In this document: one piece after another, positions 1-64,000 of the stretch
Numbering within the stretch: the first letter of the stretch is position 1
How the letters are laid out: every line of letters starts with the position of its first letter
Source of the DNA: Anaerolineaceae bacterium
Lineage (GTDB): Bacteria; Chloroflexota; Anaerolineae; Aggregatilineales; Phototrophicaceae
Direction of reading: 5' to 3'
DNA length: 64,000 nt
NCBI GenBank assembly: GCA_002699585.1
Contig: PABP01000036.1
Location: 312,333-376,332, forward strand
The notes under the pieces: model-generated
What the model saw: only the letters and a program-made list of their open reading frames with translations
Databases searched by the model: none
What the model was told of the DNA's origin: nothing
Made by a program: the position numbers and the translations under genes

Positions 1-2612
1 GATTGCACGACTTTGGGCGTGTAACGCTGGGCCAGTGTTTCGACAAGGTAATTCAGCAATTGCTGCGTATTGGCGTGGGCATCATCGGTCAGGGTGATGT
101 CCACGTTTGCGTTTTGGGTGCTGGCTTGCACCATCGGGATCATAGGATGACCGGGCATGGGTTGGCCATCGCCGTAGCTGAGGATGGCCTCAACACCTGC
201 CGCGCCTAAGCCGGTGAGCATTTCGCCCCAATCACGGGTGGGCATGGCCATCAGATGGAAACCGGGCTGCTGCACGGTCTGAGCATAGCTCAGGCTAGGC
301 TTGACGCTGTGGGGCAGCACGACCTGTTCCGCGAACAGGGTCTTCAGCAGGGGGTCCTGCTCATTGACAACCACTGTGCCACCTGCCGCCACAATCATGC
401 GGCTGAGGTCCGCCAGGGCAACCGCCGAAGCATCCGGCGGTGTGGATTGGCTAATCAGGGCCAGACGCACCGCGCCCAGGTCGGCATCCGTCTTTTGCGG
501 CAGCGGATCTTGGGCGATCTGCCCCGCGAACCAATCGACCATTTTATGCACCACGTTCTGGATGCCACCATCAAGCTGAATGCTAGCCCAGCCATAATCC
601 TGGGGATCATAACCACGGGCGATCATCGCCTGCCGGAAAAAGTCATTATGTGTGGATTCGCAGCCGTGTTCCAGCAATAAGACATGGCGCGCAAAGGGAT
701 GCCCCAGATAACCCAACAAGGTGCTACGGAATTCATCCGTGACGGAGCCGCCGCAGCCTTCGGTATGCACCAGGGTCACGAAGCGCGACAGGCCGCTATC
801 GGCTAGCAAGCTATGCTTGTTGAGCAGTTCGACGCACATGCGCGCGATTTGCCCGGAGCACAGGCTGGTCGGCAGAATCAGGCCGACCTGATCGGTGGCC
901 GTGACGCCATGATTGTCATACACTGGTATGCTGACATCGGCCACGGCGATTTGCGTGTCAATCGTGATGGGTTTCCCGCTGGACTCGGCACTTTGCAGCG
1001 GCTTGAGTTCGACTGGATGCGTCTGGGGCCAATCTCGCCACAACTGCACCTGCGAATGCCCCGCTTTTTCCCCGACAGATAACATGCCCGATGCCACATC
1101 GACGGTGTAATCCAGCATGTGGGCACCGAGTTCATCCAGCGGCGTACCGTCGAGGTAGGCCCCGGCGTTGATGTCCATATCGTGCGAGAGCAGCGTGAAG
1201 CGCTCGGTGGTGGTGATAATCTTGACGGTTGGCACAAAGGGGAAATTGGTGATCGAACCATTGCCCGTCACAAAAAAGATCATGTTGCAGCCGGAAGCCA
1301 CCTGTCCGGCGATGCTCTCCAGATCGTTGCCAGGGCTGTCCATGAAGTAGAAGCCGCTGGCCTGCATCGGCTCGGAATAGTCGATGGCGTAGTCCAGGCG
1401 CACATCGGGATGACGCTTGGTGGCCGCACCAAGTGACTTCAGGTAGATGTTGTACAGGCCGCGATATTTGTTGCCACCGGAGGGATTGCCATCGGCGGTT
1501 TGGCCATGCCACGCGACGCGCTCCTTAAAGCGGTCGATCATGCCCAGGAATTTTTTGGCAGTGGCCGCATCGCGGACTTTATCGAGTACGTAGGTTTCCG
1601 CGCCGATGAGTTCGTCAGTTTCCGCTAGGTTGGCTGCGCCGCCATATTGGATCACCTGCTTGGCGACCCATGACGCCAGCGGGTTGCCACTCACGCCCGA
1701 AAAGGCATCGGAGCCACCACACTGCAACGCGATCTTGAGCGCACTCAAGGGCTGAGGGGTACGTTCCAGGGCATTGACCTGTGGCAGCCAGCCCTCGATG
1801 ACCGCTTCGGCGGCGGCGATGTCATCCGCGAAGGCGTGCGTCAGGCTCATGACATGATGGGGCACGGCATCCAGCGGATAATTATGCTGGCGCAAATAGT
1901 CCAGCAGCAAGGCATTATTGACCGCCTCGTCACCACGATCCACGATCAGCACAGCGGCCACATTGGGATGCACGATGAACCCGGCCAGGGTGCGCAGCAG
2001 CAAGTCCTCGTTATTTGGGCGACCATGCCCGCCTTCAGTATGGGCAACGGCCACGACGCCATCCACATTGGGATATGTTTGGGAAATATCAGCAAAGCGG
2101 CTCTCTAGCTGACGGACGAAACCGGAGGTCAGCGAGGTTGTCCCCAGCAGGATGATCGTATTGCGCGTGCCAACACCGCGCCCACCGGGACGTTCATACC
2201 CCATGAAGGTGCGCATCTCCGCGTGCAGCGGCAGGGCTGGCGCAGGCTGGAACGTGGCCTCATTGAACTGGTAGTGCTCCAGGTCATTTTTGAAGTTGGC
2301 TTCGGTTGGCAGGTCAATCGACAGCGAACGGCGGTCGAGTTCTGTCAGCACGGTGTCATTGCAGACATAGTCGCCCGGTTCGATGGGTTTGACTGCAATG
2401 CCAAATGTCTGGCCCCAGGAATACAGCGGGTCGCCAACGGCCAATGGCTGGATAGCAAAGCGATGCCCCAGCAGCACCGTATGCGACAGCGTCAGCACAT
2501 CAGCGCCATGCTGAATCTGCGTTCCGGCTTCTAAGCGGCGGGTGGCGATGGCGATATTGTCATCGGCAACCGGCAGGCGGGCGACATCATCGAAAACAAT
2601 CGGGTTGGTCAT
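1..2612 (-). CDS. uxaA: Altronate dehydratase, tandem-duplicated form (3' end beyond left edge)
   Basis: Dehydrates D-altronate to 2-keto-3-deoxygluconate in the hexuronate pathway. The frame is open from ATG 2612 to the window edge (870 codons, no stop), whereas E. coli UxaA has about 495 residues. Residues 15-90 look like the SAF-type N-terminal domain. Unit 1 (about 140-500) matches UxaA throughout, with CGGSD at 298-302 and SPGND near 425. A second unit follows from about 570: PTSLCSGQIAR around C585, HTEGC at C620, HGCE at C651, then a degenerate C-terminal half. The three cysteines kept in unit 2 are T162, G195 and D228 in unit 1, while unit 2 lacks CGGSD and PGND. It is the last visible gene of the uxaC-uxaB-uxaA series and probably answers to the divergent GntR gene. 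The family is certain; the two-unit architecture is seen directly; its meaning is inference. Confidence 0.9.
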   Translation of the reverse strand, partial: MTNPIVFDDVARLPVADDNIAIATRRLEAGTQIQHGADVLTLSHTVLLGHRFAIQPLAVGDPLYSWGQTFGIAVKPIEPGDYVCNDTVLTELDRRSLSIDLPTEANFKNDLEHYQFNEATFQPAPALPLHAEMRTFMGYERPGGRGVGTRNTIILLGTTSLTSGFVRQLESRFADISQTYPNVDGVVAVAHTEGGHGRPNNEDLLLRTLAGFIVHPNVAAVLIVDRGDEAVNNALLLDYLRQHNYPLDAVPHHVMSLTHAFADDIAAAEAVIEGWLPQVNALERTPQPLSALKIALQCGGSDAFSGVSGNPLASWVAKQVIQYGGAANLAETDELIGAETYVLDKVRDAATAKKFLGMIDRFKERVAWHGQTADGNPSGGNKYRGLYNIYLKSLGAATKRHPDVRLDYAIDYSEPMQASGFYFMDSPGNDLESIAGQVASGCNMIFFVTGNGSITNFPFVPTVKIITTTERFTLLSHDMDINAGAYLDGTPLDELGAHMLDYTVDVASGMLSVGEKAGHSQVQLWRDWPQTHPVELKPLQSAESSGKPITIDTQIAVADVSIPVYDNHGVTATDQVGLILPTSLCSGQIARMCVELLNKHSLLADSGLSRFVTLVHTEGCGGSVTDEFRSTLLGYLGHPFARHVLLLEHGCESTHNDFFRQAMIARGYDPQDYGWASIQLDGGIQNVVHKMVDWFAGQIAQDPLPQKTDADLGAVRLALISQSTPPDASAVALADLSRMIVAAGGTVVVNEQDPLLKTLFAEQVVLPHSVKPSLSYAQTVQQPGFHLMAMPTRDWGEMLTGLGAAGVEAILSYGDGQPMPGHPMIPMVQASTQNANVDITLTDDAHANTQQLLNYLVETLAQRYTPKVVQ

Positions 2613-2688
2613 AGCATTACCCCTATCCTCGGTCCTTCCGCCATGAAGTGGAAGGATGGCTTGCTCCTATACTTGGAGACAAGCATAA

Positions 2689-2722
2689 GTCCCCTCGCCA
2701 TGAGGTGAGGGGATTTAGGTTT
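2689..2722. repeat. Short palindromic intergenic repeat (CCCCTC/GAGGGG family)
   Basis: The gap between uxaB and uxaA holds a hairpin, CCCCTCgccatgaggtGAGGGG, followed by a TTTAGG-type end. The same core recurs near 5640, 9640, 12015, 13960 and 29320, always between genes. It may act as a transcript-stabilising stem between the two genes. No coding capacity. Confidence 0.6.
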
Positions 2723-2746
2723 ACATTTTATTTGGTAGCTAGCCGT

Positions 2747-4192
2747 TTAACCATTGATCTGTTCAATGATGGGCTGCATACCGCCAGTGTCCATACGGGT
2801 CAGGTAGTCGGTCAGCATGGCGTGCAGGCCGGGAATAGCGGACAAATCCTGCTGCCAGAGTGACTCGTTTTTGAGCACAGCTGTTACCACATCCGCGACT
2901 GAACCTGCCGCCCATTGCTCTTTGAACCATGCCAGGATGCTGGCATCGTCACTGAGGGCGATGTCCTCACCCTGCCACTCGCCTTTGTACAGCCGGATGA
3001 AGGCAGCGAACGCCAGCACAATACGCGGTGGCAGTTCCCCGAACTTGTCATGGTAGGCCAGCAAGGTCGATAGGATACGCGGGCGCTCCTTGGCACTGGA
3101 ATTGGTCGCGATGGTCAGCAGGCGATGATGCACCGATGGGTTGCGGAAGCGGTCAAAGACATCGGCAGCGAACTGGGTCAGTTCGTCTTTGTCGAGGTCC
3201 ATCGACGGGATGATCTCTTCGTGGGCCTCGTCCTGCAACATCTGCCCTAATGCCGGATGATCGAGCGCTTCGCGGACGAAGGTCAGGCCGAGCAGGATGC
3301 CAATGGGCACCATGGAGGTATGCAGGCCGTTGAGAATGCGCACCTTGGTTTCCCGGTAAGGCGCGGCATCATCCACGATTTTGATACCCAGCTTGGTCTG
3401 GGCGATGGGCAGCTCTTCATGCAGGCTCTGCGGCCCTTCGATGATCCAGCTATGGTAGGGTTCGCCCATGACCAGCAGCTTGTCCTCAAAACCTAGCTGG
3501 CGCTGGATTTCGTCGGCATCGGCCGTTGGGTAACCAGTAACGATGCGGTCCACCAGCGTATTGCAGAAAATATTGTGATCGCTGATCCAGGAGGCGAAAT
3601 CGGCATCCAGGCCCCATTGTTCAGCATAGCGCAGGATTATATCACGCAACTGTGAGCCGTTGTCCTCGACCAGTTCAGTTGGAATGACGATGCAGCCCTT
3701 ATCGGCTGCGCCCTCAAAGTGCTGGTAACGCTCATACAGGAATAGCGTCAGCTTGGCCGGGAAAGATGATGGCGGCGTATCGGTCGCCTTGTCGCTTTCC
3801 ACATAGCTGATGCCTGCCTCGGTCGTGTTGGAAATCAGGAAGCGGACCTCCGGCTGGCGAGCCAACGCCAAATACGCAGCGAAGTCGTCATACGGATAGA
3901 CTGTGCGATTGATGCAGGTAATCAGGCGATTGCTCTGGATGAATTCGCCCTCTTGGATGCCTTCTAAGCGCACATGATACAGGCCATCCTGGGCGTCGAG
4001 GTCGTCATAGTGGCCGGGTGTCACTTTAACGACGACCACGCCACTGTCGAAATCGGCCTCAGCATTCAGGACGTCGATGGCCCAATCAGAGAAGGCGCGT
4101 AGAAAATTCCCTGCGCCGAACTGCACAATGCGGTCAGGATGCTCTAAGGGTGCCTGGGCTGTCTGTCGGTTGAGTTGCGGTAAGGTGCTCAT
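2747..4192 (-). CDS. uxaB: Tagaturonate reductase
   Basis: Reduces D-tagaturonate to D-altronate with NADH (EC 1.1.1.58), the step between UxaC and UxaA. The 481-residue product matches the usual length of about 480. It has the N-terminal nucleotide-binding stretch VQFGAGNFLRAF at residues 24-35 and the mannitol-dehydrogenase-family C-terminal domain with the K-x-x-x-x-N-G-x-H region (ETKVRILNGLHT, near 280). Its ATG overlaps the uxaC stop by 4 bp, so the two are translationally coupled. Fructuronate reductase (UxaB's paralogue UxuB) is the main alternative, but the neighbouring altronate dehydratase favours UxaB. Confidence 0.92.
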   Translation of the reverse strand: MSTLPQLNRQTAQAPLEHPDRIVQFGAGNFLRAFSDWAIDVLNAEADFDSGVVVVKVTPGHYDDLDAQDGLYHVRLEGIQEGEFIQSNRLITCINRTVYPYDDFAAYLALARQPEVRFLISNTTEAGISYVESDKATDTPPSSFPAKLTLFLYERYQHFEGAADKGCIVIPTELVEDNGSQLRDIILRYAEQWGLDADFASWISDHNIFCNTLVDRIVTGYPTADADEIQRQLGFEDKLLVMGEPYHSWIIEGPQSLHEELPIAQTKLGIKIVDDAAPYRETKVRILNGLHTSMVPIGILLGLTFVREALDHPALGQMLQDEAHEEIIPSMDLDKDELTQFAADVFDRFRNPSVHHRLLTIATNSSAKERPRILSTLLAYHDKFGELPPRIVLAFAAFIRLYKGEWQGEDIALSDDASILAWFKEQWAAGSVADVVTAVLKNESLWQQDLSAIPGLHAMLTDYLTRMDTGGMQPIIEQING

Positions 4193-5586
4193 AGGTTATA
4201 TGTACTCTTTGCCAGCCCATAGGCCATGTCTTTGACCATCGCCTGGGCGTCTTCTTCGTCAATTATGTGTCGCACGAGCAAACCCGCTACCCAGTCCGAG
4301 GCCGCCCGCCGCCAGACATCATGGCGCGCCGGGATGGACGGATAAGCGCGGGTATCGTCGTTGAAGCCTGCGGTATTGTAGATGCCAGCCGTTTCCACGA
4401 CCTGGTCGAAGTAGCGCTGCATGCCCAGCAAACTATCGAAGAACCACCAGGGCGGTCCCAGCCTCAAGAGGGGATAGTGACCTGCCAGCGGGGCGAGTTC
4501 ACGGCCGTAGGTGGTTTCATCCAGATTGAACAGAACAACGGTCATATCGCGCTCGTTGCCGAACTGGTCCAAGAACGGCTTGAAGTCGCGCGTGAACTCC
4601 ATCTGTAACGGGATATCGGCGCCTTTGTCGCGGCCAAAGCGCTCGAAGATGAAGGGGTTGTGGTTGCGATACGAGCCCACGTGAATCTGCATGACCATGC
4701 CATCGTCGAGGCTCATGCGGCCCATCTGGATGAGCATATGCCCTGTAAAGCGTCTGGCATCTTCAGCCGAGGCTTTGCCCTGGAGCGCCCTATCGAAAAT
4801 AGCCTTGGCTTCACTATCAGACAGCAGTTCCGTGTAAGCCGTCAGGGCCGCGTGATCGGTGGCAGTTGCCCCCATCGACACGAAAAACTCACGGCGCTGA
4901 CGCAGGGCTTTCAGGAACGAGGTATAGCCCTTTACGTTGATGCCGGACACATCGCTGAGTTGGTCGATATTTTGTCGCCAACCCTCGTTGTCCAGATTGA
5001 CAACAGCATCCGGGCGGAACGTCGGAATAACACGCCCCTGCCAGCCGGATTCCTGAATGGCTTTATGGTGCTCCAGCGTATCAGTGGCGGTATCGGTTGT
5101 GGCCAATACTTCGATGTTGAAGCGGTCGAACATAGCGCGTGGCTTAAAGTCCGGCTGCTGGAGTTTGGCTTCGATGGCTTCATAAATAGCCTGGGCATTC
5201 TCGCTGTTCAGCTTCTGGTCGATGCCGAAGACATCGCGCAGTTCATCGCGCAGCCAGATGCCGGTCGGCGTGCCCCGGAACAGGTACCAATTGTCACAGA
5301 CGGTCTGCCAGATTTTGCGATGGTCCTGCTCCACCGGGCCGCCATCCTGCCGGGGAACAGCCAGGGATTCCAGGCTGATGCCCTGCGAGTACAGCATACG
5401 GAAGATGTAGTGATCCGGGATGATGAGCAGTTCAACCGGGCTGCCGAACTGGTAATCTGGGTCGGAGAACAGGCGCGGGTCCACATGGCCATGCGGGCAA
5501 ACGAGGGGCAGGTCGGCAATTGTCGCATGAAGATCACGCGCGACCTGCCGCTGGGCCGGGTCTGACGAAAAATAACGGTCGTCCAT
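4189..5586 (-). CDS. uxaC: Glucuronate isomerase
   Basis: Isomerises D-glucuronate to D-fructuronate and D-galacturonate to D-tagaturonate (EC 5.3.1.12), the entry step of the pathway. The 465-residue protein is close to the family length of 470 and has the metal-binding motif PHGHVDPRLF with H32 and H34, typical of this amidohydrolase-superfamily enzyme. Conserved stretches such as YHNKA-like helices and GPPWWFFDSLLGM near 385-397 are present. It is the first gene of the coupled pair uxaC-uxaB, with a 4-bp overlap. A palindromic repeat separates it from the upstream oxidoreductase gene, so a separate promoter is possible. Confidence 0.93.
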   Translation of the reverse strand: MDDRYFSSDPAQRQVARDLHATIADLPLVCPHGHVDPRLFSDPDYQFGSPVELLIIPDHYIFRMLYSQGISLESLAVPRQDGGPVEQDHRKIWQTVCDNWYLFRGTPTGIWLRDELRDVFGIDQKLNSENAQAIYEAIEAKLQQPDFKPRAMFDRFNIEVLATTDTATDTLEHHKAIQESGWQGRVIPTFRPDAVVNLDNEGWRQNIDQLSDVSGINVKGYTSFLKALRQRREFFVSMGATATDHAALTAYTELLSDSEAKAIFDRALQGKASAEDARRFTGHMLIQMGRMSLDDGMVMQIHVGSYRNHNPFIFERFGRDKGADIPLQMEFTRDFKPFLDQFGNERDMTVVLFNLDETTYGRELAPLAGHYPLLRLGPPWWFFDSLLGMQRYFDQVVETAGIYNTAGFNDDTRAYPSIPARHDVWRRAASDWVAGLLVRHIIDEEDAQAMVKDMAYGLAKSTYNL

Positions 5587-5636
5587 AAAGGGGTTCGTCC
5601 TGTATAAGCTATTTAGAAAAATTTATCTGTACTAAC

Positions 5637-5756
5637 AACCCCTCCCCTAAATCCCCTCCCCGAAGGAGAGGGGACCTTTAGCCGCTACTGTGTACTTTGT
5701 AGCAGCATCCTTCCTCCTTCGGGGGAAGGACAGAGGATGGGGGTCTTATATCTCTA
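5637..5756. repeat. Composite inverted repeat, long copy A
   Basis: About 120 bp of non-coding DNA made of two hairpins in opposite orientation: TCCCCTCCCCGAAGGAGAGG near 5651-5672 and CCTTCCTCCTTCGGGGGAAG near 5708-5728, joined by a short spacer. The outer ends, ACCCCT and GATGGGGGT, are also mirrored. A nearly identical composite lies at 9637-9742. The structure resembles a non-autonomous MITE or REP doublet. It sits between uxaC and the upstream oxidoreductase gene. Confidence 0.7.
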
Positions 5757-5757
5757 G

Positions 5758-7083
5758 CTATTTTGCGGGTTCGGTCGTTTTCTTCGGCAAGACGAAGAGG
5801 TCCGGCACGTTGACCATGCAGTTCGTTTCCATCGAACGATTGGCCGAGATACCTACCAAAATCGAGGCCGCACCATCAATGTGCGAGGCAGCACGATGGA
5901 ATTTGTCATAAGGCGGGTCCGGTGAGAAGATTTGGCGCAGCATAACCGGGTCCGCGCCACCGTGGCCACCTTCGCCAACCGGAATCTCGACCGGGTAGCT
6001 TTCCCCGAACATGGGGTAAACGCGCATCCGGGCCGACTTGAAAGCGCCCTTGCTCTCTTTGGCAGCACCATCACCCTGTAGGTGGTTGATGTTCTCTGAC
6101 ACATCCAGTTCGATGCGGCCTTTGGTGCCCGTGATGGCCACGCGCAGCCCTTCCCAGGGCGAATAAGCGATCAGGTTATAGGAAAGCAGCACGCCGTTTT
6201 CATAACGCACGCTGACGTTCATCGTATCCTCGGCGGTGACGGGTTCGCCAAAGACGTTGCGATCACGCAGGTAACCCGTTTCCGGCTCGGCATCCAGGTA
6301 CAGGCGCTTGTAGACTTGCTTGTCATCCAGGAACAAAGCGAAGGGGTCATCTTTGGCTTCTGGAACGCCTGTGTAGCGATTGTAGCTGTAATGTTCACCG
6401 CGTGCTTCGGCGTTTTCCTTACCATAAAACAGCAAGTCGCCCATCGCCATGACCTGCTTGGGATAGCTATCAATCCACCAGTTGACCAGATCGAAGTGGT
6501 GGGTGGCCTTGTGCACCAGCAGACCGCCGCTGTTCTTCTTTTCCCGGTGCCAACGCCGGAAATAATCCGCGCCGTGGCTGGTATCCAGCAGCCAACTGAA
6601 ATCGACCGCCAGTGGACGTCCGACTTTGCCTTCCATCACCAATTCGCGAAAGCGCGTATAAGCGGGAGCATAACGATAGTTAAAGGTCACACGCAGCGAT
6701 TTGCCGGTGCGGTCGATGGCATCGTAAATGGCCTTCATCCGGTCGATATCGGTCGTCATCGGCTTTTCGCTGATGGCATCGCAGCCGAGTTCCATCGCGC
6801 GTACGATGTACTGGTGATGGGTGGCGTCCATCGTGGTCACGATGACCGTATCCGGCTTGGTTTCTTCAATCATTTTATCGAAATCGGCAGCCAGGTAAGT
6901 CGGCAGTGGGCCAACCCCGGCTTGCTCGACAAGCTGTTCGTTATAAAAATCCATGCGCGTCTGGCTGAGGTCACAGAATGCGACCAACTCGGCGAATTCC
7001 GGGTAGGTTTTAGTGATGGCCTCGACGAACATCCCGGCGCGTGACCCGGTCCCGACCAGTGCGTAACGTTTTTTCTGCGTCAT
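5758..7083 (-). CDS. Gfo/Idh/MocA family oxidoreductase
   Basis: A 441-residue NAD(P)-dependent sugar oxidoreductase-like protein. It begins with a Rossmann motif ([12 protein letters not shown], residues 8-19) and has the family EKP motif (SEKPMTTD) near 110, followed by the C-terminal sheet domain with [13 protein letters not shown] near 190. The precise substrate cannot be read from sequence; inositol, aldose or uronate derivatives are all possible. It is the first minus-strand gene facing the divergent GntR regulator, with SD AAGGGAA ahead of its ATG, so it probably leads the uronate transcription unit. Confidence 0.85.
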
Positions 7084-7261
7084 AAGGTTCCCTTGTTGGT
7101 TCTTCTCAAAACAGTGTATCTAAGCAAATTTACTGGAATGGATTAGGTAAAACAGTTAGGCGAAAAGGCTGTAAGTATTTGGTTTTGACTATCACGGGGG
7201 TAGCATCATGAGGGCTGCGTCTGCACGTTTAGTATGCTGCTGATTAAAGGTCATCTTATTG

Positions 7262-7295
7262 TATCCAATAAATTGGCAAAAGGTCTAATTGGATA
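7262..7295. promoter_or_regulatory. Candidate GntR operator in divergent gap
   Basis: An inverted repeat TATCCAAT (7262-7269) and ATTGGATA (7288-7295) with an 18-bp spacer. The inner CCAAT-AA-ATTGG (7265-7276) is also a perfect palindrome, and GATATATC lies at 7292-7299. It sits 41-74 bp ahead of the GntR gene, between it and the divergent oxidoreductase/uxa genes. Assignment to this regulator is inference from position and symmetry. The rest of the 252-bp gap shows nothing further. Confidence 0.45.
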
Positions 7296-7335
7296 TATCA
7301 TATAGGATATAGGATTCGCTATAAAGGACGATTAG

Positions 7336-8016
7336 ATGTCTGTAACGCCCAAGTTCAAGAGCAAAAAGGATGTTGTGTATGAAGTGATAAAAGAAAACAT
7401 TATCCAGGGTGTTTATGAACCAGGGTCACGGCTTGTCATTGACGAGTTGGTGACACAGTTACACGTCAGCCAGATACCGATCAGGGAAGCAATCAAACAA
7501 TTAGAAGCCGATGGTTTCGTCAACTATGAAACCCATGTGGGGGCACGGGTGGCCGATGTTGATGCCAAGTTCGTCACAGAAGTCTTCTCCTTGTTAGAAT
7601 CTATGGAGATTATTTGCAGCCGGGCCGCCTGCCAGACGATGACCGATGACCAGTTGAGCACGTTGAGCGCGATGGTCACGGAAATGGACACGCTGGTCAA
7701 CGATCCCCTAGTTTGGTCAGAGCGCAACCGAACATTGCATTTATTCATCTGCGAATGCGCGGATACCCAACTTATCTTAAAAATGATGCGAAAAGTATTT
7801 GACCATTGGGCACGCCTGCGGCGCGTGTACTTGCAGGATATCGCTAATGCGCGCGTTAGTAACGCCCATACCGAGCACAAACTATTATTAGAGGCCCTCA
7901 AACGCCGTGACCCGGACGAGGTCGAGCGCATTATTCGCTATCACAACCAGGGCGCGTTGAGCACCTATGTCCATCATCTGGAGACAGCCGGGTTCCTCGA
8001 CGCAACAGGGAGCTAA
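7336..8016 (+). CDS. GntR family regulator, FadR/FCD type
   Basis: A 226-residue DNA-binding regulator. Residues 10-75 form the GntR winged helix (VVYEVIKENIIQGVYEPG, then HVSQIPIREAIKQLEADGFV). The C-terminal part from about 85 is all helical with the pattern of the FCD ligand domain, including H137 and H194-type positions that often bind metal. SD AAGGA precedes the ATG. Members of this family control uronate and sugar-acid genes (UxuR, ExuR), which fits the divergent uxa genes. The ligand is probably a uronate or keto-gluconate intermediate, by context only. Confidence 0.88.
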   Translation: MSVTPKFKSKKDVVYEVIKENIIQGVYEPGSRLVIDELVTQLHVSQIPIREAIKQLEADGFVNYETHVGARVADVDAKFVTEVFSLLESMEIICSRAACQTMTDDQLSTLSAMVTEMDTLVNDPLVWSERNRTLHLFICECADTQLILKMMRKVFDHWARLRRVYLQDIANARVSNAHTEHKLLLEALKRRDPDEVERIIRYHNQGALSTYVHHLETAGFLDATGS

Positions 8017-8070
8017 GGCGAAGCGCCTTGGCGTGCTTTACTCACTGCCTCTGCCTAAGGAGAGCACCTT

Positions 8071-9507
8071 ATGAGTTATAAACGTGTCGCACAACTGCGG
8101 ACACCGGAGCAGTTCCTCAGTTATTTAGAATCCATCGACGCGGCTATGCCTTTCGATGAAACTGTCCAGCATGGCGAGGATGCGCCGCTGGCCCAGCCCT
8201 ATACCTATCGCGGGACCACGCTCAGCAACCGTTTTTCCGTACTGCCGATGGAAGGCTGGGACGGCACGGCTGATGGCCACCCCACCGACCTGACCCAACG
8301 CCGCTGGCAGCGCTTCGGCGAAAGTGGGGCGGATTTGATCTGGGGCGGGGAAGCTGTCGCGGTACGTCATGATGGCCGCGCCAATGCGCGTCAGCTTATG
8401 ATTAACGAGCAGACCGTTGGTGACATCGCTGGCCTGCGCGAAACGCTGTTAGCCGCCCACAAAGAACAGGTCGGCAATACAGATAGCATGGTCATTGGCC
8501 TGCAACTGACGCACTCCGGGCGCTTCTGCCGCCCGAATACGCACGCGCTGGAGCCACGTATCGCCTATCGCCACCCGCTGCTAGACCAAAAATTCAACAT
8601 CGACAGTGACGATGTTTTGCTATCCGATGGAGAGATCGACCAACTGATTGAGGACTTTGCCAAAGCGGCTGTGCTGGCACAAAAGGCCGGGTTCGACTTC
8701 GTGGACATCAAGCACTGTCATGGCTATCTGGGCCATGAATTCCTGAGCGCGATGGATCGCCCTGGCAAGTACGGCGGCAGTTTCGAGAATCGCACACGCT
8801 TTTTGCGCAACGCGGTCGAAGCGGTGCGGGCGGCGGCCCCTGGTCTGGACATCGGCGTGCGCCTGAGTGCCTTTGACTGGGTTCCGTTTAGGCCCGGTGA
8901 GGAAAACATCGGCGAAAAGACACCCTATGAAGGTAACTATCCCTATGCTTTTGGTGGGGATGGCACGGGCACAGGTATCGACCTCAGCGAACCGAACCAA
9001 TTCCTGGATTTGCTGCTTTCGCTGGATATTCAACTGCTGTGCGTGACAGCGGGCAGCCCGTATTATGTGCCGCACATTCAGCGTCCGGCGATCTTCCCGC
9101 CATCGGATGGTTATCTACCGCCGGAAGACCCGCTGGCCGGGGTCGCGCGTCAGATCAAAGCAACGGGTGAGCTTAAAAAGCATCGCCCGGAACTGACGGT
9201 CATCGGGTCGGGGTACAGTTATTTGCAGGACTGGCTGCCGAATGTGGCGCAAGCGGTCGTCCGCCAGGGTTGGGCTGATTTCGTGGGGCTGGGGCGTATG
9301 GTGCTCTCCTACCCAGATATGCCCGTTGATGTCCTACGCGGGAACGATTTGCAACGCAAGCGCATCTGCCGCACTTTCAGCGACTGCACGACTGCCCCGC
9401 GCAACGGCATCGTTTCCGGTTGCTACCCGCTGGATGACTACTTCAAGCAATCTGAGCAGGCCGAAGCGCTCAAAGAAGCCAAGAAGGCATCAGAAATTGC
9501 GAAGTGA
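8071..9507 (+). CDS. NADH:flavin oxidoreductase, Old Yellow Enzyme family
   Basis: A 478-residue FMN-dependent TIM-barrel enzyme. The OYE signature is clear: [16 protein letters not shown], then [17 protein letters not shown] around residues 208-250. There is a C-terminal cysteine cluster ([15 protein letters not shown] and SGCYPLDDY) but no separate FAD/NAD domain as in dienoyl-CoA reductases, so electrons must come directly from NAD(P)H. SD AAGGAGA precedes the ATG, 54 bp after the GntR gene. In this setting it may reduce an unsaturated or keto sugar intermediate; that role is inference. Confidence 0.85.
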
Positions 9508-9636
9508 GTGACAAGTTTTTAGTCGTTAGTGGTTGGGATGTGTTTGTAAGAACAGGGTAGCCAGATGGCTATCCATTGGATAACGATCTGTATCTCAGAG
9601 AATCGGCAAGGTATGCCCGCTATTTTCGTGGGCAAC

Positions 9637-9742
9637 CCCACCCCTAAATCCCCTCCCCGAAGGAGAGGGGACTTTTAGAGGCCAGGATGGTCAAAAAGGC
9701 ATCCTTCCTCCTTCGGGGGAAGGACTGAGGATGGGGGTTTAA
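9637..9742. repeat. Composite inverted repeat, long copy B
   Basis: Nearly identical in layout to the copy at 5637-5756: an ACCCCACCCCTAAAT start, hairpin CCCCTCCCCGAAGGAGAGGG, spacer, hairpin CCTTCCTCCTTCGGGGGAAG, and a GAGGATGGGGGTTTA end. The conserved outer ends with an unconserved spacer suggest a dispersed element rather than shared regulation. Confidence 0.7.
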
Positions 9743-9774
9743 TGCCCTCGCCGATTTCTCGGATAGATGCTATG

Positions 9775-9804
9775 GTAGCGGACGCAGGATGCTTGCGTCC
9801 CTAC
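9775..9804. repeat. GCATGC-type palindromic repeat, imperfect copy
   Basis: GTAGcGGACGCAggatgcttGCGTCCCTAC is an imperfect 30-bp palindrome. It shares its plan (arms ending in CTAC, a G/C-rich stem and an ATGC centre) with the perfect palindromes at 27751-27778 and 42671-42690. Confidence 0.55.
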
Positions 9805-9910
9805 GCTGCGGGATGGGGTCGGATGATGACCTGCGTCCTTACATTGCTTATAAATGATGTATAAATCGCTTTATTGATCTAATTTTCTTCGTTGGAAGGA
9901 TAACCCCCTC

Positions 9911-10996
9911 ATGACAGCCCATCGTCTCGTTATTGTCGGCACGGGCAATTCCGTTGGGAACCACCTGAAATCTATTGAAAAATTGGGCGACCGCACGGAA
10001 ATTGTCGCCGCCGTGGACCTAGATGCCGAGCGCGTCCAGGCATTTTGCAAAGAAAACGATATTCCGAACTGGTATACCTCGGTCGGTGAGATGTTAGCCG
10101 CCGAAAAGCCCGATCTGGTCTGCGTGGTGACACCCCCGGCCACCCATGCGGACATCAGCATTGAATGCATGGAAGCCGGAAGCTGGGTCTACTGCGAGAA
10201 ACCGCTGTGTTCGTCATTAGCGGAGTTCGACCGCATACAAGAAGCCCAGGAACGCACGGGCCAGTACGTCAGCACCGTGTTCCAGTGGCGCTTTGGCTCG
10301 GCGGGCAAGCACATCAAAAAGCTAATCCAGCAAGGGGCACTGGGCAAGCCGACAGTCGCCGTTTGCAATACGCTGTGGTACCGCACGCAGGATTATTACA
10401 ACGTCCCCTGGCGCGGCAAATACAAAACCGAGTTCGGTGGGCCAACCATGACGCTCGGCATCCACCTTACTGATTTGTTCCTGTGGCTGATGGACGACTG
10501 GCAGGATGTCCGCGCGATTATCGGCACGCTGGACCACGATATTGAGGTCGAAGATGCGTCACTGGCGTTGGTACGCTTTGGCAGCGGCGCGCTGGCCAGC
10601 ATCGTCAACAGTTCGGTCTCGCCGCGCCAGGAAAGCTACCTGCGCATGGATTTCCAGAAGGCAACGCTCGAATGCACGACGCTGTATCGCTATAGCAACG
10701 AACATTGGAAGTTCAGCACGCCCAATGACGAAGACAACGACGCCCTGGCCGCCTGGAACGAATTATCTGAGGATTTCAGCGGCACACACGATGTCCAGAT
10801 TGGCGAAATTCTGGATTGCCTGGAAGCCAATGAACCCCCACCGCTGGTTGGTGATGAAGCACGACGCATCATTGAGTTTACGGCCAGCCTGTATAAATCA
10901 GCCAAGACCGGGGAAACGGTCAAGCGCGGTGACATCACACCGGATGATCCCTTCTACTATGGCAATGCGGGCATCATGCCGGAGGTAGGTGACTGA
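9911..10996 (+). CDS. Gfo/Idh/MocA family oxidoreductase
   Basis: A 361-residue NAD(P)-dependent oxidoreductase. The Rossmann motif VGTGNSVGNHLKS lies at residues 9-21 and the EKP motif (VYCEKPLCSS) near 95. The C-terminal domain contains GGPTMTLGIHLTDLF, where the family's catalytic histidine is expected. Its stop and the next ATG share one base (TGATG), so it is translationally coupled to a second enzyme of the same family. The pair may act successively on one sugar, or as an oxidation-elimination couple; substrate unknown. Confidence 0.85.
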   Translation: MTAHRLVIVGTGNSVGNHLKSIEKLGDRTEIVAAVDLDAERVQAFCKENDIPNWYTSVGEMLAAEKPDLVCVVTPPATHADISIECMEAGSWVYCEKPLCSSLAEFDRIQEAQERTGQYVSTVFQWRFGSAGKHIKKLIQQGALGKPTVAVCNTLWYRTQDYYNVPWRGKYKTEFGGPTMTLGIHLTDLFLWLMDDWQDVRAIIGTLDHDIEVEDASLALVRFGSGALASIVNSSVSPRQESYLRMDFQKATLECTTLYRYSNEHWKFSTPNDEDNDALAAWNELSEDFSGTHDVQIGEILDCLEANEPPPLVGDEARRIIEFTASLYKSAKTGETVKRGDITPDDPFYYGNAGIMPEVGD

Positions 10997-12012
10997 TGGC
11001 TATTCGTTTTGCGGCGATTGGTTTCGCCCACAATCACATTTTTGGCATGTGTCAGATTCTGCTCGATGCTGGGGCGGAACTGGTTAGCTTTTATGATACA
11101 GAGCCGGAGCGCATCGCCCAATTCAGCGAGCGCTATCCGCAGGCACAGCAGGCCGAGAGTATCCAGTCCATTCTGGAAGATGAAAGCATCCAGGTTGTGG
11201 TCAGTGCCTCGATCCCCAATGAGCGTGCACCCTTGGGAGTGCAGGTCATGCGGCATGGCAAAGACTACATGGGTGACAAACCCGCCTTCAGCAGCATGGC
11301 CCAGCTCGAAGAAGCACGGCGCGTCCAAAAGGAAACTGGACGTATCTTCAGCGTGTACTTCGGCGAGCATTTCCATAACCATGCGACGGTCAAAGCCGGG
11401 GAACTGGTGCACGCCGGGGCCATCGGCCAGATCGTACAGACGGTTGGCTTTGGGCCACATCGGTTGCTGGGCCATACCCCACGGCCTGATTGGACCTTCG
11501 ACCGTTCGTATTTCGGCGGCGTCATCAACGACCTGGCCAGCCATCAGATGGAGCAATTCCTGTACTTTACCAACAGCACCACTGCGGAAGTCGTCGCGGC
11601 CAATATTGGCAACTTCAAGCATACGCAGTTCCCCAAAATGCACGACTTCGGTGATGTGGTGGTGCGCAGCCCGCATGCGACGGGTTATGTGCGCGTCGAT
11701 TGGATGACGCCAACCGGTCTGGATACCTGGGGCGATGTGCGCCTGTTCATCCTGGGCACGGAAGGTTACATGGAGCTACGGAAGAATACCGACCTCACGG
11801 GACGCACAGGTGGCAATCACCTGTTTATGGTCGATGGCGAGGGGATGCACTACGTCGAATGTGCCGATGTTGAATTGCAATATGGTCGGCAGCTTTTAGC
11901 GGATGTCCGTGACCGCACCGAAACCGCTATGCCGCAGGCACGCTGCTTTCTGGCATCGGAGTTGGCGCTGCAAGCCGAACTCATGGCCCATGAACTGACC
12001 GATTTGAGCTAG
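10996..12012 (+). CDS. Gfo/Idh/MocA family oxidoreductase
   Basis: A 338-residue protein with a Rossmann N-terminus (FAAIGFAHNHIFGM) and a C-terminal family domain. In place of the usual EKP it has GDKPAFSS near residue 95, keeping Lys-Pro. GGVINDLASHQMEQFLYF near 175 carries the expected histidine region. It overlaps the upstream relative by one base. The glycine pattern of the nucleotide-binding loop is looser (G-x-A-H) than in its neighbour, so cofactor preference may differ. Confidence 0.82.
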   Translation: MAIRFAAIGFAHNHIFGMCQILLDAGAELVSFYDTEPERIAQFSERYPQAQQAESIQSILEDESIQVVVSASIPNERAPLGVQVMRHGKDYMGDKPAFSSMAQLEEARRVQKETGRIFSVYFGEHFHNHATVKAGELVHAGAIGQIVQTVGFGPHRLLGHTPRPDWTFDRSYFGGVINDLASHQMEQFLYFTNSTTAEVVAANIGNFKHTQFPKMHDFGDVVVRSPHATGYVRVDWMTPTGLDTWGDVRLFILGTEGYMELRKNTDLTGRTGGNHLFMVDGEGMHYVECADVELQYGRQLLADVRDRTETAMPQARCFLASELALQAELMAHELTDLS

Positions 12013-12014
12013 AT

Positions 12015-12057
12015 GAACCCCACCCCTAAATCCCCTCCCCATGAGGTGAGGGGGCTT
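12015..12057. repeat. Short palindromic intergenic repeat
   Basis: ACCCCACCCCTAAAT followed by hairpin CCCCTCCCCatgaggtgaGGGG, just after the stop of the second oxidoreductase. This is the single-hairpin form of the element seen doubled at 5637 and 9637. It may double as a terminator, since TTTTCTCTTCTCC follows. Confidence 0.6.
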
Positions 12058-12093
12058 TTCTCTTCTCCATTGTGACGTAGAAAGGCTTCCCTT

Positions 12094-13950
12094 ATGCCTA
12101 TGATCGACTTACCCAACGAATGGCAACACCCTCCCAGTGAATTTTCGTTCGCGGCCTTCTGGTTTTGGAACGACCGCTTAGACAAAGACGAAATTGCCCG
12201 CCAGATGGCTGATTTCCAGGCGCATGGCGTGGACGCTTTTGTGCTTCATCCGCGGGTGGGTCTGCCGCGTGATATGGGCTGGATGAGCGATAATCTGCTG
12301 GACATGATGCGCTTCGCCATAGAAGAAGCCCAACGGCGCGGCATGTGGGTCATTCTGTATGATGAAGGCATGTACCCCAGCGGCTCGTCATCGGGCCAGG
12401 TGGTCGCGGAAGATGCCTCTTACCAGTGCCGGGGCATGGTCCGCATCAATGTGGATGCGGTGCAGCCCAACAGCAATGACCAGGGCGTCCAAATTGGCGC
12501 CGATGGTCAGCCGATTCTAGGCGAGTACCAAACGCTGGTGGCCGAGGTCGAACACCAGGGAACGCACTATGCCATTGTGCAGCGGCCTATTGAGTCCGTG
12601 ATTCGTGGGCTGCACTACATCAACGAAGACAGCGATGAACCGCCCGAAGACGAACCAGCGGCCATCGACCTGCTGAACCCGGACGCAGTTGCTTGCTTCG
12701 TACGGCTGGTGTATCAGCGCTTCTATGATGAATTTGGCGAGCACTTCGGCAAGACGGTGAAAGCCATCTTCACCGATGAACCCATGCTGCTGGGGCGTCC
12801 CAAAGAGCGGGACATCATGCCCGCGACACCGGGTATTTTGAAAAGTATCAATACCTACCTGGGCTATGACTTCACGTCAAAACTGGCAGCCCTATGGGAC
12901 GATGACTGCCCGCAGGACATCTTCAATGAATTTGAACGCGCCGTCGAGCATCAACTGGAGCAGACTTACTATGCACAGTTGCATGACTGGTGCGCGGCAC
13001 ACAATATCGACCTGACCGGCCACCCGTCGGAAGCTGACGCCACCCGTCATCTGCGCTACTTTGATATTCCGGGGCAGGATATTGTCTGGCGCTGGCTGCT
13101 GCCAGATACCCCCTCCGCACTGGAAGGCAGGCAATCGACACAGGGCAAGGCAGCTTCCTCAATGATGCTGCACATGGGTCGCCGCCGTAACGCCAACGAA
13201 TTCTGCGGCGCATTCGGCCATGAATTCACCTTTGATGAAATGCAATGGTTGGCCAATTGGCTACTGGTTCGCGGGTGCAACCTGTTGATCCCGCACGCTT
13301 TTTACTATTCCGTGCGCGGGCCGCGCCTGCATGAGCGTCCGCCGGATGTGGGGCCGAATAGTGCCTGGTGGGATGATGGCTTTAAGCCCCTGGCCGATGC
13401 CTGCCGCCGCCTCTCCTGGCTGAACACAGACAGCGAGTTGGTGTGCCATGTAGCCATACTGGGATCACATCATCATCTACCGTGGCGTGCTGCTAAAGAC
13501 TGCTTCCAGCATCAGATCGACTTCAATTACCTGGATGTGGACGATTTGTCACGCTGCGAGGTCCGCGACGGTGCGCTGCATATCGCTGGACAGACTTACC
13601 GTGTGCTGGTCATTGATGGCCCACTCGACGAGGACATTCGCCAGCAGGTAGAAGCGTTAGGCCTGCCTGTCGTCACATGGTCGGATGATGTGGGGGATAG
13701 CATTGAAGAGCTACGCGCACATCTGCCAGCCTCGGACTTGCCGCAGGTCGACGCGCCGGGGCTGCGCGTACGCCACGTTCGTAAAGCAGGACATGACTGG
13801 TATGTGCTGTTCAATGAGGAAAAAGCCCCGATTGATGTGCCGTTTGCCTTCAATGGGGCGTGGCTGGTTGCTGCGGAAACGGGTGAAGCGCATGCCTATG
13901 ACGGGCGTCTAACGCTAGCGGGGCATGAACGAATCGTGTTGGTGAGGTAA
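12094..13950 (+). CDS. Putative glycoside hydrolase, GH106-like TIM barrel
   Basis: A 618-residue cytoplasmic protein with no signal peptide. The N-terminus resembles GH106 and related uncharacterised glycosidases: FAAFWFWNDRLDKDEI (about 19-34), AFVLHPRVGLP (about 50) and MWVILYDEGMYPSG (about 86-100). Acidic residues in IFTDEPML (near 227) and FDEMQWLANW (near 380) are catalytic candidates. GH106 members are alpha-L-rhamnosidases, but many relatives have no known activity, so I do not name a substrate. It follows two sugar oxidoreductases on the same strand, which fits a role in oligosaccharide breakdown. Confidence 0.6.
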   Translation: MPMIDLPNEWQHPPSEFSFAAFWFWNDRLDKDEIARQMADFQAHGVDAFVLHPRVGLPRDMGWMSDNLLDMMRFAIEEAQRRGMWVILYDEGMYPSGSSSGQVVAEDASYQCRGMVRINVDAVQPNSNDQGVQIGADGQPILGEYQTLVAEVEHQGTHYAIVQRPIESVIRGLHYINEDSDEPPEDEPAAIDLLNPDAVACFVRLVYQRFYDEFGEHFGKTVKAIFTDEPMLLGRPKERDIMPATPGILKSINTYLGYDFTSKLAALWDDDCPQDIFNEFERAVEHQLEQTYYAQLHDWCAAHNIDLTGHPSEADATRHLRYFDIPGQDIVWRWLLPDTPSALEGRQSTQGKAASSMMLHMGRRRNANEFCGAFGHEFTFDEMQWLANWLLVRGCNLLIPHAFYYSVRGPRLHERPPDVGPNSAWWDDGFKPLADACRRLSWLNTDSELVCHVAILGSHHHLPWRAAKDCFQHQIDFNYLDVDDLSRCEVRDGALHIAGQTYRVLVIDGPLDEDIRQQVEALGLPVVTWSDDVGDSIEELRAHLPASDLPQVDAPGLRVRHVRKAGHDWYVLFNEEKAPIDVPFAFNGAWLVAAETGEAHAYDGRLTLAGHERIVLVR

Positions 13951-13957
13951 AAACCAG

Positions 13958-14000
13958 ACCCCACCTCTAAATCTCCTCCCCATGATTGGGAGGAGACTTT
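13958..14000. repeat. Short palindromic intergenic repeat, variant
   Basis: ACCCCACCTCTAAAT followed by the imperfect hairpin CTCCTCCCCatgattGGGAGGAG and CTTTTGG. It lies between convergent genes (the GH106-like enzyme and the transglutaminase) and may serve as a terminator for either. Confidence 0.55.
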
Positions 14001-14055
14001 TGGTTTGCTTTCTTGTCACCAGGAAAGGTACCGATGATGGGGTTACATGCTGTTT

Positions 14056-15006
14056 TTATTGCTGTTGCTGCTGTTGTTGCTGCTGATACTGGTAACTGTA
14101 TTGCGGCATGACGATTTCCGGCGCGAGTGGGGCATCTTCCCCGGGGACATCGTCCAACTCGGAAACCTGAACGCGCACTTTGAGTTTGGTCTCTACACTG
14201 CCTTTGAACACGCCGCGTGTTGGTGACGCCTTGGCATAATCCTGGGCCACACACACGCGAATATGGCGGTCGGTAACAATCAGGTTATTGGTCGGGTCAA
14301 AGCCCACCCAGGTGAAACCGGGCACGTAGGCTTCGATCCAGGCATGGGTGGCATCCTCAAACGAGCGATCATTGTCCTCTTTGCGGTGATAAAGATACCC
14401 GCTGACGTAACGCGCCGGAATGCCGACATCACGCAGCAACGCCAGCATAATGTGGGTGAAATCCTGGCAAACGCCCTTACGCGCTTCCAGCGCGATGTCT
14501 ATAGGCGAATCCGCTTTGGTGAAGTCCTGCTCGTAATCAAAGGACTCGTACATCGCCGTGTTGAGATCTCTGAGCAGGGTCAAAGGGTCGGCGTAGCGCT
14601 CACCCCAACCGATTTCCTGGGCAAATTGGTGCAACAGCGGCGTCTTTTTGGTGTACTGACCAGCCAATACCATGTCGTAAATTTCACGATCTTCAGTGGC
14701 CGCGTCGAGTTGCTCCCAGGCACCGAACGGCAGTGCATCGGGTAGTGGCGGCGGCGTTTTCACTTCGACGACGGACTCCGCTTTGATGGCCAGTTCCGTA
14801 TGGGGTGCCGGGATGTCGAAAGTATGGATAGCGTTGCCAAGGTGATCGCGATGATAAAGTATCTTCGTGTCTGGGCTAATGTCCAGATTGAAGCGAATGC
14901 ATCGTTGGCCAACTTCACTACGTGGCTGCATGCGCAGTTCCATCACGCTATCCGTGATGGGTGCCGAATAGTGGTAATCTGTGAGGTGAGTAATTGCGTA
15001 GAACAT
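14056..15006 (-). CDS. Transglutaminase-like protein with polyglutamine tail
   Basis: A 316-residue protein with the bacterial transglutaminase N-terminal domain (residues 1-85) and a core domain carrying the catalytic triad: C180 in GVCQDFTH, H221 in THAWIE, D237 in GFDPTN. Proteins of this type occur beside alpha-E and circularly permuted ATP-grasp genes, a grouping predicted from comparative genomics to make or cleave peptide or isopeptide bonds. Unusually, the last residues run YSYQYQ and end in nine glutamines coded by mixed CAG and CAA, so this is not a pure triplet tract. No signal peptide is seen. It is last in the minus-strand module, after a decayed alpha-E fragment. Confidence 0.87.
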   Translation of the reverse strand: MFYAITHLTDYHYSAPITDSVMELRMQPRSEVGQRCIRFNLDISPDTKILYHRDHLGNAIHTFDIPAPHTELAIKAESVVEVKTPPPLPDALPFGAWEQLDAATEDREIYDMVLAGQYTKKTPLLHQFAQEIGWGERYADPLTLLRDLNTAMYESFDYEQDFTKADSPIDIALEARKGVCQDFTHIMLALLRDVGIPARYVSGYLYHRKEDNDRSFEDATHAWIEAYVPGFTWVGFDPTNNLIVTDRHIRVCVAQDYAKASPTRGVFKGSVETKLKVRVQVSELDDVPGEDAPLAPEIVMPQYSYQYQQQQQQQQQ

Positions 15007-15010
15007 AGTC

Positions 15011-15106
15011 CTACAATGCCATTTCTGTTGGGTACGAGATATAGGTATGGTACAGGTTAACTTGAATCCGTATATCTGCTACTTAATATTGTCTGAGTAA
15101 TCGTGC
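15011..15106 (-). pseudogene. Decayed 3' fragment of a second alpha-E gene
   Basis: About 96 bp match the last 32 codons and stop of the alpha-E gene at 15196-16158, with roughly 78 of 98 aligned bases equal by hand count. The fragment keeps the TAG stop region and stretches such as GGGTACGAGATATA, but has an in-frame TAG and a one-base deletion, so it cannot encode the tail. It lies directly ahead of the transglutaminase. Either a tandem duplicate was largely deleted or only the 3' end was copied. Confidence 0.75.
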
Positions 15107-15128
15107 GCGATTGCTTACACAATTCCAT

Positions 15129-15156
15129 CATAAGGTCAACTACATAAGGTCAACTG
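15129..15156. repeat. 14-bp tandem duplication
   Basis: CATAAGGTCAACTA is followed at once by CATAAGGTCAACTG in the gap between the alpha-E gene and the decayed fragment. It is one of several 13-15 bp doublets in this window. Confidence 0.7.
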
Positions 15157-15195
15157 ACAGAACAGCGATCATCGGTCAGGCAACAAAAACATGCC

Positions 15196-16158
15196 TTACA
15201 AAGCCGTTTCTATTGGGTACGAGATATAAGTATGGTACAGATTATCGTGAATGCGATATATCTGGTGCTTAATATTCACTAGATAATCATGCAGTGACCG
15301 GATGTCTTCGATTTCGTCAAAACTCAGTTGGGATTGCAGCCGCCCGGCCAAGCGATACAGACGCGAATTACGCGCGCGTTCGTTCATCTCTTCCAATGCA
15401 TTCAACGAGGTCTGAATGCCATCAATGCAAAAACGCAGCGAATGCGGGAATTCCCGATTGAACAGCAAGAACTCGATGATCCAGCGGGATTGGACGTTGG
15501 CACTATAAACTTTAGTATAGGCTTCAAAAGCGGTGACTGATTTGAGTGTACTAATGAGTTCGAAGTAGCGTAAGGTAGAGATTTCTTCGCCAGGGGCCAG
15601 ATGCGCGTCATCAAAGTGGACATCAAGCAGGTTGAGCAAGGCAATGCTGCGCTCGATATAGCGGCCAAGCTGGATGAAGTGCCAGCCCTGGTTGTGGTTC
15701 ATGGTGGCGTCGGTGATGCCCTGGAATAGATGCGAACCATCGCGCACTTGCAGGTAATAATCATGCGGGAAGGATTCCCAGACACTATCGACGACAGTCC
15801 CGCGCACATGCAAATACAGCTTGTTGATCTGCATCCACATTTCAGAACTGAGCTGCTCACGCACCTGGCGTGCATTCTCGCGTCCGGCGGCAATCAGAGC
15901 GATGATCGATGAGTCATTGCTGATATCGAACGTCAATGTATACAGTACGTGATCCGTCGGCACATCATCCGGCGGCAGGCTCAGGCTCTTGATCAGCCGA
16001 TCCAGGCGCTGCTGCTCTTCCCGGCGTGAGGCAATATCAATGTTGAGGTTCATATAAACGTCGAGTTGGCGCGATATATTTTCCGCCCGTTCCAGATAGC
16101 GACTCATCCAGAAGAGGCTGTCGGCCACGCGCGAAAGCATCAGTTGGTTATTAGTCAT
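15196..16158 (-). CDS. Alpha-E domain protein (DUF403)
   Basis: An all-helical protein of about 320 residues with the family opening [20 protein letters not shown] and the later stretch [16 protein letters not shown]. The frame is open up to 16218, but ATG 16158 gives the normal N-terminus and overlaps the upstream ATP-grasp stop by 8 bp, so coupling is likely. Alpha-E proteins are known only from gene neighbourhoods with ATP-grasp and transglutaminase partners; their biochemistry is unproven. The 3' end of this gene is duplicated and decayed at 15011-15106. Confidence 0.88.
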
Positions 16159-17608
16159 AAAGCACCCATGTATCTTTACTACCACCGCCCTGCGATGAAT
16201 TGACCACCAGCGAACCACGCCGCAGCGCGACGCGCGTCAGACCACCGGGAACAATATTGATGTCATCGCCACCGTAAAGAATGAATGGTCGCAGGTCGAT
16301 GTGGCGGCTTTCGATCTGGTTGTCGACGAAGCAGGGCGCGCTCGATAAGGATATCGTCGGTTGGGCAATGTAGCTGCGCGGGTTGGCCTCAATAGCCTGG
16401 ATAAATTCCTCCCGTTCTTTTTGTGTGCTGGCCGGGCCGATCAACAAGCCATAACCACCGGACTCACCAACAGCTTTGACCACCAGCTTGTCAATGTTCT
16501 GGATGACATGCTGGCGCTGTTTGTCGTCTTCCAGCAAAAATGTCTCGACCGTATCGAGGATAGGCTCTTCGCCCAGGTAATATTTGATGAGGCTGGGCAC
16601 ATAGGCATAGATAGCCTTGTCGTCAGCGACACCGGTGCCAATGGCGTTGGCCAGCGCGACGTTCCCCTGGCGATAGGCATTAAAAAGGCCGTTCACGCCC
16701 AACTGCGTATCCGCACGGAACGTGAGCGCATCCAGGAAATCATCATCAAGACGCCGATAAATCACATCGACTTTTTTGAGGCCGCTGGTGGTGCGCATAT
16801 AAACATAACCATCATGCACGATCAGGTCGCGGCCTTCTACCAGTTGGATGCCCATCTGACGCGCCAGGAAGGTGTGTTCGTAGTAGGCAGAGTTATAGAC
16901 ACCGGGCGTCAACAGGACAACGGTCGGGTTATCGGTATGTGGCGCGAAGGATTGCAGCGTACTGAGCAGGGCCTGTCCGTAACGGTCGACGGGACGCACG
17001 CCATAATTATGGAACAGACGTGGGAAGACATTTTTGGCTACCTGGCGGTTGGCCAACATGTACGATACGCCACTGGGCACGCGCAGGTTGTCTTCTAGCA
17101 CGGCGAAGTTCCCACCGGGCATACGGATCAGATCCGTGCCGCAGATGGCGACGTAAATGTTATGCGGCACATCGACATCGCGCATTTCTCGGCGGTAGTG
17201 CTTGCTGCTAGCGACCATCCCATATGGAATGACCTTGTCACGGAAGACTTTGCCTTCGTGGTAAATGTCATGCAGGAAGTGGTTGAGGGCACGCAAGCGC
17301 TGCTTGAGGCCACTTTCGATATGGTCCCACTCCTGGCCGGTGATGATGCGCGGTAGCAAATCAAAAGGGAAGGTGCGCTCGGTACCTTCACCATCGCCAT
17401 ATACCGTAAAAGTAATCCCCTGATTGAGGAAGGCGACATCGGCTGCATGCTGGTGCGAATTCAGGTCCGTTGCGGATAGTTCCAGCAGACGGTCCATTAA
17501 ATTGGCATAGTGAGGGCGCGGCTCGTAGCGCTCCGCAAAGGTTTCATCGTAGCAGGTATGGGGCGACTCGTATTTTTCTAGTAGTGCGGTCAACGATCTC
17601 AAACTCAT
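16151..17608 (-). CDS. Circularly permuted type 2 ATP-grasp protein
   Basis: A 485-residue predicted peptide ligase. Family landmarks are present: [28 protein letters not shown] around 65-92, [21 protein letters not shown] around 165-185, the nucleotide-binding stretch [17 protein letters not shown] near 375, and RPFILYGG with [12 protein letters not shown] at the C-terminus. It heads the minus-strand module and overlaps the alpha-E start. Known comparative work predicts that this trio synthesises a peptide or a protein tag; substrates are unknown. The 276 bp upstream, before the next divergent gene, shows no clear element. Confidence 0.9.
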
Positions 17609-17884
17609 TGGGCGTTCCCAAGGAAAACAACAATCTAGGTACTTTTAAGCAAACTTGTGAAGTAACGCTATTTTGAAAAAGGGTGACAGCCGCAGCCAAC
17701 GCAAGCGAGATGACCATTATTCATAATAAGTAAGTCCGTACAATTTGATTGTAGCGCAGGACAAAACCGATTTGTTGAGCACTAATCACGAAATATGAGT
17801 CGCTGCTCTCCATGAAATTGTACATAATGTGCCCGATGATAAACTGTAGGCGGGCATACATACACACCAGGGAGGTCAAAAACC

Positions 17885-18643
17885 ATGTTATCAACCGGCT
17901 TGCTCTCCGTGACGTTCCGTCAGTTGGACCCAGCCCGTATCATCGCGCTGACAGCCCAGGCTGACCTAAACAGCATTGAATGGGGCGGCGATATTCATGT
18001 GCCCCCCGGCGACATGGCCAAAGCCAAACATATCCGCCAGATGTCGCTTGATGCCGGCCTGAGTATCTCCGCATATGGCTCATATTATCGGCTGGGAACG
18101 GGAACACAGACGGAACTATCGGCTGTGCTGGATACTACCGAAGCACTCGGCGCGCCCATCGTGCGCGTATGGGCCGGAGAACGCGGTTCCGCTGAAGCTG
18201 ACAGTGCCTATCGTCAGATGGTCATTGAGGATGCCCAGTACGCCACCGAACAAGCCACCCGACGCAATATAGTCGTTAGTCTAGAGTACCACGGTAATAC
18301 ACTGACGGACACACTTGAATCGACCCTATCGCTGCTGCAAGCGGTCGATCATCCGAATTTGCGCACTTACTGGCAGCCAGAGCACACGCCTGATTTAGCG
18401 ACCAAAACCCATAGTCTACGCACCTTACTGCCCTGGCTGACGAATGTCCACGTTTTCCACTGGGAGCCGCACACCCATGCTCGCTATCCGTTGGTGGATG
18501 GCGTTGACGATTGGCGCGCCTATATCGACATCCTCAAAACTTCCGACAAGCCGCATGTGTTGTCGCTGGAGTTCGTACGCGATGACGATGAAGCGACTTT
18601 CCTGGAAGACGCGCGCACCTTGCAGCAATGGCTGGCCGACTGA
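17885..18643 (+). CDS. Sugar phosphate isomerase/epimerase-like TIM barrel
   Basis: A 252-residue AP-endonuclease-2/xylose-isomerase-type barrel. The order of acidic and histidine residues fits the metal site of the family: IEWGGDIH near 34-41, SLEYHGN near 139, TYWQPEH near 162, LSLEFVRDD near 225. SD GGGAGGT precedes the ATG. It lies 44 bp ahead of a GH127 gene, so the two probably form an operon, with this protein acting on the sugar released. The exact substrate is not readable. Confidence 0.8.
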   Translation: MLSTGLLSVTFRQLDPARIIALTAQADLNSIEWGGDIHVPPGDMAKAKHIRQMSLDAGLSISAYGSYYRLGTGTQTELSAVLDTTEALGAPIVRVWAGERGSAEADSAYRQMVIEDAQYATEQATRRNIVVSLEYHGNTLTDTLESTLSLLQAVDHPNLRTYWQPEHTPDLATKTHSLRTLLPWLTNVHVFHWEPHTHARYPLVDGVDDWRAYIDILKTSDKPHVLSLEFVRDDDEATFLEDARTLQQWLAD

Positions 18644-18687
18644 CCAACAGACTTTATTTACACAAGTTATCGATAAAGGATTTAAAG

Positions 18688-20493
18688 ATGCTAAAAGCCA
18701 ATCCATTTCACTTAAAACAAGTGACTTTACTGGACGGCCCCTTCAAAGAAGCGATGGACCGTGATGCCGCTTATCTGAAGAACCTTGAACCCGACCGTCT
18801 GCTGCATATGTTCCGGGTGACAGCAAGTTTACCCAGCGATGCCCAACCCTATGGTGGTTGGGAGTCTCCTGAAGGGGAGCTACGCGGCCACAGCTTGGGC
18901 CATTATTTATCAGCTTGTGCCCTGATGTATGTCAGCAGCGGTGATGGAGCCTTCAAAGAACGTGTGGATTACATCGTTTCCGTGCTAGGGGAATGCCAGG
19001 AAGCTCTGCCATCCCAGGGTTATAACGAGGGTTTCCTGTCAGCCTACCCGGAGGAATTCTTCGACAAAGTCGACCGCCGCTGGAGCGTATGGGCACCCTA
19101 CTATACTCTGCATAAGATTCTGGCAGGGCTGTTGGATGCCTATGAACTGTGCAACAACGATCAAGCTCTCGTCATTTTAGAAAAGATGGCCGATTGGCTG
19201 TATGCGCGCACAGGCCGCCTGACGTCGGAACAAATGCAAATTTCGCTGCTGAACGAACCAGGTGGCATCACGGAAACGCTGGCCAGCTTGTATGGCATTA
19301 CCGATAAGCCGGAGCATCTGGAGCTGCTAAAGCGCTTCAATGACGATGTGCTGCTGGGTATGATGGCCCGTGAAGAAGATTATATGGACCGTATGCACGC
19401 CAATACCCAGGTGCCGAAAGCCACCGGGGCCGCTCTGCAATACGAGGTCACCGGGGATGAGACCTCGCGCAAGATAGCGACCTTCTTCTGGGAGCGGGTG
19501 GCGCTGGCACGTTCGTATGCCATCGGCGGCCACAGCGATGATGAACTATTCTTCCCGGTGGATCGTTTTGGCCAGCATTTGAGCACACTCAGCGCAGAAA
19601 CCTGCAACACCTATAACATGCTCAAACTGACGCGCCACCTGTTCAGTTGGGAACCCTCCGCGCTGACGATGGATTTTTACGAGCGCGGCCTTTTCAACCA
19701 TATTCTCGGCTCGCAAGACCCGGAAACGGGTATGATGACCTATTTTGTCTCGCATAAGCCGGGGCATCTTAAGCTGTATAGCACCCCGGAGGACTCATTC
19801 TGGTGCTGTGCGGGGACGGGCATCGAAAACCATGCCAAGTATGGCGACACGATTTACTATCACACGGATGACGCGCTGTACGTGAATCTGTTCATCGCGT
19901 CGGAGCTAACATGGCCGGAGAAGGGCGTCACGCTGCGCCAGGAAACTGACTTCCCTAATGAAGATACCACCCGCTTGCGGGTAAGCTGCGACAAACCGAC
20001 CTCACTCGCCCTGAAAATCCGTTACCCGTATTGGGCTGAGGGCATGACGATCAGCGTTAATGGGGAAGCGGTCGCCATAGATAGCCAACCCAGTTCCTAC
20101 GTCACACTTGAGCGCGAATGGCAGGACGGTGACGAGATCGTCGTCACACTGCCGATGGAACTCCATTTGCAGGCCCTACCGGGCGAACCAGACATCGTGG
20201 CCTTTATGTACGGTCCGATTGTGCTGGTCGGCGCACTGGGCACAGACGACCTGCCCGACCCCTACTTGCACGATTATCATGTGCGTTTAGCGCCCCTCAA
20301 CTTCCAGCCAACACCGGGGGTACCCGTACTAAAGGGCAATGACGCCGAATTATTGGCCAAAACCAAACCCGTTGCGGGTAAGTCGCTGACCTTCGCTACG
20401 GAAGGCTTAGGCAAACCAAGCGATGTCGAGCTGATACCGTTTTATCAATTGCATCACCAGCGCTATACAATCTACTGGCAACGCGAAGTTTAA
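18688..20493 (+). CDS. GH127 family beta-L-arabinofuranosidase-like hydrolase
   Basis: A protein of 601 residues from ATG 18688, chosen over the in-frame ATG 18628 because that one lies inside the upstream gene and AAAGGA precedes 18688. It matches the GH127 (former DUF1680) family. The zinc/catalytic set is visible as E304 and C306 (AETCNTYN) and C373-C374 (FWCCAGTGIEN). The opening FHLKQVTLLDGPFKEAMDRD and GWESPEGELRGHSLGHYLSA are typical. No signal peptide, so it acts on imported oligosaccharides. Family members release beta-L-arabinofuranose; related specificities cannot be excluded. Confidence 0.88.
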   Translation: MLKANPFHLKQVTLLDGPFKEAMDRDAAYLKNLEPDRLLHMFRVTASLPSDAQPYGGWESPEGELRGHSLGHYLSACALMYVSSGDGAFKERVDYIVSVLGECQEALPSQGYNEGFLSAYPEEFFDKVDRRWSVWAPYYTLHKILAGLLDAYELCNNDQALVILEKMADWLYARTGRLTSEQMQISLLNEPGGITETLASLYGITDKPEHLELLKRFNDDVLLGMMAREEDYMDRMHANTQVPKATGAALQYEVTGDETSRKIATFFWERVALARSYAIGGHSDDELFFPVDRFGQHLSTLSAETCNTYNMLKLTRHLFSWEPSALTMDFYERGLFNHILGSQDPETGMMTYFVSHKPGHLKLYSTPEDSFWCCAGTGIENHAKYGDTIYYHTDDALYVNLFIASELTWPEKGVTLRQETDFPNEDTTRLRVSCDKPTSLALKIRYPYWAEGMTISVNGEAVAIDSQPSSYVTLEREWQDGDEIVVTLPMELHLQALPGEPDIVAFMYGPIVLVGALGTDDLPDPYLHDYHVRLAPLNFQPTPGVPVLKGNDAELLAKTKPVAGKSLTFATEGLGKPSDVELIPFYQLHHQRYTIYWQREV

Positions 20494-20525
20494 GCACCCT
20501 CGACAAAACCTCATAACTCAAAAAA

Positions 20526-20554
20526 CAAAGCGGGCATCTAGGATGCCCGCTTTG
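20526..20554. terminator. Bidirectional terminator
   Basis: A perfect 13-bp stem, CAAAGCGGGCATC and GATGCCCGCTTTG, with a 3-base loop, between the convergent GH127 gene and the small membrane protein gene. On the minus strand it is followed by a run of six T after CTTTG, making a good intrinsic terminator there; on the plus strand the tract is weak. Confidence 0.8.
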
Positions 20555-20589
20555 CGCTCAAGGGAAAATAATCGTAAATCGCGAGGTTG

Positions 20590-20751
20590 TTATACAGTCT
20601 GGCGCTGTTCTTTTTGTTGTTCAGCCTGGGCATGCAGTTTACGCTGCCAGCGATCAATGATGACGCCGAGAATGACCAGCAACAGCAGCGGAACGCCGAT
20701 ACGAACGATGAACATCACTGCGATTTCAAAGACAAAGTTGAGGTCTGACAT
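20590..20751 (-). CDS. Small single-pass membrane protein, 53 residues
   Basis: Not recognised. The reading frame begins at ATG 20751, preceded by AGGAG at good spacing, and encodes MSDLNFVFEIAV, then a hydrophobic segment from about 12 to 32 rich in Leu, Val and Ile, then a basic and Gln-rich tail (DRWQRKLHAQAEQQKEQ). The strand choice rests on the SD, the clean membrane profile and the terminator placed just beyond the stop. It is divergent from the histidine kinase gene, across a 224-bp gap that contains a weak C5/G5 hairpin (about 20862-20883). A role with the neighbouring membrane complex is only a guess. Confidence 0.65.
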   Translation of the reverse strand: MSDLNFVFEIAVMFIVRIGVPLLLLVILGVIIDRWQRKLHAQAEQQKEQRQTV

Positions 20752-20975
20752 GATATTGCTCCTATGAGAGGCTATTTGGTGCCGTCATTTCATGCTTTAA
20801 GCGTATCAATTGGAGGGTACTTTCGTAAATCAGAGGACCGACCCAAATGTCATGGGTAGTTTCCCCCATACCTCGTCTGGGGGTTCGGCCATATACTATG
20901 AGTAGGAGATTAATTAGCGATACTGATCTGTTTAACTAATGTCAACGACCAACATAATCGTGTGATAGAACTGTC

Positions 20976-22631
20976 ATGACCCTCGATTGGACAACCCTCA
21001 TTATTCCGGTCTACTTCTTGTATGGTCTGGCGTTTTATTCGATGGGCCTCGCGCTACTGATCGAATCAGGCCGCGCCTCAGAACTGGGCTTCGCGCGTTC
21101 GATGCGCTTGCTGGCCGGGTTCGCCCTCCTACATGGCACGCATGAATGGATCGAATTCATCGAACGCATCCTGCTCCTGATGGATGGTTCGCTGCTGCCT
21201 ATGTGGGTGATGTGGTTCAAGGTGGCTTTGTTGGCATCGTCGTTTTTGGCGCTGGTGGCTTTCGGTGAGCATTTACGCTCGCTGGAAGATGAAGACAACC
21301 CGCGCATCAACCTGGTGGTGATGGCTGTGCTTTGGTATGCAGCATCCTGTATCGTCATTCAGGCCGCCAACCAGCTCGACGAACAAAGTTGGGCGACTGT
21401 GTGTGATGTCCTGGCGCGCTACGTCCTGGGGATCCCTGCCAGCATCCTGGCGGCGATGGTACTGTTCCGGCAGCGTAGAACTATCAAAGACCCGGAAATG
21501 CAGCGATTCGCGGTTTACTTCACCTTTGCCGCGATATGCATGTTGATCTACGGTGTGGTCGGCCAGTTGTTCGTTAAGCAAGCCATCATCTTCCCCGCCA
21601 GGATTATCAACGAAGAACTCTTCCTGTGGATTTTTGGTTTCCCGGTGCAGGTCCTACGTGCGCTGATGGCTATCGTGCTGTCGTTTGCCATGATTAGCGC
21701 GCTGCGCGTGTTGGAAATTGAAAACGAACAGCGCATGAAAGGCATCGAAAAAGCACGGCGCGACATTGAGTATCGCAGCCGAGAAGAACTCTCGCGCTTG
21801 AATGCCAGCCTACAGGCCAGCGAAGCCGAAGCGCGCCAGCTATTGGCCGAACTCAAGAAGCGTGACACGATCCGCACGGAATTTTTACAGCAGGTGACGG
21901 CAGCGCAGGAATCCGAACGCAAGCGTATCGCCCGTGAACTGCACGATGGCACTGGCCAGATGCTGACCGGGTTGGCCCTGGGACTGCGCGGCCTCAGTCG
22001 GCAAGTACACGACAATCCCGACATGGTGGTCAAGCGACTATCTGATCTGGAGATCATGGCGACGACGACCATCGGCGAACTACGCACCCTGATCCAGGAT
22101 TTGCGCCCACCGCAGCTTGATGACATGGGCCTGATCCCGGCTATTCGCTCCATGCTGGACCGACTCAAACAGGCCGATTCCCCAACCTATAATCTCAAAA
22201 TTAGTGGCGACCCGTACCCGCTGCCCTCTGATGTAGAAACCATTCTCTTCCGCATCATTCAGGAGGGGCTGACCAATGCGACCAAACACGCCCATGCGGA
22301 CGCTGTCAATGTGTGCCTGGATTACGAAGATGGCGTTGGCTTGTGTGTCTGTGATGATGGCATCGGCTGCGACCCGGAGACGGTGCTGGCGACGTCGCCC
22401 ACGCGCTCCTCGTGGGGGCTGATGGGCATCGAAGAACGCGCAAACCTGATTAACGCTGTCTGGTCTTTTGAGTCCAAACCGAGCCAGGGTACCAAAATCA
22501 AAGTACAGATCCCACGCCCCGTTGCCGAACCAACCGAGACAGAACCCGCGGACACGCCATCGTCAAACACCCTGCCATCGGTAGAACCCGCGGTCGCCGA
22601 ACCCAAGGAGGTACAACCTCATGACGATTAA
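20976..22631 (+). CDS. Membrane histidine kinase, NarX/LiaS-like (HisKA_3)
   Basis: A 551-residue sensor kinase. Residues 1-240 contain about seven hydrophobic segments, then a coiled coil (about 245-300), then the HisKA_3 dimerisation helix with H323 in KRIARELHDGTGQ, and an HATPase domain with NATKHAHA, DDGIGCDP and GLMGIEERA. The last 40 residues are Pro/Glu rich. It overlaps the response regulator gene by 11 bp. The membrane-embedded sensor suggests it reads a signal within or near the membrane, possibly quinone or redox state, given the redox genes that follow; that is inference. Confidence 0.9.
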   Translation: MTLDWTTLIIPVYFLYGLAFYSMGLALLIESGRASELGFARSMRLLAGFALLHGTHEWIEFIERILLLMDGSLLPMWVMWFKVALLASSFLALVAFGEHLRSLEDEDNPRINLVVMAVLWYAASCIVIQAANQLDEQSWATVCDVLARYVLGIPASILAAMVLFRQRRTIKDPEMQRFAVYFTFAAICMLIYGVVGQLFVKQAIIFPARIINEELFLWIFGFPVQVLRALMAIVLSFAMISALRVLEIENEQRMKGIEKARRDIEYRSREELSRLNASLQASEAEARQLLAELKKRDTIRTEFLQQVTAAQESERKRIARELHDGTGQMLTGLALGLRGLSRQVHDNPDMVVKRLSDLEIMATTTIGELRTLIQDLRPPQLDDMGLIPAIRSMLDRLKQADSPTYNLKISGDPYPLPSDVETILFRIIQEGLTNATKHAHADAVNVCLDYEDGVGLCVCDDGIGCDPETVLATSPTRSSWGLMGIEERANLINAVWSFESKPSQGTKIKVQIPRPVAEPTETEPADTPSSNTLPSVEPAVAEPKEVQPHDD

Positions 22632-23277
22632 CGTCCTCATTGTTGATGACCATGCCGTAGTCCGGGCAGGCATCCGCATGTTGATTGAAAGCGACCCCGA
22701 CCTGACCATCGTCGGTGAGTGTGAAAATGGCCAGGAAGCAGTTGACCAGGTAGAGAGTATCAAGCCTGATGTGGTGCTAATGGACGTCACCATGCCCGTG
22801 ATGGATGGTGTCGAAGCGACGCGCGTCATCAAGTCGGCTGATGGTTCGCCTTCTGTATTGGCGCTGACCATCCACGAAGGGCCGGATTATTTCTTCCAGA
22901 TGTTGCAGGCGGGGGCATCGGGTTATGTGCCCAAGCGGGCCGCCCCGGATGACTTGCTGCGCGCGATCCATGTGGTGGCGGAAGGCAACGTCTTTTTGGA
23001 GCCGCAGGTCGCTAAAGAACTGGTGTCGGATTACCTGGTGCGGGTACAGCAAGGCGGCGAACGCGAGAGCTACGACGGCTTGACCGACCGCGAACAGCAA
23101 GTTCTGACGCTGATCGCTGAAGACGAAACCAACCAGGGCATCGCCAATGACCTGGGAATTTCCGTCAAGACGGTGGAGCGCCACCGCGAAAACATCATGT
23201 CCAAGCTCAATTTGCATTCGCGCATTGAGCTTGTGAAGTATGCCATCCGTAAAGGGCTGATCTCGCTAGAAGATTGA
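22621..23277 (+). CDS. NarL/FixJ family response regulator
   Basis: A 218-residue regulator. The receiver domain (1-120) has the acidic pair D9-D10, phospho-acceptor D55 in VLMDVTMP and the conserved Lys in GYVPKRA. The C-terminal LuxR-type helix-turn-helix (about 150-210) reads LTDREQQVLTLIAEDETNQG and SVKTVERHRENIMSKL. It is the partner of the overlapping kinase and ends 106 bp before the multiheme cytochrome operon, its likely target. Confidence 0.92.
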   Translation: MTINVLIVDDHAVVRAGIRMLIESDPDLTIVGECENGQEAVDQVESIKPDVVLMDVTMPVMDGVEATRVIKSADGSPSVLALTIHEGPDYFFQMLQAGASGYVPKRAAPDDLLRAIHVVAEGNVFLEPQVAKELVSDYLVRVQQGGERESYDGLTDREQQVLTLIAEDETNQGIANDLGISVKTVERHRENIMSKLNLHSRIELVKYAIRKGLISLED

Positions 23278-23383
23278 CCCTGAAACAACAGTAAGTGACA
23301 TAACAGATGTGTTTAACAACAGCAGTTTCTTTACCTAAAGAGTCAAGTTCTTTCATTCACTACGTTTTGGCAAGGAGGCTTGT

Positions 23384-25585
23384 ATGGCACAACCAAAACG
23401 ATATTTAGCAATTGGCTTTGCCCTGATGGGGTTCTTCTGCATGGCGCTTGGCGCAATGTTATTAACCCCAATCAGCGTGGAAGCTCAGGACGACGCAGCT
23501 ACAACGTCCAGTACCACGTCCAACGGAGAATATGCCAGCATCCGGGATTGTAACGACTGTCACCGGCGCATCGGCAATAACTTCGAGACGACAGCGCATG
23601 CTATGACCATGTTCGAGGCTGAGGACATCCCGGAAGCTGTGGTCGCAGATTTCTCCGTAGGCGAAGACCTGCGCTTGTATGCGTTCCCGGAAGAAGATGA
23701 AGAACGGCCCTTCACGCTAGAGGATGTGGCCTTCGTCGTCGGTGCCGGGCAGATCGCGCAGCGCTTCGTGGTTGACCTCGGCGATGACGATTACCATGTG
23801 CTACCTGTCGAATGGAACGTCGAAGCGGGCGCATGGCAGAGCTTCGAGCTGCCCAATGGCGATAGCTGGACCGATAACTGTGCATCGTGCCACGCAACGG
23901 GTTACGATGCCAGCACCCACGCGTTTTCCGAGGAATCGGTGACCTGTGAAGCCTGTCACGGCCCTGGCCTGACGCATGTCGAGGCCGCTGATGACGCGGG
24001 TAGCAGCATCAACGATGAAGAAGAAGCCGAAATCAAAGCGGCCATCAATGCCTTCCCGGACCCATCAGCATGCAGTAGCTGCCACTCCCAGCCGGAAACG
24101 GATGCGACCTGGGTCGATCCGGTCCATGCCAGCATGGGCGCTTATGACGCCTGGGTTGATTCCCCACATGCACAATTGGTCGACATGGCCGATGCAGACA
24201 TGGATGCAGACGAAGCATCTGATGAGGAATCTGAAGGGGAATCTGATGCTGATGTGGCCCATGCATCACCGTATGCGATGGACTGCGCAGGTTGCCATGC
24301 CATGCATCCTGAAAGTGACGAAGAAGTGCAGCCGCATCTGTTGTCGATTGATATGAGCGAAGGCCTTTGCTTGGCTTGCCATGATAGCAACGCTGGCGAA
24401 CTGATGGCCGGAACTTCTATCGTCGATAACGTGGTTGGTTTGCCCTCGGCACACCATGAAGAAGGCCTGGAATGCGAATCGTGTCATAACCCGCATTCGG
24501 TACAGTCGATCCCGGCGGATATGTCCCAGCCAGCGACCTGTAACGATTGCCATACGGACCTCACGCAGACGGCTATACGCGGTTTTGCTCATGGGGCACA
24601 GGAGCGCGTTTCGACTCGGTTGGCCAACATCGAAACACACATCGAAGACGATACGCCGGAATGGGTATCAACCATCGTTACGACCATACACGAAGATGGC
24701 AGCGGCGGTATCCATAACTTCGCTTATGTCTCGCGTTTGCTAAATGCCGCAGAAACCAACCTGGGCATTCTGGCAGCAGCACCAGCAGAAATCGTGCCAG
24801 TTGTCGAGGCCATCAATCCAGATGAATGCACTGAATGCCATGCAGATGTGCATGATGTCTGGCAGGATTCACTACATGCCAATGCCTCGCTGGGTGAGAA
24901 CTTTCAGGAAGCCTATACCGAGAGCGGTCGGCCCTCCTACTGCATGAGCTGTCACGCATCCGGCTATGACCCTAATACGCAGCGTTACGTCTTTGAAGGC
25001 GTGGTCTGTAGTACCTGCCACGTCCTGGACGAGGGCGCGGAACATCCGCCTGGGCCGATGCCGATTGCCAGCTCATCAGAAGCGTGTGGGCGCTGCCACA
25101 GCGGCGAACACTCGCCAGAATACAACGAATGGCTCGTCAGCGATCACAGCAACTTCAATGTCGACTGTGTGGACTGCCACGTCGCGCACGATAACAGCCT
25201 GCGCCTGGGTGGCATCAATGAAACCTGTGCTGACTGCCACGAAAATGCAATGAACGACGAAATCCACATGGGCGAAGACATGAACTGTGTCGACTGCCAC
25301 ATGACGCGCGTTGACGAAGAAGGCGAGGTCATCCACCATACCATGTTCTTCGATCCGAAGACCTGTGCCGAGTGCCACGGGGATATTCATACCCTGCAAC
25401 TCGACCCATCCCGCAGTTTAGACGATGCGGGCCAGCAACTGGTTTCGGCGCTGGAAGAAGAAGTCACCACCCTGGAAGAAAAAGCTGAGACGAACCTGCA
25501 ATCCGGTATCGTCGGTGGTGCAGTCGGTGCGATGGTGCTGGTGATCTTCCTGTTCATCGCAGTGAGATTAGGGAGAATGAGATGA
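23384..25585 (+). CDS. 16-heme cytochrome c, two octaheme units, membrane-anchored
   Basis: A 733-residue extracytoplasmic electron carrier. It has an N-terminal signal or anchor segment (about 6-34) and a C-terminal membrane helix (about 704-728). I count sixteen CxxCH heme sites, the first at C56-H60 and the last at 661-665. They fall into two sets of eight (56-390 and 482-665) with matching order: CASCHATGYD/CMSCHASGYD, CEACHG/CSTCHV, CSSCH/CGRCH, CAGCH/CVDCH, CLACH/CADCH, CESCH/CVDCH, CNDCH/CAECH. An acidic Asp/Glu-rich insert lies near 267-290 in unit 1. Its stop overlaps the ferredoxin gene start by 4 bp. The heme count and partners recall HmcA of the Desulfovibrio Hmc complex, but homology beyond heme motifs is not shown. 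Confidence 0.9.
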   Translation: MAQPKRYLAIGFALMGFFCMALGAMLLTPISVEAQDDAATTSSTTSNGEYASIRDCNDCHRRIGNNFETTAHAMTMFEAEDIPEAVVADFSVGEDLRLYAFPEEDEERPFTLEDVAFVVGAGQIAQRFVVDLGDDDYHVLPVEWNVEAGAWQSFELPNGDSWTDNCASCHATGYDASTHAFSEESVTCEACHGPGLTHVEAADDAGSSINDEEEAEIKAAINAFPDPSACSSCHSQPETDATWVDPVHASMGAYDAWVDSPHAQLVDMADADMDADEASDEESEGESDADVAHASPYAMDCAGCHAMHPESDEEVQPHLLSIDMSEGLCLACHDSNAGELMAGTSIVDNVVGLPSAHHEEGLECESCHNPHSVQSIPADMSQPATCNDCHTDLTQTAIRGFAHGAQERVSTRLANIETHIEDDTPEWVSTIVTTIHEDGSGGIHNFAYVSRLLNAAETNLGILAAAPAEIVPVVEAINPDECTECHADVHDVWQDSLHANASLGENFQEAYTESGRPSYCMSCHASGYDPNTQRYVFEGVVCSTCHVLDEGAEHPPGPMPIASSSEACGRCHSGEHSPEYNEWLVSDHSNFNVDCVDCHVAHDNSLRLGGINETCADCHENAMNDEIHMGEDMNCVDCHMTRVDEEGEVIHHTMFFDPKTCAECHGDIHTLQLDPSRSLDDAGQQLVSALEEEVTTLEEKAETNLQSGIVGGAVGAMVLVIFLFIAVRLGRMR

Positions 25586-26418
25586 GTACCGACCAGGCGA
25601 CAGACACGTCCCAAGAAACCCAAACCCCCAACACCCGGCCCATGACGCGGCGTGAATTCCTGCTGCTGATCGGCGGATTGGGCGTGGGCGTCGTGGCTGC
25701 GGATCAAATCTGGCGCTGGTTCATGGCGATTAACGATCCGCATGCCCAGGCTGAACATGGTCCCGTCGAGGGACCCTACTGGGCGATGGCGATTGACTTG
25801 CAGACGTGCATCGGTTGTGAACGCTGTGTGCATGCCTGCCAAGCCACCAACGACACTGCCGAAGGCCATCTATGGAACGTGCTGCTGCAAGATGACGAAA
25901 CCTTCAGCAAGCCGGTGTTTATCACGCGGCCCTGCATGCACTGTGAACATGCGCCCTGTGTGGATGTCTGCCCGGTGCAGGCGACCTATCACCGTGAAGA
26001 CGGCCTGGTCGCGATGGACTACGACCGCTGCATCGGCTGCCGCTACTGCATGGTCGCTTGCCCTTACGGCGTGCGCGTCTTTAACTGGGAAGACAATGCG
26101 GGCGAGAATCCCTCGGCACCCACCTGGGGCACGCCAGAAATTCCGCGCAGGCCGCGCGGTGTCGTCGAAAAATGTACATTCTGTGCCCATCGGCTGGATG
26201 CAGCAGAAGAACGCGGCCTGACGCCTGGTAAAGACCGGGCAGCGACCCCGGCCTGCTGTAACATCTGCCCGACGGAAGCGCGTGTGTTCGGCGACCTCAA
26301 AGACCCTGATAGCCCGGTTTCTAAGGCGTTACAAGGTCGGCAGGCAGTGGTGCTGCGTAGTGAACTGGGCACCAACCCGCGCGTGTTTTACCTGCTGCCG
26401 ACAGAAGATGAAGTATAG
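25582..26418 (+). CDS. Four-cluster ferredoxin-like subunit (HmcB/DmsB type)
   Basis: A 278-residue iron-sulfur protein that passes electrons between the NrfD subunit and the cytochrome. The N-terminus MTRREFLLLIGG (about 21-32) is a twin-arginine export signal that may stay as an anchor, which places the clusters outside the cytoplasmic membrane. Cysteine groups for four 4Fe-4S clusters are visible: CIGCERCVHAC, CMHCEHAPCVDVC, CIGCRYCMVAC, and KCTFC with ACCNIC. It starts within the cytochrome stop (4-bp overlap) and is followed 12 bp later by the NrfD gene. Confidence 0.9.
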   Translation: MSTDQATDTSQETQTPNTRPMTRREFLLLIGGLGVGVVAADQIWRWFMAINDPHAQAEHGPVEGPYWAMAIDLQTCIGCERCVHACQATNDTAEGHLWNVLLQDDETFSKPVFITRPCMHCEHAPCVDVCPVQATYHREDGLVAMDYDRCIGCRYCMVACPYGVRVFNWEDNAGENPSAPTWGTPEIPRRPRGVVEKCTFCAHRLDAAEERGLTPGKDRAATPACCNICPTEARVFGDLKDPDSPVSKALQGRQAVVLRSELGTNPRVFYLLPTEDEV

Positions 26419-26430
26419 GAGGCGATCATC

Positions 26431-27639
26431 ATGTTGAGACGTGGTAACTTGTTCTGGATATGGATCGCCGCTCTGGTGGTCATGATCGCCATCGGGCTGT
26501 ATACGGCCTTCACGATCTTCAGCCAGGGGTTGGCTGTCACCAATATGAGCGATGCCGTCCCTTGGGGCGTCTGGATCGTGCTCGATCTGTCGTGCATTGG
26601 CCTGGGCGCAGGGGCCTTCACTATCTCGGCGATTACTTACATCCTGGGGCGCAAGCAGTATCAATCGCTGGCGCGGGTGGCTGTATTCGTCGGCCTGCTA
26701 GGTTACAGCGGCGCGTTGATGGCCCTCATCATGGACATTGGCCGCCCGGACCGCTTCTGGCATGGTTGGGTGTACTGGAATAACCACTCCATGCTGTGGG
26801 AAGTGACCATGTGCATCACGCTGTACTTCAGTGTGCTGCTGCTGGAAGTCTTCCCGCTGGTGGTGGAGCATCCCTTCTTCAACCGTTGGGGATGGCTGCA
26901 AAACCTGGCCCATCGCATCCACCACTTCGCGCCGATTCTGGCAATCATCGGCCTGTGTTTATCGTTGCTGCATCAATCCAGCCTGGGCGCGACCTACGGC
27001 GTGGTCATTGGTCGCTCGGCGTTATGGCGCTCGACCATGCCGCTGCTGTTCATCGTGAGTGCGGCGGCGGTCGGGATGGCCTTCACGGTACACCTGACGC
27101 TGATCGTGCAGTGGTTCAAACAGAAAGAGATCGTCCCGACAAGCGTGCTGTTTGAAATCGGCCAGATCGCGGGCGGTGTGCTGCTGTTCTACCTGTATAT
27201 GCGCTTCTGGGATACGACAGCGGGCACGTATGGTTATGTACCGGGCCGCAGCGAAGCGGAAAATGTGCTGATCAATGGCGAGTTCGCGGTCAACTTCTGG
27301 GCCTGGGAGATGATCCTGGGCGGGGTAGTCGCGGCGGCGTTACTGATCCGAGCGCGTATGACGCAGAGCGTATCGGCGCTGCTGGTTGGCAGCGGTCTGG
27401 CGATGGCCGGACTGGTCGTCAACCGCTGGCACACGACGCTGCTGGCCTTCACCCAACCGCTGAGTGAAAATCCGCCAGTGACCTTACCGGCTGCCGCGCC
27501 TTATACGCCCGCGCTGACGGAATGGCTAACCGTACTGGGTGTGATTTCTATCCTGGCGTTGCTCTTCAGCCTGGGGATGCGCTTCTTACCTGCATACAAC
27601 CCGCAGTCTGCAATACCGGAAGTCGAAGCCCACGCTTAG
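26431..27639 (+). CDS. NrfD/PsrC-type integral membrane quinone-interacting subunit
   Basis: A 402-residue polytopic protein with about ten hydrophobic segments. It matches the NrfD family (HybB/HmcC-like) with SDAVPWGVWIVLDLSCIGLGAGAF at 46-69 and MDIGRPDRFWHGWVYWNNHSMLWEV near 100-124. Proteins of this family exchange electrons with the quinone pool and hand them to a ferredoxin-like partner, here the gene just upstream. No molybdopterin, nitrite or other catalytic subunit follows, so the three genes appear to form an electron conduit. A hairpin at 27696-27722 ends the unit. Confidence 0.9.
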   Translation: MLRRGNLFWIWIAALVVMIAIGLYTAFTIFSQGLAVTNMSDAVPWGVWIVLDLSCIGLGAGAFTISAITYILGRKQYQSLARVAVFVGLLGYSGALMALIMDIGRPDRFWHGWVYWNNHSMLWEVTMCITLYFSVLLLEVFPLVVEHPFFNRWGWLQNLAHRIHHFAPILAIIGLCLSLLHQSSLGATYGVVIGRSALWRSTMPLLFIVSAAAVGMAFTVHLTLIVQWFKQKEIVPTSVLFEIGQIAGGVLLFYLYMRFWDTTAGTYGYVPGRSEAENVLINGEFAVNFWAWEMILGGVVAAALLIRARMTQSVSALLVGSGLAMAGLVVNRWHTTLLAFTQPLSENPPVTLPAAAPYTPALTEWLTVLGVISILALLFSLGMRFLPAYNPQSAIPEVEAHA

Positions 27640-27695
27640 GAAAGAAAAGACAACACAGAGTCACAGAGACTCAAAGACACAGAGAGAAGCAACAG

Positions 27696-27722
27696 CAAGG
27701 GCACAGATTATCTGTGCCCTTG
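27696..27722 (+). terminator. Hairpin after the cytochrome-ferredoxin-NrfD operon
   Basis: A 12-bp stem, CAAGGGCACAGA and TCTGTGCCCTTG, with loop TTA. Only a weak T-rich run follows (TTCATTCATCTTT), so it may act as an RNA 3' end stabiliser as well as a terminator. Confidence 0.65.
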
Positions 27723-27750
27723 TTCATTCATCTTTGACGGTTGCTAGAAC

Positions 27751-27778
27751 GTAGTGGCAAGGCATGCCTTGCCACTAC
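27751..27778. repeat. Perfect 28-bp palindrome, GCATGC centre
   Basis: GTAGTGGCAAGGCA meets its exact reverse complement TGCCTTGCCACTAC. It is the longest perfect palindrome I found in the window and shares its plan with 42671-42690 and 9775-9804. Likely a dispersed palindromic repeat. Confidence 0.7.
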
Positions 27779-27974
27779 CCTTTATCTACCATCCTTTTTC
27801 TGTTCACAAACGTTCAGCCAAATTGGTATAAACCAATTCCCTTTACAGCCCCCAGCTTATGGATAGACTGAGGAATGTTGGCAATCGACATCGCAATAAC
27901 AACAGGCCGCACCTAGTGCGGCTCTGCTTTTGTGAGGTCTTGCCAGCATATCTTGTCATTTAATAAGGATTTAC

Positions 27975-29258
27975 ATGGCTACCCGTACCCTTGCTGTTCG
28001 CAGCCGCGTCGTGGAGCGCTCCCCTATCTTCTATGGGTGGGTCATCTGGCTGGTCGCGACTGTTGGCCTGATCGCCACCTCCCCAGGCCAATCCTTCTCG
28101 GTTTCGCTCTTCAATGACCACTTCATCGCCGATTTCGCCATGTCGCGTACGGATGTCTCCGGATTGTTTGGCCTGGGCACGTTTATCGCGTCCCTCAGCC
28201 TGACATGGGTCGGACGGCAGATGGACCGTCATGGCAGCCGAAGGGTAGGCACGGTTGTCCTGATCCTCTTTGCCGCGGTGCTGATGTCGCTGTCGGTCAT
28301 CATTACCGGACCGCTGACACTGTTTTTCGCCTTTTTTGCCATTCGCTTTTTGGGACAAGGGTCGCTGGGTCTGGTGAGTTCAACGGCGATTGCCCGCTGG
28401 TGGGAAGAAAAACGCGGTTGGGTGATTGGCCTGTCGCTGGTGGGTTTCGCCCTATGGCAGAGCGTTTATCTGACGATTTTGCAGTCGCTGATTGACGCGC
28501 ACGGCTGGCGCACGACCTGGGTCATCCTGGGGGCAGTGATCGCCGTAACGGTTTTGCCCATGTGGTGGTTCTTCATGCGCGATACGCCGGAGCGTCACGG
28601 TCTGTTGCCGGATGGCGCCCTGCCCAAGTCTGAAGAAGAAACCGAAGCCGATGCGGAAAGTGTCATCGCCAATAGCTGGCGGCTTAAAGAAGCCATGCGC
28701 ACGTTCCTGTTCTGGGTGTTCATCCTGGGACGGATCATGCCCGCGGCCTTTGGTACCGGCCTGATTTTCCATCAGGTATCCATCTTTGGGGAAATGGGCT
28801 ACAGCGCGGAAGTCGTCGCGCAGGCATTTGGCGTGACATCGATTGTTAGCGCCATGACGACCATCCTCATTGGGCGTGTCATCAGCCGTTTGCCGCGCCA
28901 GAGCATGGTGATGGCCTTCCAGTTATTCGTACTGGGCAGCGCCATGTTCCTGTCGATGCATGTCACCCAGGATTGGATGCTGTGGGTCTACGCCATGTTG
29001 ATCGGCATCATGATCGGCTGCGGCGGCACCTTTGATGGCACCGTCTGGGCGGATATGTTCGGGCGGCACTACCTGGGCGAAATTCGCGGGTTCGCGTCAA
29101 CGGCGCTGGTCGCTGGCACATCTATCGGGCCGATTTTGTTTGGCCTCAGCTACGATACGTTTGGTAGCTATGATACGGTTCGGTGGGTCGGCATGGTGGC
29201 AGTCGCCATCCCGATGATACTCAGCCTGTTCATGACCAAGCCCCGTCGCCGGGTTTAG
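27975..29258 (+). CDS. MFS transporter
   Basis: A 427-residue polytopic transporter of the major facilitator superfamily with about twelve hydrophobic segments. The opening FYGWVIWLVATVGLIATSPGQ is common in the monocarboxylate/oxalate-formate-like branch, and GRQMDRHGSRR (about 76-86) is the loop 2-3 motif. A charged central loop (EEETEADAES) lies near 220. Substrate unknown. It is a single gene flanked by a terminator on each side. Confidence 0.85.
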   Translation: MATRTLAVRSRVVERSPIFYGWVIWLVATVGLIATSPGQSFSVSLFNDHFIADFAMSRTDVSGLFGLGTFIASLSLTWVGRQMDRHGSRRVGTVVLILFAAVLMSLSVIITGPLTLFFAFFAIRFLGQGSLGLVSSTAIARWWEEKRGWVIGLSLVGFALWQSVYLTILQSLIDAHGWRTTWVILGAVIAVTVLPMWWFFMRDTPERHGLLPDGALPKSEEETEADAESVIANSWRLKEAMRTFLFWVFILGRIMPAAFGTGLIFHQVSIFGEMGYSAEVVAQAFGVTSIVSAMTTILIGRVISRLPRQSMVMAFQLFVLGSAMFLSMHVTQDWMLWVYAMLIGIMIGCGGTFDGTVWADMFGRHYLGEIRGFASTALVAGTSIGPILFGLSYDTFGSYDTVRWVGMVAVAIPMILSLFMTKPRRRV

Positions 29259-29290
29259 AAAAAGCCCAACGCAAAGAAAATAAAGAACGA

Positions 29291-29317
29291 GGGCGCAGAT
29301 TTTTCTGCGCCCTTTTT
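29291..29317 (+). terminator. Intrinsic terminator after MFS gene
   Basis: Stem GGGCGCAGA (29291-29299), T4 loop, TCTGCGCCC (29304-29312), then TTTTT. A textbook intrinsic terminator for the MFS gene. Confidence 0.9.
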
Positions 29318-29318
29318 A

Positions 29319-29361
29319 ACCCTACCTCTAAATCTCCTCCCCGTGATGCGAGGAGACTTCT
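29319..29361. repeat. Short palindromic intergenic repeat, variant
   Basis: ACCCTACCTCTAAAT followed by CTCCTCCCCgtgatgcGAGGAG and CTTCTATTTT. It is the same family as 13958-14000, again between convergent genes. Confidence 0.55.
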
Positions 29362-29376
29362 ATTTTGGACAGCCAC

Positions 29377-31851
29377 TTAGGTCGAATAGGTGTGATACAA
29401 GCTGCCGAGCTTGAGCGTTTCCGCTAGGATGGCAGCGGTTGTTTCTGCGGGTGTCACGACGCGCAGCGTCACCGGTTGGTTAGCTTGCAGATCGATGAAG
29501 TTATCGCTGAACTGGGCATCCGGCAGTTCCAGCCAGACATAGAGCGCCGGAGCCTGGGCCGTCAGCGTGACGTCATAGGTCGTGGCATCCACTTCCGAGA
29601 TAGCGACGATGATTTGCGGATCAAGGAAGACCATGTGTTTGGGTCGTCCGAACAGCACCAGATTGTTCGATACGCGCTCACCATCCACCAGCAGATCAAG
29701 GTAGACCAGCAGATTACGGGCGCTGTACTCAGCAAGCTGCTCAGAGAAATCCAGTTGGGTGACGTGCGTACTGGCAATCGCCCCGACGACGGTTTCCATT
29801 TCTCCCTGGGTGATGAGCGTTCCGGCGGTATCCGTTACGGTATAGACGACCGTCGCTGTGACGGCCTCGGTGTTGTCATTGGTGACATGCACATCAACCG
29901 TCCCGGCGTCACTATCTTCCACACCGGAAACCAGCAGCGGTTGGTAAAAGCGCCGCGCCATATAGTGCAAGGCCTTCCAGCGACCACGCCAGTCGATAGA
30001 AGCCCAACTGGGCGCAGGCCACATATCGTTAAGCTGCCAGTAAAGCGTCCCCATCGTACGCGGCATATTGCGCCGCCAGTGCTCGACAGCATATTTCATG
30101 GCCATACCCTGCAAAATCTGACTCAGCCAGACCAGCTTGTCGAAGGAATTGGGCAGGCGATACCAGTCCAACATGTAATGCATGATCGTGCCGTTGCCGA
30201 TCCCACTACGCTGGTGATGTTCCATCACATAGCTGGTGACATTGCGATCTTCCGGCGCGGTAAATTCATTGACCGTCGCTGGCTCTGGGAACGATTGAAA
30301 ACCAAATTCGCTACAAAAGCGATCCTGGCGCTTGCGATACCACTCGAAGGGGTCTTTGCCATGCCACACAGCCCAGAGGTGGGTATCACCAACGGTTTCG
30401 TCGAAGGGGTCGCGTTCGTTGCCGGGGCTGTGCGGTGAGCCTTGCCAGTAATCGCGCTGGGGGTCGTATTCGTTGATGATGTCGCCCAGCAGGTCACGGA
30501 ACAGCTTATGATAGTCATCCCAGCCTACCGACCGCACCCAACGCGGGTCCAGCATACCTTGTTCGATCTCGTTGTTGCCGCACCACATGGCCAGGGCCGC
30601 ATGATGACGTACCCGTCGCACGTTGTCGATGGCCTCTAGGCGGACGTTGGCCATCCAGTCGTCATTGAACGAGGGGTATACACCACAGGCGAAGATAAAA
30701 TCGTGCCAGATGGCGATGCCGTACTCGTCGCAGAGGTCGTAAAAGCTGTCATCTTCATAGACGCCACCACCCCATAGACGCAGCATGTTCATATTGGCAT
30801 CGGCGGCGGCTTTGACGAAGGGCTGCATAAAAGCACGGTCGGGTTCCGCCGGGTAGGGACTGGCCGGGATCCAGTTCGCACCCTTAGCGAAGAAAGGCAC
30901 GCCGTTACAGCTAAAGAACATGGCATGCCCCCACTCATCAGCGGGTGTTTCCAGCTTGAGGACGCGCAGGCCAATGCGCTTAGCGACCGTATCGAGCAGG
31001 GTATCATCTGAAAATAGCTGGACCTGCACATCGTAGAGCGGCTGCTCGCCCAGGCCATTGACCCACCACAATTGCGGATCGTCGATGGCGAGCGTCACGT
31101 CGGCGCTATCGCCGCTGAGCGCGACGGACTTTTCTGCGACGGTTGCCCCATCGAGCGCGATGGTGATCTTGGCGCTAAGGTCAGCATTGGCGAGCGACTC
31201 CGCAGCCAGCTTGATGGTCAGGTCGACACGATTCGGCTGATGCTCTTGCAGGATGAGCACATCGTCAATACGGGCTGTGTTATAAGCCACCAGTTCGATG
31301 TCGCGCCAGATGCCAGATGTCGGCATTTTTGGGCCCCAATCCCAGCCATAGTTACATGGCTCTTTGCGGATCCAGGCCCCGCTGTTGACGCGCATGGGTT
31401 CGACCCAACCCGCCATTTCGCCCATCGTTTCGTCCATGTGGCGCGCGTACTGCATCGGTGATTGGAAATCGACGCTGAGCGTATTTTCGCCAGGGACCAG
31501 CAGCGCTTTGACGTCAAACTCATAGGTGCGGAACATGTTTTCCGTCTGGGCGATTTGCGTGCCGTTGAGCGTGAGCGTGGCAATCGTATCCAGGCCATAG
31601 CAGCGCAGGAGAACGGCGTCATAGGCCAGCAGGGCCTCATCGACCTGGAAGCTGCGGGAATAGGTCCAGTCGGTTTCGCCGATCCAATTCTGGAGGCGTT
31701 CATTGTCGCGGTAAAACGGGTCGGGGATGACCTCCGCAGCGATTAAATCGGTATGGACACAGCCAGGGACCGTCGCAGAATAAACCGTCTCGGTTCCGGT
31801 CTGGTTCAACTGCCAGGAACCGTTGAGACTTTGTTTATGCATGTGTTTCAA
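29377..31851 (-). CDS. Beta-mannosidase, glycoside hydrolase family 2
   Basis: An 824-residue intracellular enzyme that cleaves terminal beta-mannose residues (EC 3.2.1.25). The order is GH2 sugar-binding domain (LNGSWQLN to about 180, with NYGWDWGPKMPTSGIWRD), immunoglobulin-like domain, then TIM barrel with LRLWGGGVYEDDSFYDLCDE. The acid/base lies in WCGNNEIEQG and the nucleophile in FCSEFGFQSFPE; PRTMGTLYWQLNDMWPAPSW is the family's later signature. No signal peptide. It is divergent from the NanE/ROK pair, which suggests joint use of mannose-containing material. Confidence 0.93.
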   Translation of the reverse strand: MKHMHKQSLNGSWQLNQTGTETVYSATVPGCVHTDLIAAEVIPDPFYRDNERLQNWIGETDWTYSRSFQVDEALLAYDAVLLRCYGLDTIATLTLNGTQIAQTENMFRTYEFDVKALLVPGENTLSVDFQSPMQYARHMDETMGEMAGWVEPMRVNSGAWIRKEPCNYGWDWGPKMPTSGIWRDIELVAYNTARIDDVLILQEHQPNRVDLTIKLAAESLANADLSAKITIALDGATVAEKSVALSGDSADVTLAIDDPQLWWVNGLGEQPLYDVQVQLFSDDTLLDTVAKRIGLRVLKLETPADEWGHAMFFSCNGVPFFAKGANWIPASPYPAEPDRAFMQPFVKAAADANMNMLRLWGGGVYEDDSFYDLCDEYGIAIWHDFIFACGVYPSFNDDWMANVRLEAIDNVRRVRHHAALAMWCGNNEIEQGMLDPRWVRSVGWDDYHKLFRDLLGDIINEYDPQRDYWQGSPHSPGNERDPFDETVGDTHLWAVWHGKDPFEWYRKRQDRFCSEFGFQSFPEPATVNEFTAPEDRNVTSYVMEHHQRSGIGNGTIMHYMLDWYRLPNSFDKLVWLSQILQGMAMKYAVEHWRRNMPRTMGTLYWQLNDMWPAPSWASIDWRGRWKALHYMARRFYQPLLVSGVEDSDAGTVDVHVTNDNTEAVTATVVYTVTDTAGTLITQGEMETVVGAIASTHVTQLDFSEQLAEYSARNLLVYLDLLVDGERVSNNLVLFGRPKHMVFLDPQIIVAISEVDATTYDVTLTAQAPALYVWLELPDAQFSDNFIDLQANQPVTLRVVTPAETTAAILAETLKLGSLYHTYST

Positions 31852-31860
31852 CTTTCTACG

Positions 31861-31890
31861 TAAATGTTCTCAATGTAAATGTTCTCAATA
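31861..31890. repeat. 15-bp tandem duplication upstream of the GH2 gene
   Basis: TAAATGTTCTCAATG is followed at once by TAAATGTTCTCAATA, 10 bp ahead of the beta-mannosidase start codon on the minus strand. It may affect its leader or promoter. The rest of the 239-bp divergent gap shows no clear operator. Confidence 0.7.
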
Positions 31891-32090
31891 ACGACACAGA
31901 TAAACCAGGCACATTTGGACCCTATTATGACCCAAATCAGGCTGGCTAGCATGGCCCTACTGTCATCGGACAGTGCCGCAAATGGTCACCTTCTTTCACC
32001 ATGCGGAAAGTCAGCACCAGCGTATGTCACATTTGCGGTAAAATGGCATCCAAAAATGGCGCTATTTACGGACTATTTCCCAGGTGACTT

Positions 32091-32750
32091 ATGCAACTCA
32101 TTGATTTAATCCCTCAGCGTGGCATTATCGTTTCGTGTCAGGCTGACCCTGATACCCCCACCAACTTTGTCGATATGATTGTGGCCTTCGCAGAATCAGC
32201 ACAGATGGGCGGCGCGTGTGGCCTGCGTTTGAACAGCGCCGAGCACGTCGCTGCTGTCCGTGCGCGAACCTCGCTGCCGATCATCGCCATTGAAAAAACA
32301 ATGCCTCCCGGTGACAAGGTCTTGATTACGGGCGATGTGCAGCAGGTCGCCCCACTGACAGACGCCGGGGCTGAAATCATCGCGTTTGATGCTACCGAGC
32401 GCCAACGGCCCTCATCGCTGCAAACGATTGTCGATGCCATCCACGAACAAGGGGCGCTGGCCCTGGCAGACATCCGCAGTGCCGACGACATCGAACGCGC
32501 CGTTTCCCTGGACGTCGATGCTATCGCGCCGACGCTTTCCGTGTGGGATTTGCCAGAATATGTGCCGGACTTCGCCCTTATCGAAACCATCCGGCGGGAA
32601 TGTGACCTGCCCGTGATCGCTGAGGGCAATTATTGGACGCCGGATGACGTCAAACGTGGCTTTGATGCGGGCGCTTACGCGGTCGTCATCGGCTCAGCCA
32701 TTACGCGCCCCTGGCGCATCACCGAGTATTATGTCCAGCAAACCCGCTAA
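32091..32750 (+). CDS. nanE: N-acylglucosamine-6-phosphate 2-epimerase (ManNAc-6-P epimerase)
   Basis: Converts N-acetylmannosamine-6-phosphate to N-acetylglucosamine-6-phosphate (EC 5.1.3.9). The 219-residue barrel has family landmarks GIIVSCQ near 12, GACGLRLN near 42, ADIRSADD near 125 and the phosphate-binding end VIAEGNYWTPDDV with GAYAVVIGSAITRPW near 175-210. SD AGGTGA precedes the ATG. Its end overlaps the kinase start by 20 bp, so epimerase and kinase are coupled, the usual ManNAc route. No sialate lyase gene is in the window. Confidence 0.9.
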   Translation: MQLIDLIPQRGIIVSCQADPDTPTNFVDMIVAFAESAQMGGACGLRLNSAEHVAAVRARTSLPIIAIEKTMPPGDKVLITGDVQQVAPLTDAGAEIIAFDATERQRPSSLQTIVDAIHEQGALALADIRSADDIERAVSLDVDAIAPTLSVWDLPEYVPDFALIETIRRECDLPVIAEGNYWTPDDVKRGFDAGAYAVVIGSAITRPWRITEYYVQQTR

Positions 32751-33654
32751 ATCGACAGATAAGCTGGCCATCGGCATCGACCTGGGCGGCACCAATGTAC
32801 GGGCGGCGCTCGTCACCTGTGAGGGGGACATTGTCGCGCAGGAACAGCGACCCACGCCAGCCATTGAGGGTCGCTATGCATCTCCGGCTGCACTGGTGCA
32901 GGCGATGGCCGACTGCGCGGCTCCGCTCTTTGGGCAGGCTGATATTCTGGGTGTTGGCGTCGGCAGCGGTGGGCAGTTCGACCCGCGCAGCGGCATCCTG
33001 CTAAGCGTCCATACGGGCGATCCGGCGTTTATCAATGTGCCGATAGCAGCCATGCTCCGCGAGCAGCTTGGTGCACCCGTTTTCATCGACAATGACGTCA
33101 AGGCGGCGGCGCTGGCGGAATTGCAGTTGGGGGCTGGGCGCGGCTATCAGCACCTTATTTGTGTGGCGGTTGGCACCTTTATTGGCGGTGCGCTGGTGAT
33201 GGATGGGCGCATCGTGCATGGTGCGCAGGGCTTGGCTGGCCATCTGGGGCAATTGCTGGATTATGAAACGGGCACCTACATAGAAAATATCGCAGGGGGT
33301 GTGGCACTGGCGCAGCATGCGTTCGCCAGCGGCCTGCTGGAACGTGGCCAGACGACAGTCGATCTGTTTGCAAAGGCAGATTCAGGTCATGACGACGCGG
33401 CACGCTTTATTGCCGATGCGGGGCGCAAGCTCGGCGTGGCCCTGGCTGGACTGGCTCACGCGCTCCAACCTGAAGTCATCCTAGTCGGTGGCAGCGTTGG
33501 CTTGCAAGCGCGCTACATCGACGCCATCAACGCCGGGTTGCAAGCCCACCTGATGCCCAACTGGCAGTCGATACGGGCAGTTCCCATGCAACTTGGGACC
33601 GACGCCGGGAAAATCGGCGCGGCCCTGCGCGTATACGACGAATTGGCTCCCTAA
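32731..33654 (+). CDS. ROK family sugar kinase lacking the zinc motif
   Basis: A 307-residue kinase, probably for N-acetylmannosamine given the overlap with nanE. The start ATG 32731 is chosen because it gives the normal opening DKLAIGIDLGGTNVRAALV; the frame is open further upstream inside nanE. Phosphate loop DLGGTN, catalytic Asp in FIDNDVKAAALAE, and the GLAGHLG region are present. The usual CxCGxxGCxE zinc motif after the GH is absent and replaced by DYETGTYIENIAGG. Some ROK proteins lack it, but the substrate call is weaker for that reason. Confidence 0.82.
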   Translation: MSSKPAKSTDKLAIGIDLGGTNVRAALVTCEGDIVAQEQRPTPAIEGRYASPAALVQAMADCAAPLFGQADILGVGVGSGGQFDPRSGILLSVHTGDPAFINVPIAAMLREQLGAPVFIDNDVKAAALAELQLGAGRGYQHLICVAVGTFIGGALVMDGRIVHGAQGLAGHLGQLLDYETGTYIENIAGGVALAQHAFASGLLERGQTTVDLFAKADSGHDDAARFIADAGRKLGVALAGLAHALQPEVILVGGSVGLQARYIDAINAGLQAHLMPNWQSIRAVPMQLGTDAGKIGAALRVYDELAP

Positions 33655-33658
33655 GCGA

Positions 33659-35053
33659 TTAACGCGGGTCGGTCAAATCCGGCGGGAAGTAAGGAAACTC
33701 GGTTGAGCCGCTCAGTTGGCCAAAGCGGGTAATGGTCGCGGGTGGCTCGATGGTCGGGTGTACGCCCTCAACTTCGGCGATACGCTGCAACAATCGCTGG
33801 CGCAGTTCGGCGGCGATAGGTTGGTGCGATTGGTAACCAATCAGGTTGAACAACTCGTAAGGGTCGGTTTCCAGGTCGTAGAGAAACGCCTCTTGGTAAG
33901 TATCAGCGGCGGACTGTTCCCAGGGGTCGGCATCCGGCGCGACGACGCTATACTTCCACTTTTTGGTACGCAGGGCGCGGCCTAGCTCGGCTTCACTAAT
34001 CTGAATGAACACATCTTCCTGCCAATCTTCAGCCGTTCGCTGGACCAGGGGCAAAAAGCTGTGGCCCTGCATGGCTTCTGGTACGCTGATACCCGCGATG
34101 TCCAGCAGCGTCGGCGGCAAATCCACCAGACTGACGAGCTGTTCCACGCGACCCCCACCCGTAAACGCCCCACCCGTGATGGCCATCGGCACATGCACCG
34201 AGCTTTCGTGGCAAGAACGCTTGTACTCGCCGTTGCGCGTCTTGAAGTGATTGCCATGATCGGCGGTGAAGATGACCACCGTGTTGTCATCAATGCCCAT
34301 GCTCTTGAGGGCATCCAGAACGCGACCAAAGGCTTCGTCGAGGCGCTTGACCATGCCGTAGTAACCCGCTAAGTGTTGCTGTGTCGAGCCGCCGAGTGCT
34401 TGCAGGTCAGGCGGAATCCAGGCGGAGCGATAGGCTTCTTCGTAACCATCCGGCGCAGGGTAGGAATCCGTATGGTTCTGGTGGTGCGGCTCCAGGAAGG
34501 ACAGGAACAGGAAGAAGTTATCGTCTTTGACGGTGTCGATATAGCGAATGGCAGCATCGGTCATGGCATCGACGCGGTAACCGGGCAAACGTTGTTCCTG
34601 GCCATCGCCATCGTACAGGCGGCAGTCATAGGCATCTGAGGTGAATTCCAGCAGATTGGCCGCCAGCCAATCTTGATAGCCGCCGCGCTGCTCCGGGGCA
34701 ACCGGGCCGTGGCTGTCCAAATCGGCCAGGTGCCATTTGCCGATGTACCCGGTTCGATAACCAGCGGTATTAAAATGCTGGGCGATGGTATCCTGGTCGG
34801 GCCGCAGTGAAATCGCATTGCGATAGCAGCCCGTTTCGGTCGCATACAGGCCCGTCTGCATCACCGAGCGACAGGGGCCGCAAACAGGCTGCGGCGTAAT
34901 CGCGTTGGCGACATATGTGCCGCGCTGGGCCGCGCGGTCGAAGTTGGGCGTCAGGCCGAGGGGATTGCCACCCATGCCCGTCGTATCCCAGCGCTGCTGG
35001 TCCGTAAAAAAGACAATAATGTTGGGGCGTTGCGGGTTAGACTGGGACATCAT
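33659..35053 (-). CDS. Type I sulfatase
   Basis: A 464-residue sulfate ester hydrolase. The formylglycine motif C-x-P-x-R is CGPCR at residues 58-62, with C58 the residue to be converted by a maturation enzyme not present in this window. Metal ligands fit FFTDQQRWD near 15-23 and IFTADHGNH near 267-275; GYIGKWHLAD near 98 is the second signature. It resembles choline-sulfatase/iduronate-sulfatase-like members without a clear signal peptide, so a cytoplasmic role on imported sulfated sugars is likely. It is convergent with the ROK gene, with only 4 bp between stops. Confidence 0.88.
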   Translation of the reverse strand: MMSQSNPQRPNIIVFFTDQQRWDTTGMGGNPLGLTPNFDRAAQRGTYVANAITPQPVCGPCRSVMQTGLYATETGCYRNAISLRPDQDTIAQHFNTAGYRTGYIGKWHLADLDSHGPVAPEQRGGYQDWLAANLLEFTSDAYDCRLYDGDGQEQRLPGYRVDAMTDAAIRYIDTVKDDNFFLFLSFLEPHHQNHTDSYPAPDGYEEAYRSAWIPPDLQALGGSTQQHLAGYYGMVKRLDEAFGRVLDALKSMGIDDNTVVIFTADHGNHFKTRNGEYKRSCHESSVHVPMAITGGAFTGGGRVEQLVSLVDLPPTLLDIAGISVPEAMQGHSFLPLVQRTAEDWQEDVFIQISEAELGRALRTKKWKYSVVAPDADPWEQSAADTYQEAFLYDLETDPYELFNLIGYQSHQPIAAELRQRLLQRIAEVEGVHPTIEPPATITRFGQLSGSTEFPYFPPDLTDPR

Positions 35054-35197
35054 TCACGGCTCACAATCAGATAAAAATCAATCTATTTGTTTAAGTATAG
35101 TATGGCGTTGCGGGGCATCCAAGCCAATGGACGAAACCAATTAATTCTAATTTTAACGATCATGGGGGAAGTTCCCCAAACCCGACTTTATAGGTGA

Positions 35198-35250
35198 TGA
35201 CATTTGTCACTGACACACTATTTGTCTAAAGACGTACACTTTTAATGTAC
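35198..35250. promoter_or_regulatory. Two candidate operators between sulfatase and XRE-cupin genes
   Basis: TGACA-TT-TGTCA (35198-35209) and GTACA-N7-TGTAC (35234-35250) are perfect inverted repeats in the divergent gap. The second lies 10-17 bp ahead of the regulator's possible start codons and is a natural site for autoregulation. Both assignments rest on symmetry and position only. Confidence 0.4.
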
Positions 35251-35260
35251 CTAAAGTGAG

Positions 35261-35854
35261 GTGATTGTGGGAAACTCAGACCCTAGTGACGTCGGCCCAG
35301 GCATACGCACCATTCGTGAAGAACTCGGCCTTTCTCTGCGGGAAGTCTCTGCACGGGCGGGATTATCCGTTAATGCCATCAGCCGGATTGAACGCGGCGA
35401 TAACTCACCGACGGTGGCATCGCTGCATCTGATCGCGGAAGCGTTAGGCGTTTCCATCACAGAATTTTTCGTCAAGCAGGCCGAGCAGACGGTGATCTAT
35501 TTGCAACCCGCTGATCGCTCTGCGTCGGAATATGCGACGATGCAGATCGAGAGCCTGGGCAGCGGCCTGCGCAACCAGCAGCTAGAGCCGTTCATGATTA
35601 CAGTACAGCCCGGTCATGCGGTCGATACCAAGCCGATTACCCATGCTGGACAGGAGTTCGTCTACTGTCTGGAGGGCAATCTCTGTTATCGCGTGGGCGA
35701 TCAAGCCTTCAAGCTGGCACCCGGTTGCAGCCTGTTGTTCGATGCAGGCCAGCCGCACTACTTCTGGAACAATTCCAGTGAAGTGGCGCGCTTGATCTTC
35801 GTGTTCCAGGCGGCTTCCGGCCATCCGATGAAGCGCCATACATCCACGCCGTAA
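35261..35854 (+). CDS. XRE-type regulator with C-terminal cupin domain
   Basis: A protein of about 195 residues. Residues 10-70 form the helix-turn-helix (GPGIRTIREELGLSLREVSARAGLSVNAISRIE is the family pattern; key part SVNAISRIERG). Residues 120-190 form a small cupin (PITHAGQEFVYCLEG, then LFDAGQPHYFWN). The start is GTG: either 35261 or 35267; GAGG at 35258 favours 35267 by spacing. Such regulators sense small molecules through the cupin. It is divergent from the sulfatase gene, which may be its target. Confidence 0.82.
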   Translation: MIVGNSDPSDVGPGIRTIREELGLSLREVSARAGLSVNAISRIERGDNSPTVASLHLIAEALGVSITEFFVKQAEQTVIYLQPADRSASEYATMQIESLGSGLRNQQLEPFMITVQPGHAVDTKPITHAGQEFVYCLEGNLCYRVGDQAFKLAPGCSLLFDAGQPHYFWNNSSEVARLIFVFQAASGHPMKRHTSTP

Positions 35855-36009
35855 CCCCATTATGGTGAGGTTACAAGTGATTTTTGGCCTAGCAGGCGGC
35901 TAGAGCCTATTCCCCTGACAATATCGCTATAGACTGGCGATCATGATTTAGAGTCGGGTACCTATCATTGCGTACCCCTGCTTCATGTATCCCTTATTCG
36001 CTTAAAAAC

Positions 36010-36048
36010 GGAAAAAGAAAAGAGGTGCAGTGTCGCGAGCTGCACCTC
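36010..36048 (-). terminator. Terminator of the hox operon
   Basis: Stem GAGGTGCAG (36022-36030) and CTGCACCTC (36040-36048). Read on the minus strand the stem is followed by TTTTCTTTTTCC, an intrinsic terminator 32 bp past the last gene. A second stem, GCTCGCTG (36067-36074) with CAGCGAGC (36085-36092), spans the stop codon of the protease gene. Confidence 0.8.
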
Positions 36049-36079
36049 AATTTTGGGGTAATACCTGCTCGCTGGGCGT

Positions 36080-36520
36080 TCAGTCAGCGAGCAAGCGCTG
36101 GATTGCAGTGATTGCCTGGGGAACAGCGGCCTCCACCACTTCAGAAAAATTGTCCCCCAGGTCAAACAGTGTCCCGGTGATGGTCACCAGGTAAGTCGGT
36201 GGGCATTGCCCATATAAGGTATCGGCTAAGCGCAACAATTCTGAGGGAGTAAAGGCATGCGCTTCTCCGAGTTGTGCTGCGGGTTGGACGTGCTGCACCT
36301 GGACCTCGCCAGGGGTGCCTTCGATAGAGGCATCGACAAAGATGATGCGCTCGGCTTCGGCCATCGACGCGGCGATTTCTGGTAGCAGTTGGTGCGTCTG
36401 GATGACGCGCACCTGCGATTCATCAACCACCGGGGCGAGTTGATCCGTGACCAACCAGCCCACGCCATCGTCCTGGCGCATGGTATTGCCGTAGCCGATA
36501 AGCAGCTTCATCACGTCCAT
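36080..36520 (-). CDS. hoxW: NiFe hydrogenase maturation protease (HoxW/HycI type)
   Basis: Removes the C-terminal extension of the hydrogenase large subunit after nickel insertion. The 146-residue protein has the family features GYGNTMRQDDGVGW (residues 9-22, with the nickel-sensing Asp/Glu region), FVDASIEG near 77-84 and PPTYLVTITGTLFDLGDNFSE toward the end. ATG 36520 and ATG 36511 are both possible. It follows the large-subunit gene by 15 bp and is last in the hox operon. Other hyp maturation genes are not in this window. Confidence 0.85.
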   Translation of the reverse strand: MDVMKLLIGYGNTMRQDDGVGWLVTDQLAPVVDESQVRVIQTHQLLPEIAASMAEAERIIFVDASIEGTPGEVQVQHVQPAAQLGEAHAFTPSELLRLADTLYGQCPPTYLVTITGTLFDLGDNFSEVVEAAVPQAITAIQRLLAD

Positions 36521-36535
36521 TTCATTTACTGATGG

Positions 36536-37957
36536 CTAATCGCGCTGGAGGACATCCAGCACAGTGCCATCCTGATCTTTCAATTCGATATGCAGCGGCA
36601 TCTGGCCGATGGCATGGGTCGAGCAGCTCAGGCAGGGGTCGAAGGTACGGATGACCGCTTCCACACGGTTGAGCATCCCCTCTTCGATCTTCTTGCCGTC
36701 GATGAAGTGCTTGGCTGTCTGGAACACGCCGCGATCCATCGCCATGTTGTTATGGCCAGTGGCGATAATCAGATTAGCCCAGGTAATGCCGCCGTATTCA
36801 TCGACCTTGTAGTGATGTAAAAGCGTGCCGCGCGGTGCTTCTGAGACGCCGACACCTTCTGAGGCGTTGACATTGGCCAGCGCTTGTACATGCTCGCTCA
36901 AGATGTCCGGCTCGTTGAGCAGTTCTTCAATGCGCTCGATGCCGTACAGAATTTCAATCAGCCGGGTGTAGTGGAAGTAGAACGATGATTGGCGTTCTTC
37001 CCAAGCCAGCGATTGGTATTCTTTGAGGGCTTCGTCAGCCAGCGGTGTCCCGGCATGGGTTGCCATGTTCAGACGGGCCAGCGGACCCACGCGGTAGATA
37101 CCCTGCGGATAACCCAGCGGCTTATAGAATGGCGACTTCAAGAACGAGTGATCTTCGACTGCTTCGCCAATGTATTCCTGGTAGTGGCGCGGGTCGATGT
37201 CCCTGACGTGGTTGCCATCCGCGTCGACGATGCGCAGAATGCCATCATAATGTTCCAGTGACCCATCGGCATTGATCATGCCCATGTACATGGTCGGGAA
37301 GTTGGCGAAGACTTTGATTTCTTCGCGGTACTGGTCGATCATCGGGATGAACCACTTGAGGGCATCCAGCGTGATCTGCTTCACTTCGGGAATATCGGCC
37401 AGGATGGCGTCACGAGCTTCCGGCGTTAGCGGATCACTGACACCACCGGCGACTACCCAATTGGGGTGGATGCGCTTGCCACTCAGGCGTTCGATCACCT
37501 GTTGGCCGAACTGACGCAGGCGCACGCCATTGCGGGCAAGCTGCGGGTCAGCTTCGTACATACCGAAGATATTGCGCTTGCCGGGGTCGGCATCCATACC
37601 CAGCATGAGGTCCGGCGCGGACAGATAGAAGACACTCAGCGCGTGCGATTGGACCATCTGGGCGATGTTCAAGATTTTGCGCAAGGTGATGGCTGTTTCC
37701 GGGATACGGACGGCCAGCAGTTCATCGCAGGCTTTGGCCGAGGCCACCAGATGGCTGACCGGGCAAATGCCACAGATACGGGCCATCAGGGCGGGCATCT
37801 CGCGGAAGGGGCGACCTTCTGAGAATTTTTCAAAGCCGCGCAATTGCGTCACATGGAAGTGAGCATTGGTGACTTCGCCTGCGTCATTGATTTCAATGGT
37901 GATTTTGCCATGCCCCTCAATGCGCGTGACGGGGTCAATGGTGATGGTGTTGGTCAT
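36536..37957 (-). CDS. hoxH: NAD-linked NiFe hydrogenase large subunit
   Basis: Carries the NiFe active site. The 473-residue protein has both cysteine motifs: RICGICPVSH with C62 and C65, and DPCLSCSTH with C442, C445 and H448. Twenty-five residues follow H448, the extension expected to be removed by the downstream protease. The opening TITIDPVTRIEGHGKI is standard. With hoxEFUY it forms a group 3 (bidirectional, NAD-coupled) soluble hydrogenase. Group 3b or 3c enzymes lack the NuoE/F/U-like subunits, so 3d is favoured. Confidence 0.93.
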   Translation of the reverse strand: MTNTITIDPVTRIEGHGKITIEINDAGEVTNAHFHVTQLRGFEKFSEGRPFREMPALMARICGICPVSHLVASAKACDELLAVRIPETAITLRKILNIAQMVQSHALSVFYLSAPDLMLGMDADPGKRNIFGMYEADPQLARNGVRLRQFGQQVIERLSGKRIHPNWVVAGGVSDPLTPEARDAILADIPEVKQITLDALKWFIPMIDQYREEIKVFANFPTMYMGMINADGSLEHYDGILRIVDADGNHVRDIDPRHYQEYIGEAVEDHSFLKSPFYKPLGYPQGIYRVGPLARLNMATHAGTPLADEALKEYQSLAWEERQSSFYFHYTRLIEILYGIERIEELLNEPDILSEHVQALANVNASEGVGVSEAPRGTLLHHYKVDEYGGITWANLIIATGHNNMAMDRGVFQTAKHFIDGKKIEEGMLNRVEAVIRTFDPCLSCSTHAIGQMPLHIELKDQDGTVLDVLQRD

Positions 37958-37966
37958 GCGTCTCTC

Positions 37967-38494
37967 CTAACCGAAACGGGGCGAAATATTGGGCATTTCG
38001 CCATTGAGCAGGGCGACTAGGGCATCGCGGATGACTGGGCCGGGAGGCGGGCAACCGGGCAGGTAAATGTCGACCGGGACCACCGTATGAACAGGTTGAA
38101 TCTGCGGCAGTAGCTCCGGTACGATCAGGTTGGGCGCATGCTGGTTGACATCGGCATTTTCGATGTAAGCGCGTTCCTCAATGGCGGCAACCGGGTAGCG
38201 GTTGCGCATGGCCGGGACGTTGCCCGTAATGGCACAATCGCCCAGGGACAGCAGCAACTTGGTGTGCTTGCGTATCTTGATGATCTTGGCACGGTCATCG
38301 ACACTGCTGACGCCGCCCTCGACCAGGGTCAGATCGACCATATCGGGGAAAACTTTGTTATCGACCAATGGGCTGTAAACCAGATCGATTCTGTCGGCAA
38401 TGTCTAACAGCACACCGTCGATGTCCAAAAAGGACATGTGGCATCCCGAACAGCCATCGAGCCATACGGTTGCGACTTTGACTTTATTCGGCAT
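37967..38494 (-). CDS. hoxY: NiFe hydrogenase small subunit
   Basis: A 175-residue electron-transfer subunit that holds the proximal 4Fe-4S cluster: C15 and C18 in WLDGCSGCHMSFLD, then SLGDCAITGN and LPGCPPPG. The short length without a second ferredoxin domain and without a Tat signal is typical of HoxY of soluble group 3 enzymes. It overlaps hoxU by 11 bp and precedes hoxH by 9 bp. Confidence 0.92.
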   Translation of the reverse strand: MPNKVKVATVWLDGCSGCHMSFLDIDGVLLDIADRIDLVYSPLVDNKVFPDMVDLTLVEGGVSSVDDRAKIIKIRKHTKLLLSLGDCAITGNVPAMRNRYPVAAIEERAYIENADVNQHAPNLIVPELLPQIQPVHTVVPVDIYLPGCPPPGPVIRDALVALLNGEMPNISPRFG

Positions 38495-39197
38495 TGTCCA
38501 CCTCGCGCATTGTCTTCAGGTATGGAAGGAAGTGATCGTCTTTGGTCATCTCGCCCACCGCACGCGACTTCTTGAAGAGTGCGCCCGTCGGGCAGACCTG
38601 AATGCATTTACCGCATTCGGTACACGTTTCTGAGAGTGCCCAGGGCGTATTCAGATCGGTGACGACCTTGGCATTGATGCCGCGCCCGGAGACATCCCAG
38701 GTATGCGCACCTTCAATTTCACCACAGACGCGCACGCAGCGGGTACACAGCACGCAGCGGTTGTGGTCGATGGCATAGCGATAATGCGAAACGTCGATTT
38801 CCTTCTTGGGGAACATATAGTTCAGGCGAGTATGATCAACGCCCAACTTTTCCGCGAGCCATTGCAGTTCACAGTGACCATTGGCCACACACACCGAGCA
38901 AACATGGTTGCCCTCAACGAAGAGCATTTCAAGGATCATACGGCGGTATTTTTGCAGGCGCTCGCTGTTGGTCGTGACTTCCATGCCTTCTTCGACCTTG
39001 GTGACGCAGGCCGGCAGCAGCTTATTCGAGCCTTTGACCTCGACCATGCACAGGCGACAAGCCCCAACGGGCTTGAGACCTTCGATGTTACATAGCGTCG
39101 GCAGGAAGACGTTATTTTCACGGGCGATATCGAGGACGGTTTCGTCTTCACGACCACTGACGTCCTGGCCATCGATTTTGAATGTTTTGACTGGCAT
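38484..39197 (-). CDS. hoxU: Hydrogenase diaphorase subunit HoxU
   Basis: A 237-residue iron-sulfur subunit related to the N-terminus of NuoG. An N-terminal 2Fe-2S ferredoxin (CNIEGLKPVGACRLC region, about 37-50), a His-Cys cluster region (GNHVCSVCVANGHCEL, about 97-112) and two 4Fe-4S groups (CVLCTRCVRVC and CTECGKCIQVC) are visible. It links the flavin subunit to the hydrogenase dimer. It lies between hoxF (14-bp gap) and hoxY (overlap). Confidence 0.92.
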   Translation of the reverse strand: MPVKTFKIDGQDVSGREDETVLDIARENNVFLPTLCNIEGLKPVGACRLCMVEVKGSNKLLPACVTKVEEGMEVTTNSERLQKYRRMILEMLFVEGNHVCSVCVANGHCELQWLAEKLGVDHTRLNYMFPKKEIDVSHYRYAIDHNRCVLCTRCVRVCGEIEGAHTWDVSGRGINAKVVTDLNTPWALSETCTECGKCIQVCPTGALFKKSRAVGEMTKDDHFLPYLKTMREVDNAE

Positions 39198-39211
39198 AAC
39201 GGTTACTCTCC

Positions 39212-40825
39212 TCAGGCCGGTTCGTGCGCGGGCGTGATGCGCTCTAAGTATTCCTCACGGAAGTAGCGCAGTGTGCTCATGACCGGGTTGGGCGCGGATT
39301 GTCCGAGGCCGCACAAGCTGGTCTGGCTGACCATCTCGCACAGCTCTTCCAACAGCGTCAGATCGGCTTCGGTGGCTTCTTTATTGACGAAGCGCGTCAA
39401 CAGCTCGTACATCTGCGCTGTTCCAACGCGGCAGGGAATACACTTACCGCAGGACTCGTCCATGCAAAATTCCATGAAGTAGCGGGCCACGCTAACCATC
39501 GACGAGGTATCGTCCATGACCACCATACCGCCCGACCCCATGATCGACCCCAGGGCACGCAGCGATTCGTAATCGACCGGGGTATCCAGATGTTCTTCTG
39601 GAATACAGCCACCAGACGGACCACCGGTCTGGACCGCTTTGAACGCGTGGCCATCCGGGATGCCGCCACCAATCTCTTCGATAATTTCTCGCAGGGAAAT
39701 GCCCATTGGCACTTCGATCAGGCCGACACGGTTGACCTTGCCTGATAGAGCGAAGACTTTGGTCCCGGCGCTTTTTTCCGTACCCATGCTGGAGAACCAC
39801 TCGCTGCCGTTCAGGATGATGGGCGCGATGTTGGCGAAAGTTTCTACGTTGTTGATGAGGGTTGAGTGGCCCCAAAGGCCGCTCATGGCCGGGTACGGCG
39901 GACGTGGGCGCGGGTTACCGCGCTGGCCTTCAATCGAGGCGATCAGGGCCGTTTCTTCACCACAGACAAACGCACCGGCACCTAAACGCAACTGGACGCT
40001 GAAGCTGAAGGGCGAATCAAAAATATTCTTGCCCAGACAGCCCATCTTTTCCGCTTGGCGGATGGCTTTCTTAAGGCGTTGGATACCCAGGCCGTATTCT
40101 GCCCGGATGTAGATATAGCCTTCACTGGCACCAACGGCGTAAGCCGCAATCGCCATGCCCTCTAAAATGCGATGTGGGTCGCTTTCCATGATGCTGCGAT
40201 CCATAAAGGCACCGGGGTCGCCTTCATCGCCGTTGCAGACGATATACTTGAGGCCCTCATCCATTTTGGCGACGGTGGCCCATTTAAGGCCCGTTGGGTA
40301 GCCCGCACCACCGCGACCACGTAGGCCGCTCTGGGTGATTTCGCGGACGACATCCGTTGGGTACATTTCTTCAGTCGTGACTTTATAGAGTGCTCTGTAA
40401 GCACCATGCGCCATTGCCGATTCGATGTCTTCCGGGTCGAGCTTGCCAGCATTAGCCAGCACCACCCGCTGCTGTTGTTGGAAAAAAGCATTGTCTTGTT
40501 TGAGTTCAATGCGTTCGACGGGGCCCTGGCCTAAATGATCTACGATTTCGGCACTATCTTGCGGTTTTACTTTTTGATATAGAGCATCTTCTGGTTGAAT
40601 GGAGAGGATCGGACCGGAGCCACATAAGCCCAGGCAACCCACACCATTCACCCGACACTTGTGTTTGAGGTCGCGTGCTTTTACTTCGGCTTCTAAGCTT
40701 TCTTTGACGGCAGCACTGCCTGAGGCAACACACCCGGATGAGGTACAGACGTTAATGTGATATTCGACGGCAGCATCAGCTTCACGACGTTTCTGTCCGA
40801 TTTGCTCGAATTCTTCACGATCCAT
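39212..40825 (-). CDS. hoxF: Hydrogenase diaphorase flavin subunit HoxF
   Basis: NAD(H)-binding FMN subunit related to NuoF with an extra N-terminal thioredoxin-like 2Fe-2S domain (CTSSGCVASG and CLGLCGSGP). GRGGAGYPTGLKW, the NADH/FMN region AEYGLGIQRLKKAI and the 4Fe-4S ligands in ESCGKCIPCR plus TSLCGLG are present. Start ATG 40825 gives MDREEFEQIG and an 11-bp overlap with hoxE; the frame also runs upstream to ATG 40855, inside hoxE. About 537 residues. It is the entry point of electrons from NADH, or the exit during H2 oxidation. Confidence 0.9.
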   Translation of the reverse strand: MDREEFEQIGQKRREADAAVEYHINVCTSSGCVASGSAAVKESLEAEVKARDLKHKCRVNGVGCLGLCGSGPILSIQPEDALYQKVKPQDSAEIVDHLGQGPVERIELKQDNAFFQQQQRVVLANAGKLDPEDIESAMAHGAYRALYKVTTEEMYPTDVVREITQSGLRGRGGAGYPTGLKWATVAKMDEGLKYIVCNGDEGDPGAFMDRSIMESDPHRILEGMAIAAYAVGASEGYIYIRAEYGLGIQRLKKAIRQAEKMGCLGKNIFDSPFSFSVQLRLGAGAFVCGEETALIASIEGQRGNPRPRPPYPAMSGLWGHSTLINNVETFANIAPIILNGSEWFSSMGTEKSAGTKVFALSGKVNRVGLIEVPMGISLREIIEEIGGGIPDGHAFKAVQTGGPSGGCIPEEHLDTPVDYESLRALGSIMGSGGMVVMDDTSSMVSVARYFMEFCMDESCGKCIPCRVGTAQMYELLTRFVNKEATEADLTLLEELCEMVSQTSLCGLGQSAPNPVMSTLRYFREEYLERITPAHEPA

Positions 40826-41318
40826 CGCTGACTCTTTCCCCGACGATTTTGACAATGTTTTCCGGTGTCAGCCCACTGACGATCTCTCCATCGACCACAG
40901 CGACGGGTGCGAGGCCACAGGCCCCCACACAGTGCGCACTCAATAAAGCAAACTCGCCATCGGGCGTAATCTCACCTTCTTCGATGTCATGGGCTTCGCT
41001 GAGTGCCTTCACCATCTGGTCGCTGCCTTTGATGTAACAGGCTGTTCCCAGGCAAACGACGCAATTATGTTTGGCCGGTGGTTTAAGGCTAAAAAAGTGG
41101 TAGAACGTTGCGACACCATAGGCTTTGCTCATGGGGACATTCAGACGACGGGCGACGAAACTTAGCGATTCATCATCCAAAAAACCAAACGACTCCTGTA
41201 CTGCGTGCAAAGTCTCGATCAAAGCCTGGGGCTTATAACCGTAACGCCGCATGGTTGCATTGACGATACGCCACCGCTTGTCATCAGACGGAGGCGCGAC
41301 TTCGATTGGCCTCACCAT
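40815..41318 (-). CDS. hoxE: Hydrogenase diaphorase subunit HoxE
   Basis: A 167-residue NuoE-like 2Fe-2S subunit. Cluster ligands are CLGTACYIKGS and CVGACGLAPV, with YGVATFYHFFSL ahead of them. It is the first gene of the operon, with SD GGAG six bases from ATG 41318. HoxE subunits occur in the five-subunit bidirectional hydrogenases of cyanobacteria and others. Two CRP/FNR-like palindromes lie 36-102 bp upstream. Confidence 0.92.
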   Translation of the reverse strand: MVRPIEVAPPSDDKRWRIVNATMRRYGYKPQALIETLHAVQESFGFLDDESLSFVARRLNVPMSKAYGVATFYHFFSLKPPAKHNCVVCLGTACYIKGSDQMVKALSEAHDIEEGEITPDGEFALLSAHCVGACGLAPVAVVDGEIVSGLTPENIVKIVGERVSDGS

Positions 41319-41353
41319 AGGTCACTCCAGGGGTTTCTAATAGCACAGTGTTA

Positions 41354-41420
41354 TTGTGATGGAATTCACAAATAATGACTGCTACTCAATGTCCATAGTT
41401 TCTTGTGACATCCTTCACGA
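41354..41420. promoter_or_regulatory. Two CRP/FNR-like palindromes in the hoxE-tdh gap
   Basis: TTGTGA-N6-TCACAA at 41354-41371 is a perfect inverted repeat with CRP-type geometry (TGTGA-N6-TCACA). A second, TTGTGA-N6-TCACGA, lies at 41403-41420 with one mismatch, 49 bp away centre to centre. Both are in the 289-bp gap between hoxE (minus) and tdh (plus) but much nearer hoxE. A CRP/FNR family protein controlling the hydrogenase is inferred; no such regulator gene is in the window. Confidence 0.6.
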
Positions 41421-41607
41421 ATATCTATATAGACATCTGTGGATTTGTGTGATGGGTCTGTTTAGCTATTGGCACGAGCTTATACGAAGACAGATTTAGT
41501 ACAAATTACCAAAGGCTATTGGCGTGGCCTGGTATACCCGGTAGGATGCAAACGATGTACGATGCATAATAAAATTATCGACGCTTTTAGGAGCAACGAA
41601 ACTTCTT

Positions 41608-42660
41608 ATGTTTGCCAGAAGCCAACGCCCCATCCGTGAGAAAATTATCCTGATTACCGGTGCCAATGGTGAAGTCGGCCATGGGCTGATTCGTCAGCTA
41701 TACGAGATGCAAGACACCTCAGAAGTCGTGGTGCTGGATTTATCCGGCCTGGACGATGCCCTGACGCCAATGGTCAACCGCGTCATCACCGGTGATATTT
41801 TGGATAACGAGTTAATCAACCTGCTGCTGAACGAGTACGAAATCGACATGATCGTGCATCTGGCAGCGCTGCTATCGACCCATAGCGAATTCAACCCGGA
41901 GTCGGCCCATCGGGTGAATGTGCAAGGGACGATCAATTTGCTGAAATTGGCGATTGAGCAGGGACGGTCGCGCGGGCATCCCGTGCGCTTTTTGTATCCC
42001 AGTTCGATTGCAGTCTATGGCCTGCCGGATGTCCAAACCAAAGCCCAGCAAGGGGCCATCGACGAGAACAGCTACCTGTACCCGATCACCATGTATGGCT
42101 GCAACAAGCTCTACTGTGAACATCTGGGCCGCTATTATGCCGAGTTCTACCAGCAACTCTCAGCAGCCAAGTCGATTGGGTTGGACTTCCGTTGTGTACG
42201 CTTCCCTGGCCTCATCAGCGCCCATACCATGCCGACCGGCGGCACCAGCGACTTCGCCCCGGAGATGATCCACGCGGCGGCGCAGGGGAAGCCCTATGAA
42301 TCTTTCGTCGCGGAAGATGTGCGCATTCCGTTTATGGTTATGCCGGATGCCATCAAGGCCCTGATTAGCTTGTCGGAAGCCCCGCGCGAGCAGCTCAAGC
42401 ATTATGTGTATAACGTCAGCAGCTTTAGCCTATCGGCAAGCGAAGTCGCCGACCGAGTGAAGGCCAACTTCCCGGATGCCGAAATTAGCTTTGAGCCGCA
42501 TGCAGCTCGCCAGAATATCGTCAATTCCTGGCCCGCCGATGTCGATGACTCGGCAGCACGCCAGGAATGGGACTGGTCACCAGATTATGATGTCGACCGC
42601 GCCTTTAACGAGTACCTGATCCCAACCATTCGGCAGTATTACGAGACGAGTAAATCGTAA
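41608..42660 (+). CDS. tdh: L-threonine 3-dehydrogenase, SDR (epimerase-like) type
   Basis: Oxidises L-threonine to 2-amino-3-oxobutyrate with NAD+ (EC 1.1.1.103). The 350-residue protein is an extended SDR: ITGANGEVGHGL near 16-27, catalytic YxxxK as YGCNKLYCE near 169, YPSSIAVYG near 131. The C-terminal stretch NSWPADVDDSAARQEWDWSPDYDVDRAF is the feature that separates these threonine dehydrogenases from UDP-glucose epimerases. The next gene is kbl, the partner enzyme, which supports the call. Confidence 0.9.
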   Translation: MFARSQRPIREKIILITGANGEVGHGLIRQLYEMQDTSEVVVLDLSGLDDALTPMVNRVITGDILDNELINLLLNEYEIDMIVHLAALLSTHSEFNPESAHRVNVQGTINLLKLAIEQGRSRGHPVRFLYPSSIAVYGLPDVQTKAQQGAIDENSYLYPITMYGCNKLYCEHLGRYYAEFYQQLSAAKSIGLDFRCVRFPGLISAHTMPTGGTSDFAPEMIHAAAQGKPYESFVAEDVRIPFMVMPDAIKALISLSEAPREQLKHYVYNVSSFSLSASEVADRVKANFPDAEISFEPHAARQNIVNSWPADVDDSAARQEWDWSPDYDVDRAFNEYLIPTIRQYYETSKS

Positions 42661-42670
42661 ATAACAGAGC

Positions 42671-42690
42671 GGGCGCAGCATGCTGCGCCC
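42671..42690. repeat. Perfect 20-bp palindrome between tdh and kbl
   Basis: GGGCGCAGCATGCTGCGCCC followed by CTAC. It can form a stable hairpin in the tdh-kbl transcript without a T tract, so it is probably an intercistronic stem or dispersed repeat rather than a terminator. Confidence 0.65.
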
Positions 42691-42739
42691 CTACGGTGTC
42701 TGAATAGAAATGTTCTCACAAAAGGGAGCCAGCAACCTG

Positions 42740-43918
42740 ATGACTGACAATACCCAATATCTGGAAAACCAAATTGACGAGCTGAAAGAACAGGGCTTGT
42801 TCAATAATATCCGCGTGATTGACAGCCCAATGGATGCCCATGTGGTCATCGACGGGCGCAAGCTGATTAATCTGTGTGCCAATAATTACCTGGGGCTGGC
42901 CAACCATCCCCGTTTGAAGGAAGCCGCCAAGAAAGCCATCGACGAATATGGCATTGGACCTGGTGCGGTGCGCACTATCGCCGGGACCCTATCCCTGCAT
43001 GAAAAGCTGGAAGAACGGCTGGCACAGTTCAAAGGTGCTGAATCCGTCGTCACGCTGCAAAGTGGCTTTACGGCCAACCTGGCAACCGTCCCGGCAGTGG
43101 TCGGGCGCGGCGATGTCATCTTCTCTGATGAACTCAACCATGCCAGCATCATCGACGCCTGCCGCCTGAGCCGTGCGCAGGTCGTGCGTTACAATCACAA
43201 TGACCCGGCGGACCTGCGGCGAGCCATCGCGGAAACCACCGAATACAATCGGCGGCTGATCGTGACCGATGGCGTGTTCAGCATGGATGGCGACATCGCG
43301 CCGCTGCCCGCTTTGGTTGAAATCGCCCAGGAGCACGGCATCCTGCTGATGGTCGATGATGCACATGGCGAGGGCGTCCTCGGTCGTGGCGGGCGCGGCA
43401 TCGTTGATCATTTTGATTTGCATGGGCAGGTCGATATTGAAATCGGCACGATGAGCAAAGCCTTCGGTGTGGTCGGTGGCATTGTGGCTGGCAAACAGCC
43501 CATCATCGACTGGATCAAGCAGCGCGGGCGGCCCTTCCTGTTCAGCAGCGCGATGACTGTACCCGATGTCGCTGCCTGCCTGGAAGCCGTCGATATGCTG
43601 GAAAACAGCGATGAGCTGGTGCAAAAGCTGTGGTCGAATGGCAAGTTCTTCCAGACCGAACTGCAAAAACTGGGATTCGATACGGGAGACTCTGCGACGC
43701 CGATTGTGCCCGTCATGCTAGGGGAAGCAGAAGTAGCGCAGGCGTTCAGCAAAGAACTATTTAAGGAGGGTGTCTTTGCGATGGCGATTGGCTTCCCGAC
43801 AGTGCCAAAAGGCAAAGCTCGTATCCGCGTCATGAACTCTGCTGTGCACTCAACCAATGACCTGGAAGAAGCGCTCAGCATCTTCGAGACAGTCGGGAAG
43901 CGACTAAATTTGATCTAA
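42740..43918 (+). CDS. kbl: Glycine C-acetyltransferase (2-amino-3-ketobutyrate CoA ligase)
   Basis: Splits 2-amino-3-oxobutyrate with CoA into glycine and acetyl-CoA (EC 2.3.1.29), the step after Tdh. It is a PLP enzyme of the alpha-oxoamine synthase family: NLCANNYLGLANHP near 45, GPGAVRTIAGTLSLHEKLE near 75, DDAHGEGVLG, and the PLP lysine in GTMSKAFGVVGG near 240. ATG 42740 (392 residues) follows GGGAG at a slightly long spacing; ATG 42710 is an alternative start in the same frame. 8-amino-7-oxononanoate synthase is a close relative, but tdh next door decides. Confidence 0.9.
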   Translation: MTDNTQYLENQIDELKEQGLFNNIRVIDSPMDAHVVIDGRKLINLCANNYLGLANHPRLKEAAKKAIDEYGIGPGAVRTIAGTLSLHEKLEERLAQFKGAESVVTLQSGFTANLATVPAVVGRGDVIFSDELNHASIIDACRLSRAQVVRYNHNDPADLRRAIAETTEYNRRLIVTDGVFSMDGDIAPLPALVEIAQEHGILLMVDDAHGEGVLGRGGRGIVDHFDLHGQVDIEIGTMSKAFGVVGGIVAGKQPIIDWIKQRGRPFLFSSAMTVPDVAACLEAVDMLENSDELVQKLWSNGKFFQTELQKLGFDTGDSATPIVPVMLGEAEVAQAFSKELFKEGVFAMAIGFPTVPKGKARIRVMNSAVHSTNDLEEALSIFETVGKRLNLI

Positions 43919-43925
43919 ACACTAA

Positions 43926-43945
43926 AAACAGGCAAAATCCTGTTT
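43926..43945 (+). terminator. Short hairpin after kbl
   Basis: AAACAGG (43926-43932) and CCTGTTT (43939-43945) with a six-base loop, a few bases after the kbl stop. The stem is short and the T tract is part of it, so it is a weak terminator at best. A second inverted repeat, GCGAGGTGC/GCACCTCGC, lies at 43994-44031. Confidence 0.5.
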
Positions 43946-44084
43946 CATGTTAATAGCATACTCATGGCAATTAACGTATTGCCATCAAAACTTGCGAGGT
44001 GCGTCTGTTAGAATCATATACAGCACCTCGCTTGTTGTATTGACATCACCACGTCAACTTTGGCACTCACTAAGGACACACATC

Positions 44085-44531
44085 ATGTCGGCACGTTCGT
44101 GGATCATTTTAGGCGTACTTTCCATCGTAGGGGCGTTCACAATCATGGTCGGCAGCATTGTCTTCGCGGAAAATGAACAAGTCAGAGCGTTTTATGCGGG
44201 GACTTTCTGCAAAAGTGACGAGTCGATGTATGTGACGTGGGACGCTTGGTCCCTGCGGAACGGTGAAAGTGGCGAGGGACTTACTTATTTTTGTATGAGC
44301 GAAGACAATGAAGCACGCAACGTCACCTTATGGATGTTTTCCTTCTTAACAATTATCTTTTTAGGCTCAATCCTTGCTGGTTTTTTCTTCATTATCAAAG
44401 GCATCAGCCTGCGAAGAGACGCCGATGCTACGGTTTGGGAAAGGCGTTTTGTCCAGGGCATCAGTTCAGAAACTGTCACAGATGAATGGGAAATCCCCAC
44501 CGAGACCTTGCCTTCTAAAAACGATAAATAG
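44085..44531 (+). CDS. Small two-span membrane protein, unknown function
   Basis: Not recognised. From ATG 44085, preceded by AAGGA at 8-base spacing, it encodes 148 residues: an N-terminal membrane segment (about 5-28, WIILGVLSIVGAFTIMVGSIVF), an outer loop with two cysteines (GTFCKSDE and TYFCMSED) that could form a disulfide, a second membrane segment (about 82-105, with FLTIIFLGSILAGFFFI) and an acidic cytoplasmic tail. The frame is open farther upstream but without a start signal. No operon partner. Confidence 0.7.
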   Translation: MSARSWIILGVLSIVGAFTIMVGSIVFAENEQVRAFYAGTFCKSDESMYVTWDAWSLRNGESGEGLTYFCMSEDNEARNVTLWMFSFLTIIFLGSILAGFFFIIKGISLRRDADATVWERRFVQGISSETVTDEWEIPTETLPSKNDK

Positions 44532-44692
44532 GCCCAAGAACAAGACCATTTGCGTTTAGGATGGTGATAGAGAGTCGTAGAGAGACCCCATTTAGGTTGG
44601 CTATTTTGTCAGTCGTGCTTTGGTACTCCTTAACAGATAACATCTGAAAATCTGCCGCTTGGCACCCAATTGTTTAGATTTACAACAACTTC

Positions 44693-44740
44693 TTGACAGA
44701 CCATTTTGTATACGCTATTCTTTTTTGAAACCGGTTTCAA
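44693..44740 (+). promoter_or_regulatory. Sigma-70 promoter with LacI-type operator
   Basis: TTGACA (44693-44698), 17-bp spacer, TATTCT (44716-44721), then the perfect 16-bp palindrome TTGAAACCGGTTTCAA (44725-44740) over the expected start of transcription. It lies ahead of the LacI gene, so autorepression is expected. A near copy of the operator lies at 45874-45891. Confidence 0.85.
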
Positions 44741-44788
44741 TCATGGTCGGTTGCGTTCAGTACTAATTTGTTCTTTGTGAACTATTTG

Positions 44789-45832
44789 ATGAAAAGACTT
44801 ACGATTTCTTCAATTGCAGAATTAGCTGGCGTCTCTAAGGCGACCGTCTCGCGCGTCCTCAATGGTTACCCACATATTAGCCCTGAGGTCCGTGAGCAAG
44901 TTGAAGCTGTCATCAAAGAAACGGGGTATCAACCCAATCAAGTTGCCCGTTCACTCGCCTCTGATCGCTCTAATATCATCGGGCTGGTCATCCCCAAAGG
45001 GACGGAAGCGGTCTTTCTCGATCCTTACTTCCCGGCGTTGACCAACGGCATCACCCAGGTATCGAACAATAATGGTTTGACATTGGCCCTGTTCATCTTT
45101 CACTCTGAACAAGAGGGCCAGGATACGATCAAGAGCATCGTGAATACGGGCTTGCTCGACGGTTTGATTTTGACGACCGACCGCGTCACCTTTGACCGCA
45201 CCACCGATCCCTTTATTCCCCAATTGGTCGAGCGCAATATTCCGTTTGTGTTGATTGGCCGCCCAGATAACCCCAGCGACGATATTCCTTATATTGATAC
45301 CAATAATGTCCTGGGAGGGTATATCGCCACACGCCATTTAATCGACCTGGGATACGAGCGTATTGCGACGGTGACATCCAGATACAACCCCGCTGGTGAT
45401 GATCGTTTTGCCGGATACACACAAGCCCTGGAAGAATGTGGGCGCGAGGTCGACATGAACCTGGTGGCTTATGGCGATTATACGCTTGAGAGTGGCTACC
45501 GAGAGATGAAAACGCTGATCCCACACAAGCCGGATGCCGTGTTCGTCGCGTCGGACACGATGGCATTGGGCGCCTTACGTGCCATCAATGAAGCGAATCT
45601 GGTTGTGCCGGATGACATTGCTGTCGTCGGCCACGATGACCTACCCCCGGCAGTCCAGGCGACCCCCCAATTGACAACGGTGCGCCAATCAGTCGAAAAG
45701 TTGGGTGGCCAAGCGGTCGAAATGCTGCTGGAGATCATCAATAGCAAAGAGGACATCAAGCGTCAGGTCCTTTTACCAAGCAAGTTAGTCATCCGCGCCA
45801 GTTGTGGCGCCAAACGCAAAAAAGCAACCTAG
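44789..45832 (+). CDS. LacI family transcriptional regulator
   Basis: A 347-residue repressor. The helix-turn-helix and hinge are classic: TISSIAELAGVSKATVSRVLNG at residues 4-25 and GYQPNQVARSLAS near 47-59. The remainder is a periplasmic-binding-protein-like sugar sensor. ATG 44789 gives the standard N-terminus; an upstream TTG at 44768 is open but unlikely. The operators at 44725 and 45874 flank the gene, so it should repress itself and the sugar transport and hydrolase operon downstream. Its inducer is probably a disaccharide or monosaccharide from that pathway. Confidence 0.93.
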   Translation: MKRLTISSIAELAGVSKATVSRVLNGYPHISPEVREQVEAVIKETGYQPNQVARSLASDRSNIIGLVIPKGTEAVFLDPYFPALTNGITQVSNNNGLTLALFIFHSEQEGQDTIKSIVNTGLLDGLILTTDRVTFDRTTDPFIPQLVERNIPFVLIGRPDNPSDDIPYIDTNNVLGGYIATRHLIDLGYERIATVTSRYNPAGDDRFAGYTQALEECGREVDMNLVAYGDYTLESGYREMKTLIPHKPDAVFVASDTMALGALRAINEANLVVPDDIAVVGHDDLPPAVQATPQLTTVRQSVEKLGGQAVEMLLEIINSKEDIKRQVLLPSKLVIRASCGAKRKKAT

Positions 45833-45870
45833 AACGCTATCGCTGTTCGCAGGCACATTATTTTGATGAA

Positions 45871-45891
45871 TATTATGAAACCGGTTTCTAA
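45871..45891 (+). promoter_or_regulatory. -10 element and LacI-type operator of the sugar operon
   Basis: TATTAT (45871-45876) runs into GAAACCGGTTTC (45877-45888), the same core as the operator ahead of the lacI gene. The -35 element is poor. The first gene start is 335 bp downstream, so the transcript has a long leader. Confidence 0.75.
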
Positions 45892-46225
45892 TATGGAGAT
45901 AAGACGAAAACCAACAGAGAAGACATGATGTAACGCGTATCGCGCGCGTTATCCAACAGAGATTTATCCAATAGGGATTTATCAGCGAGAAAACGCTGTG
46001 AATAAATCTGAGGGTTGCAACACAAGCGGAGTTGATCGTCCAGCAACCAGTCTCAACAGGGTTGCAACCCCCAAGGGCTGTCTAGGTCACCACTGCCATG
46101 GTGAACAAGACAGAACCTATTCTAATCGATTAAGGGATGAAATGAAGGAGGCTTCATCAAAAACTAACGATCACTGTCTTTCGCGCCGTTCGTTTGTCAT
46201 TTTATTGATTATGAAAGGTTCTATG
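45892..46225 (+). other. Long untranslated leader of the sugar-binding protein gene
   Basis: About 330 bp between operator and start codon. It contains a degenerate 15-bp tandem (TTATCCAACAGAGAT, TTATCCAATAGGGAT at 45949-45978), two direct copies of GGGTTGCAAC (46012-46021 and 46059-46068) and an inverted repeat TCACCA/TGGTGA (46087-46106). A reading frame runs through the region in phase with the gene, but it lacks a start signal and reads as non-protein. A structured leader is possible; I know no family that matches. Confidence 0.5.
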
Positions 46226-47575
46226 ATGAAAAAGTTAGCAGCATTAGGCTTATTGGCCGTGCTCGTCATCACCAGCATTGCCCCAGCCTTCGCACAAGAT
46301 AAAGTCACACTGACCTGGTACATCGGTCTGGGTACAGGCGCTCAACCGGAGCAGCAAGAAGTCCAAGAAGCGGTTGTGGATGCCTTCAACAGCAGCCAGG
46401 ATCGCATCGAAGTCGTCATGAACGTGGTCGAGAACTCGGTCGCTTATGACACGCTCAGCACATTGATCGCCGCTGGCAACGCCCCAGACATCATTGGCCC
46501 GGTCGGCACCGATGGCTCCAATGGTTTTGGTGATTCCTACCTCGACCTGACCCCTTACGTGGAAGATTATGACCTCAGCATCTGGCCAGAAGCCGCCGTT
46601 GACTTCTACCGTACCGACGCCGCTGGCCTGATCGGCCTGCCGCTGGCCACCTACCCGTCGATGATCTGGTACCGCCCAGAGCTGTTTGACGAGGCTGGCC
46701 TGAACCTGCCCCCGGCCAACTACGGCGATCCCTATGTTTGGGATGATGGTACAGAAGCCGAGTGGAATATCGAAACCATGACCGAATTGGCCAAAATCCT
46801 GACCGTTGATGCCAACGGCAATGACGCCACTATGGAAGAGTTCGACCCTGAAAATATCGTTCAGTGGGGCTTCGACTACCAATGGTACGGCGATGGTCGC
46901 CAGATCCCGACCCTGTTTGGTAACTTCTCGCTTTACGACCCGGAAACCGGCGAAGCAGTCATCGGTGATGCATGGCGTGAAGGCTTCCAGTGGTGGTACG
47001 ACGGCATGTGGGCCGAAAACTTCATCCCCAACGCCGCCCAGGAAGGCAGCGACCTGCTGGCCGCTGGTAACGTCTTCAACAGTGGCAACGTGGCGATGGG
47101 CAATACGCACCTGTGGTACACCTGCTGTGTTGAAGGCACGGATTGGGACATCGCCCCGGTTCCGTCCTACAACGGCGAAACCGTTGCCCGCCTGCATGCC
47201 GATACCTTCCGCATTTACGAAGGCACCGAGCATCCTGAAGAAGCTGTCGAATTCCTGTACTACCTAGTCACCGATGCGTCCCTGGACCTGCTGGGTGTGT
47301 ACGGTGGTATGCCCGCCGTCATTGAAGACCAACAAGCCTTCTTCGATGGCCTTGACGAAACCTATACCCAGGGCGTCAACTGGCAAGTCGCTCTCGACGG
47401 CGTCGCTTATGCGGATGTCCCCAGCCACGAAGCCTGGTTCCCCAACTATCTGGCCGCTCGCGACCGTGTCACCCAGTTCGTGACGCTGCTCAACAGCACA
47501 CCGGACCTGGACGTCCAGGCAGAACTCGACGCGCTGCAAGCTGACCTGCAAACACTCTTCGACGAAGCGTCCTAA
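46226..47575 (+). CDS. ABC transporter sugar-binding protein (family 1)
   Basis: A 449-residue extracytoplasmic solute-binding protein. Start ATG 46226 is chosen because AAGG lies seven bases before it and it begins a clean signal peptide (KKLAALGLLAVLVITS, cleavage after AFA). The mature part shows the family-1 fold: APDIIGPVGTDGSNGFGD, GLIGLPLATYPSMIWYRPELFDEAGL near 140. It probably delivers an oligosaccharide to the two permeases downstream. The gene is the first of the LacI-controlled unit. A stem-loop follows it. Confidence 0.88.
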   Translation: MKKLAALGLLAVLVITSIAPAFAQDKVTLTWYIGLGTGAQPEQQEVQEAVVDAFNSSQDRIEVVMNVVENSVAYDTLSTLIAAGNAPDIIGPVGTDGSNGFGDSYLDLTPYVEDYDLSIWPEAAVDFYRTDAAGLIGLPLATYPSMIWYRPELFDEAGLNLPPANYGDPYVWDDGTEAEWNIETMTELAKILTVDANGNDATMEEFDPENIVQWGFDYQWYGDGRQIPTLFGNFSLYDPETGEAVIGDAWREGFQWWYDGMWAENFIPNAAQEGSDLLAAGNVFNSGNVAMGNTHLWYTCCVEGTDWDIAPVPSYNGETVARLHADTFRIYEGTEHPEEAVEFLYYLVTDASLDLLGVYGGMPAVIEDQQAFFDGLDETYTQGVNWQVALDGVAYADVPSHEAWFPNYLAARDRVTQFVTLLNSTPDLDVQAELDALQADLQTLFDEAS

Positions 47576-47904
47576 ACACCGCAGTCAGTATCCCTACCCC
47601 TATCACGCAAAAGGGCGGTCGCAGTCGTGGCCGCCCTCGGGCAACCGCCTCTCTGGTGATGGCATCTGGTAGGTTTTTTCAAAAGTCGCTTTCGATAATC
47701 GTTTTTGACAATCGTTTTTGACAGTTAATTTCGACATCGTATCCAACATTCTTCCTAACGTTGTACGCAGTTGACGTTCATCCATAGTGACGCATCGTTA
47801 TAGACGTCCATAGATAGACGTCCATAGCTTTATGCAGATGGCCAACTTGTGGAACGAGCCAATCGTCATCTGGTAGGTCACGCGGTGGCCGACGGAGTAA
47901 CCTT
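47576..47904. other. 329-bp gap with stem-loop and tandem doublets
   Basis: After the binding-protein gene comes a stem AGGGCGG (47612-47618) with CCGCCCT (47631-47637), probably protecting the abundant upstream mRNA. Then two tandem doublets follow: AATCGTTTTTGAC twice (47697-47722) and ATAGACGTCCATAG twice (47800-47827). No gene is supported here. Confidence 0.65.
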
Positions 47905-48879
47905 ATGAGCACCTCACAACAATCCAGCCCATTCGCAGTCGGCGCTGCGGACAGCCCTCCGGCTGTCGGAGGAGCGGGCAGCCTGCATCGGTCACGCCAG
48001 ATTTGGGGCCTAATCTTCGTCTCGCCCTGGATCATCGGCTTTTTGGCCTTCACATTATTCCCGATGGTGGCCTCGCTGGTTTTATCTTTTACAGACTACA
48101 ACCTTAATGAGCCTGACCAAATCAATTGGATAGGCCTCGAAAATTTCCAAGAATTGCTATACGTGGACCCACTGGTGGGGACATCCCTGATCGCCACCCT
48201 TAAGTTCGCGCTGATCGCGCTGCCGCTGTCGATCATTTTGCCGATAGCCATCGCAGCGCTGCTGAATTCGCCTTATCTGGCGGGCAAACGCATCTTCCGC
48301 ACGTTGTTTTATATGCCGTACATCGTGCCGCTGATTTCTGGTGTGTATATCTGGCAAGGCATGCTGAACAGCGAAACGGGTTGGATCAACCGCTTGCTGG
48401 CAGAAATCGGCATTATGGGGCCGAACTGGTTGAATGATGTCAACTGGATTTACCCGGCCCTGAACATTATTGGCTTATGGGGCATTGGCAATGCTTTCTT
48501 GATTACGCTGGCCAGCATGCAAGGTGTGCCAACTGAGCTTTACGAGGCCGCCCGCGTCGATGGGGCCAACCCCTGGCGGCGCTTTAGGAGCATCACCATT
48601 CCGATGATTTCGCCAGTGATTTTCTACAATCTGGTGCTCTCATTGATCGGCTTGTTCCGCTATTTTGAAATCCCCTACATATTGTCGCAGGGTACGGGTG
48701 AACCAGGGCAATCGACCATGTTCTTCACCATCCATCTGTATAAGCAGGCCTTCGTATTTAAAGAGATGGGCTATGGCTCTGCATTGGCCTGGGTGCTGTT
48801 TGTCCTGGCCTTCATTGCGACCTTCATTCTGTTCCTAAGTGCCCGCTACTGGGTGTATTACTCAAACGAGGAATTCTGA
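47905..48879 (+). CDS. ABC sugar permease, MalF type
   Basis: A 324-residue inner-membrane permease of a CUT1 importer with six hydrophobic segments (the first in IWGLIFVSPWIIGFLAFTLFP). The EAA loop that contacts the ATPase reads YEAARVDGANPWRRFRSITIPMI near 213-235. The N-terminus is a longer, low-complexity cytoplasmic tail with Ser, Pro and Gly. The stop shares a base with the next permease start, so the two are coupled. No ATPase gene is in the operon; a shared MsmK-like ATPase elsewhere is expected. Confidence 0.9.
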   Translation: MSTSQQSSPFAVGAADSPPAVGGAGSLHRSRQIWGLIFVSPWIIGFLAFTLFPMVASLVLSFTDYNLNEPDQINWIGLENFQELLYVDPLVGTSLIATLKFALIALPLSIILPIAIAALLNSPYLAGKRIFRTLFYMPYIVPLISGVYIWQGMLNSETGWINRLLAEIGIMGPNWLNDVNWIYPALNIIGLWGIGNAFLITLASMQGVPTELYEAARVDGANPWRRFRSITIPMISPVIFYNLVLSLIGLFRYFEIPYILSQGTGEPGQSTMFFTIHLYKQAFVFKEMGYGSALAWVLFVLAFIATFILFLSARYWVYYSNEEF

Positions 48880-49970
48880 TGGCTAGCATCACATCACAAC
48901 GAGAGACACGCGGCGGGTTCAATTCAGTCTGGTTTGATAAGCAGCTCAGGAAGTTTGGGATCATGTCCCTGGTCACGCTGTTCACGGCCATGTTGGCAGC
49001 GGCCTTCCTGACGCCCTTCTTCTATTCGGCGCTGACATCTATTAAAGACCAGGACCAGATCGTCGCCAGTGCGCGCGGCAGCATCTGGCCGGTTGATCAG
49101 TTGACGTATACCTATGAAGGTGAAGAAGTTGGCATTTACAAAGTGCCTATGCCGGATGGCAACATCCGCGAACTGGCGCTGGTCGATAAAGGCCGCCAGA
49201 GCAGCGACTTCATCGACCCGGCTGCCGCCGATGCGGGCCTGGTTACCTGGGAAGGCTCGTGGCGCACGCTCGACCCGGTCGAGGAATTGGCCCCACGATG
49301 GGAGAACTTCCCGACAGCCTGGGAAGAAATTAACTTCCCGCTGTTGGTGCGCAATACGCTGGCCATCGCCCTGATCGGTGTGATTGGTACGCTCATATCG
49401 TCGATTGCTGTGGCGTATGCCTTCGCACGCTTCCCATTGCCCTTCAAGCGAACCTTGTTCTTCCTGCTGATTTCAACGATTATTTTGCCAACCCAGGTGA
49501 CGCTCATCCCGACCTATACTATCTACGCCCGTATAGGCTGGGTGGGGACGTGGTTGCCGCTGTTGGTGCCGCACTTCTTCGCCAATGCTTATAACGTGTT
49601 CCTGCTGCGGCAATACTTCCTGACGCTGCCCAAAGAACTCGACGAAGCCGCCATGATCGACGGTGCAGGTCCGCTACGTATCCTGATAAGCGTGATTATC
49701 CCGCAGTCATGGCCGGTGATTGTGGCAGTGTCCCTATTCCATATCGTGTTTGCGTGGAATGATTACTTTGCACCGTTGATTTACCTGCTCGGCAAGCCGA
49801 ACCTGATCCCGATTTCGATTGGTATCCAGAACTTCAACTTCCAATACGGGTCGAAACCGCACATGATCCAGGCAACGGCCTTGATGGGCTTGGCATTCCC
49901 GGTGCTCGTATTCTTCCTGGCACAGCGCGTGTTTATGCGGGGTGTCGTCATCACAGGGGTAGAGAAGTAA
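48879..49970 (+). CDS. ABC sugar permease, MalG type, with large insert
   Basis: A 363-residue permease, longer than the usual 275-300. The extra length is a periplasmic insert of about 80 residues after the first membrane segment (from about 50, including SIWPVDQLTYTYEGEEVG and PAAADAGLVTWEGSWRT). The EAA loop is LDEAAMIDGAGPLRILISVIIPQ near 250. It overlaps both neighbours by a single base. The insert may contact the binding protein. Confidence 0.9.
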   Translation: MASITSQRETRGGFNSVWFDKQLRKFGIMSLVTLFTAMLAAAFLTPFFYSALTSIKDQDQIVASARGSIWPVDQLTYTYEGEEVGIYKVPMPDGNIRELALVDKGRQSSDFIDPAAADAGLVTWEGSWRTLDPVEELAPRWENFPTAWEEINFPLLVRNTLAIALIGVIGTLISSIAVAYAFARFPLPFKRTLFFLLISTIILPTQVTLIPTYTIYARIGWVGTWLPLLVPHFFANAYNVFLLRQYFLTLPKELDEAAMIDGAGPLRILISVIIPQSWPVIVAVSLFHIVFAWNDYFAPLIYLLGKPNLIPISIGIQNFNFQYGSKPHMIQATALMGLAFPVLVFFLAQRVFMRGVVITGVEK

Positions 49971-51214
49971 TGAGCGAACTGTTTGTCCTGGGTGTCAATT
50001 ATTGGCCCCGCCGTAAAGCCATGTACTGGTGGTCGAACTTTGAAGCCGACGAAGTCCGCGAGGAATTCGACGTGATCGCCAGCATCGGTATGAATGTCGT
50101 GCGATTGTTCCTGCTGTGGGACGATTGGCAACCGGAATCCACCAGTGTATCCAGCGAGCGCCTGCGCGACTTCGGCACAGTCTGTGACATCGCTGCCGAG
50201 CGCGGCCTGCAACTGGATGTCACCTTCTTCACGGGGCATATGAGCGGCCCCAACTGGTCGCCGAGGTGGCTGCTGGATAAAGACGCCCCGGCCCCGTCGC
50301 CCTTCATGCGCCAGGTACTATCCGAGGGTAAAGTCGTCGATTCATCATATCGCAATATGTTCCATGACGAAGAAGCGCTGGCAGCCTCGCGGTTGCTGCT
50401 GCGCACGGTCGTCAGCGAATACAAAGATCACGATGCCATCTGGATGTGGAATTTGGGCAACGAGCCGGACCTGTTCGCATGGCCGCACTCGGCGCAGGCT
50501 GGCCAGCAATGGGTGCGCGAGATGCGCTCCCTCATCCGCGAGGTCGACCCGGTGCATGACGTCACCTGTGGCTTGCACTCCGCCAATTTGCTGATGGATA
50601 ACGGTCTGAACGTCGATAAAGTCTTCGCGGAAACCGATGTGGCCGTCATGCATGGCTACCCCATGTACGTGGACTTCGCCCGTCATCCGCTGGACCCGGA
50701 CTTTATGCCTTACTACTGTGCGCTGACATCGGCCCTGAGTGGCAAGCCGACATTGGCCGAAGAATGGGGTGGTTGCACAGCACCCGATGGTCGGGATTCA
50801 GAAGTATGGGAATGGGTGACGTACAAGGGCGTGCAGCGCAAGCAGTTCATGGCCAGTGAAACCGCCCTGGCGGAGCATATCGAAGCCGTGCTGCCCAAGC
50901 TGGTCGAAGTTGGCTCTACCGGGGCCATGCTGTGGTGCTATGCCGACTACATCGAAGCCTTATGGGATCGTCCGCCGTGTGACCCCGATGGGGCCAAACA
51001 CGAGCGGCACTTCGGGCTGGTACGGCCCGATGGCAGCCTGAAACCACACGCAGAAGTGATTCGCAAATTCGCTGAGACAAAACCCACTGTCCAGCCAGCG
51101 AAGCGCACGGTCACGTTGGATGTGACGCCTGATGAATACTATCAGGATCCACTGCACCATGCGCGGCGCTTATATGAGGATTATATTGCGCGTTATGAAC
51201 AGGAAAATGCTTAG
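49970..51214 (+). CDS. Glycoside hydrolase, clan GH-A (GH5-like)
   Basis: A 414-residue cytoplasmic TIM-barrel hydrolase. It opens with FVLGVNYWPRRKAMYWWSNF, a pattern of GH5/GH113-like mannanase relatives. The acid/base is E165 in WNLGNEPD and the nucleophile E264 or E265 in LAEEWGG, on strands 4 and 7 as in clan GH-A. Retaining mechanism is expected. Overlap with the permease gene ties it to uptake. Mannoside or glucoside specificity cannot be decided. Confidence 0.75.
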   Translation: MSELFVLGVNYWPRRKAMYWWSNFEADEVREEFDVIASIGMNVVRLFLLWDDWQPESTSVSSERLRDFGTVCDIAAERGLQLDVTFFTGHMSGPNWSPRWLLDKDAPAPSPFMRQVLSEGKVVDSSYRNMFHDEEALAASRLLLRTVVSEYKDHDAIWMWNLGNEPDLFAWPHSAQAGQQWVREMRSLIREVDPVHDVTCGLHSANLLMDNGLNVDKVFAETDVAVMHGYPMYVDFARHPLDPDFMPYYCALTSALSGKPTLAEEWGGCTAPDGRDSEVWEWVTYKGVQRKQFMASETALAEHIEAVLPKLVEVGSTGAMLWCYADYIEALWDRPPCDPDGAKHERHFGLVRPDGSLKPHAEVIRKFAETKPTVQPAKRTVTLDVTPDEYYQDPLHHARRLYEDYIARYEQENA

Positions 51215-52544
51215 AAGAATCCTTATCGAAACATCGTTTTTTGGTTTCGGCGCACTGGCGATGGTCACACTTTCACTGGCCATCACCGTGCTTACTTACT
51301 CGCTCACCCTGGGGGCCGTTGTCTCCGCACAGGAGCCGGGACTTACCGTCGACGCCGAGGACATCATCGCCCAGGTGCATCCCTATGCTTTTGGTGCGAA
51401 CTTCGGCCCCTTGAGTGTGGTCACCATTGATCTGTTCGATGCCGCTGCGGATAGCGGCATCACCTTCCTGCGCTTCCCTGGAGGGCGCTGGGGGGACCTC
51501 AACGATTTGCAGCACTTCCACATTGATACCTTCATGTCGACGATCAGCATCGTCGGCGCGGAACCCAGTATTCATGTGCGATTGGAAAATGGTACGCCAG
51601 AAGCTGCCGCTGAGTTGGTCCACTATACCAACATCGAAAAAGAATACGGCGTGCGCTACTGGTACATCGGCAACGAACCGAACCTGTTCGATGACTACAC
51701 GGTCGCTGAATACGTGGTGCAGTGGCGAGCCATCGCCGAAGCCATGCTGGAAGTTGACCCCGACATCATCCTGATTGGGCCGGAAGTGTCGCAGTGGAAT
51801 GGCACGCCCCAGGTTGACCCGGTTGATGCCGAAGGTGTCGATTGGCTGCGCGGCTTTTTGCAGGCCAATGGCGATATGGTCGATATTGTGGCTGTGCATC
51901 GCTATCCTTTCCCGCGCAGCATGGCCAACCCGGTCAGCACGGTCGAGGAACTGCGCGAAAATACACCGGAATGGGGCAATACCTTAGAAAACCTGCGTCA
52001 GGTCATTCTTGAAGAAACCGGACGCACCGATTTACCGGTCGCCATCACCGAAGCCAACAGCCATTGGAGTAGTGCCAGCCAGGGCGAAGCCTCGCCTGAT
52101 TCGCACTATAACGCGGTCTGGTGGGCGGATTCGTTCGGGCGCTTGCTACAGGATGAACCGGAAATTATCGGCTACTTTGATTTCCAGTCGCTGCCCAGTC
52201 GAGGTGGTTGGGGGCTGTTGGCCCGTAACGATGTACGGCCTACATACTATACCTACCAGCTTTATAAGCAGTTCGGGACGCAGGTGGTCGCTACGGCTTC
52301 CGACGTCGATTATTTGACCATTTACGGCGCATTACGCGACGATGGGGCACTGACCCTGATTGCCGTTAACCGGGCGGATGACGAACTGAGTGGTCCGCTG
52401 ACCATCAACGGCTTTTCCGGCGAAGTCAGCGAAGCCCACATTCTGACCGAATCCGTGCTGGCGGAGCCGGTTGACAACACGTTCCTGGTGGATGGTGTGC
52501 TGACTTTACCGGGGCGCTCGGTCGTCCTGCTGGTGCTGGAGTAA
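51195..52544 (+). CDS. Secreted clan GH-A glycoside hydrolase (GH39/GH30-like)
   Basis: A protein of about 449 residues with an N-terminal signal or membrane segment (FFGFGALAMVTLSLAITVL) and a TIM barrel. The acid/base is E161 in WYIGNEPNLF and the likely nucleophile E286 in PVAITEANSHW. A beta-sandwich tail (DYLTIYGALRDDGALTLIAVNR) follows, as in GH30, GH39 and GH51. It overlaps the previous gene by 20 bp; the start could also be ATG 51207. It would act outside the cell on the polymer that feeds the transporter. Confidence 0.72.
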   Translation: MNRKMLRRILIETSFFGFGALAMVTLSLAITVLTYSLTLGAVVSAQEPGLTVDAEDIIAQVHPYAFGANFGPLSVVTIDLFDAAADSGITFLRFPGGRWGDLNDLQHFHIDTFMSTISIVGAEPSIHVRLENGTPEAAAELVHYTNIEKEYGVRYWYIGNEPNLFDDYTVAEYVVQWRAIAEAMLEVDPDIILIGPEVSQWNGTPQVDPVDAEGVDWLRGFLQANGDMVDIVAVHRYPFPRSMANPVSTVEELRENTPEWGNTLENLRQVILEETGRTDLPVAITEANSHWSSASQGEASPDSHYNAVWWADSFGRLLQDEPEIIGYFDFQSLPSRGGWGLLARNDVRPTYYTYQLYKQFGTQVVATASDVDYLTIYGALRDDGALTLIAVNRADDELSGPLTINGFSGEVSEAHILTESVLAEPVDNTFLVDGVLTLPGRSVVLLVLE

Positions 52545-52550
52545 CCGAGG

Positions 52551-53759
52551 TTGACGCGCCGCGCTGTTACGATCATCCTGCTCACCTGGCTGACCTGGGC
52601 TGTGATTCTGGTCGGCTATATGCAGCTATCGCATATGCGCTATGCACCCAATCGACCCGATGACGCCCTGACCTGGACCGCCGACGAAACCACATCACGC
52701 AGCAACAACGACAAACCCTATCTGCTGGAGCCATTCCTCAACACGCAAGTGGCCTGGGACAGCGAATTTTACCTGGGTATTGCCACCATCGGTTATGACA
52801 ACCCGAACATCCGCGAGGTGGAGCTAGGCCGCGAAGGCTATAACATGAGTTATGCTTTCTTCCCGCTCTACCCCTATTTGATGAAAGTCGTGCGCTTGCC
52901 CTTTGTGGCGCTGGGGATGAGTCCCATTGCGGCCTCAACCGCTGCCGGGGTGCTGATTTCGCTATTGGGTACGCTGATGGGCATGTTCGCTCTGTATGAC
53001 CTGCTCTATGCGGAATTGGGCGAAGATGGTGCGTTGCGAGCCGTCTTCTTGATGTTGATCTTCCCGACATCGCTGTTCCTGGCGACAGTGTATACCGAAG
53101 GGCTGTTCCTGGGCCTCAGCCTGGGCAGCCTTGCCTTGATGCACCGTCGCCAATTCGTGTTGGCAGCCATCCTGGCCGCCCTGGCCACCTGGACCCGTGC
53201 CGTTGGCGGCGCACTGGTCATCCCGCTGGCCTGGGCGTGGTTGAGCGCCTATCTGGCAGCGGACAAAAAGACGCCCCTGTTATGGCGTTTGCCATTGGTT
53301 CTGCTGCCAGTCATTGCTTATGGACTGTGGCGTATGGCCTTCGGCGTGCCCTTTGATGTGGTGCAGATTGCCTGGTTTGGCAATCGCCCGTTCCAATTTG
53401 AACTCACGCTGGATGCCTGGGACCAACTGCTCAAACGCGCGGCAGACATCCCGGAAACAGCTTTTATGGTGGCGATGGGCATCGGCACCATTGCCCTCAG
53501 TATTCTGAGCTGCCTGCTGGCGGCACGCCGCTATCCAGAATTGGCCCTGTTCGGCTTGGTGGCTCTGGTCGTACCCTTAACCAGTGGATGGACCAGCAGC
53601 CAGAGCATGTTTCGTTATGCACTCGCCGTGCCGACTTTGTGGGTCTTATTAGGCCGATGGAGTCGCCATGTAGTCTTTGAGCGTGCCTGGACGCTGTTCA
53701 GCATATTGCTGCTGGGCATGCACGCTTTCTTGTTCAGCTATGATTTTTGGGTTGCTTGA
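52551..53759 (+). CDS. PIG-V/GT76-like polyprenyl-sugar mannosyltransferase, membrane
   Basis: A 402-residue polytopic protein starting at TTG 52551 (GGAG at 52538-52541; the next ATG would remove the first membrane segment). It shows the PIG-V hallmarks VAWDSEFYLGIATIGYDN near 64-81 and FFPLYPYLMK near 104. In eukaryotes PIG-V is GPI mannosyltransferase II; bacterial relatives use polyprenyl-phosphate sugars in cell-surface glycosylation. Its place inside a catabolic operon, between two glycosidases, is odd. Function by family only. Confidence 0.7.
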   Translation: MTRRAVTIILLTWLTWAVILVGYMQLSHMRYAPNRPDDALTWTADETTSRSNNDKPYLLEPFLNTQVAWDSEFYLGIATIGYDNPNIREVELGREGYNMSYAFFPLYPYLMKVVRLPFVALGMSPIAASTAAGVLISLLGTLMGMFALYDLLYAELGEDGALRAVFLMLIFPTSLFLATVYTEGLFLGLSLGSLALMHRRQFVLAAILAALATWTRAVGGALVIPLAWAWLSAYLAADKKTPLLWRLPLVLLPVIAYGLWRMAFGVPFDVVQIAWFGNRPFQFELTLDAWDQLLKRAADIPETAFMVAMGIGTIALSILSCLLAARRYPELALFGLVALVVPLTSGWTSSQSMFRYALAVPTLWVLLGRWSRHVVFERAWTLFSILLLGMHAFLFSYDFWVA

Positions 53760-53794
53760 GACACAGCAGCACCCTCACAGAAAGACGAATGATA

Positions 53795-55135
53795 ATGGCG
53801 TTTCCAAAGGATTTTGTATGGGGGACCGCAACCTCGAGTTATCAGATCGAAGGCGGCGGCCTGGATTATGGCCGAGGGGAGTGCATCTGGCACCGCTTTT
53901 CGCACACACCGGGCAAGGTTTACAACGGTGATACAGGCGACATCGCCTGCGACCATATCCATCGCTACCCGCAAGATGTCGCCATGATGGCCGAATTAGG
54001 CATCGATAGCTATCGTTTTAGCGTGTCCTGGCCGCGTGTGATCCCGGCAGGCACGGGGACCATCAACCAGCAAGGCCTGGATTTTTATAAACGCCTGATC
54101 GAAAGCCTGCAAGAAGCCAATATCACGCCCTATCTGACGCTCTATCACTGGGATTTACCGCAGGCTTTGCAGGATAAGGGCGGCTGGGAAAACCCGGACA
54201 GCGTACAGTGGTTCATGGAATACGCCGACCTGATCTCACGCGAGTTAGGTAGCGATGTCAAAGACTGGATCACGCATAACGAACCGTTTGTGGTTTCGAT
54301 GGTGAGTAACCTGTTCGGTGTGCATGCTCCTGGCCAGCAAGACCCAGTCGCGGCCTATACCGTCGCCCATCATGTGCTGCTCTCGCACGGGGCAGCAGTG
54401 CCCATCATTCGCCAGAATGTGCCGGATGCTGAAGTGGGCATCACGCTCGACCAGACTTACAGCATGCCCTATCGCCCTGATAATCACGAAGATCAGATCG
54501 CGGCTCGCCGTTTTGCCGCTTTCCACAATGACTGGTTCCTGGAACCCGTTTTCCGGGGAACCTACCCGGCGGATGCCCTCAAAGAACTGGACCAGCGGGG
54601 TGCACTCAGCAAAATTGATCCGACCGAGATCAGCAAGGCGCAGGTGCCGATAGACTTCCTGGGGATCAATTACTACACGCGCTATGTCATCAAAGCCAGC
54701 GAAACAGACCCCAGCGGCTTTGAGCAAGTGCGGGTCGATGGCACAGAACATACGGCGCTGGATTGGGAAGTGTATCCTGATGGGCTGCTGCACACGCTGC
54801 TGTACCTGCACAACGCCTACTACCCGACCAAGATTTACATCACGGAAAACGGCTGCAGCTATGACGACCCGCTGCCCATCAACGGCGTGGTCGATGATCC
54901 CAAGCGCGTAGACTACTATCGGCAGCATATTGATGCCATTGAAAAGGCGATTGAATTAGGCGTCCCGGTAGCGGGTTACTTCGCCTGGAGCCTGATGGAT
55001 AATTTTGAGTGGGCTGAGGGCTATAATCGGCGCTTTGGCCTATATCACGTCGACTTTGAAACGCAGGAGCGCACACCCAAGAAGAGTGCGTTGTACTACC
55101 AGGAACGTATTTCCCAGGAGCGGGCTAAAGCCTGA
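53795..55135 (+). CDS. GH1 beta-glucosidase
   Basis: A 446-residue intracellular enzyme. It opens FPKDFVWGTATSSYQIEGG, and has the acid/base E163 in THNEPF and the nucleophile E351 in ITENG. NNFEW-type ending (SLMDNFEWAEGY) is present. It hydrolyses beta-glucosides or related beta-glycosides (mannoside, galactoside) taken up by the operon's transporter. Start ATG 53795 gives the standard N-terminus; ATG 53789 is two codons upstream. Confidence 0.93.
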   Translation: MAFPKDFVWGTATSSYQIEGGGLDYGRGECIWHRFSHTPGKVYNGDTGDIACDHIHRYPQDVAMMAELGIDSYRFSVSWPRVIPAGTGTINQQGLDFYKRLIESLQEANITPYLTLYHWDLPQALQDKGGWENPDSVQWFMEYADLISRELGSDVKDWITHNEPFVVSMVSNLFGVHAPGQQDPVAAYTVAHHVLLSHGAAVPIIRQNVPDAEVGITLDQTYSMPYRPDNHEDQIAARRFAAFHNDWFLEPVFRGTYPADALKELDQRGALSKIDPTEISKAQVPIDFLGINYYTRYVIKASETDPSGFEQVRVDGTEHTALDWEVYPDGLLHTLLYLHNAYYPTKIYITENGCSYDDPLPINGVVDDPKRVDYYRQHIDAIEKAIELGVPVAGYFAWSLMDNFEWAEGYNRRFGLYHVDFETQERTPKKSALYYQERISQERAKA

Positions 55136-55235
55136 TCCGACTGAAGTCCTCCTTTTGTATACGGGCGATGGCTGGGCGGTCATGGCCCGTATGCGTTAAT
55201 GGTCGTTCACCTTCCCTCCACAATAGAAACAAAAA

Positions 55236-55260
55236 AGGGCACAACCTGGTGCTGTGCCCT
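55236..55260. terminator. Bidirectional terminator between GH1 and SLC13 genes
   Basis: Stem AGGGCACA (55236-55243) and TGTGCCCT (55253-55260) with a nine-base loop. Read on the minus strand it is followed by TTTTTT, a good terminator for the SLC13 gene; the plus-strand tail is weaker. Confidence 0.8.
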
Positions 55261-55286
55261 ACTTATTACGTATTAGCGCATCATAT

Positions 55287-55342
55287 CATGCGGTGCTAGG
55301 CATGCGGTGCTAGGCATGCGCTGCTAAGCATGCGGTGCTAGG
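55287..55342. repeat. 14-bp tandem repeat, four units
   Basis: Units CATGCGGTGCTAGG at 55287, 55301 and 55329, with the variant CATGCGCTGCTAAG at 55315. The last unit supplies the final Ala codon boundary and the TAG stop of the SLC13 gene on the minus strand, so the array begins exactly at the 3' end of that gene. No spacers, so not CRISPR. Confidence 0.85.
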
Positions 55343-57218
55343 CATAAAACGGCCACAAGAGCGGCAGTATCAGCAACGTGATAACCAGCGCGATGAAGAT
55401 CATCGGAATGCCGACTTTGGCATAGTCGCTAAATCGGTAGTGACCTGCACCCATTACCAGGGCGTTGACTGGCGACGCCACGGGTGACGCGAAGGCCATC
55501 GAAGCAGCTACGGCCACGCCCATCAGGAAAGCATGAGGTTGGACGCCCATGCTGGTGGCAGTCGCAAATGCAATCGGCGCGATGAGCACGGCGGTCGCTG
55601 TGTTAGAGAGTACCTGCGTAAAGATCGAGGTCAGCACGAATAGCGCGGCCAGAATGGCCATTGGCCCCATATCACCAAGGATGCCGGTAAAGCCGTTGGC
55701 GACCATCTCGACCAGACCAACTTTTTCCAGGGCAGTGCTCATGGGTAACATACCGGCAATGAGCACGATACTCTTCCAGTCGATGGCGTTATAAGCATCG
55801 TCCATCGACAGGCAGCCCGTCAGGATCATGGCCAGTGACGCCAGCATACTGGCACCCGTGACCGACACCCAGCCGGTAATCATCAGGAAGAGCATGCCGA
55901 CCATAATCGCCAGGGCAATGGGGGCTTTAGGGCGGTTGACCGCAACAGTCAGGGCTTCTGTTTCTCCCATCACGATGAAGTCACGGCGCTGGCGGGATTT
56001 GAGCGCGAAGATATCCGCCCATTTACCTTGCACCAGCAAAATATCGCCCGTGCGCAGTTCGGTGGAATCAGTATCGAGCCGTTCCTCATAACCCGGACGC
56101 TGAATATCGAGCACGGTCAGGTGATACGTAGCACTAAAGGCCGCATCGGTCAGGGTTTTGCCGACGAGGGTCGAACGCGGGCGAATGATGACTTCGGCAA
56201 TACCGACTTCATGGGTGATGAGCATATCGCGATCATCCGACGAAGCGGGCTGCACGCCCAGGTTCCATTCGGCAGCCGCGCGAGAAATATCATCGGTGGT
56301 CCCGGCAGCGATGAGGATGTCATCAACTTCAAACACGGCATCCAGCGTAGGGTGAATATTCTGATAGCCGTTCAGCGGTAACAGCGACCCGGTTACGCGC
56401 GGACGGTTTGTATTACGTGGCTGCTTCGTCCGGCGGATCTCCAGGATGTTGACCTGGAAATCGGAGCGTAAGCGGGCTTCTTCCAGCGTCTTCCCGGCCA
56501 GGTTGGACTTGGAGCGTACACGCAGCCGGAACAAACCATCCGGCAGTTTATAGATTTCGACCAGTTCGTGTGGCGTAATCAACTGCGGCTTACCGCGATC
56601 TTTGCTGCGGTCCGGCAGCAGGCGGCGACCAATCACCAGCATGAAAAGAACACCGGAGATGGCAATCACCAGACCCAGCGGCGTATAGCTAAAAAACGCG
56701 AACGGCTCCAGCCCTTCATCGCGCAGTAGATCAGCAACGATGATATTGGGCGGCGTGCCGATCAGGGTGGTTGCGCCACCGATCAGCGAGCCATACGCCA
56801 ATGGAATCAACAGGCGCGATACGCTGACTTTGACACGGTTGGCGAGGCTGATAATCGCCGGCAACATGACAGCTACCACGCCCGTATCGCTCATAAAGCC
56901 GGACATCATGGCGGCTGCGGCCTGCGTGGTAATAATCAGGCGCGTTTCATTGGTACCTGCAACTTTGATAATACGATCTGCGATCATCGCGGCGAGGCCC
57001 GTCTGTAAGACAGCGCCACCGACGATGAACAGCGAAGCAATGGTTAGAACAGCGCTGTTGGAAAAACCAGCCAGCGCTTCACCCGTGCTGAGAACCCCTG
57101 TCAACATCAAAGAGATGACGACGCCTAGAGCGACGACATCCACACGAAGTTTTTCGGTTATGAATAAGACAATGGCTGCAACGAGTATGGCGAGTGTGAT
57201 CCACATCTCAGGCGTCAT
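55338..57218 (-). CDS. SLC13/DASS family permease with two TrkA-C domains
   Basis: A 626-residue transporter for anions such as sulfate, dicarboxylates or arsenite. About eleven membrane segments are split by a cytoplasmic part (about 195-400) with two RCK_C (TrkA-C) domains: LVEIYKLPDGLFRLRVRSKSN and IAEVIIRPRSTLVGKTL. The signature SNTATAVLIAPIAFA in the second half and MSDTGVVAVMLPAI in the first are typical. A CRP-like palindrome lies 68-85 bp upstream. The gene ends in the tandem repeat array. Confidence 0.88.
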   Translation of the reverse strand: MTPEMWITLAILVAAIVLFITEKLRVDVVALGVVISLMLTGVLSTGEALAGFSNSAVLTIASLFIVGGAVLQTGLAAMIADRIIKVAGTNETRLIITTQAAAAMMSGFMSDTGVVAVMLPAIISLANRVKVSVSRLLIPLAYGSLIGGATTLIGTPPNIIVADLLRDEGLEPFAFFSYTPLGLVIAISGVLFMLVIGRRLLPDRSKDRGKPQLITPHELVEIYKLPDGLFRLRVRSKSNLAGKTLEEARLRSDFQVNILEIRRTKQPRNTNRPRVTGSLLPLNGYQNIHPTLDAVFEVDDILIAAGTTDDISRAAAEWNLGVQPASSDDRDMLITHEVGIAEVIIRPRSTLVGKTLTDAAFSATYHLTVLDIQRPGYEERLDTDSTELRTGDILLVQGKWADIFALKSRQRRDFIVMGETEALTVAVNRPKAPIALAIMVGMLFLMITGWVSVTGASMLASLAMILTGCLSMDDAYNAIDWKSIVLIAGMLPMSTALEKVGLVEMVANGFTGILGDMGPMAILAALFVLTSIFTQVLSNTATAVLIAPIAFATATSMGVQPHAFLMGVAVAASMAFASPVASPVNALVMGAGHYRFSDYAKVGIPMIFIALVITLLILPLLWPFYA

Positions 57219-57285
57219 TGGTTTCGATCACCTTACCCTCTCTTTGGACAACAAGTCCTAGCATAGCAGAATCAGGCGGCACGTA

Positions 57286-57303
57286 TTGTGAAAAACGTCA
57301 CAT
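57286..57303. promoter_or_regulatory. CRP-like palindrome upstream of the SLC13 gene
   Basis: TTGTGA-N6-TCACAT, containing a perfect TGTGA-N6-TCACA core, centred about 76 bp upstream of the SLC13 start codon. Same geometry as the sites at 41354 and 41403. Confidence 0.5.
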
Positions 57304-57361
57304 GTCATAGCACAATATGTCAACAATCTGCTCAAACTTGCAGCTTATTGGATTTTTTAAC

Positions 57362-57392
57362 CAAAAAAGCCACCACATTCTTTGTGATGGCT
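57362..57392 (-). terminator. Terminator of the CDF transporter gene (copy 1 of a 31-bp repeat)
   Basis: Imperfect stem AGCCACCACA/TGTGATGGCT. Read on the minus strand it is followed by TTTTTT, so it ends the CDF transcript. All 31 bp recur exactly at 59051-59081 in the same orientation. Confidence 0.8.
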
Positions 57393-57415
57393 GCAAGGAA
57401 TTTATAATGCGTGTT

Positions 57416-58474
57416 TCAATGATGAGCAGGCCAATCTTCTACCAGGGTAAGATTCACGTTGATGTCAGCCAGATGGGGGATAGCACGCTGTAGATCGGCA
57501 CGCATACATTCAATGAGGGCATTGGCTTCTGGTAGAGAAAGGGTACTATCGACGGCAATGGTTACATCTGCATAAAGGCGGTGGCCCACCCAACGGGCGC
57601 GAATGCGCTCCAAGCGTTCTTCACCGACGACATCCCAGATAGGATGCTCCATGCGGTGTATCAAAGCCGGGTCCACTGCATCCATCAGACGATACCAAAC
57701 TGACTTGATCGCGTTCCAGGTGATGCCCACGATGGCAATACCAATCACAATACCGATGATGGGGTCGAGGATAGGAAGGCCAATGAGCGTACCAAAAACA
57801 GCGATCAGCACTGCCAGCGAGGTCAGGCCATCAACACGCGCATGCTGACCATCAGCGATCATGGCATCAGAGCCAATCTGTTGACCGACGCGAATTTGCA
57901 TCACGGCAACCAGTTCATTGCCGATGAAGCCAACCACCGCGGCCGCAGCCACCCAGGGTAAATTGGTCAGAGGCTGCGGGTCGAGCAGCTTTTGAATCGA
58001 TTCCCACAGGATATAACCGGCACTAAACGCAATCGAAATGACAATCAGGATGCCAGCGACATCTTCCGCACGACCAAAGCCATACGTATAGCGGCGCGTG
58101 GCCACCCGCCTTGCCAGATAGAATGCGATCAGCAAAGGGATCGAATTCAAGGCATCGCCCAGATTGTGGACGGTATCGGCCAGCAGCGCCACACTGTTGC
58201 TGGCAATGTAGATAGCGATCTGCAAAACGGTTGTGATTGCCAGCGCCAACAGCGCTAACCAGACGGTACGAACGCCCAGTTTGTTATCGCGCAGAGCATT
58301 GTCTGCCGCCAGTTCGGTATAGCCATGATCATGATCGTGTCCGAAGCCAGGCAGATGGAGAGCAGCCCCAATCGTGCCAATGATGCCCATACTGTGATGA
58401 CCGTGGGTGTGGCCATGACTATGATCGTGGTCGTGATTATGATCGTGGCTGTGATCGTGGTGAGCATGGCTCAT
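57416..58474 (-). CDS. Cation diffusion facilitator, zinc transporter
   Basis: A 352-residue metal/proton antiporter of the CDF family. The first 30 residues are a His/Asp-rich metal-binding tail. Six membrane segments follow; the metal site is formed by HNLGD (membrane helix 2) and HARVD (helix 5), the HD-HD set typical of zinc exporters. A cytoplasmic C-terminal domain (about 265-352) ends ADINVNLTLVEDW. It is divergent from a Fur-type regulator 155 bp away. Confidence 0.9.
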   Translation of the reverse strand: MSHAHHDHSHDHNHDHDHSHGHTHGHHSMGIIGTIGAALHLPGFGHDHDHGYTELAADNALRDNKLGVRTVWLALLALAITTVLQIAIYIASNSVALLADTVHNLGDALNSIPLLIAFYLARRVATRRYTYGFGRAEDVAGILIVISIAFSAGYILWESIQKLLDPQPLTNLPWVAAAAVVGFIGNELVAVMQIRVGQQIGSDAMIADGQHARVDGLTSLAVLIAVFGTLIGLPILDPIIGIVIGIAIVGITWNAIKSVWYRLMDAVDPALIHRMEHPIWDVVGEERLERIRARWVGHRLYADVTIAVDSTLSLPEANALIECMRADLQRAIPHLADINVNLTLVEDWPAHH

Positions 58475-58540
58475 AATCGGTAAATCCTTCTTACAGTGAT
58501 CCTCATATCACAATAGCAGGTATCTGGCAGCAAACAGCTT

Positions 58541-58558
58541 ATTGCAAAAAGTCGCAAT
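58541..58558. promoter_or_regulatory. Candidate Fur/Zur operator
   Basis: ATTGC-N8-GCAAT in the CDF-Fur divergent gap, flanked by direct copies of CAGCTTAT (58536-58543 and 58561-58568). It does not match the known Zur consensus of E. coli or Bacillus. The call rests on symmetry and location only. Confidence 0.35.
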
Positions 58559-58629
58559 ATCAGCTTATAAATGTTCACGCAAGTTCTTCTGGTTATCTCT
58601 GGCAAAGAGTTCATGCAAAGAATAATGGT

Positions 58630-59076
58630 ATGACACATGAGAACACGGATTACGTCGACATTTTACGCACACATGGCTACCGGGTGACGATGCCACGTAT
58701 GATCGTGTTGGATGCCGTTTGCGCTCATGAAGGCCACGCGGCCATCGCAGATATACAGCGCCTCGTTTACGATATGGACCCAACCATTGATCGCTCGACA
58801 ATCTACCGGGCCCTTGATGTGTTGGTCGAGGTCGGCTTGGTTGTGGAGTCCGACCTGGGCCACCCAGGCAAGGTCTATAGCATCGCGGGGGAAGCCAACC
58901 ATCACCATCTGGTTTGTTTGCAGTGCGGCAAGGTCTTGTCGATCAGGCGCGATGTCATCATGGGCTTGAAAGCACAGATACATGAGGCTTATGGCTTTGA
59001 CTTGCAGGCCGATCATCTGACGTTAAACGGACTGTGCCGGGACTGCCAATCAAAAAAGCCACCACATTCTTTGTGA
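58630..59076 (+). CDS. Fur family metal regulator, probably Zur-like
   Basis: A 148-residue regulator. The winged helix (about 10-85) contains GYRVTMPRMIVLDAV and IDRSTIYRALDVLVEVGLV. The dimerisation domain has HHHLVCLQCGKV and LCRDCQ, two CxxC pairs of the structural zinc site. Location beside a zinc CDF gene suggests Zur rather than Fur. Its last codons lie inside the terminator element at 59051-59081, so the C-terminus SKKPPHSL is dictated by that element. Confidence 0.88.
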   Translation: MTHENTDYVDILRTHGYRVTMPRMIVLDAVCAHEGHAAIADIQRLVYDMDPTIDRSTIYRALDVLVEVGLVVESDLGHPGKVYSIAGEANHHHLVCLQCGKVLSIRRDVIMGLKAQIHEAYGFDLQADHLTLNGLCRDCQSKKPPHSL

Positions 59077-59081
59077 TGGCT
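59051..59081 (-). terminator. Terminator of the second sugar operon (copy 2 of a 31-bp repeat)
   Basis: Identical over 31 bp to 57362-57392. On the minus strand the stem is followed by TTTTTT and ends the convergent ABC operon. It overlaps the last codons and stop of the Fur-type gene. Confidence 0.8.
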
Positions 59082-59131
59082 TTCATGCAATAGCTTTGTC
59101 GATAGCTGTATTGAAGATAGCTGCGATAACG

Positions 59132-59995
59132 TTACTTGCGGATGCCTGCCGTTAAGCCCGTGATGATCTGCTCGGTAGCACTCAGGAAAAGGATAATCAG
59201 CGGCAGTGTGGTGATGACCAACCCGGCGAACAGCGTTGACCAATCGGTCTGGAACTCACCGAAGAAGCGGGTCATGCCGACGGGTAGCGTCCACTTGTCG
59301 GTGGAGCGCAGCAGCACCAACGGGAAGAAAAAATCGTTCCACAGCGGTACAAACTGGAAGACAGCAACAGTAGCCAGTGCCGGACGCACCAGCGGCAGCA
59401 TCACCCGACCGAAAATCGTGAATTCCTGCGCGCCATCAATGCGCGCCGCTTCGGTCAATTCCTGCGGGAGCTGCCGGAAAAACGAAGCCAGAATGAACAC
59501 TGAAAAGGGAATGCCCGTCGCCGCGTAGACCAGGATTAAGCCGATACGATTATCAATCAAGCCCAGGCTGTTGAGTAGCAAAAATAGCGGCACAATAGCC
59601 AATCGGAAAGGCAGCGTCAGGCCAGCGACGAAGAAGGCCGATAAGAAACGCCCACCAGGGAAGTTATAGCGTCCCAGGATATACGCTGCGAGTGCGGAAA
59701 CGCTGGTCCCAAGCACGACTGAGGCCACCGTAATGACCAGCGAGTTGACGAAATAGCGACTGAAGTCAGCTTCGTTCCAGGCAATGACATAGCTGTCGAA
59801 GTTGATCGTTTCTGGCAGTGCGACTGGCTCTTTGTAAATTTCCCGCGTCGGACGCATGGTGTTGGTCACGACGATGAACAGCGGCAGCAAGACGATGATG
59901 GCATAGATAATCAACATGCCATTGGAGCCGACCGTCGCAAAGGTAATCTTTGGCAGACGAAACGACCGTTTGGAAGTGTCGGTTGCGGTACTCAT
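59132..59995 (-). CDS. ABC sugar permease, MalG type
   Basis: A 287-residue CUT1 permease with six membrane segments and the EAA loop LTEAARIDGAQEFTIFGRVMLPLV near 180-203. Its start overlaps the stop of the MalF-type gene by 4 bp. It is last in the minus-strand operon and ends just before a terminator shared with the fur gene's 3' end. Confidence 0.9.
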   Translation of the reverse strand: MSTATDTSKRSFRLPKITFATVGSNGMLIIYAIIVLLPLFIVVTNTMRPTREIYKEPVALPETINFDSYVIAWNEADFSRYFVNSLVITVASVVLGTSVSALAAYILGRYNFPGGRFLSAFFVAGLTLPFRLAIVPLFLLLNSLGLIDNRIGLILVYAATGIPFSVFILASFFRQLPQELTEAARIDGAQEFTIFGRVMLPLVRPALATVAVFQFVPLWNDFFFPLVLLRSTDKWTLPVGMTRFFGEFQTDWSTLFAGLVITTLPLIILFLSATEQIITGLTAGIRK

Positions 59996-60954
59996 TGTAA
60001 TTTATCCTCCAAACGGCGGAACCAGGTTTGCACGCCGACAGATACCGTGAAAATAAACAGGAACATCAATACCGCCAGGGCCGATGCCAGACCGAAAGCA
60101 TCCGGGCCACCAGCGAAGGCCGTGCGGTAGAAGACCAGTCCCAGCACATCGGTTGCCCCGGCTGGAGGGCCATCAGCGCCAGCCAGTGACCACACAATAC
60201 CAAAGGCATTGAAGTTGCCGATGAAAGTCAGCACGGTGACGATACCGATAACAGGAGTTAGGAGCGGCAGCTCAATATGGCGGAAGATGCGCCAATCGCT
60301 GGCTCCATCAATACGGGCCGCTTCGCGCAGGTCATCTTCAATGCCTGCCAACCCCGCGCCGAACAGTAGCATGGGGAAGCCCACCCACATCCAGGCATTG
60401 ACCAGAATGACGGTCGGCAGAGCGGTCGCCGGGTCGCCCAGCCAGGGCTTGGCCAGGTCACCCAGGCCAACATCGCGCAGGGTATTGTTCACCGGGCCAA
60501 AGAGGGGGTTGAGCATCAGCCGCCATAAATAGCCGACCACAATCGGGCTGATGAGGTACGGCATGGTAAACACGGTACGGAAGAAGCGCTTACCGAAGCG
60601 CGGCCTGTGCAAAAGCCGAGCAAAGAGCAGGCCAAGCGACGTCTGGATGGTCATCGTGCCGATGAAAAAAGCCACATTATGGCCAAATGCACGCGGCAAC
60701 TGCTCATTAAGCGGGTAGCGTGTAAAAAGCTCCTGGAAGTTGTGTAGGCCGACAAAATCGCCACGCACCAGGCCGTTGAATTCAAAGGTGCTGAAGATCA
60801 GGGCCTGAACCAGCGGGTACACCATAAATACGGTGTACAGAATGAGCGCAGGCAGAACAAACAAGGCGATGGTCGGGACCGATGGCATCATTGCATTTTT
60901 ACGCCAGGTTCGGCGGCGTTTGGTATTGGGGTTGGCACTCGGTAAGGCCGTCAT
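59992..60954 (-). CDS. ABC sugar permease, MalF type
   Basis: A 320-residue CUT1 permease. Segment 1 is TIALFVLPALILYTVFMVYPLV, and the EAA loop is LREAARIDGASDWRIFRHIELPLL near 228-251. The basic N-terminus (NTKRRRTWRKN) stays inside. A 211-bp gap with a stem-loop separates it from the binding-protein gene upstream. No ATPase gene is in the operon. Confidence 0.9.
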   Translation of the reverse strand: MTALPSANPNTKRRRTWRKNAMMPSVPTIALFVLPALILYTVFMVYPLVQALIFSTFEFNGLVRGDFVGLHNFQELFTRYPLNEQLPRAFGHNVAFFIGTMTIQTSLGLLFARLLHRPRFGKRFFRTVFTMPYLISPIVVGYLWRLMLNPLFGPVNNTLRDVGLGDLAKPWLGDPATALPTVILVNAWMWVGFPMLLFGAGLAGIEDDLREAARIDGASDWRIFRHIELPLLTPVIGIVTVLTFIGNFNAFGIVWSLAGADGPPAGATDVLGLVFYRTAFAGGPDAFGLASALAVLMFLFIFTVSVGVQTWFRRLEDKLQ

Positions 60955-61108
60955 GATAGGGTCACTCTCCTCCTAACCGATTGCGACATAGGAACCAAAA
61001 GGCTGGGGTTGCAATGTCATAGGGTTTGGAATGGGCAGGCATTGGGCCAGATAGATACAGGCATTACAGGCAGATACATTCTAAGGATACAAGTCAGAGA
61101 TAAACGAA

Positions 61109-61133
61109 GGGCAGACCAACAAGCAGTCTGCCC
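61109..61133 (-). terminator. Intercistronic stem-loop after the binding-protein gene
   Basis: GGGCAGAC (61109-61116) and GTCTGCCC (61126-61133) between the binding-protein and permease genes. The minus-strand tail CTTCGTTTATC is only weakly T-rich, so partial termination or mRNA protection is likely; it would keep binding protein in excess over permeases. Confidence 0.65.
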
Positions 61134-61165
61134 CAGGTTATCAGCTATTGCGATTTCTCGCGTGG

Positions 61166-62431
61166 TTACTCAGCTTCTGCTGGTACGAACCACTGTGAGA
61201 TACCGTCCTGAAGCGATTGTGCGATTTCTTCCGGGGTTGTTTCGCCCAGGAAGAGGCTCTGAATTTCAGGACCCAGGATGTTGGTACCGGTCGGGTCGCC
61301 ATAGCGGAAGTCAACCAACAGCATGTAGGCTGCCGGGTTTTCCATCATAGCTGTAGCGAATTCTGCCAGCAGCGGGTCGGTTGGCTCGGTGCCAGCAACC
61401 GGGGAAAGCTGGTTGATCTTGTCGGTGAACATCTGACCGAATTCCACAGTACCCATCCACTCGACCAATGCCAGGGATTCTTCCGGGCTGTCGGTCAGGG
61501 CGTTGACGCCATAGGAGCCATCCATCCAGGACGGAACCAACGGACCGGTCAGGGATTCCGGCGGGGGTGGGACCATGAACATGCCAACTTCGATATCGGG
61601 TGCTTCGCTCTTCCAGAAGCCAATTTCGAAGGAACCACCGATGAAGATCGGGGACAGGCCGCTGATGAACAGGGTACGCGCATCATTGTAGCCAACGCCC
61701 GTGACATCGGGAGGCAGGTACGGCTGAATGTCTTGCAGGACAGCGATGGAAGCCACGTAGTTCTCATCGGTGAAGTCGGTTTCGCCAGCCAGGACGGCTT
61801 CCTGGAATTCCGGGCCACCATAACGTGGGGCGGCAACGGCATCATGCAGGATGGGGAGCATCCAGCTATCCAGGGCCGGGTTGCCAATCGGGATGTAACC
61901 CGCTTCAGCGATGGTATCCAGGGCAGCGGTGAACTCTTCCCAGGTTTCCGGTTCGGTCAGGCCCAGTTCTTCAAAGACGCCTACATTGTAGAAGGCACCC
62001 AGGGCTTGCACGCCGAAAGGCACGCCATAAACGCGGCCATCAGCCTGGCCAGTCGCGCCCTTGAGAATGGCATCGGTGAAGTTGCTAAGGTCGACTTCGC
62101 CATCCAGCGGCATCAACTGACCGGCATCGATCAGTGACTGAACGCCTCCATAAGCGCGAAGCTGGACGACATCCGGGCCACCATCACCGGTCAGGCCGGT
62201 TGCCAGGATGTTGTTGTAGTCTGTACTCACGAAGGGAACGAATTCCACCGTAACGCCAGGATTGGCTTCTTCATAAACATCGAAGATTTCGTTATAAGCA
62301 TCTTCGTCTTCTGTACGCCACGACCACACGGTGATCGTCACATCGTCCTGTGCCATCGCCACACCAGCGAACATCGCCAGCACGAGCGTTGCCAACAGGC
62401 TTATTGCGGCAAAACGCGCTCTACTTCTCAT
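61166..62431 (-). CDS. ABC transporter sugar-binding protein (family 1)
   Basis: A 421-residue extracytoplasmic binding protein with a signal peptide (MRSRARFAAISLLATLVLAM, cleavage near VAMA-Q). Typical family-1 stretches are TVWSWRTEDEDAYNEIF, GLTGDGGPDVVQLRAYGG and GRVYGVPFGVQALGAFYNVGVFEELGL. It lies first in the operon and is divergent from a GH42 beta-galactosidase, so a galactoside is the likely substrate. A 13-bp palindrome lies in its leader. Confidence 0.9.
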   Translation of the reverse strand: MRSRARFAAISLLATLVLAMFAGVAMAQDDVTITVWSWRTEDEDAYNEIFDVYEEANPGVTVEFVPFVSTDYNNILATGLTGDGGPDVVQLRAYGGVQSLIDAGQLMPLDGEVDLSNFTDAILKGATGQADGRVYGVPFGVQALGAFYNVGVFEELGLTEPETWEEFTAALDTIAEAGYIPIGNPALDSWMLPILHDAVAAPRYGGPEFQEAVLAGETDFTDENYVASIAVLQDIQPYLPPDVTGVGYNDARTLFISGLSPIFIGGSFEIGFWKSEAPDIEVGMFMVPPPPESLTGPLVPSWMDGSYGVNALTDSPEESLALVEWMGTVEFGQMFTDKINQLSPVAGTEPTDPLLAEFATAMMENPAAYMLLVDFRYGDPTGTNILGPEIQSLFLGETTPEEIAQSLQDGISQWFVPAEAE

Positions 62432-62444
62432 AATTATTGACCCC

Positions 62445-62457
62445 TTACAAGGTGTAA
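62445..62457. promoter_or_regulatory. Palindrome in the binding-protein gene leader
   Basis: TTACA-AGG-TGTAA, 14-26 bp upstream of the start codon. A regulator binding here would block translation start or early transcription. It is AT-poor in the centre and unlike the nearby 20-bp palindrome. Confidence 0.4.
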
Positions 62458-62626
62458 AGATTTGTACATTACGCCAAAACGACGTGCCCGATTATATTGT
62501 GAACACAGGCGCACTGCCACTGATTGGACCGTTGAATTGGCTGGATCAACTGGTCAAAATCGACAGAATCCTGCTCCTCTAGCCAAGTGTGTCTGGCACA
62601 TTTGACGCACCAAACCCTAAAATGGA

Positions 62627-62646
62627 TAATGTGACCTGTCACATTA
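62627..62646. promoter_or_regulatory. 20-bp operator-like palindrome in divergent gap
   Basis: TAATGTGACCTGTCACATTA: nine-base arms around CT, a perfect palindrome, midway between the divergent sugar-binding protein and GH42 genes. It resembles a CRP-type half site (TGTGA/TCACA) but with a four-base gap. It is the best candidate for coordinated control of the two units. The rest of the 352-bp gap holds no gene. Confidence 0.6.
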
Positions 62647-62783
62647 ATGAGTGTGTGTTTTTGAGCAAATCATCACCCGCGCTTCTGGTTTCCGGGAGGG
62701 ATGGAGATGGTAAATCATGCATGGTCTGTCGACTTTACAGGCAGACAACTTAGAAGACCTACTTCTTTAGAAAGGCAATTCCA

Positions 62784-64000
62784 TTGAAGTCATATCCTCC
62801 TGTCAACGCAAAAGCACCCTTTATCTGGCATGGTGGCGATTACAACCCTGAACAGTGGCCACGTGAGGTTTGGCAGGAAGATTTCCGGCTGATGCGCGAG
62901 GCAGGCATCACGGTTGCGACCGTCGGCGTGTTCAGTTGGGTGACGCTGCAACCCGCCGAGGATACGTTTAACTTTGGCTGGCTCGACGAAGTGCTCGACG
63001 GCCTGCATGAGAATGGCATCAAGGCCATTCTGGCGACACCCAGCGCCGCCCAACCTGCCTGGATGTCGCAAGCCTACCCGGAGATCATGCGTGTGAATGA
63101 ACACGGTCAGCGGCTGGTGCACAGTGGGCGCGTCAACTACTGTCCCAATTCCCCAGACTACCGCCGTTTTAGTGGGGATATGGCGCGGCGGCTGGCCGAG
63201 CGTTATGGTCAGCACCCGGCGGTGATTTTGTGGCACATCAGCAACGAATACGATGGCTGGTGCTACTGCGATACTTGCGCCGCCAATTTCCGTGAGTGGC
63301 TGAAAGCCAAATATGGCGCGATTGACGAACTCAACCAGCGCTATTGGACCGCTTTCTGGAGCCATACCTACACCGACTGGTCGCAGATTATGCCGCCCTA
63401 CCAGCATGGCGAAAGACTGACTCATGGACTGACGCTGGATTATTTTCGCTTTATGACCGAGTCCAATATCGCCTGCTACACTCACGAGCGCGACATCATC
63501 CGTGGCATCACGCCGGACATCCCCATTACCACCAACCTCATGGGAACCTATAAGCCCTTCGACTATCGCAAATGGGCCAAGGAGATGGACGTCATCACCT
63601 GGGATTGCTACCCACAGCCCAACCAGTCCCCTGGCGAAATCGCGTTTATGCACGACATCATGCGCGGACTGAAAGATGGCCAACCCTTCCTGCTGATGGA
63701 ACAGACGCCCAGCAGTCAGAACTGGCAGGCGGTCAATGCACTCAAGCGGCCCGGTGTGCTGCGCTTGTGGAGCTACTTAGCGCTGGCGCACGGTGCGGAC
63801 TCTGTGTTGTACTTCCAGTGGCGGCGCGGACGTGGCGGCAGCGAAAAGCTGCACGGCGCCGTTGTGGAGCATGCTGGACGCAGCGATACGCGCGTCTTCC
63901 GTGAGGTCAGCCAACTGGGTGCCGAACTCAAAACCCTGGGCGATAACTTCCTGGGTGCGACAACGCAGTCGCGAGTGGGCATCGTCTTTGATTGGGATAA
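62784..64000 (+). CDS. GH42 beta-galactosidase (3' end beyond right edge)
   Basis: The first 405 codons of an intracellular beta-galactosidase (EC 3.2.1.23). Start TTG 62784 follows AGAAAGG at 8-base spacing; the frame is closed by TAG at 62751 and has no ATG in the right place. GH42 landmarks: GGDYNPEQWP near 17-26, acid/base E155 in HISNEYDGW, zinc-type cysteines in VNYCPNSP and CYCDTC, nucleophile E306 in LLMEQTPSSQNW. Divergent from the sugar ABC operon. The window ends within the domain after the barrel. Confidence 0.93.
   Translation, partial: MKSYPPVNAKAPFIWHGGDYNPEQWPREVWQEDFRLMREAGITVATVGVFSWVTLQPAEDTFNFGWLDEVLDGLHENGIKAILATPSAAQPAWMSQAYPEIMRVNEHGQRLVHSGRVNYCPNSPDYRRFSGDMARRLAERYGQHPAVILWHISNEYDGWCYCDTCAANFREWLKAKYGAIDELNQRYWTAFWSHTYTDWSQIMPPYQHGERLTHGLTLDYFRFMTESNIACYTHERDIIRGITPDIPITTNLMGTYKPFDYRKWAKEMDVITWDCYPQPNQSPGEIAFMHDIMRGLKDGQPFLLMEQTPSSQNWQAVNALKRPGVLRLWSYLALAHGADSVLYFQWRRGRGGSEKLHGAVVEHAGRSDTRVFREVSQLGAELKTLGDNFLGATTQSRVGIVFDWD

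Follow-up and report, generated by a model that had tools for sequence, protein, structure and literature searches.

Among the closest described systems, OcwA of Thermincola potens is a nine-heme surface reductase (PDB 6I5B; PMC6703420). QrcD, of the QrcABCD complex of Desulfovibrio vulgaris, had been found only in deltaproteobacteria according to the part of PMC6303296 available to us, which describes the QrcA-type cytochrome as a hexa- or pentaheme. Cbc4 (CbcSTU) of Geobacter joins a cytochrome c, a ferredoxin and a membrane quinone subunit without a molybdenum enzyme, and SirCD of Shewanella is a ferredoxin-NrfD quinol dehydrogenase (PMC11434368). A literature search with these spellings, covering papers free of subscription, returned no paper that combines OcwA with Chloroflexi and none that combines NrfD, multiheme cytochromes, Chloroflexi and extracellular electron transfer; papers on Chloroflexota, Anaerolineae or Ardenticatena that mention OcwA were likewise missing among the matches listed.

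Here we describe a gene cluster in a 64-kb stretch of DNA from an Anaerolineaceae bacterium (contig PABP01000036.1; hereafter the window), which an earlier sequence-only reading had taken for an Hmc-like conduit with its own two-component system. Judged from homology, it probably serves to release electrons at the cell surface or to take them in there.

Results

Five genes follow each other on one strand (Table 1), as first read: a kinase, a regulator, a cytochrome, a Tat-type four-cluster ferredoxin and an NrfD-family protein, all borne out by ORF calls and Pfam. The overlaps of 4-12 bp claimed for them exist at the kinase/regulator (11 bp) and cytochrome/ferredoxin (4 bp) junctions, while gaps of 106 bp and 12 bp separate regulator from cytochrome and ferredoxin from NrfD gene. 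Homologues of the last three genes lie in the same order in all 19 orthologous loci from chloroflexote records (the window aside), which makes the cluster more than a chance arrangement. We refer to these loci, with their fused N- and C-module cytochrome, as class I; class II has the N-type module as a separate gene beside the FeS-NrfD genes, and class III has the 8-heme module as a separate protein. At least L089 and L127 were put in the wrong class by the automatic labelling, which counted a divergent 12-heme gene; four rows carry no class, and the map of L104 shows no ferredoxin ORF. When the ferredoxin was searched across the bacterial class at E<=1e-110, a threshold that diverged orthologues may escape, two of 199 genomes were positive, including the source genome. 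Ten large ORFs flanking seven of the 19 orthologous loci did not include a molybdopterin subunit. The genome has a CcmF gene (heme attachment). Besides, a NiFe hydrogenase is encoded after the unit in L047, and another lies elsewhere in the window.

Table 1. Features of the cluster, in window coordinates
Feature	Position	Strand	Evidence
53-aa single-TM membrane protein, divergent from operon	20590..20751	-	homologues in orthologous loci
Sensor histidine kinase	20976..22631	+	ORF; Pfam (HisKA_3/HATPase_c)
Multi-helix membrane sensor domain of kinase, about seven helices	20976..21725	+	prediction, conservation
NarL/LuxR-type response regulator	22621..23277	+	Pfam (Response_reg/GerE); NCBIfam
GTGACATA, candidate regulatory site in regulator-cytochrome gap	23295..23302	+	shared 8-mer
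c-type cytochrome, 16 hemes (8+8)	23384..25585	+	CxxCH count; alignment with orthologues; Pfam (multiheme cytochrome families)
Probable Sec signal peptide of cytochrome	23384..23485	+	hydrophobic stretch, then cleavage site read by eye
N-module, OcwA homologue	23486..24778	+	class I profile against 6i5b
Heme-5 loss stretch (hemes 4 to 6), acidic linker in place	24086..24283	+	alignment
C-module, 8 hemes and C-terminal transmembrane anchor (about 25493-25567)	24794..25582	+	alignment; TM call
Tat-type four-cluster ferredoxin (DsrO/QrcC-like)	25582..26418	+	motifs; NCBIfam; Pfam (4Fe-4S domains)
NrfD-family quinone subunit, QrcD-like	26431..27639	+	NCBIfam; Pfam (NrfD); residues; tree

The profile of class I cytochromes matched OcwA (6i5b) with E 1.7e-88 and 300 bits, collinear over 11-496 of the 526 residues of the chain, and the window cytochrome on its own did so at E 8.5e-19. 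For two stand-alone N-type cytochromes, too, 6i5b was the best match (7.7e-36 and 2.2e-28), while cytochrome c554, octaheme and NrfA nitrite reductases and MccA were weaker matches of the class I profile. The C-module and the stand-alone cytochrome of class III could be aligned over 258 of 271 columns, in a comparison set of 37 rows of which at least one (L132) is a class II second cytochrome. On these alignments, the window cytochrome is a fusion of an OcwA-like half with an 8-heme tail-anchored module that stands alone in paralogous clusters, and its gene adjoins FeS-NrfD genes; OcwA, in contrast, is a separate surface protein. The N-type module also occurs as a gene of its own: in class II it adjoins FeS-NrfD genes, and in the source genome (L042) it has a cytochrome b561 protein as its neighbour. 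Since the predicted structure of the cytochrome was poor (mean pLDDT 56), no fold search was run with it.

Sixteen hemes, as noted before, is the exact CxxCH count of the window protein, yet it does not describe the type, since all 19 orthologues have 17 (9+8). The N-module accounts for the difference, with eight hemes in the window against nine in OcwA and in every orthologue. Missing in the window only are heme 5, one of the two active-site hemes of OcwA, and its distal His-His/Tyr/Phe loop; in the alignment, the distal pair at this heme reads HH in 10, HY in 8 and HF in one of the 19 orthologues. The distal His-His of OcwA's heme 2 is not kept in class I, where Asn-Met or other residues align with it. 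The OcwA pattern of two open-coordination hemes (2 and 5) with distal His-His is thus absent from the window as judged from the alignment, and no classical OcwA active site is assured there. Still, by homology the OcwA-like half is likely a terminal reductase, which renders the former description of the cluster as lacking a catalytic subunit doubtful, even though no other catalytic subunit lies adjacent. Of the membrane anchors proposed for both ends of the cytochrome, the C-terminal one stands as a tail-anchor candidate (about 704-729) that recurs in all 19 orthologues. At the N-terminus, the hydrophobic stretch is better read as a cleaved signal peptide than as an anchor: an AxA-type site was read by eye between VEA and QDD, and similar sites were seen, also by eye, in many orthologues.

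Among NCBIfam models, the NrfD protein scored best with QrcD (268 bits), although below the equivalog cut-off of 570. Published quinone-site and proton-path residues of QrcD were matched at 12 of 14 positions at one gapless offset, compared with 0-3 at the other 21 offsets; the mismatches are F63 to W and N100 to R, the latter as in HybB, and a fifteenth residue, E413, could not be placed and is outside this count. NrfD proteins from class I (17 loci), class II (19) and class III (35) keep this pattern apart from a few variable positions and from M139, which Val mostly replaces in classes II and III (class I loci L061 and L071, whose NrfD frame was found by tblastn, were left out of residue counts and tree). 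E. coli NrfD has three of the 14 residues. The window cluster and its two neighbours are without the molybdopterin-like subunit QrcB, a further difference from QrcABCD. In the tree, which had references from E. coli, Azospirillum, Flammeovirga and Halomicrobium and did not include Desulfovibrio QrcD, HmcC or PsrC, the protein grouped with HybB and a HybB/HmcC-like protein of its own genome, apart from E. coli NrfD; owing to long outgroup branches, we use only this broad split and the class I clade (100/100). A placement inside ordinary nitrite or polysulfide reductases, which would have spoken against the earlier reading, was thus not seen in this PsrC-free tree. No window protein matched the NrfD model TIGR03148 at E<=0.001 (one orthologue reached 26 of 348 bits), so that with the residue counts and the tree an ordinary nitrite reductase membrane subunit was rejected. 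The window protein alone found no PDB chain at E<=0.01, and the sole PDB match of the family profile was an alternative complex III subunit (8k9e, 0.00017).

The 17 Cys of the ferredoxin form four groups, compatible with four clusters, and the protein opens with a Tat-like sequence (TRREFLLL). Its score with the DsrO model (215.2 bits) lies above the curated cut-off of 200, and three other family members reached 203, 201 and 196.8 bits. Membership in DsrMKJOP, which this likeness might suggest, was rejected on the low DsrP score of the NrfD protein (49.9 of 350 bits) and the absence of any DsrMKJ gene from the cluster. The solved relatives are mixed, with alternative complex III (6f0k, 4.7e-41) and an 'NrfC protein' chain (2vpw, 1.6e-40) at the top.

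The proposed link to a dedicated two-component system, and with it the five-gene order, was recovered in part of the family. Kinase and regulator genes lie directly upstream in nine of the 19 orthologous loci and, with a second cytochrome cluster in between, in a tenth; none were found in the other nine. The sensor region of the kinase matched no Pfam family at E<=0.001. Its helices were predicted with high confidence (kinase model mean pLDDT 79), H53, H56, E57, R148, Y149 and Q197 are invariant in 12 sequences, and the same sensor type occurs in kinases of five class III loci. Foldseek and VIA-align matched the kinase model almost wholly to the kinase core; a GPCR match over residues 3-261 (Z 13.6, rmsd 6.5) was set aside as falling in a range warned about for helical bundles. 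GTGACATA is the only 8-mer common to the regulator-cytochrome gap of the window and of L059, L060 and L075, three loci picked after the motif had been seen, and any shared 8-mer arose in 0 of 20,000 shuffles; six other loci with kinase and regulator lack it. Divergent homologues of the 53-aa protein (signature F..R.G.P...L..LG..IDRW; no Pfam family above cut-off) accompany 11 of the 19 orthologous loci, flanking the cytochrome gene where kinase and regulator are missing. Going by this neighbourhood, the small membrane protein is a newly found part of the cluster.

Discussion

The QrcD-type residues and the OcwA homology support the earlier idea that the quinone pool exchanges electrons with something beyond the membrane. 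We consider it somewhat more probable than not that the cluster encodes a regulated membrane complex through which the menaquinone pool trades electrons with a donor or acceptor located at the cell surface. Quinone would bind to the NrfD protein close to the membrane's outer face, and this protein would take up or release protons via a path to the cytoplasm. The Tat-exported ferredoxin would connect the quinone site with the tail-anchored 8-heme half of the cytochrome, from which electrons would pass to the OcwA-like half as the site of exchange with an outside partner, which might be a mineral, a shuttle, a second cell or some small soluble oxidant. As the cytochrome would be anchored in the cytoplasmic membrane, its N-module may not reach beyond the cell wall. 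Should protons move along the path as they do in QrcD, this traffic would be tied to the proton-motive force, with inward flow conserving and outward flow spending energy. As for described systems without a molybdenum enzyme, Cbc4 shares the set of cytochrome, ferredoxin and membrane quinone subunit and SirCD the ferredoxin-NrfD pair, both compared by description only; the text available from PMC11434368 mentions an OcwA-type module for neither.

Since outward flow against QrcD-type proton chemistry costs energy, uptake would fit better than mineral respiration. The cluster might then encode an electrogenic quinone reductase fed by Fe(II), a cathode, a partner cell or periplasmic cytochromes, through the cytochrome to menaquinone. 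Qrc reduces quinone electrogenically, HybB and HmcC have been argued to do likewise, the proposed proton path is conserved here, and a report on the chloroflexote Ardenticatena describes cathodic current. The NiFe hydrogenases in L047 and in the window point the same way, but their partner subunits are NAD-binding or of the Nuo51 type and the enzymes look cytoplasmic, so that it is not obvious how they would feed a cytochrome at the outer face; OcwA, moreover, is described mainly as a reductase. We regard dedicated uptake as quite unlikely. Scarcely better, and still unlikely, is a quinone-linked system for reducing one small soluble compound (nitrite, hydroxylamine or a sulfur oxyanion) with the N-module as the enzyme, in which heme 2 of the window protein would be the only candidate active site, as described for the sulfite reductase MccA. 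OcwA acts on nitrite and hydroxylamine, its authors consider that loss of heme 5 may have turned OcwA-like nonahemes into MccA-like octahemes (PMC6703420), exactly this heme and its distal loop are gone in the window, and MccA, c554 and the nitrite reductases appear among the weaker profile matches. Against it stand the unconserved heme-2 His-His, the nine N-module hemes kept in all 19 orthologues, and OcwA's nitrite turnover of 1 per minute and inactivity on sulfite under the conditions tested (PMC6703420).

By far the least probable account is a true Hmc complex, with an HmcA-type cytochrome in periplasmic, hydrogen-linked electron transfer to the quinone pool. The cluster resembles HmcABC of Desulfovibrio in its kinds of parts, with 16 hemes, a ferredoxin and an NrfD protein in one operon, and HmcC ranks second among the NCBIfam matches of the NrfD protein. 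However, the five NCBIfam families with matches at E<=0.001 do not include the hexadecaheme HmcA model NF045713, and none of the 53 PDB rows that the full cytochrome profile gave at E<=10 is an HmcA chain. The C-module profile has a marginal HmcA match (2e84, E 0.0042, versus 4.2e-21 for OcwA). Equivalog cut-offs are missed widely by the ferredoxin with HmcB (87.9 of 420 bits) and by the NrfD protein with HmcC (147.8 of 550 bits). The number 16 coincides with HmcA because one heme was lost in the window, the orthologues having 17. Hmc membership is therefore largely refuted at the sequence level, and 'Hmc-like' does not hold as a statement of descent.

Returning to the exchange complex, its parts may be combined into one tentative picture, which we think doubtful as a whole: a reversible extracellular electron module coupled to the proton-motive force, with reductase and wire in one polypeptide on an electrogenic QrcD-type subunit, a small membrane subunit, and a kinase whose membrane sensor reads the quinone pool. 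The window copy would represent a step from an OcwA-like nonaheme to an octaheme by loss of heme 5, and this loss amounts to a natural test of which of the two OcwA active sites is the important one.

The quinol oxidases surveyed for extracellular electron transfer fall into three families, CymA, CbcL and ImcH, all of them multiheme cytochromes in the account available from PMC6295460. A QrcD-type subunit would add to this set a quinol oxidase with a proposed proton path, and would make it testable whether extracellular electron transfer can itself conserve or spend proton-motive force. Besides, the cluster provides a candidate mechanism for those multiheme-rich Anaerolineales for which, as far as the available text of PMC7399161 goes, porin-cytochrome complexes were looked for without being identified.

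Gene order and distribution

Open reading frame positions and Pfam matches agree with the sequence-only reading that a kinase (HK), a regulator (RR), a cytochrome with 16 CxxCH motifs, a ferredoxin (17 cysteines in four groups) and an NrfD-family protein are encoded in this order on one strand. Of the overlaps it claimed, two exist (11 and 4 bp), whereas gaps of 106 and 12 bp separate regulator from cytochrome and ferredoxin from NrfD. It also anchored the cytochrome at both ends: the C-terminal anchor is conserved, but the N-terminal hydrophobic stretch is more likely to serve as a signal peptide that is cleaved off.

The source genome comprises 6.70 Mb in 42 contigs and is 96% complete. The species-genome collection was scanned by pattern, with the NrfD alignment as query. 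The window's kin were Anaerolineae and other chloroflexotes: among the best 80 of 141 confirmed relatives, 80/80 records carry chloroflexote names, with Promineifilum counted there. Together with the window, 19 loci (59-71% identical) make up a group here called class I. All 19 keep the cytochrome-ferredoxin-NrfD order, yet the full five-gene order is less general, with HK-RR directly upstream in only nine (L059, L060, L063-L068, L075); in L072 HK-RR is set apart by a second cytochrome cluster, and no HK-RR homologue was found in the available DNA of the other nine. A cytochrome search recovered the fused form in 9 of 60 near relatives (the G047 copy is split over two frames), with no match in the one congener searched, so the distribution of the system is patchy.

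None of ten large flanking ORFs from seven orthologous loci encodes a catalytic subunit (helicase, SelA, SelB, glycosidase, 10-heme cytochrome, malic enzyme, sigma factor, primase, CcmF and beta-propeller protein). No catalytic subunit is adjacent in these loci or in the window cluster; subunits encoded elsewhere are possible. Besides, hydrogenase genes occur in the window and after the class I unit of L047 (see table); in L044-L046, which share its genus label, similarly sized ORFs come after the unit. In L041, similar regulatory genes are paired with an ordinary Mo enzyme.

Coordinates of the cluster and of features in and around related loci
Locus	Position (strand)	Content
Window	20976-27639 (+)	Five-gene cluster
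Window	36536-41318 (-)	NAD-linked [NiFe] hydrogenase, presumably HoxEFUYH type; large and small, Nuo51-like and 2Fe-2S subunits; ~9 kb from cluster
L047	8768-13299 (same strand as unit)	[NiFe] hydrogenase with large, small, NAD-binding and ferredoxin subunits, immediately after the class I unit; of L044-L047, Pfam covers this locus only
L039 (own genome)	12235-14109	10-11-heme cytochrome and small secreted or lipoprotein-like protein
L040 (own genome, C18)	3576-12108	HybB/HmcC-like NrfD, Mo enzyme near PhsA, ExtP-like cytochrome b, 8-heme cytochrome with MtrC-like domain
L041 (own genome, C1)	5187-12900	HK-RR-ferredoxin-NrfD, then 1098-aa molybdopterin oxidoreductase
L042 (own genome, C27)	3022-13046	HK-RR, N-type 9-heme and second 9-heme cytochrome, b561/cbb3 fusion protein, flavodoxin-like protein

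An OcwA-like module fused to an 8-heme module

The cluster had been read as Hmc-like, which profile searches contradict. A class I cytochrome profile of 18 sequences (the window and 17 of the 19 orthologues), searched against PDB chains, matched 6i5b best (E 1.7e-88, chain residues 11-496 of 526); lower matches were 6qvm (9.8e-45), cytochrome c554 (1.6e-12), octaheme and NrfA nitrite reductases, and MccA (1.1e-6). Structure 6I5B is OcwA, described as the cell-surface terminal reductase of Thermincola potens (PMC6703420). No HmcA stands among the 53 PDB rows at E<=10, and the window cytochrome does not match the NCBIfam HmcA model NF045713 at E<=0.001. Two stand-alone proteins of the N-terminal type likewise have 6i5b as top match. 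A profile of the C-terminal module (16 rows, one a full-length orthologue) also met 6i5b first, in four short stretches (4.2e-21), then chain A of 6r2q (7e-18), which we take to be MtrA although the match table gives it another name; 2e84, a high-molecular-weight cytochrome and presumably HmcA, was marginal (E 0.0042).

The cytochromes of all 19 orthologues carry 17 hemes, nine in the N-module and eight in the tail-anchored C-module, and profile alignments indicate a fusion of the two. Because heme motifs inflate the scores of such comparisons, collinear length is the better evidence. In class II, which comprises paralogous clusters of two cytochromes, ferredoxin and NrfD, the counterpart of the N-module is a protein of its own, the first cytochrome (526 aligned columns). 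In class III the only cytochrome, with 8 hemes, corresponds to the C-module (258 of 271 columns aligned). The other class II cytochrome also belongs to the C kind, since it aligned with the class III cytochrome over 307 columns, but with the class I C-module over 177 only; remaining pairs gave 87-225. In the NrfD tree, class I forms a single clade (100/100), most class II rows fall together and class III rows, L039 being an own-genome paralogue, scatter over several places. In L042, a cytochrome b561 protein replaces ferredoxin and NrfD beside the N-type and second 9-heme cytochromes; the OcwA-like outer module has thus been exchanged between two partners on the quinone side.

The 10-11-heme cytochrome and its ~100-140-aa companion are paired beside class III units in L039, L079, L080, L096, L100, L106, L133 and L138, and in L070 near its class I unit; the small protein has one CxxCH and a C-terminal S/N-x-G-x-G tail shared across loci.

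Loss of heme 5 in the window

Sixteen CxxCH motifs are common to the window and all orthologues; heme 5 is kept in 19/19 orthologues and missing in the window alone, with an acidic linker in its place. In OcwA, hemes 2 and 5 each have an open coordination site and a distal His-His pair (PMC6703420). The loop with the second pair, located via the 99-residue spacing between the two pairs, reads HH in ten orthologues, HY in eight and HF in one, and has disappeared from the window. That the site has lost both its halves while the frame stays open speaks against an error in the assembly. The OcwA authors consider it possible that octahemes descend from nonahemes of this type, HAO having lost heme 2 and MccA heme 5 (PMC6703420). 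Class I cytochromes do not keep the heme-2 pair, and we therefore claim no working OcwA-type site there.

Quinone module, ferredoxin and regulation

Among NCBIfam models, QrcD came closest to the NrfD subunit (268 bits, cut-off 570), followed by HmcC (148), HybB (138) and DsrP (50). Of 14 QrcD positions that PMC6303296 (section 10) proposes to form the D. vulgaris quinone site and proton path, 12 match at a single gapless offset of 18, against 0-3 at 21 other offsets; 11 match in E. coli HybB, 11 in the C18 protein of this genome and three in E. coli NrfD. A 100/99 branch, amid long branches, places the Anaerolineae group with HybB and C18, opposite E. coli NrfD, a DsrP-annotated protein, haloarchaeal NrfD and the own-genome C1 protein. 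The phylogeny on which the sequence-only reading was to be judged sets the subunit apart from E. coli NrfD and groups it with HybB/C18 among the references used. The ferredoxin scores above the cut-off for DsrO, with QrcC next, so an automatic annotator could label it 'DsrO'; no Dsr partner is adjacent, and we rejected this assignment. Of the solved structures, alternative complex III and a chain named NrfC come closest to it.

The kinase membrane domain (about seven helices; invariant His, Glu, Arg, Tyr and Gln) has no Pfam match. Five class III loci have kinases with this domain, which in L078 and L081 lie about 5 kb downstream of NrfD; the kinases seen beside class II units did not match it. 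We infer that it senses quinone or redox state. GTGACATA lies between the regulator and cytochrome genes in the window, L059, L060 and L075 (loci picked after the motif was seen) and is missing in the remaining six loci where HK-RR comes directly before the unit; GTGACAT precedes the cytochrome in three further loci. On the opposite strand beside the window operon, a 53-aa single-helix protein is encoded, which may act as a small subunit or help in assembly. Divergent homologues (51-91 aa as called) adjoin the unit in 11/19 orthologous loci: six of these have HK-RR immediately before the unit, and the homologue lies upstream of the kinase, whereas in the other five it lies upstream of the cytochrome; none was found in L062, L066, L071, L073, L074 and L076, and the L059 and L060 contigs end too early to show one. 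A pattern from this family gave no match in class II or III loci, a weak negative.

Proposed electron path

In Geobacter, Cbc4 combines a cytochrome, a ferredoxin and a membrane subunit in a conduit of three genes (PMC11434368), like the window unit in these part types; this kind of conduit is thus already known. In the literature searched, we found no description of an OcwA-type reductase fused to it, of the QrcD-type subunit or of the loss of heme 5. Large multihemes with varying heme numbers have been noted in Anaerolineales (PMC7399161). Electrons would pass between quinone site, ferredoxin, 8-heme tail-anchored module, OcwA-like module and an outside partner. Qrc is reported to reduce quinone electrogenically, a property extended as likely to HybB and HmcC (PMC6303296), and with the QrcD residues kept, the NrfD module may be energetically coupled too: electrons flowing inward would build proton-motive force, and electrons flowing outward would spend it.
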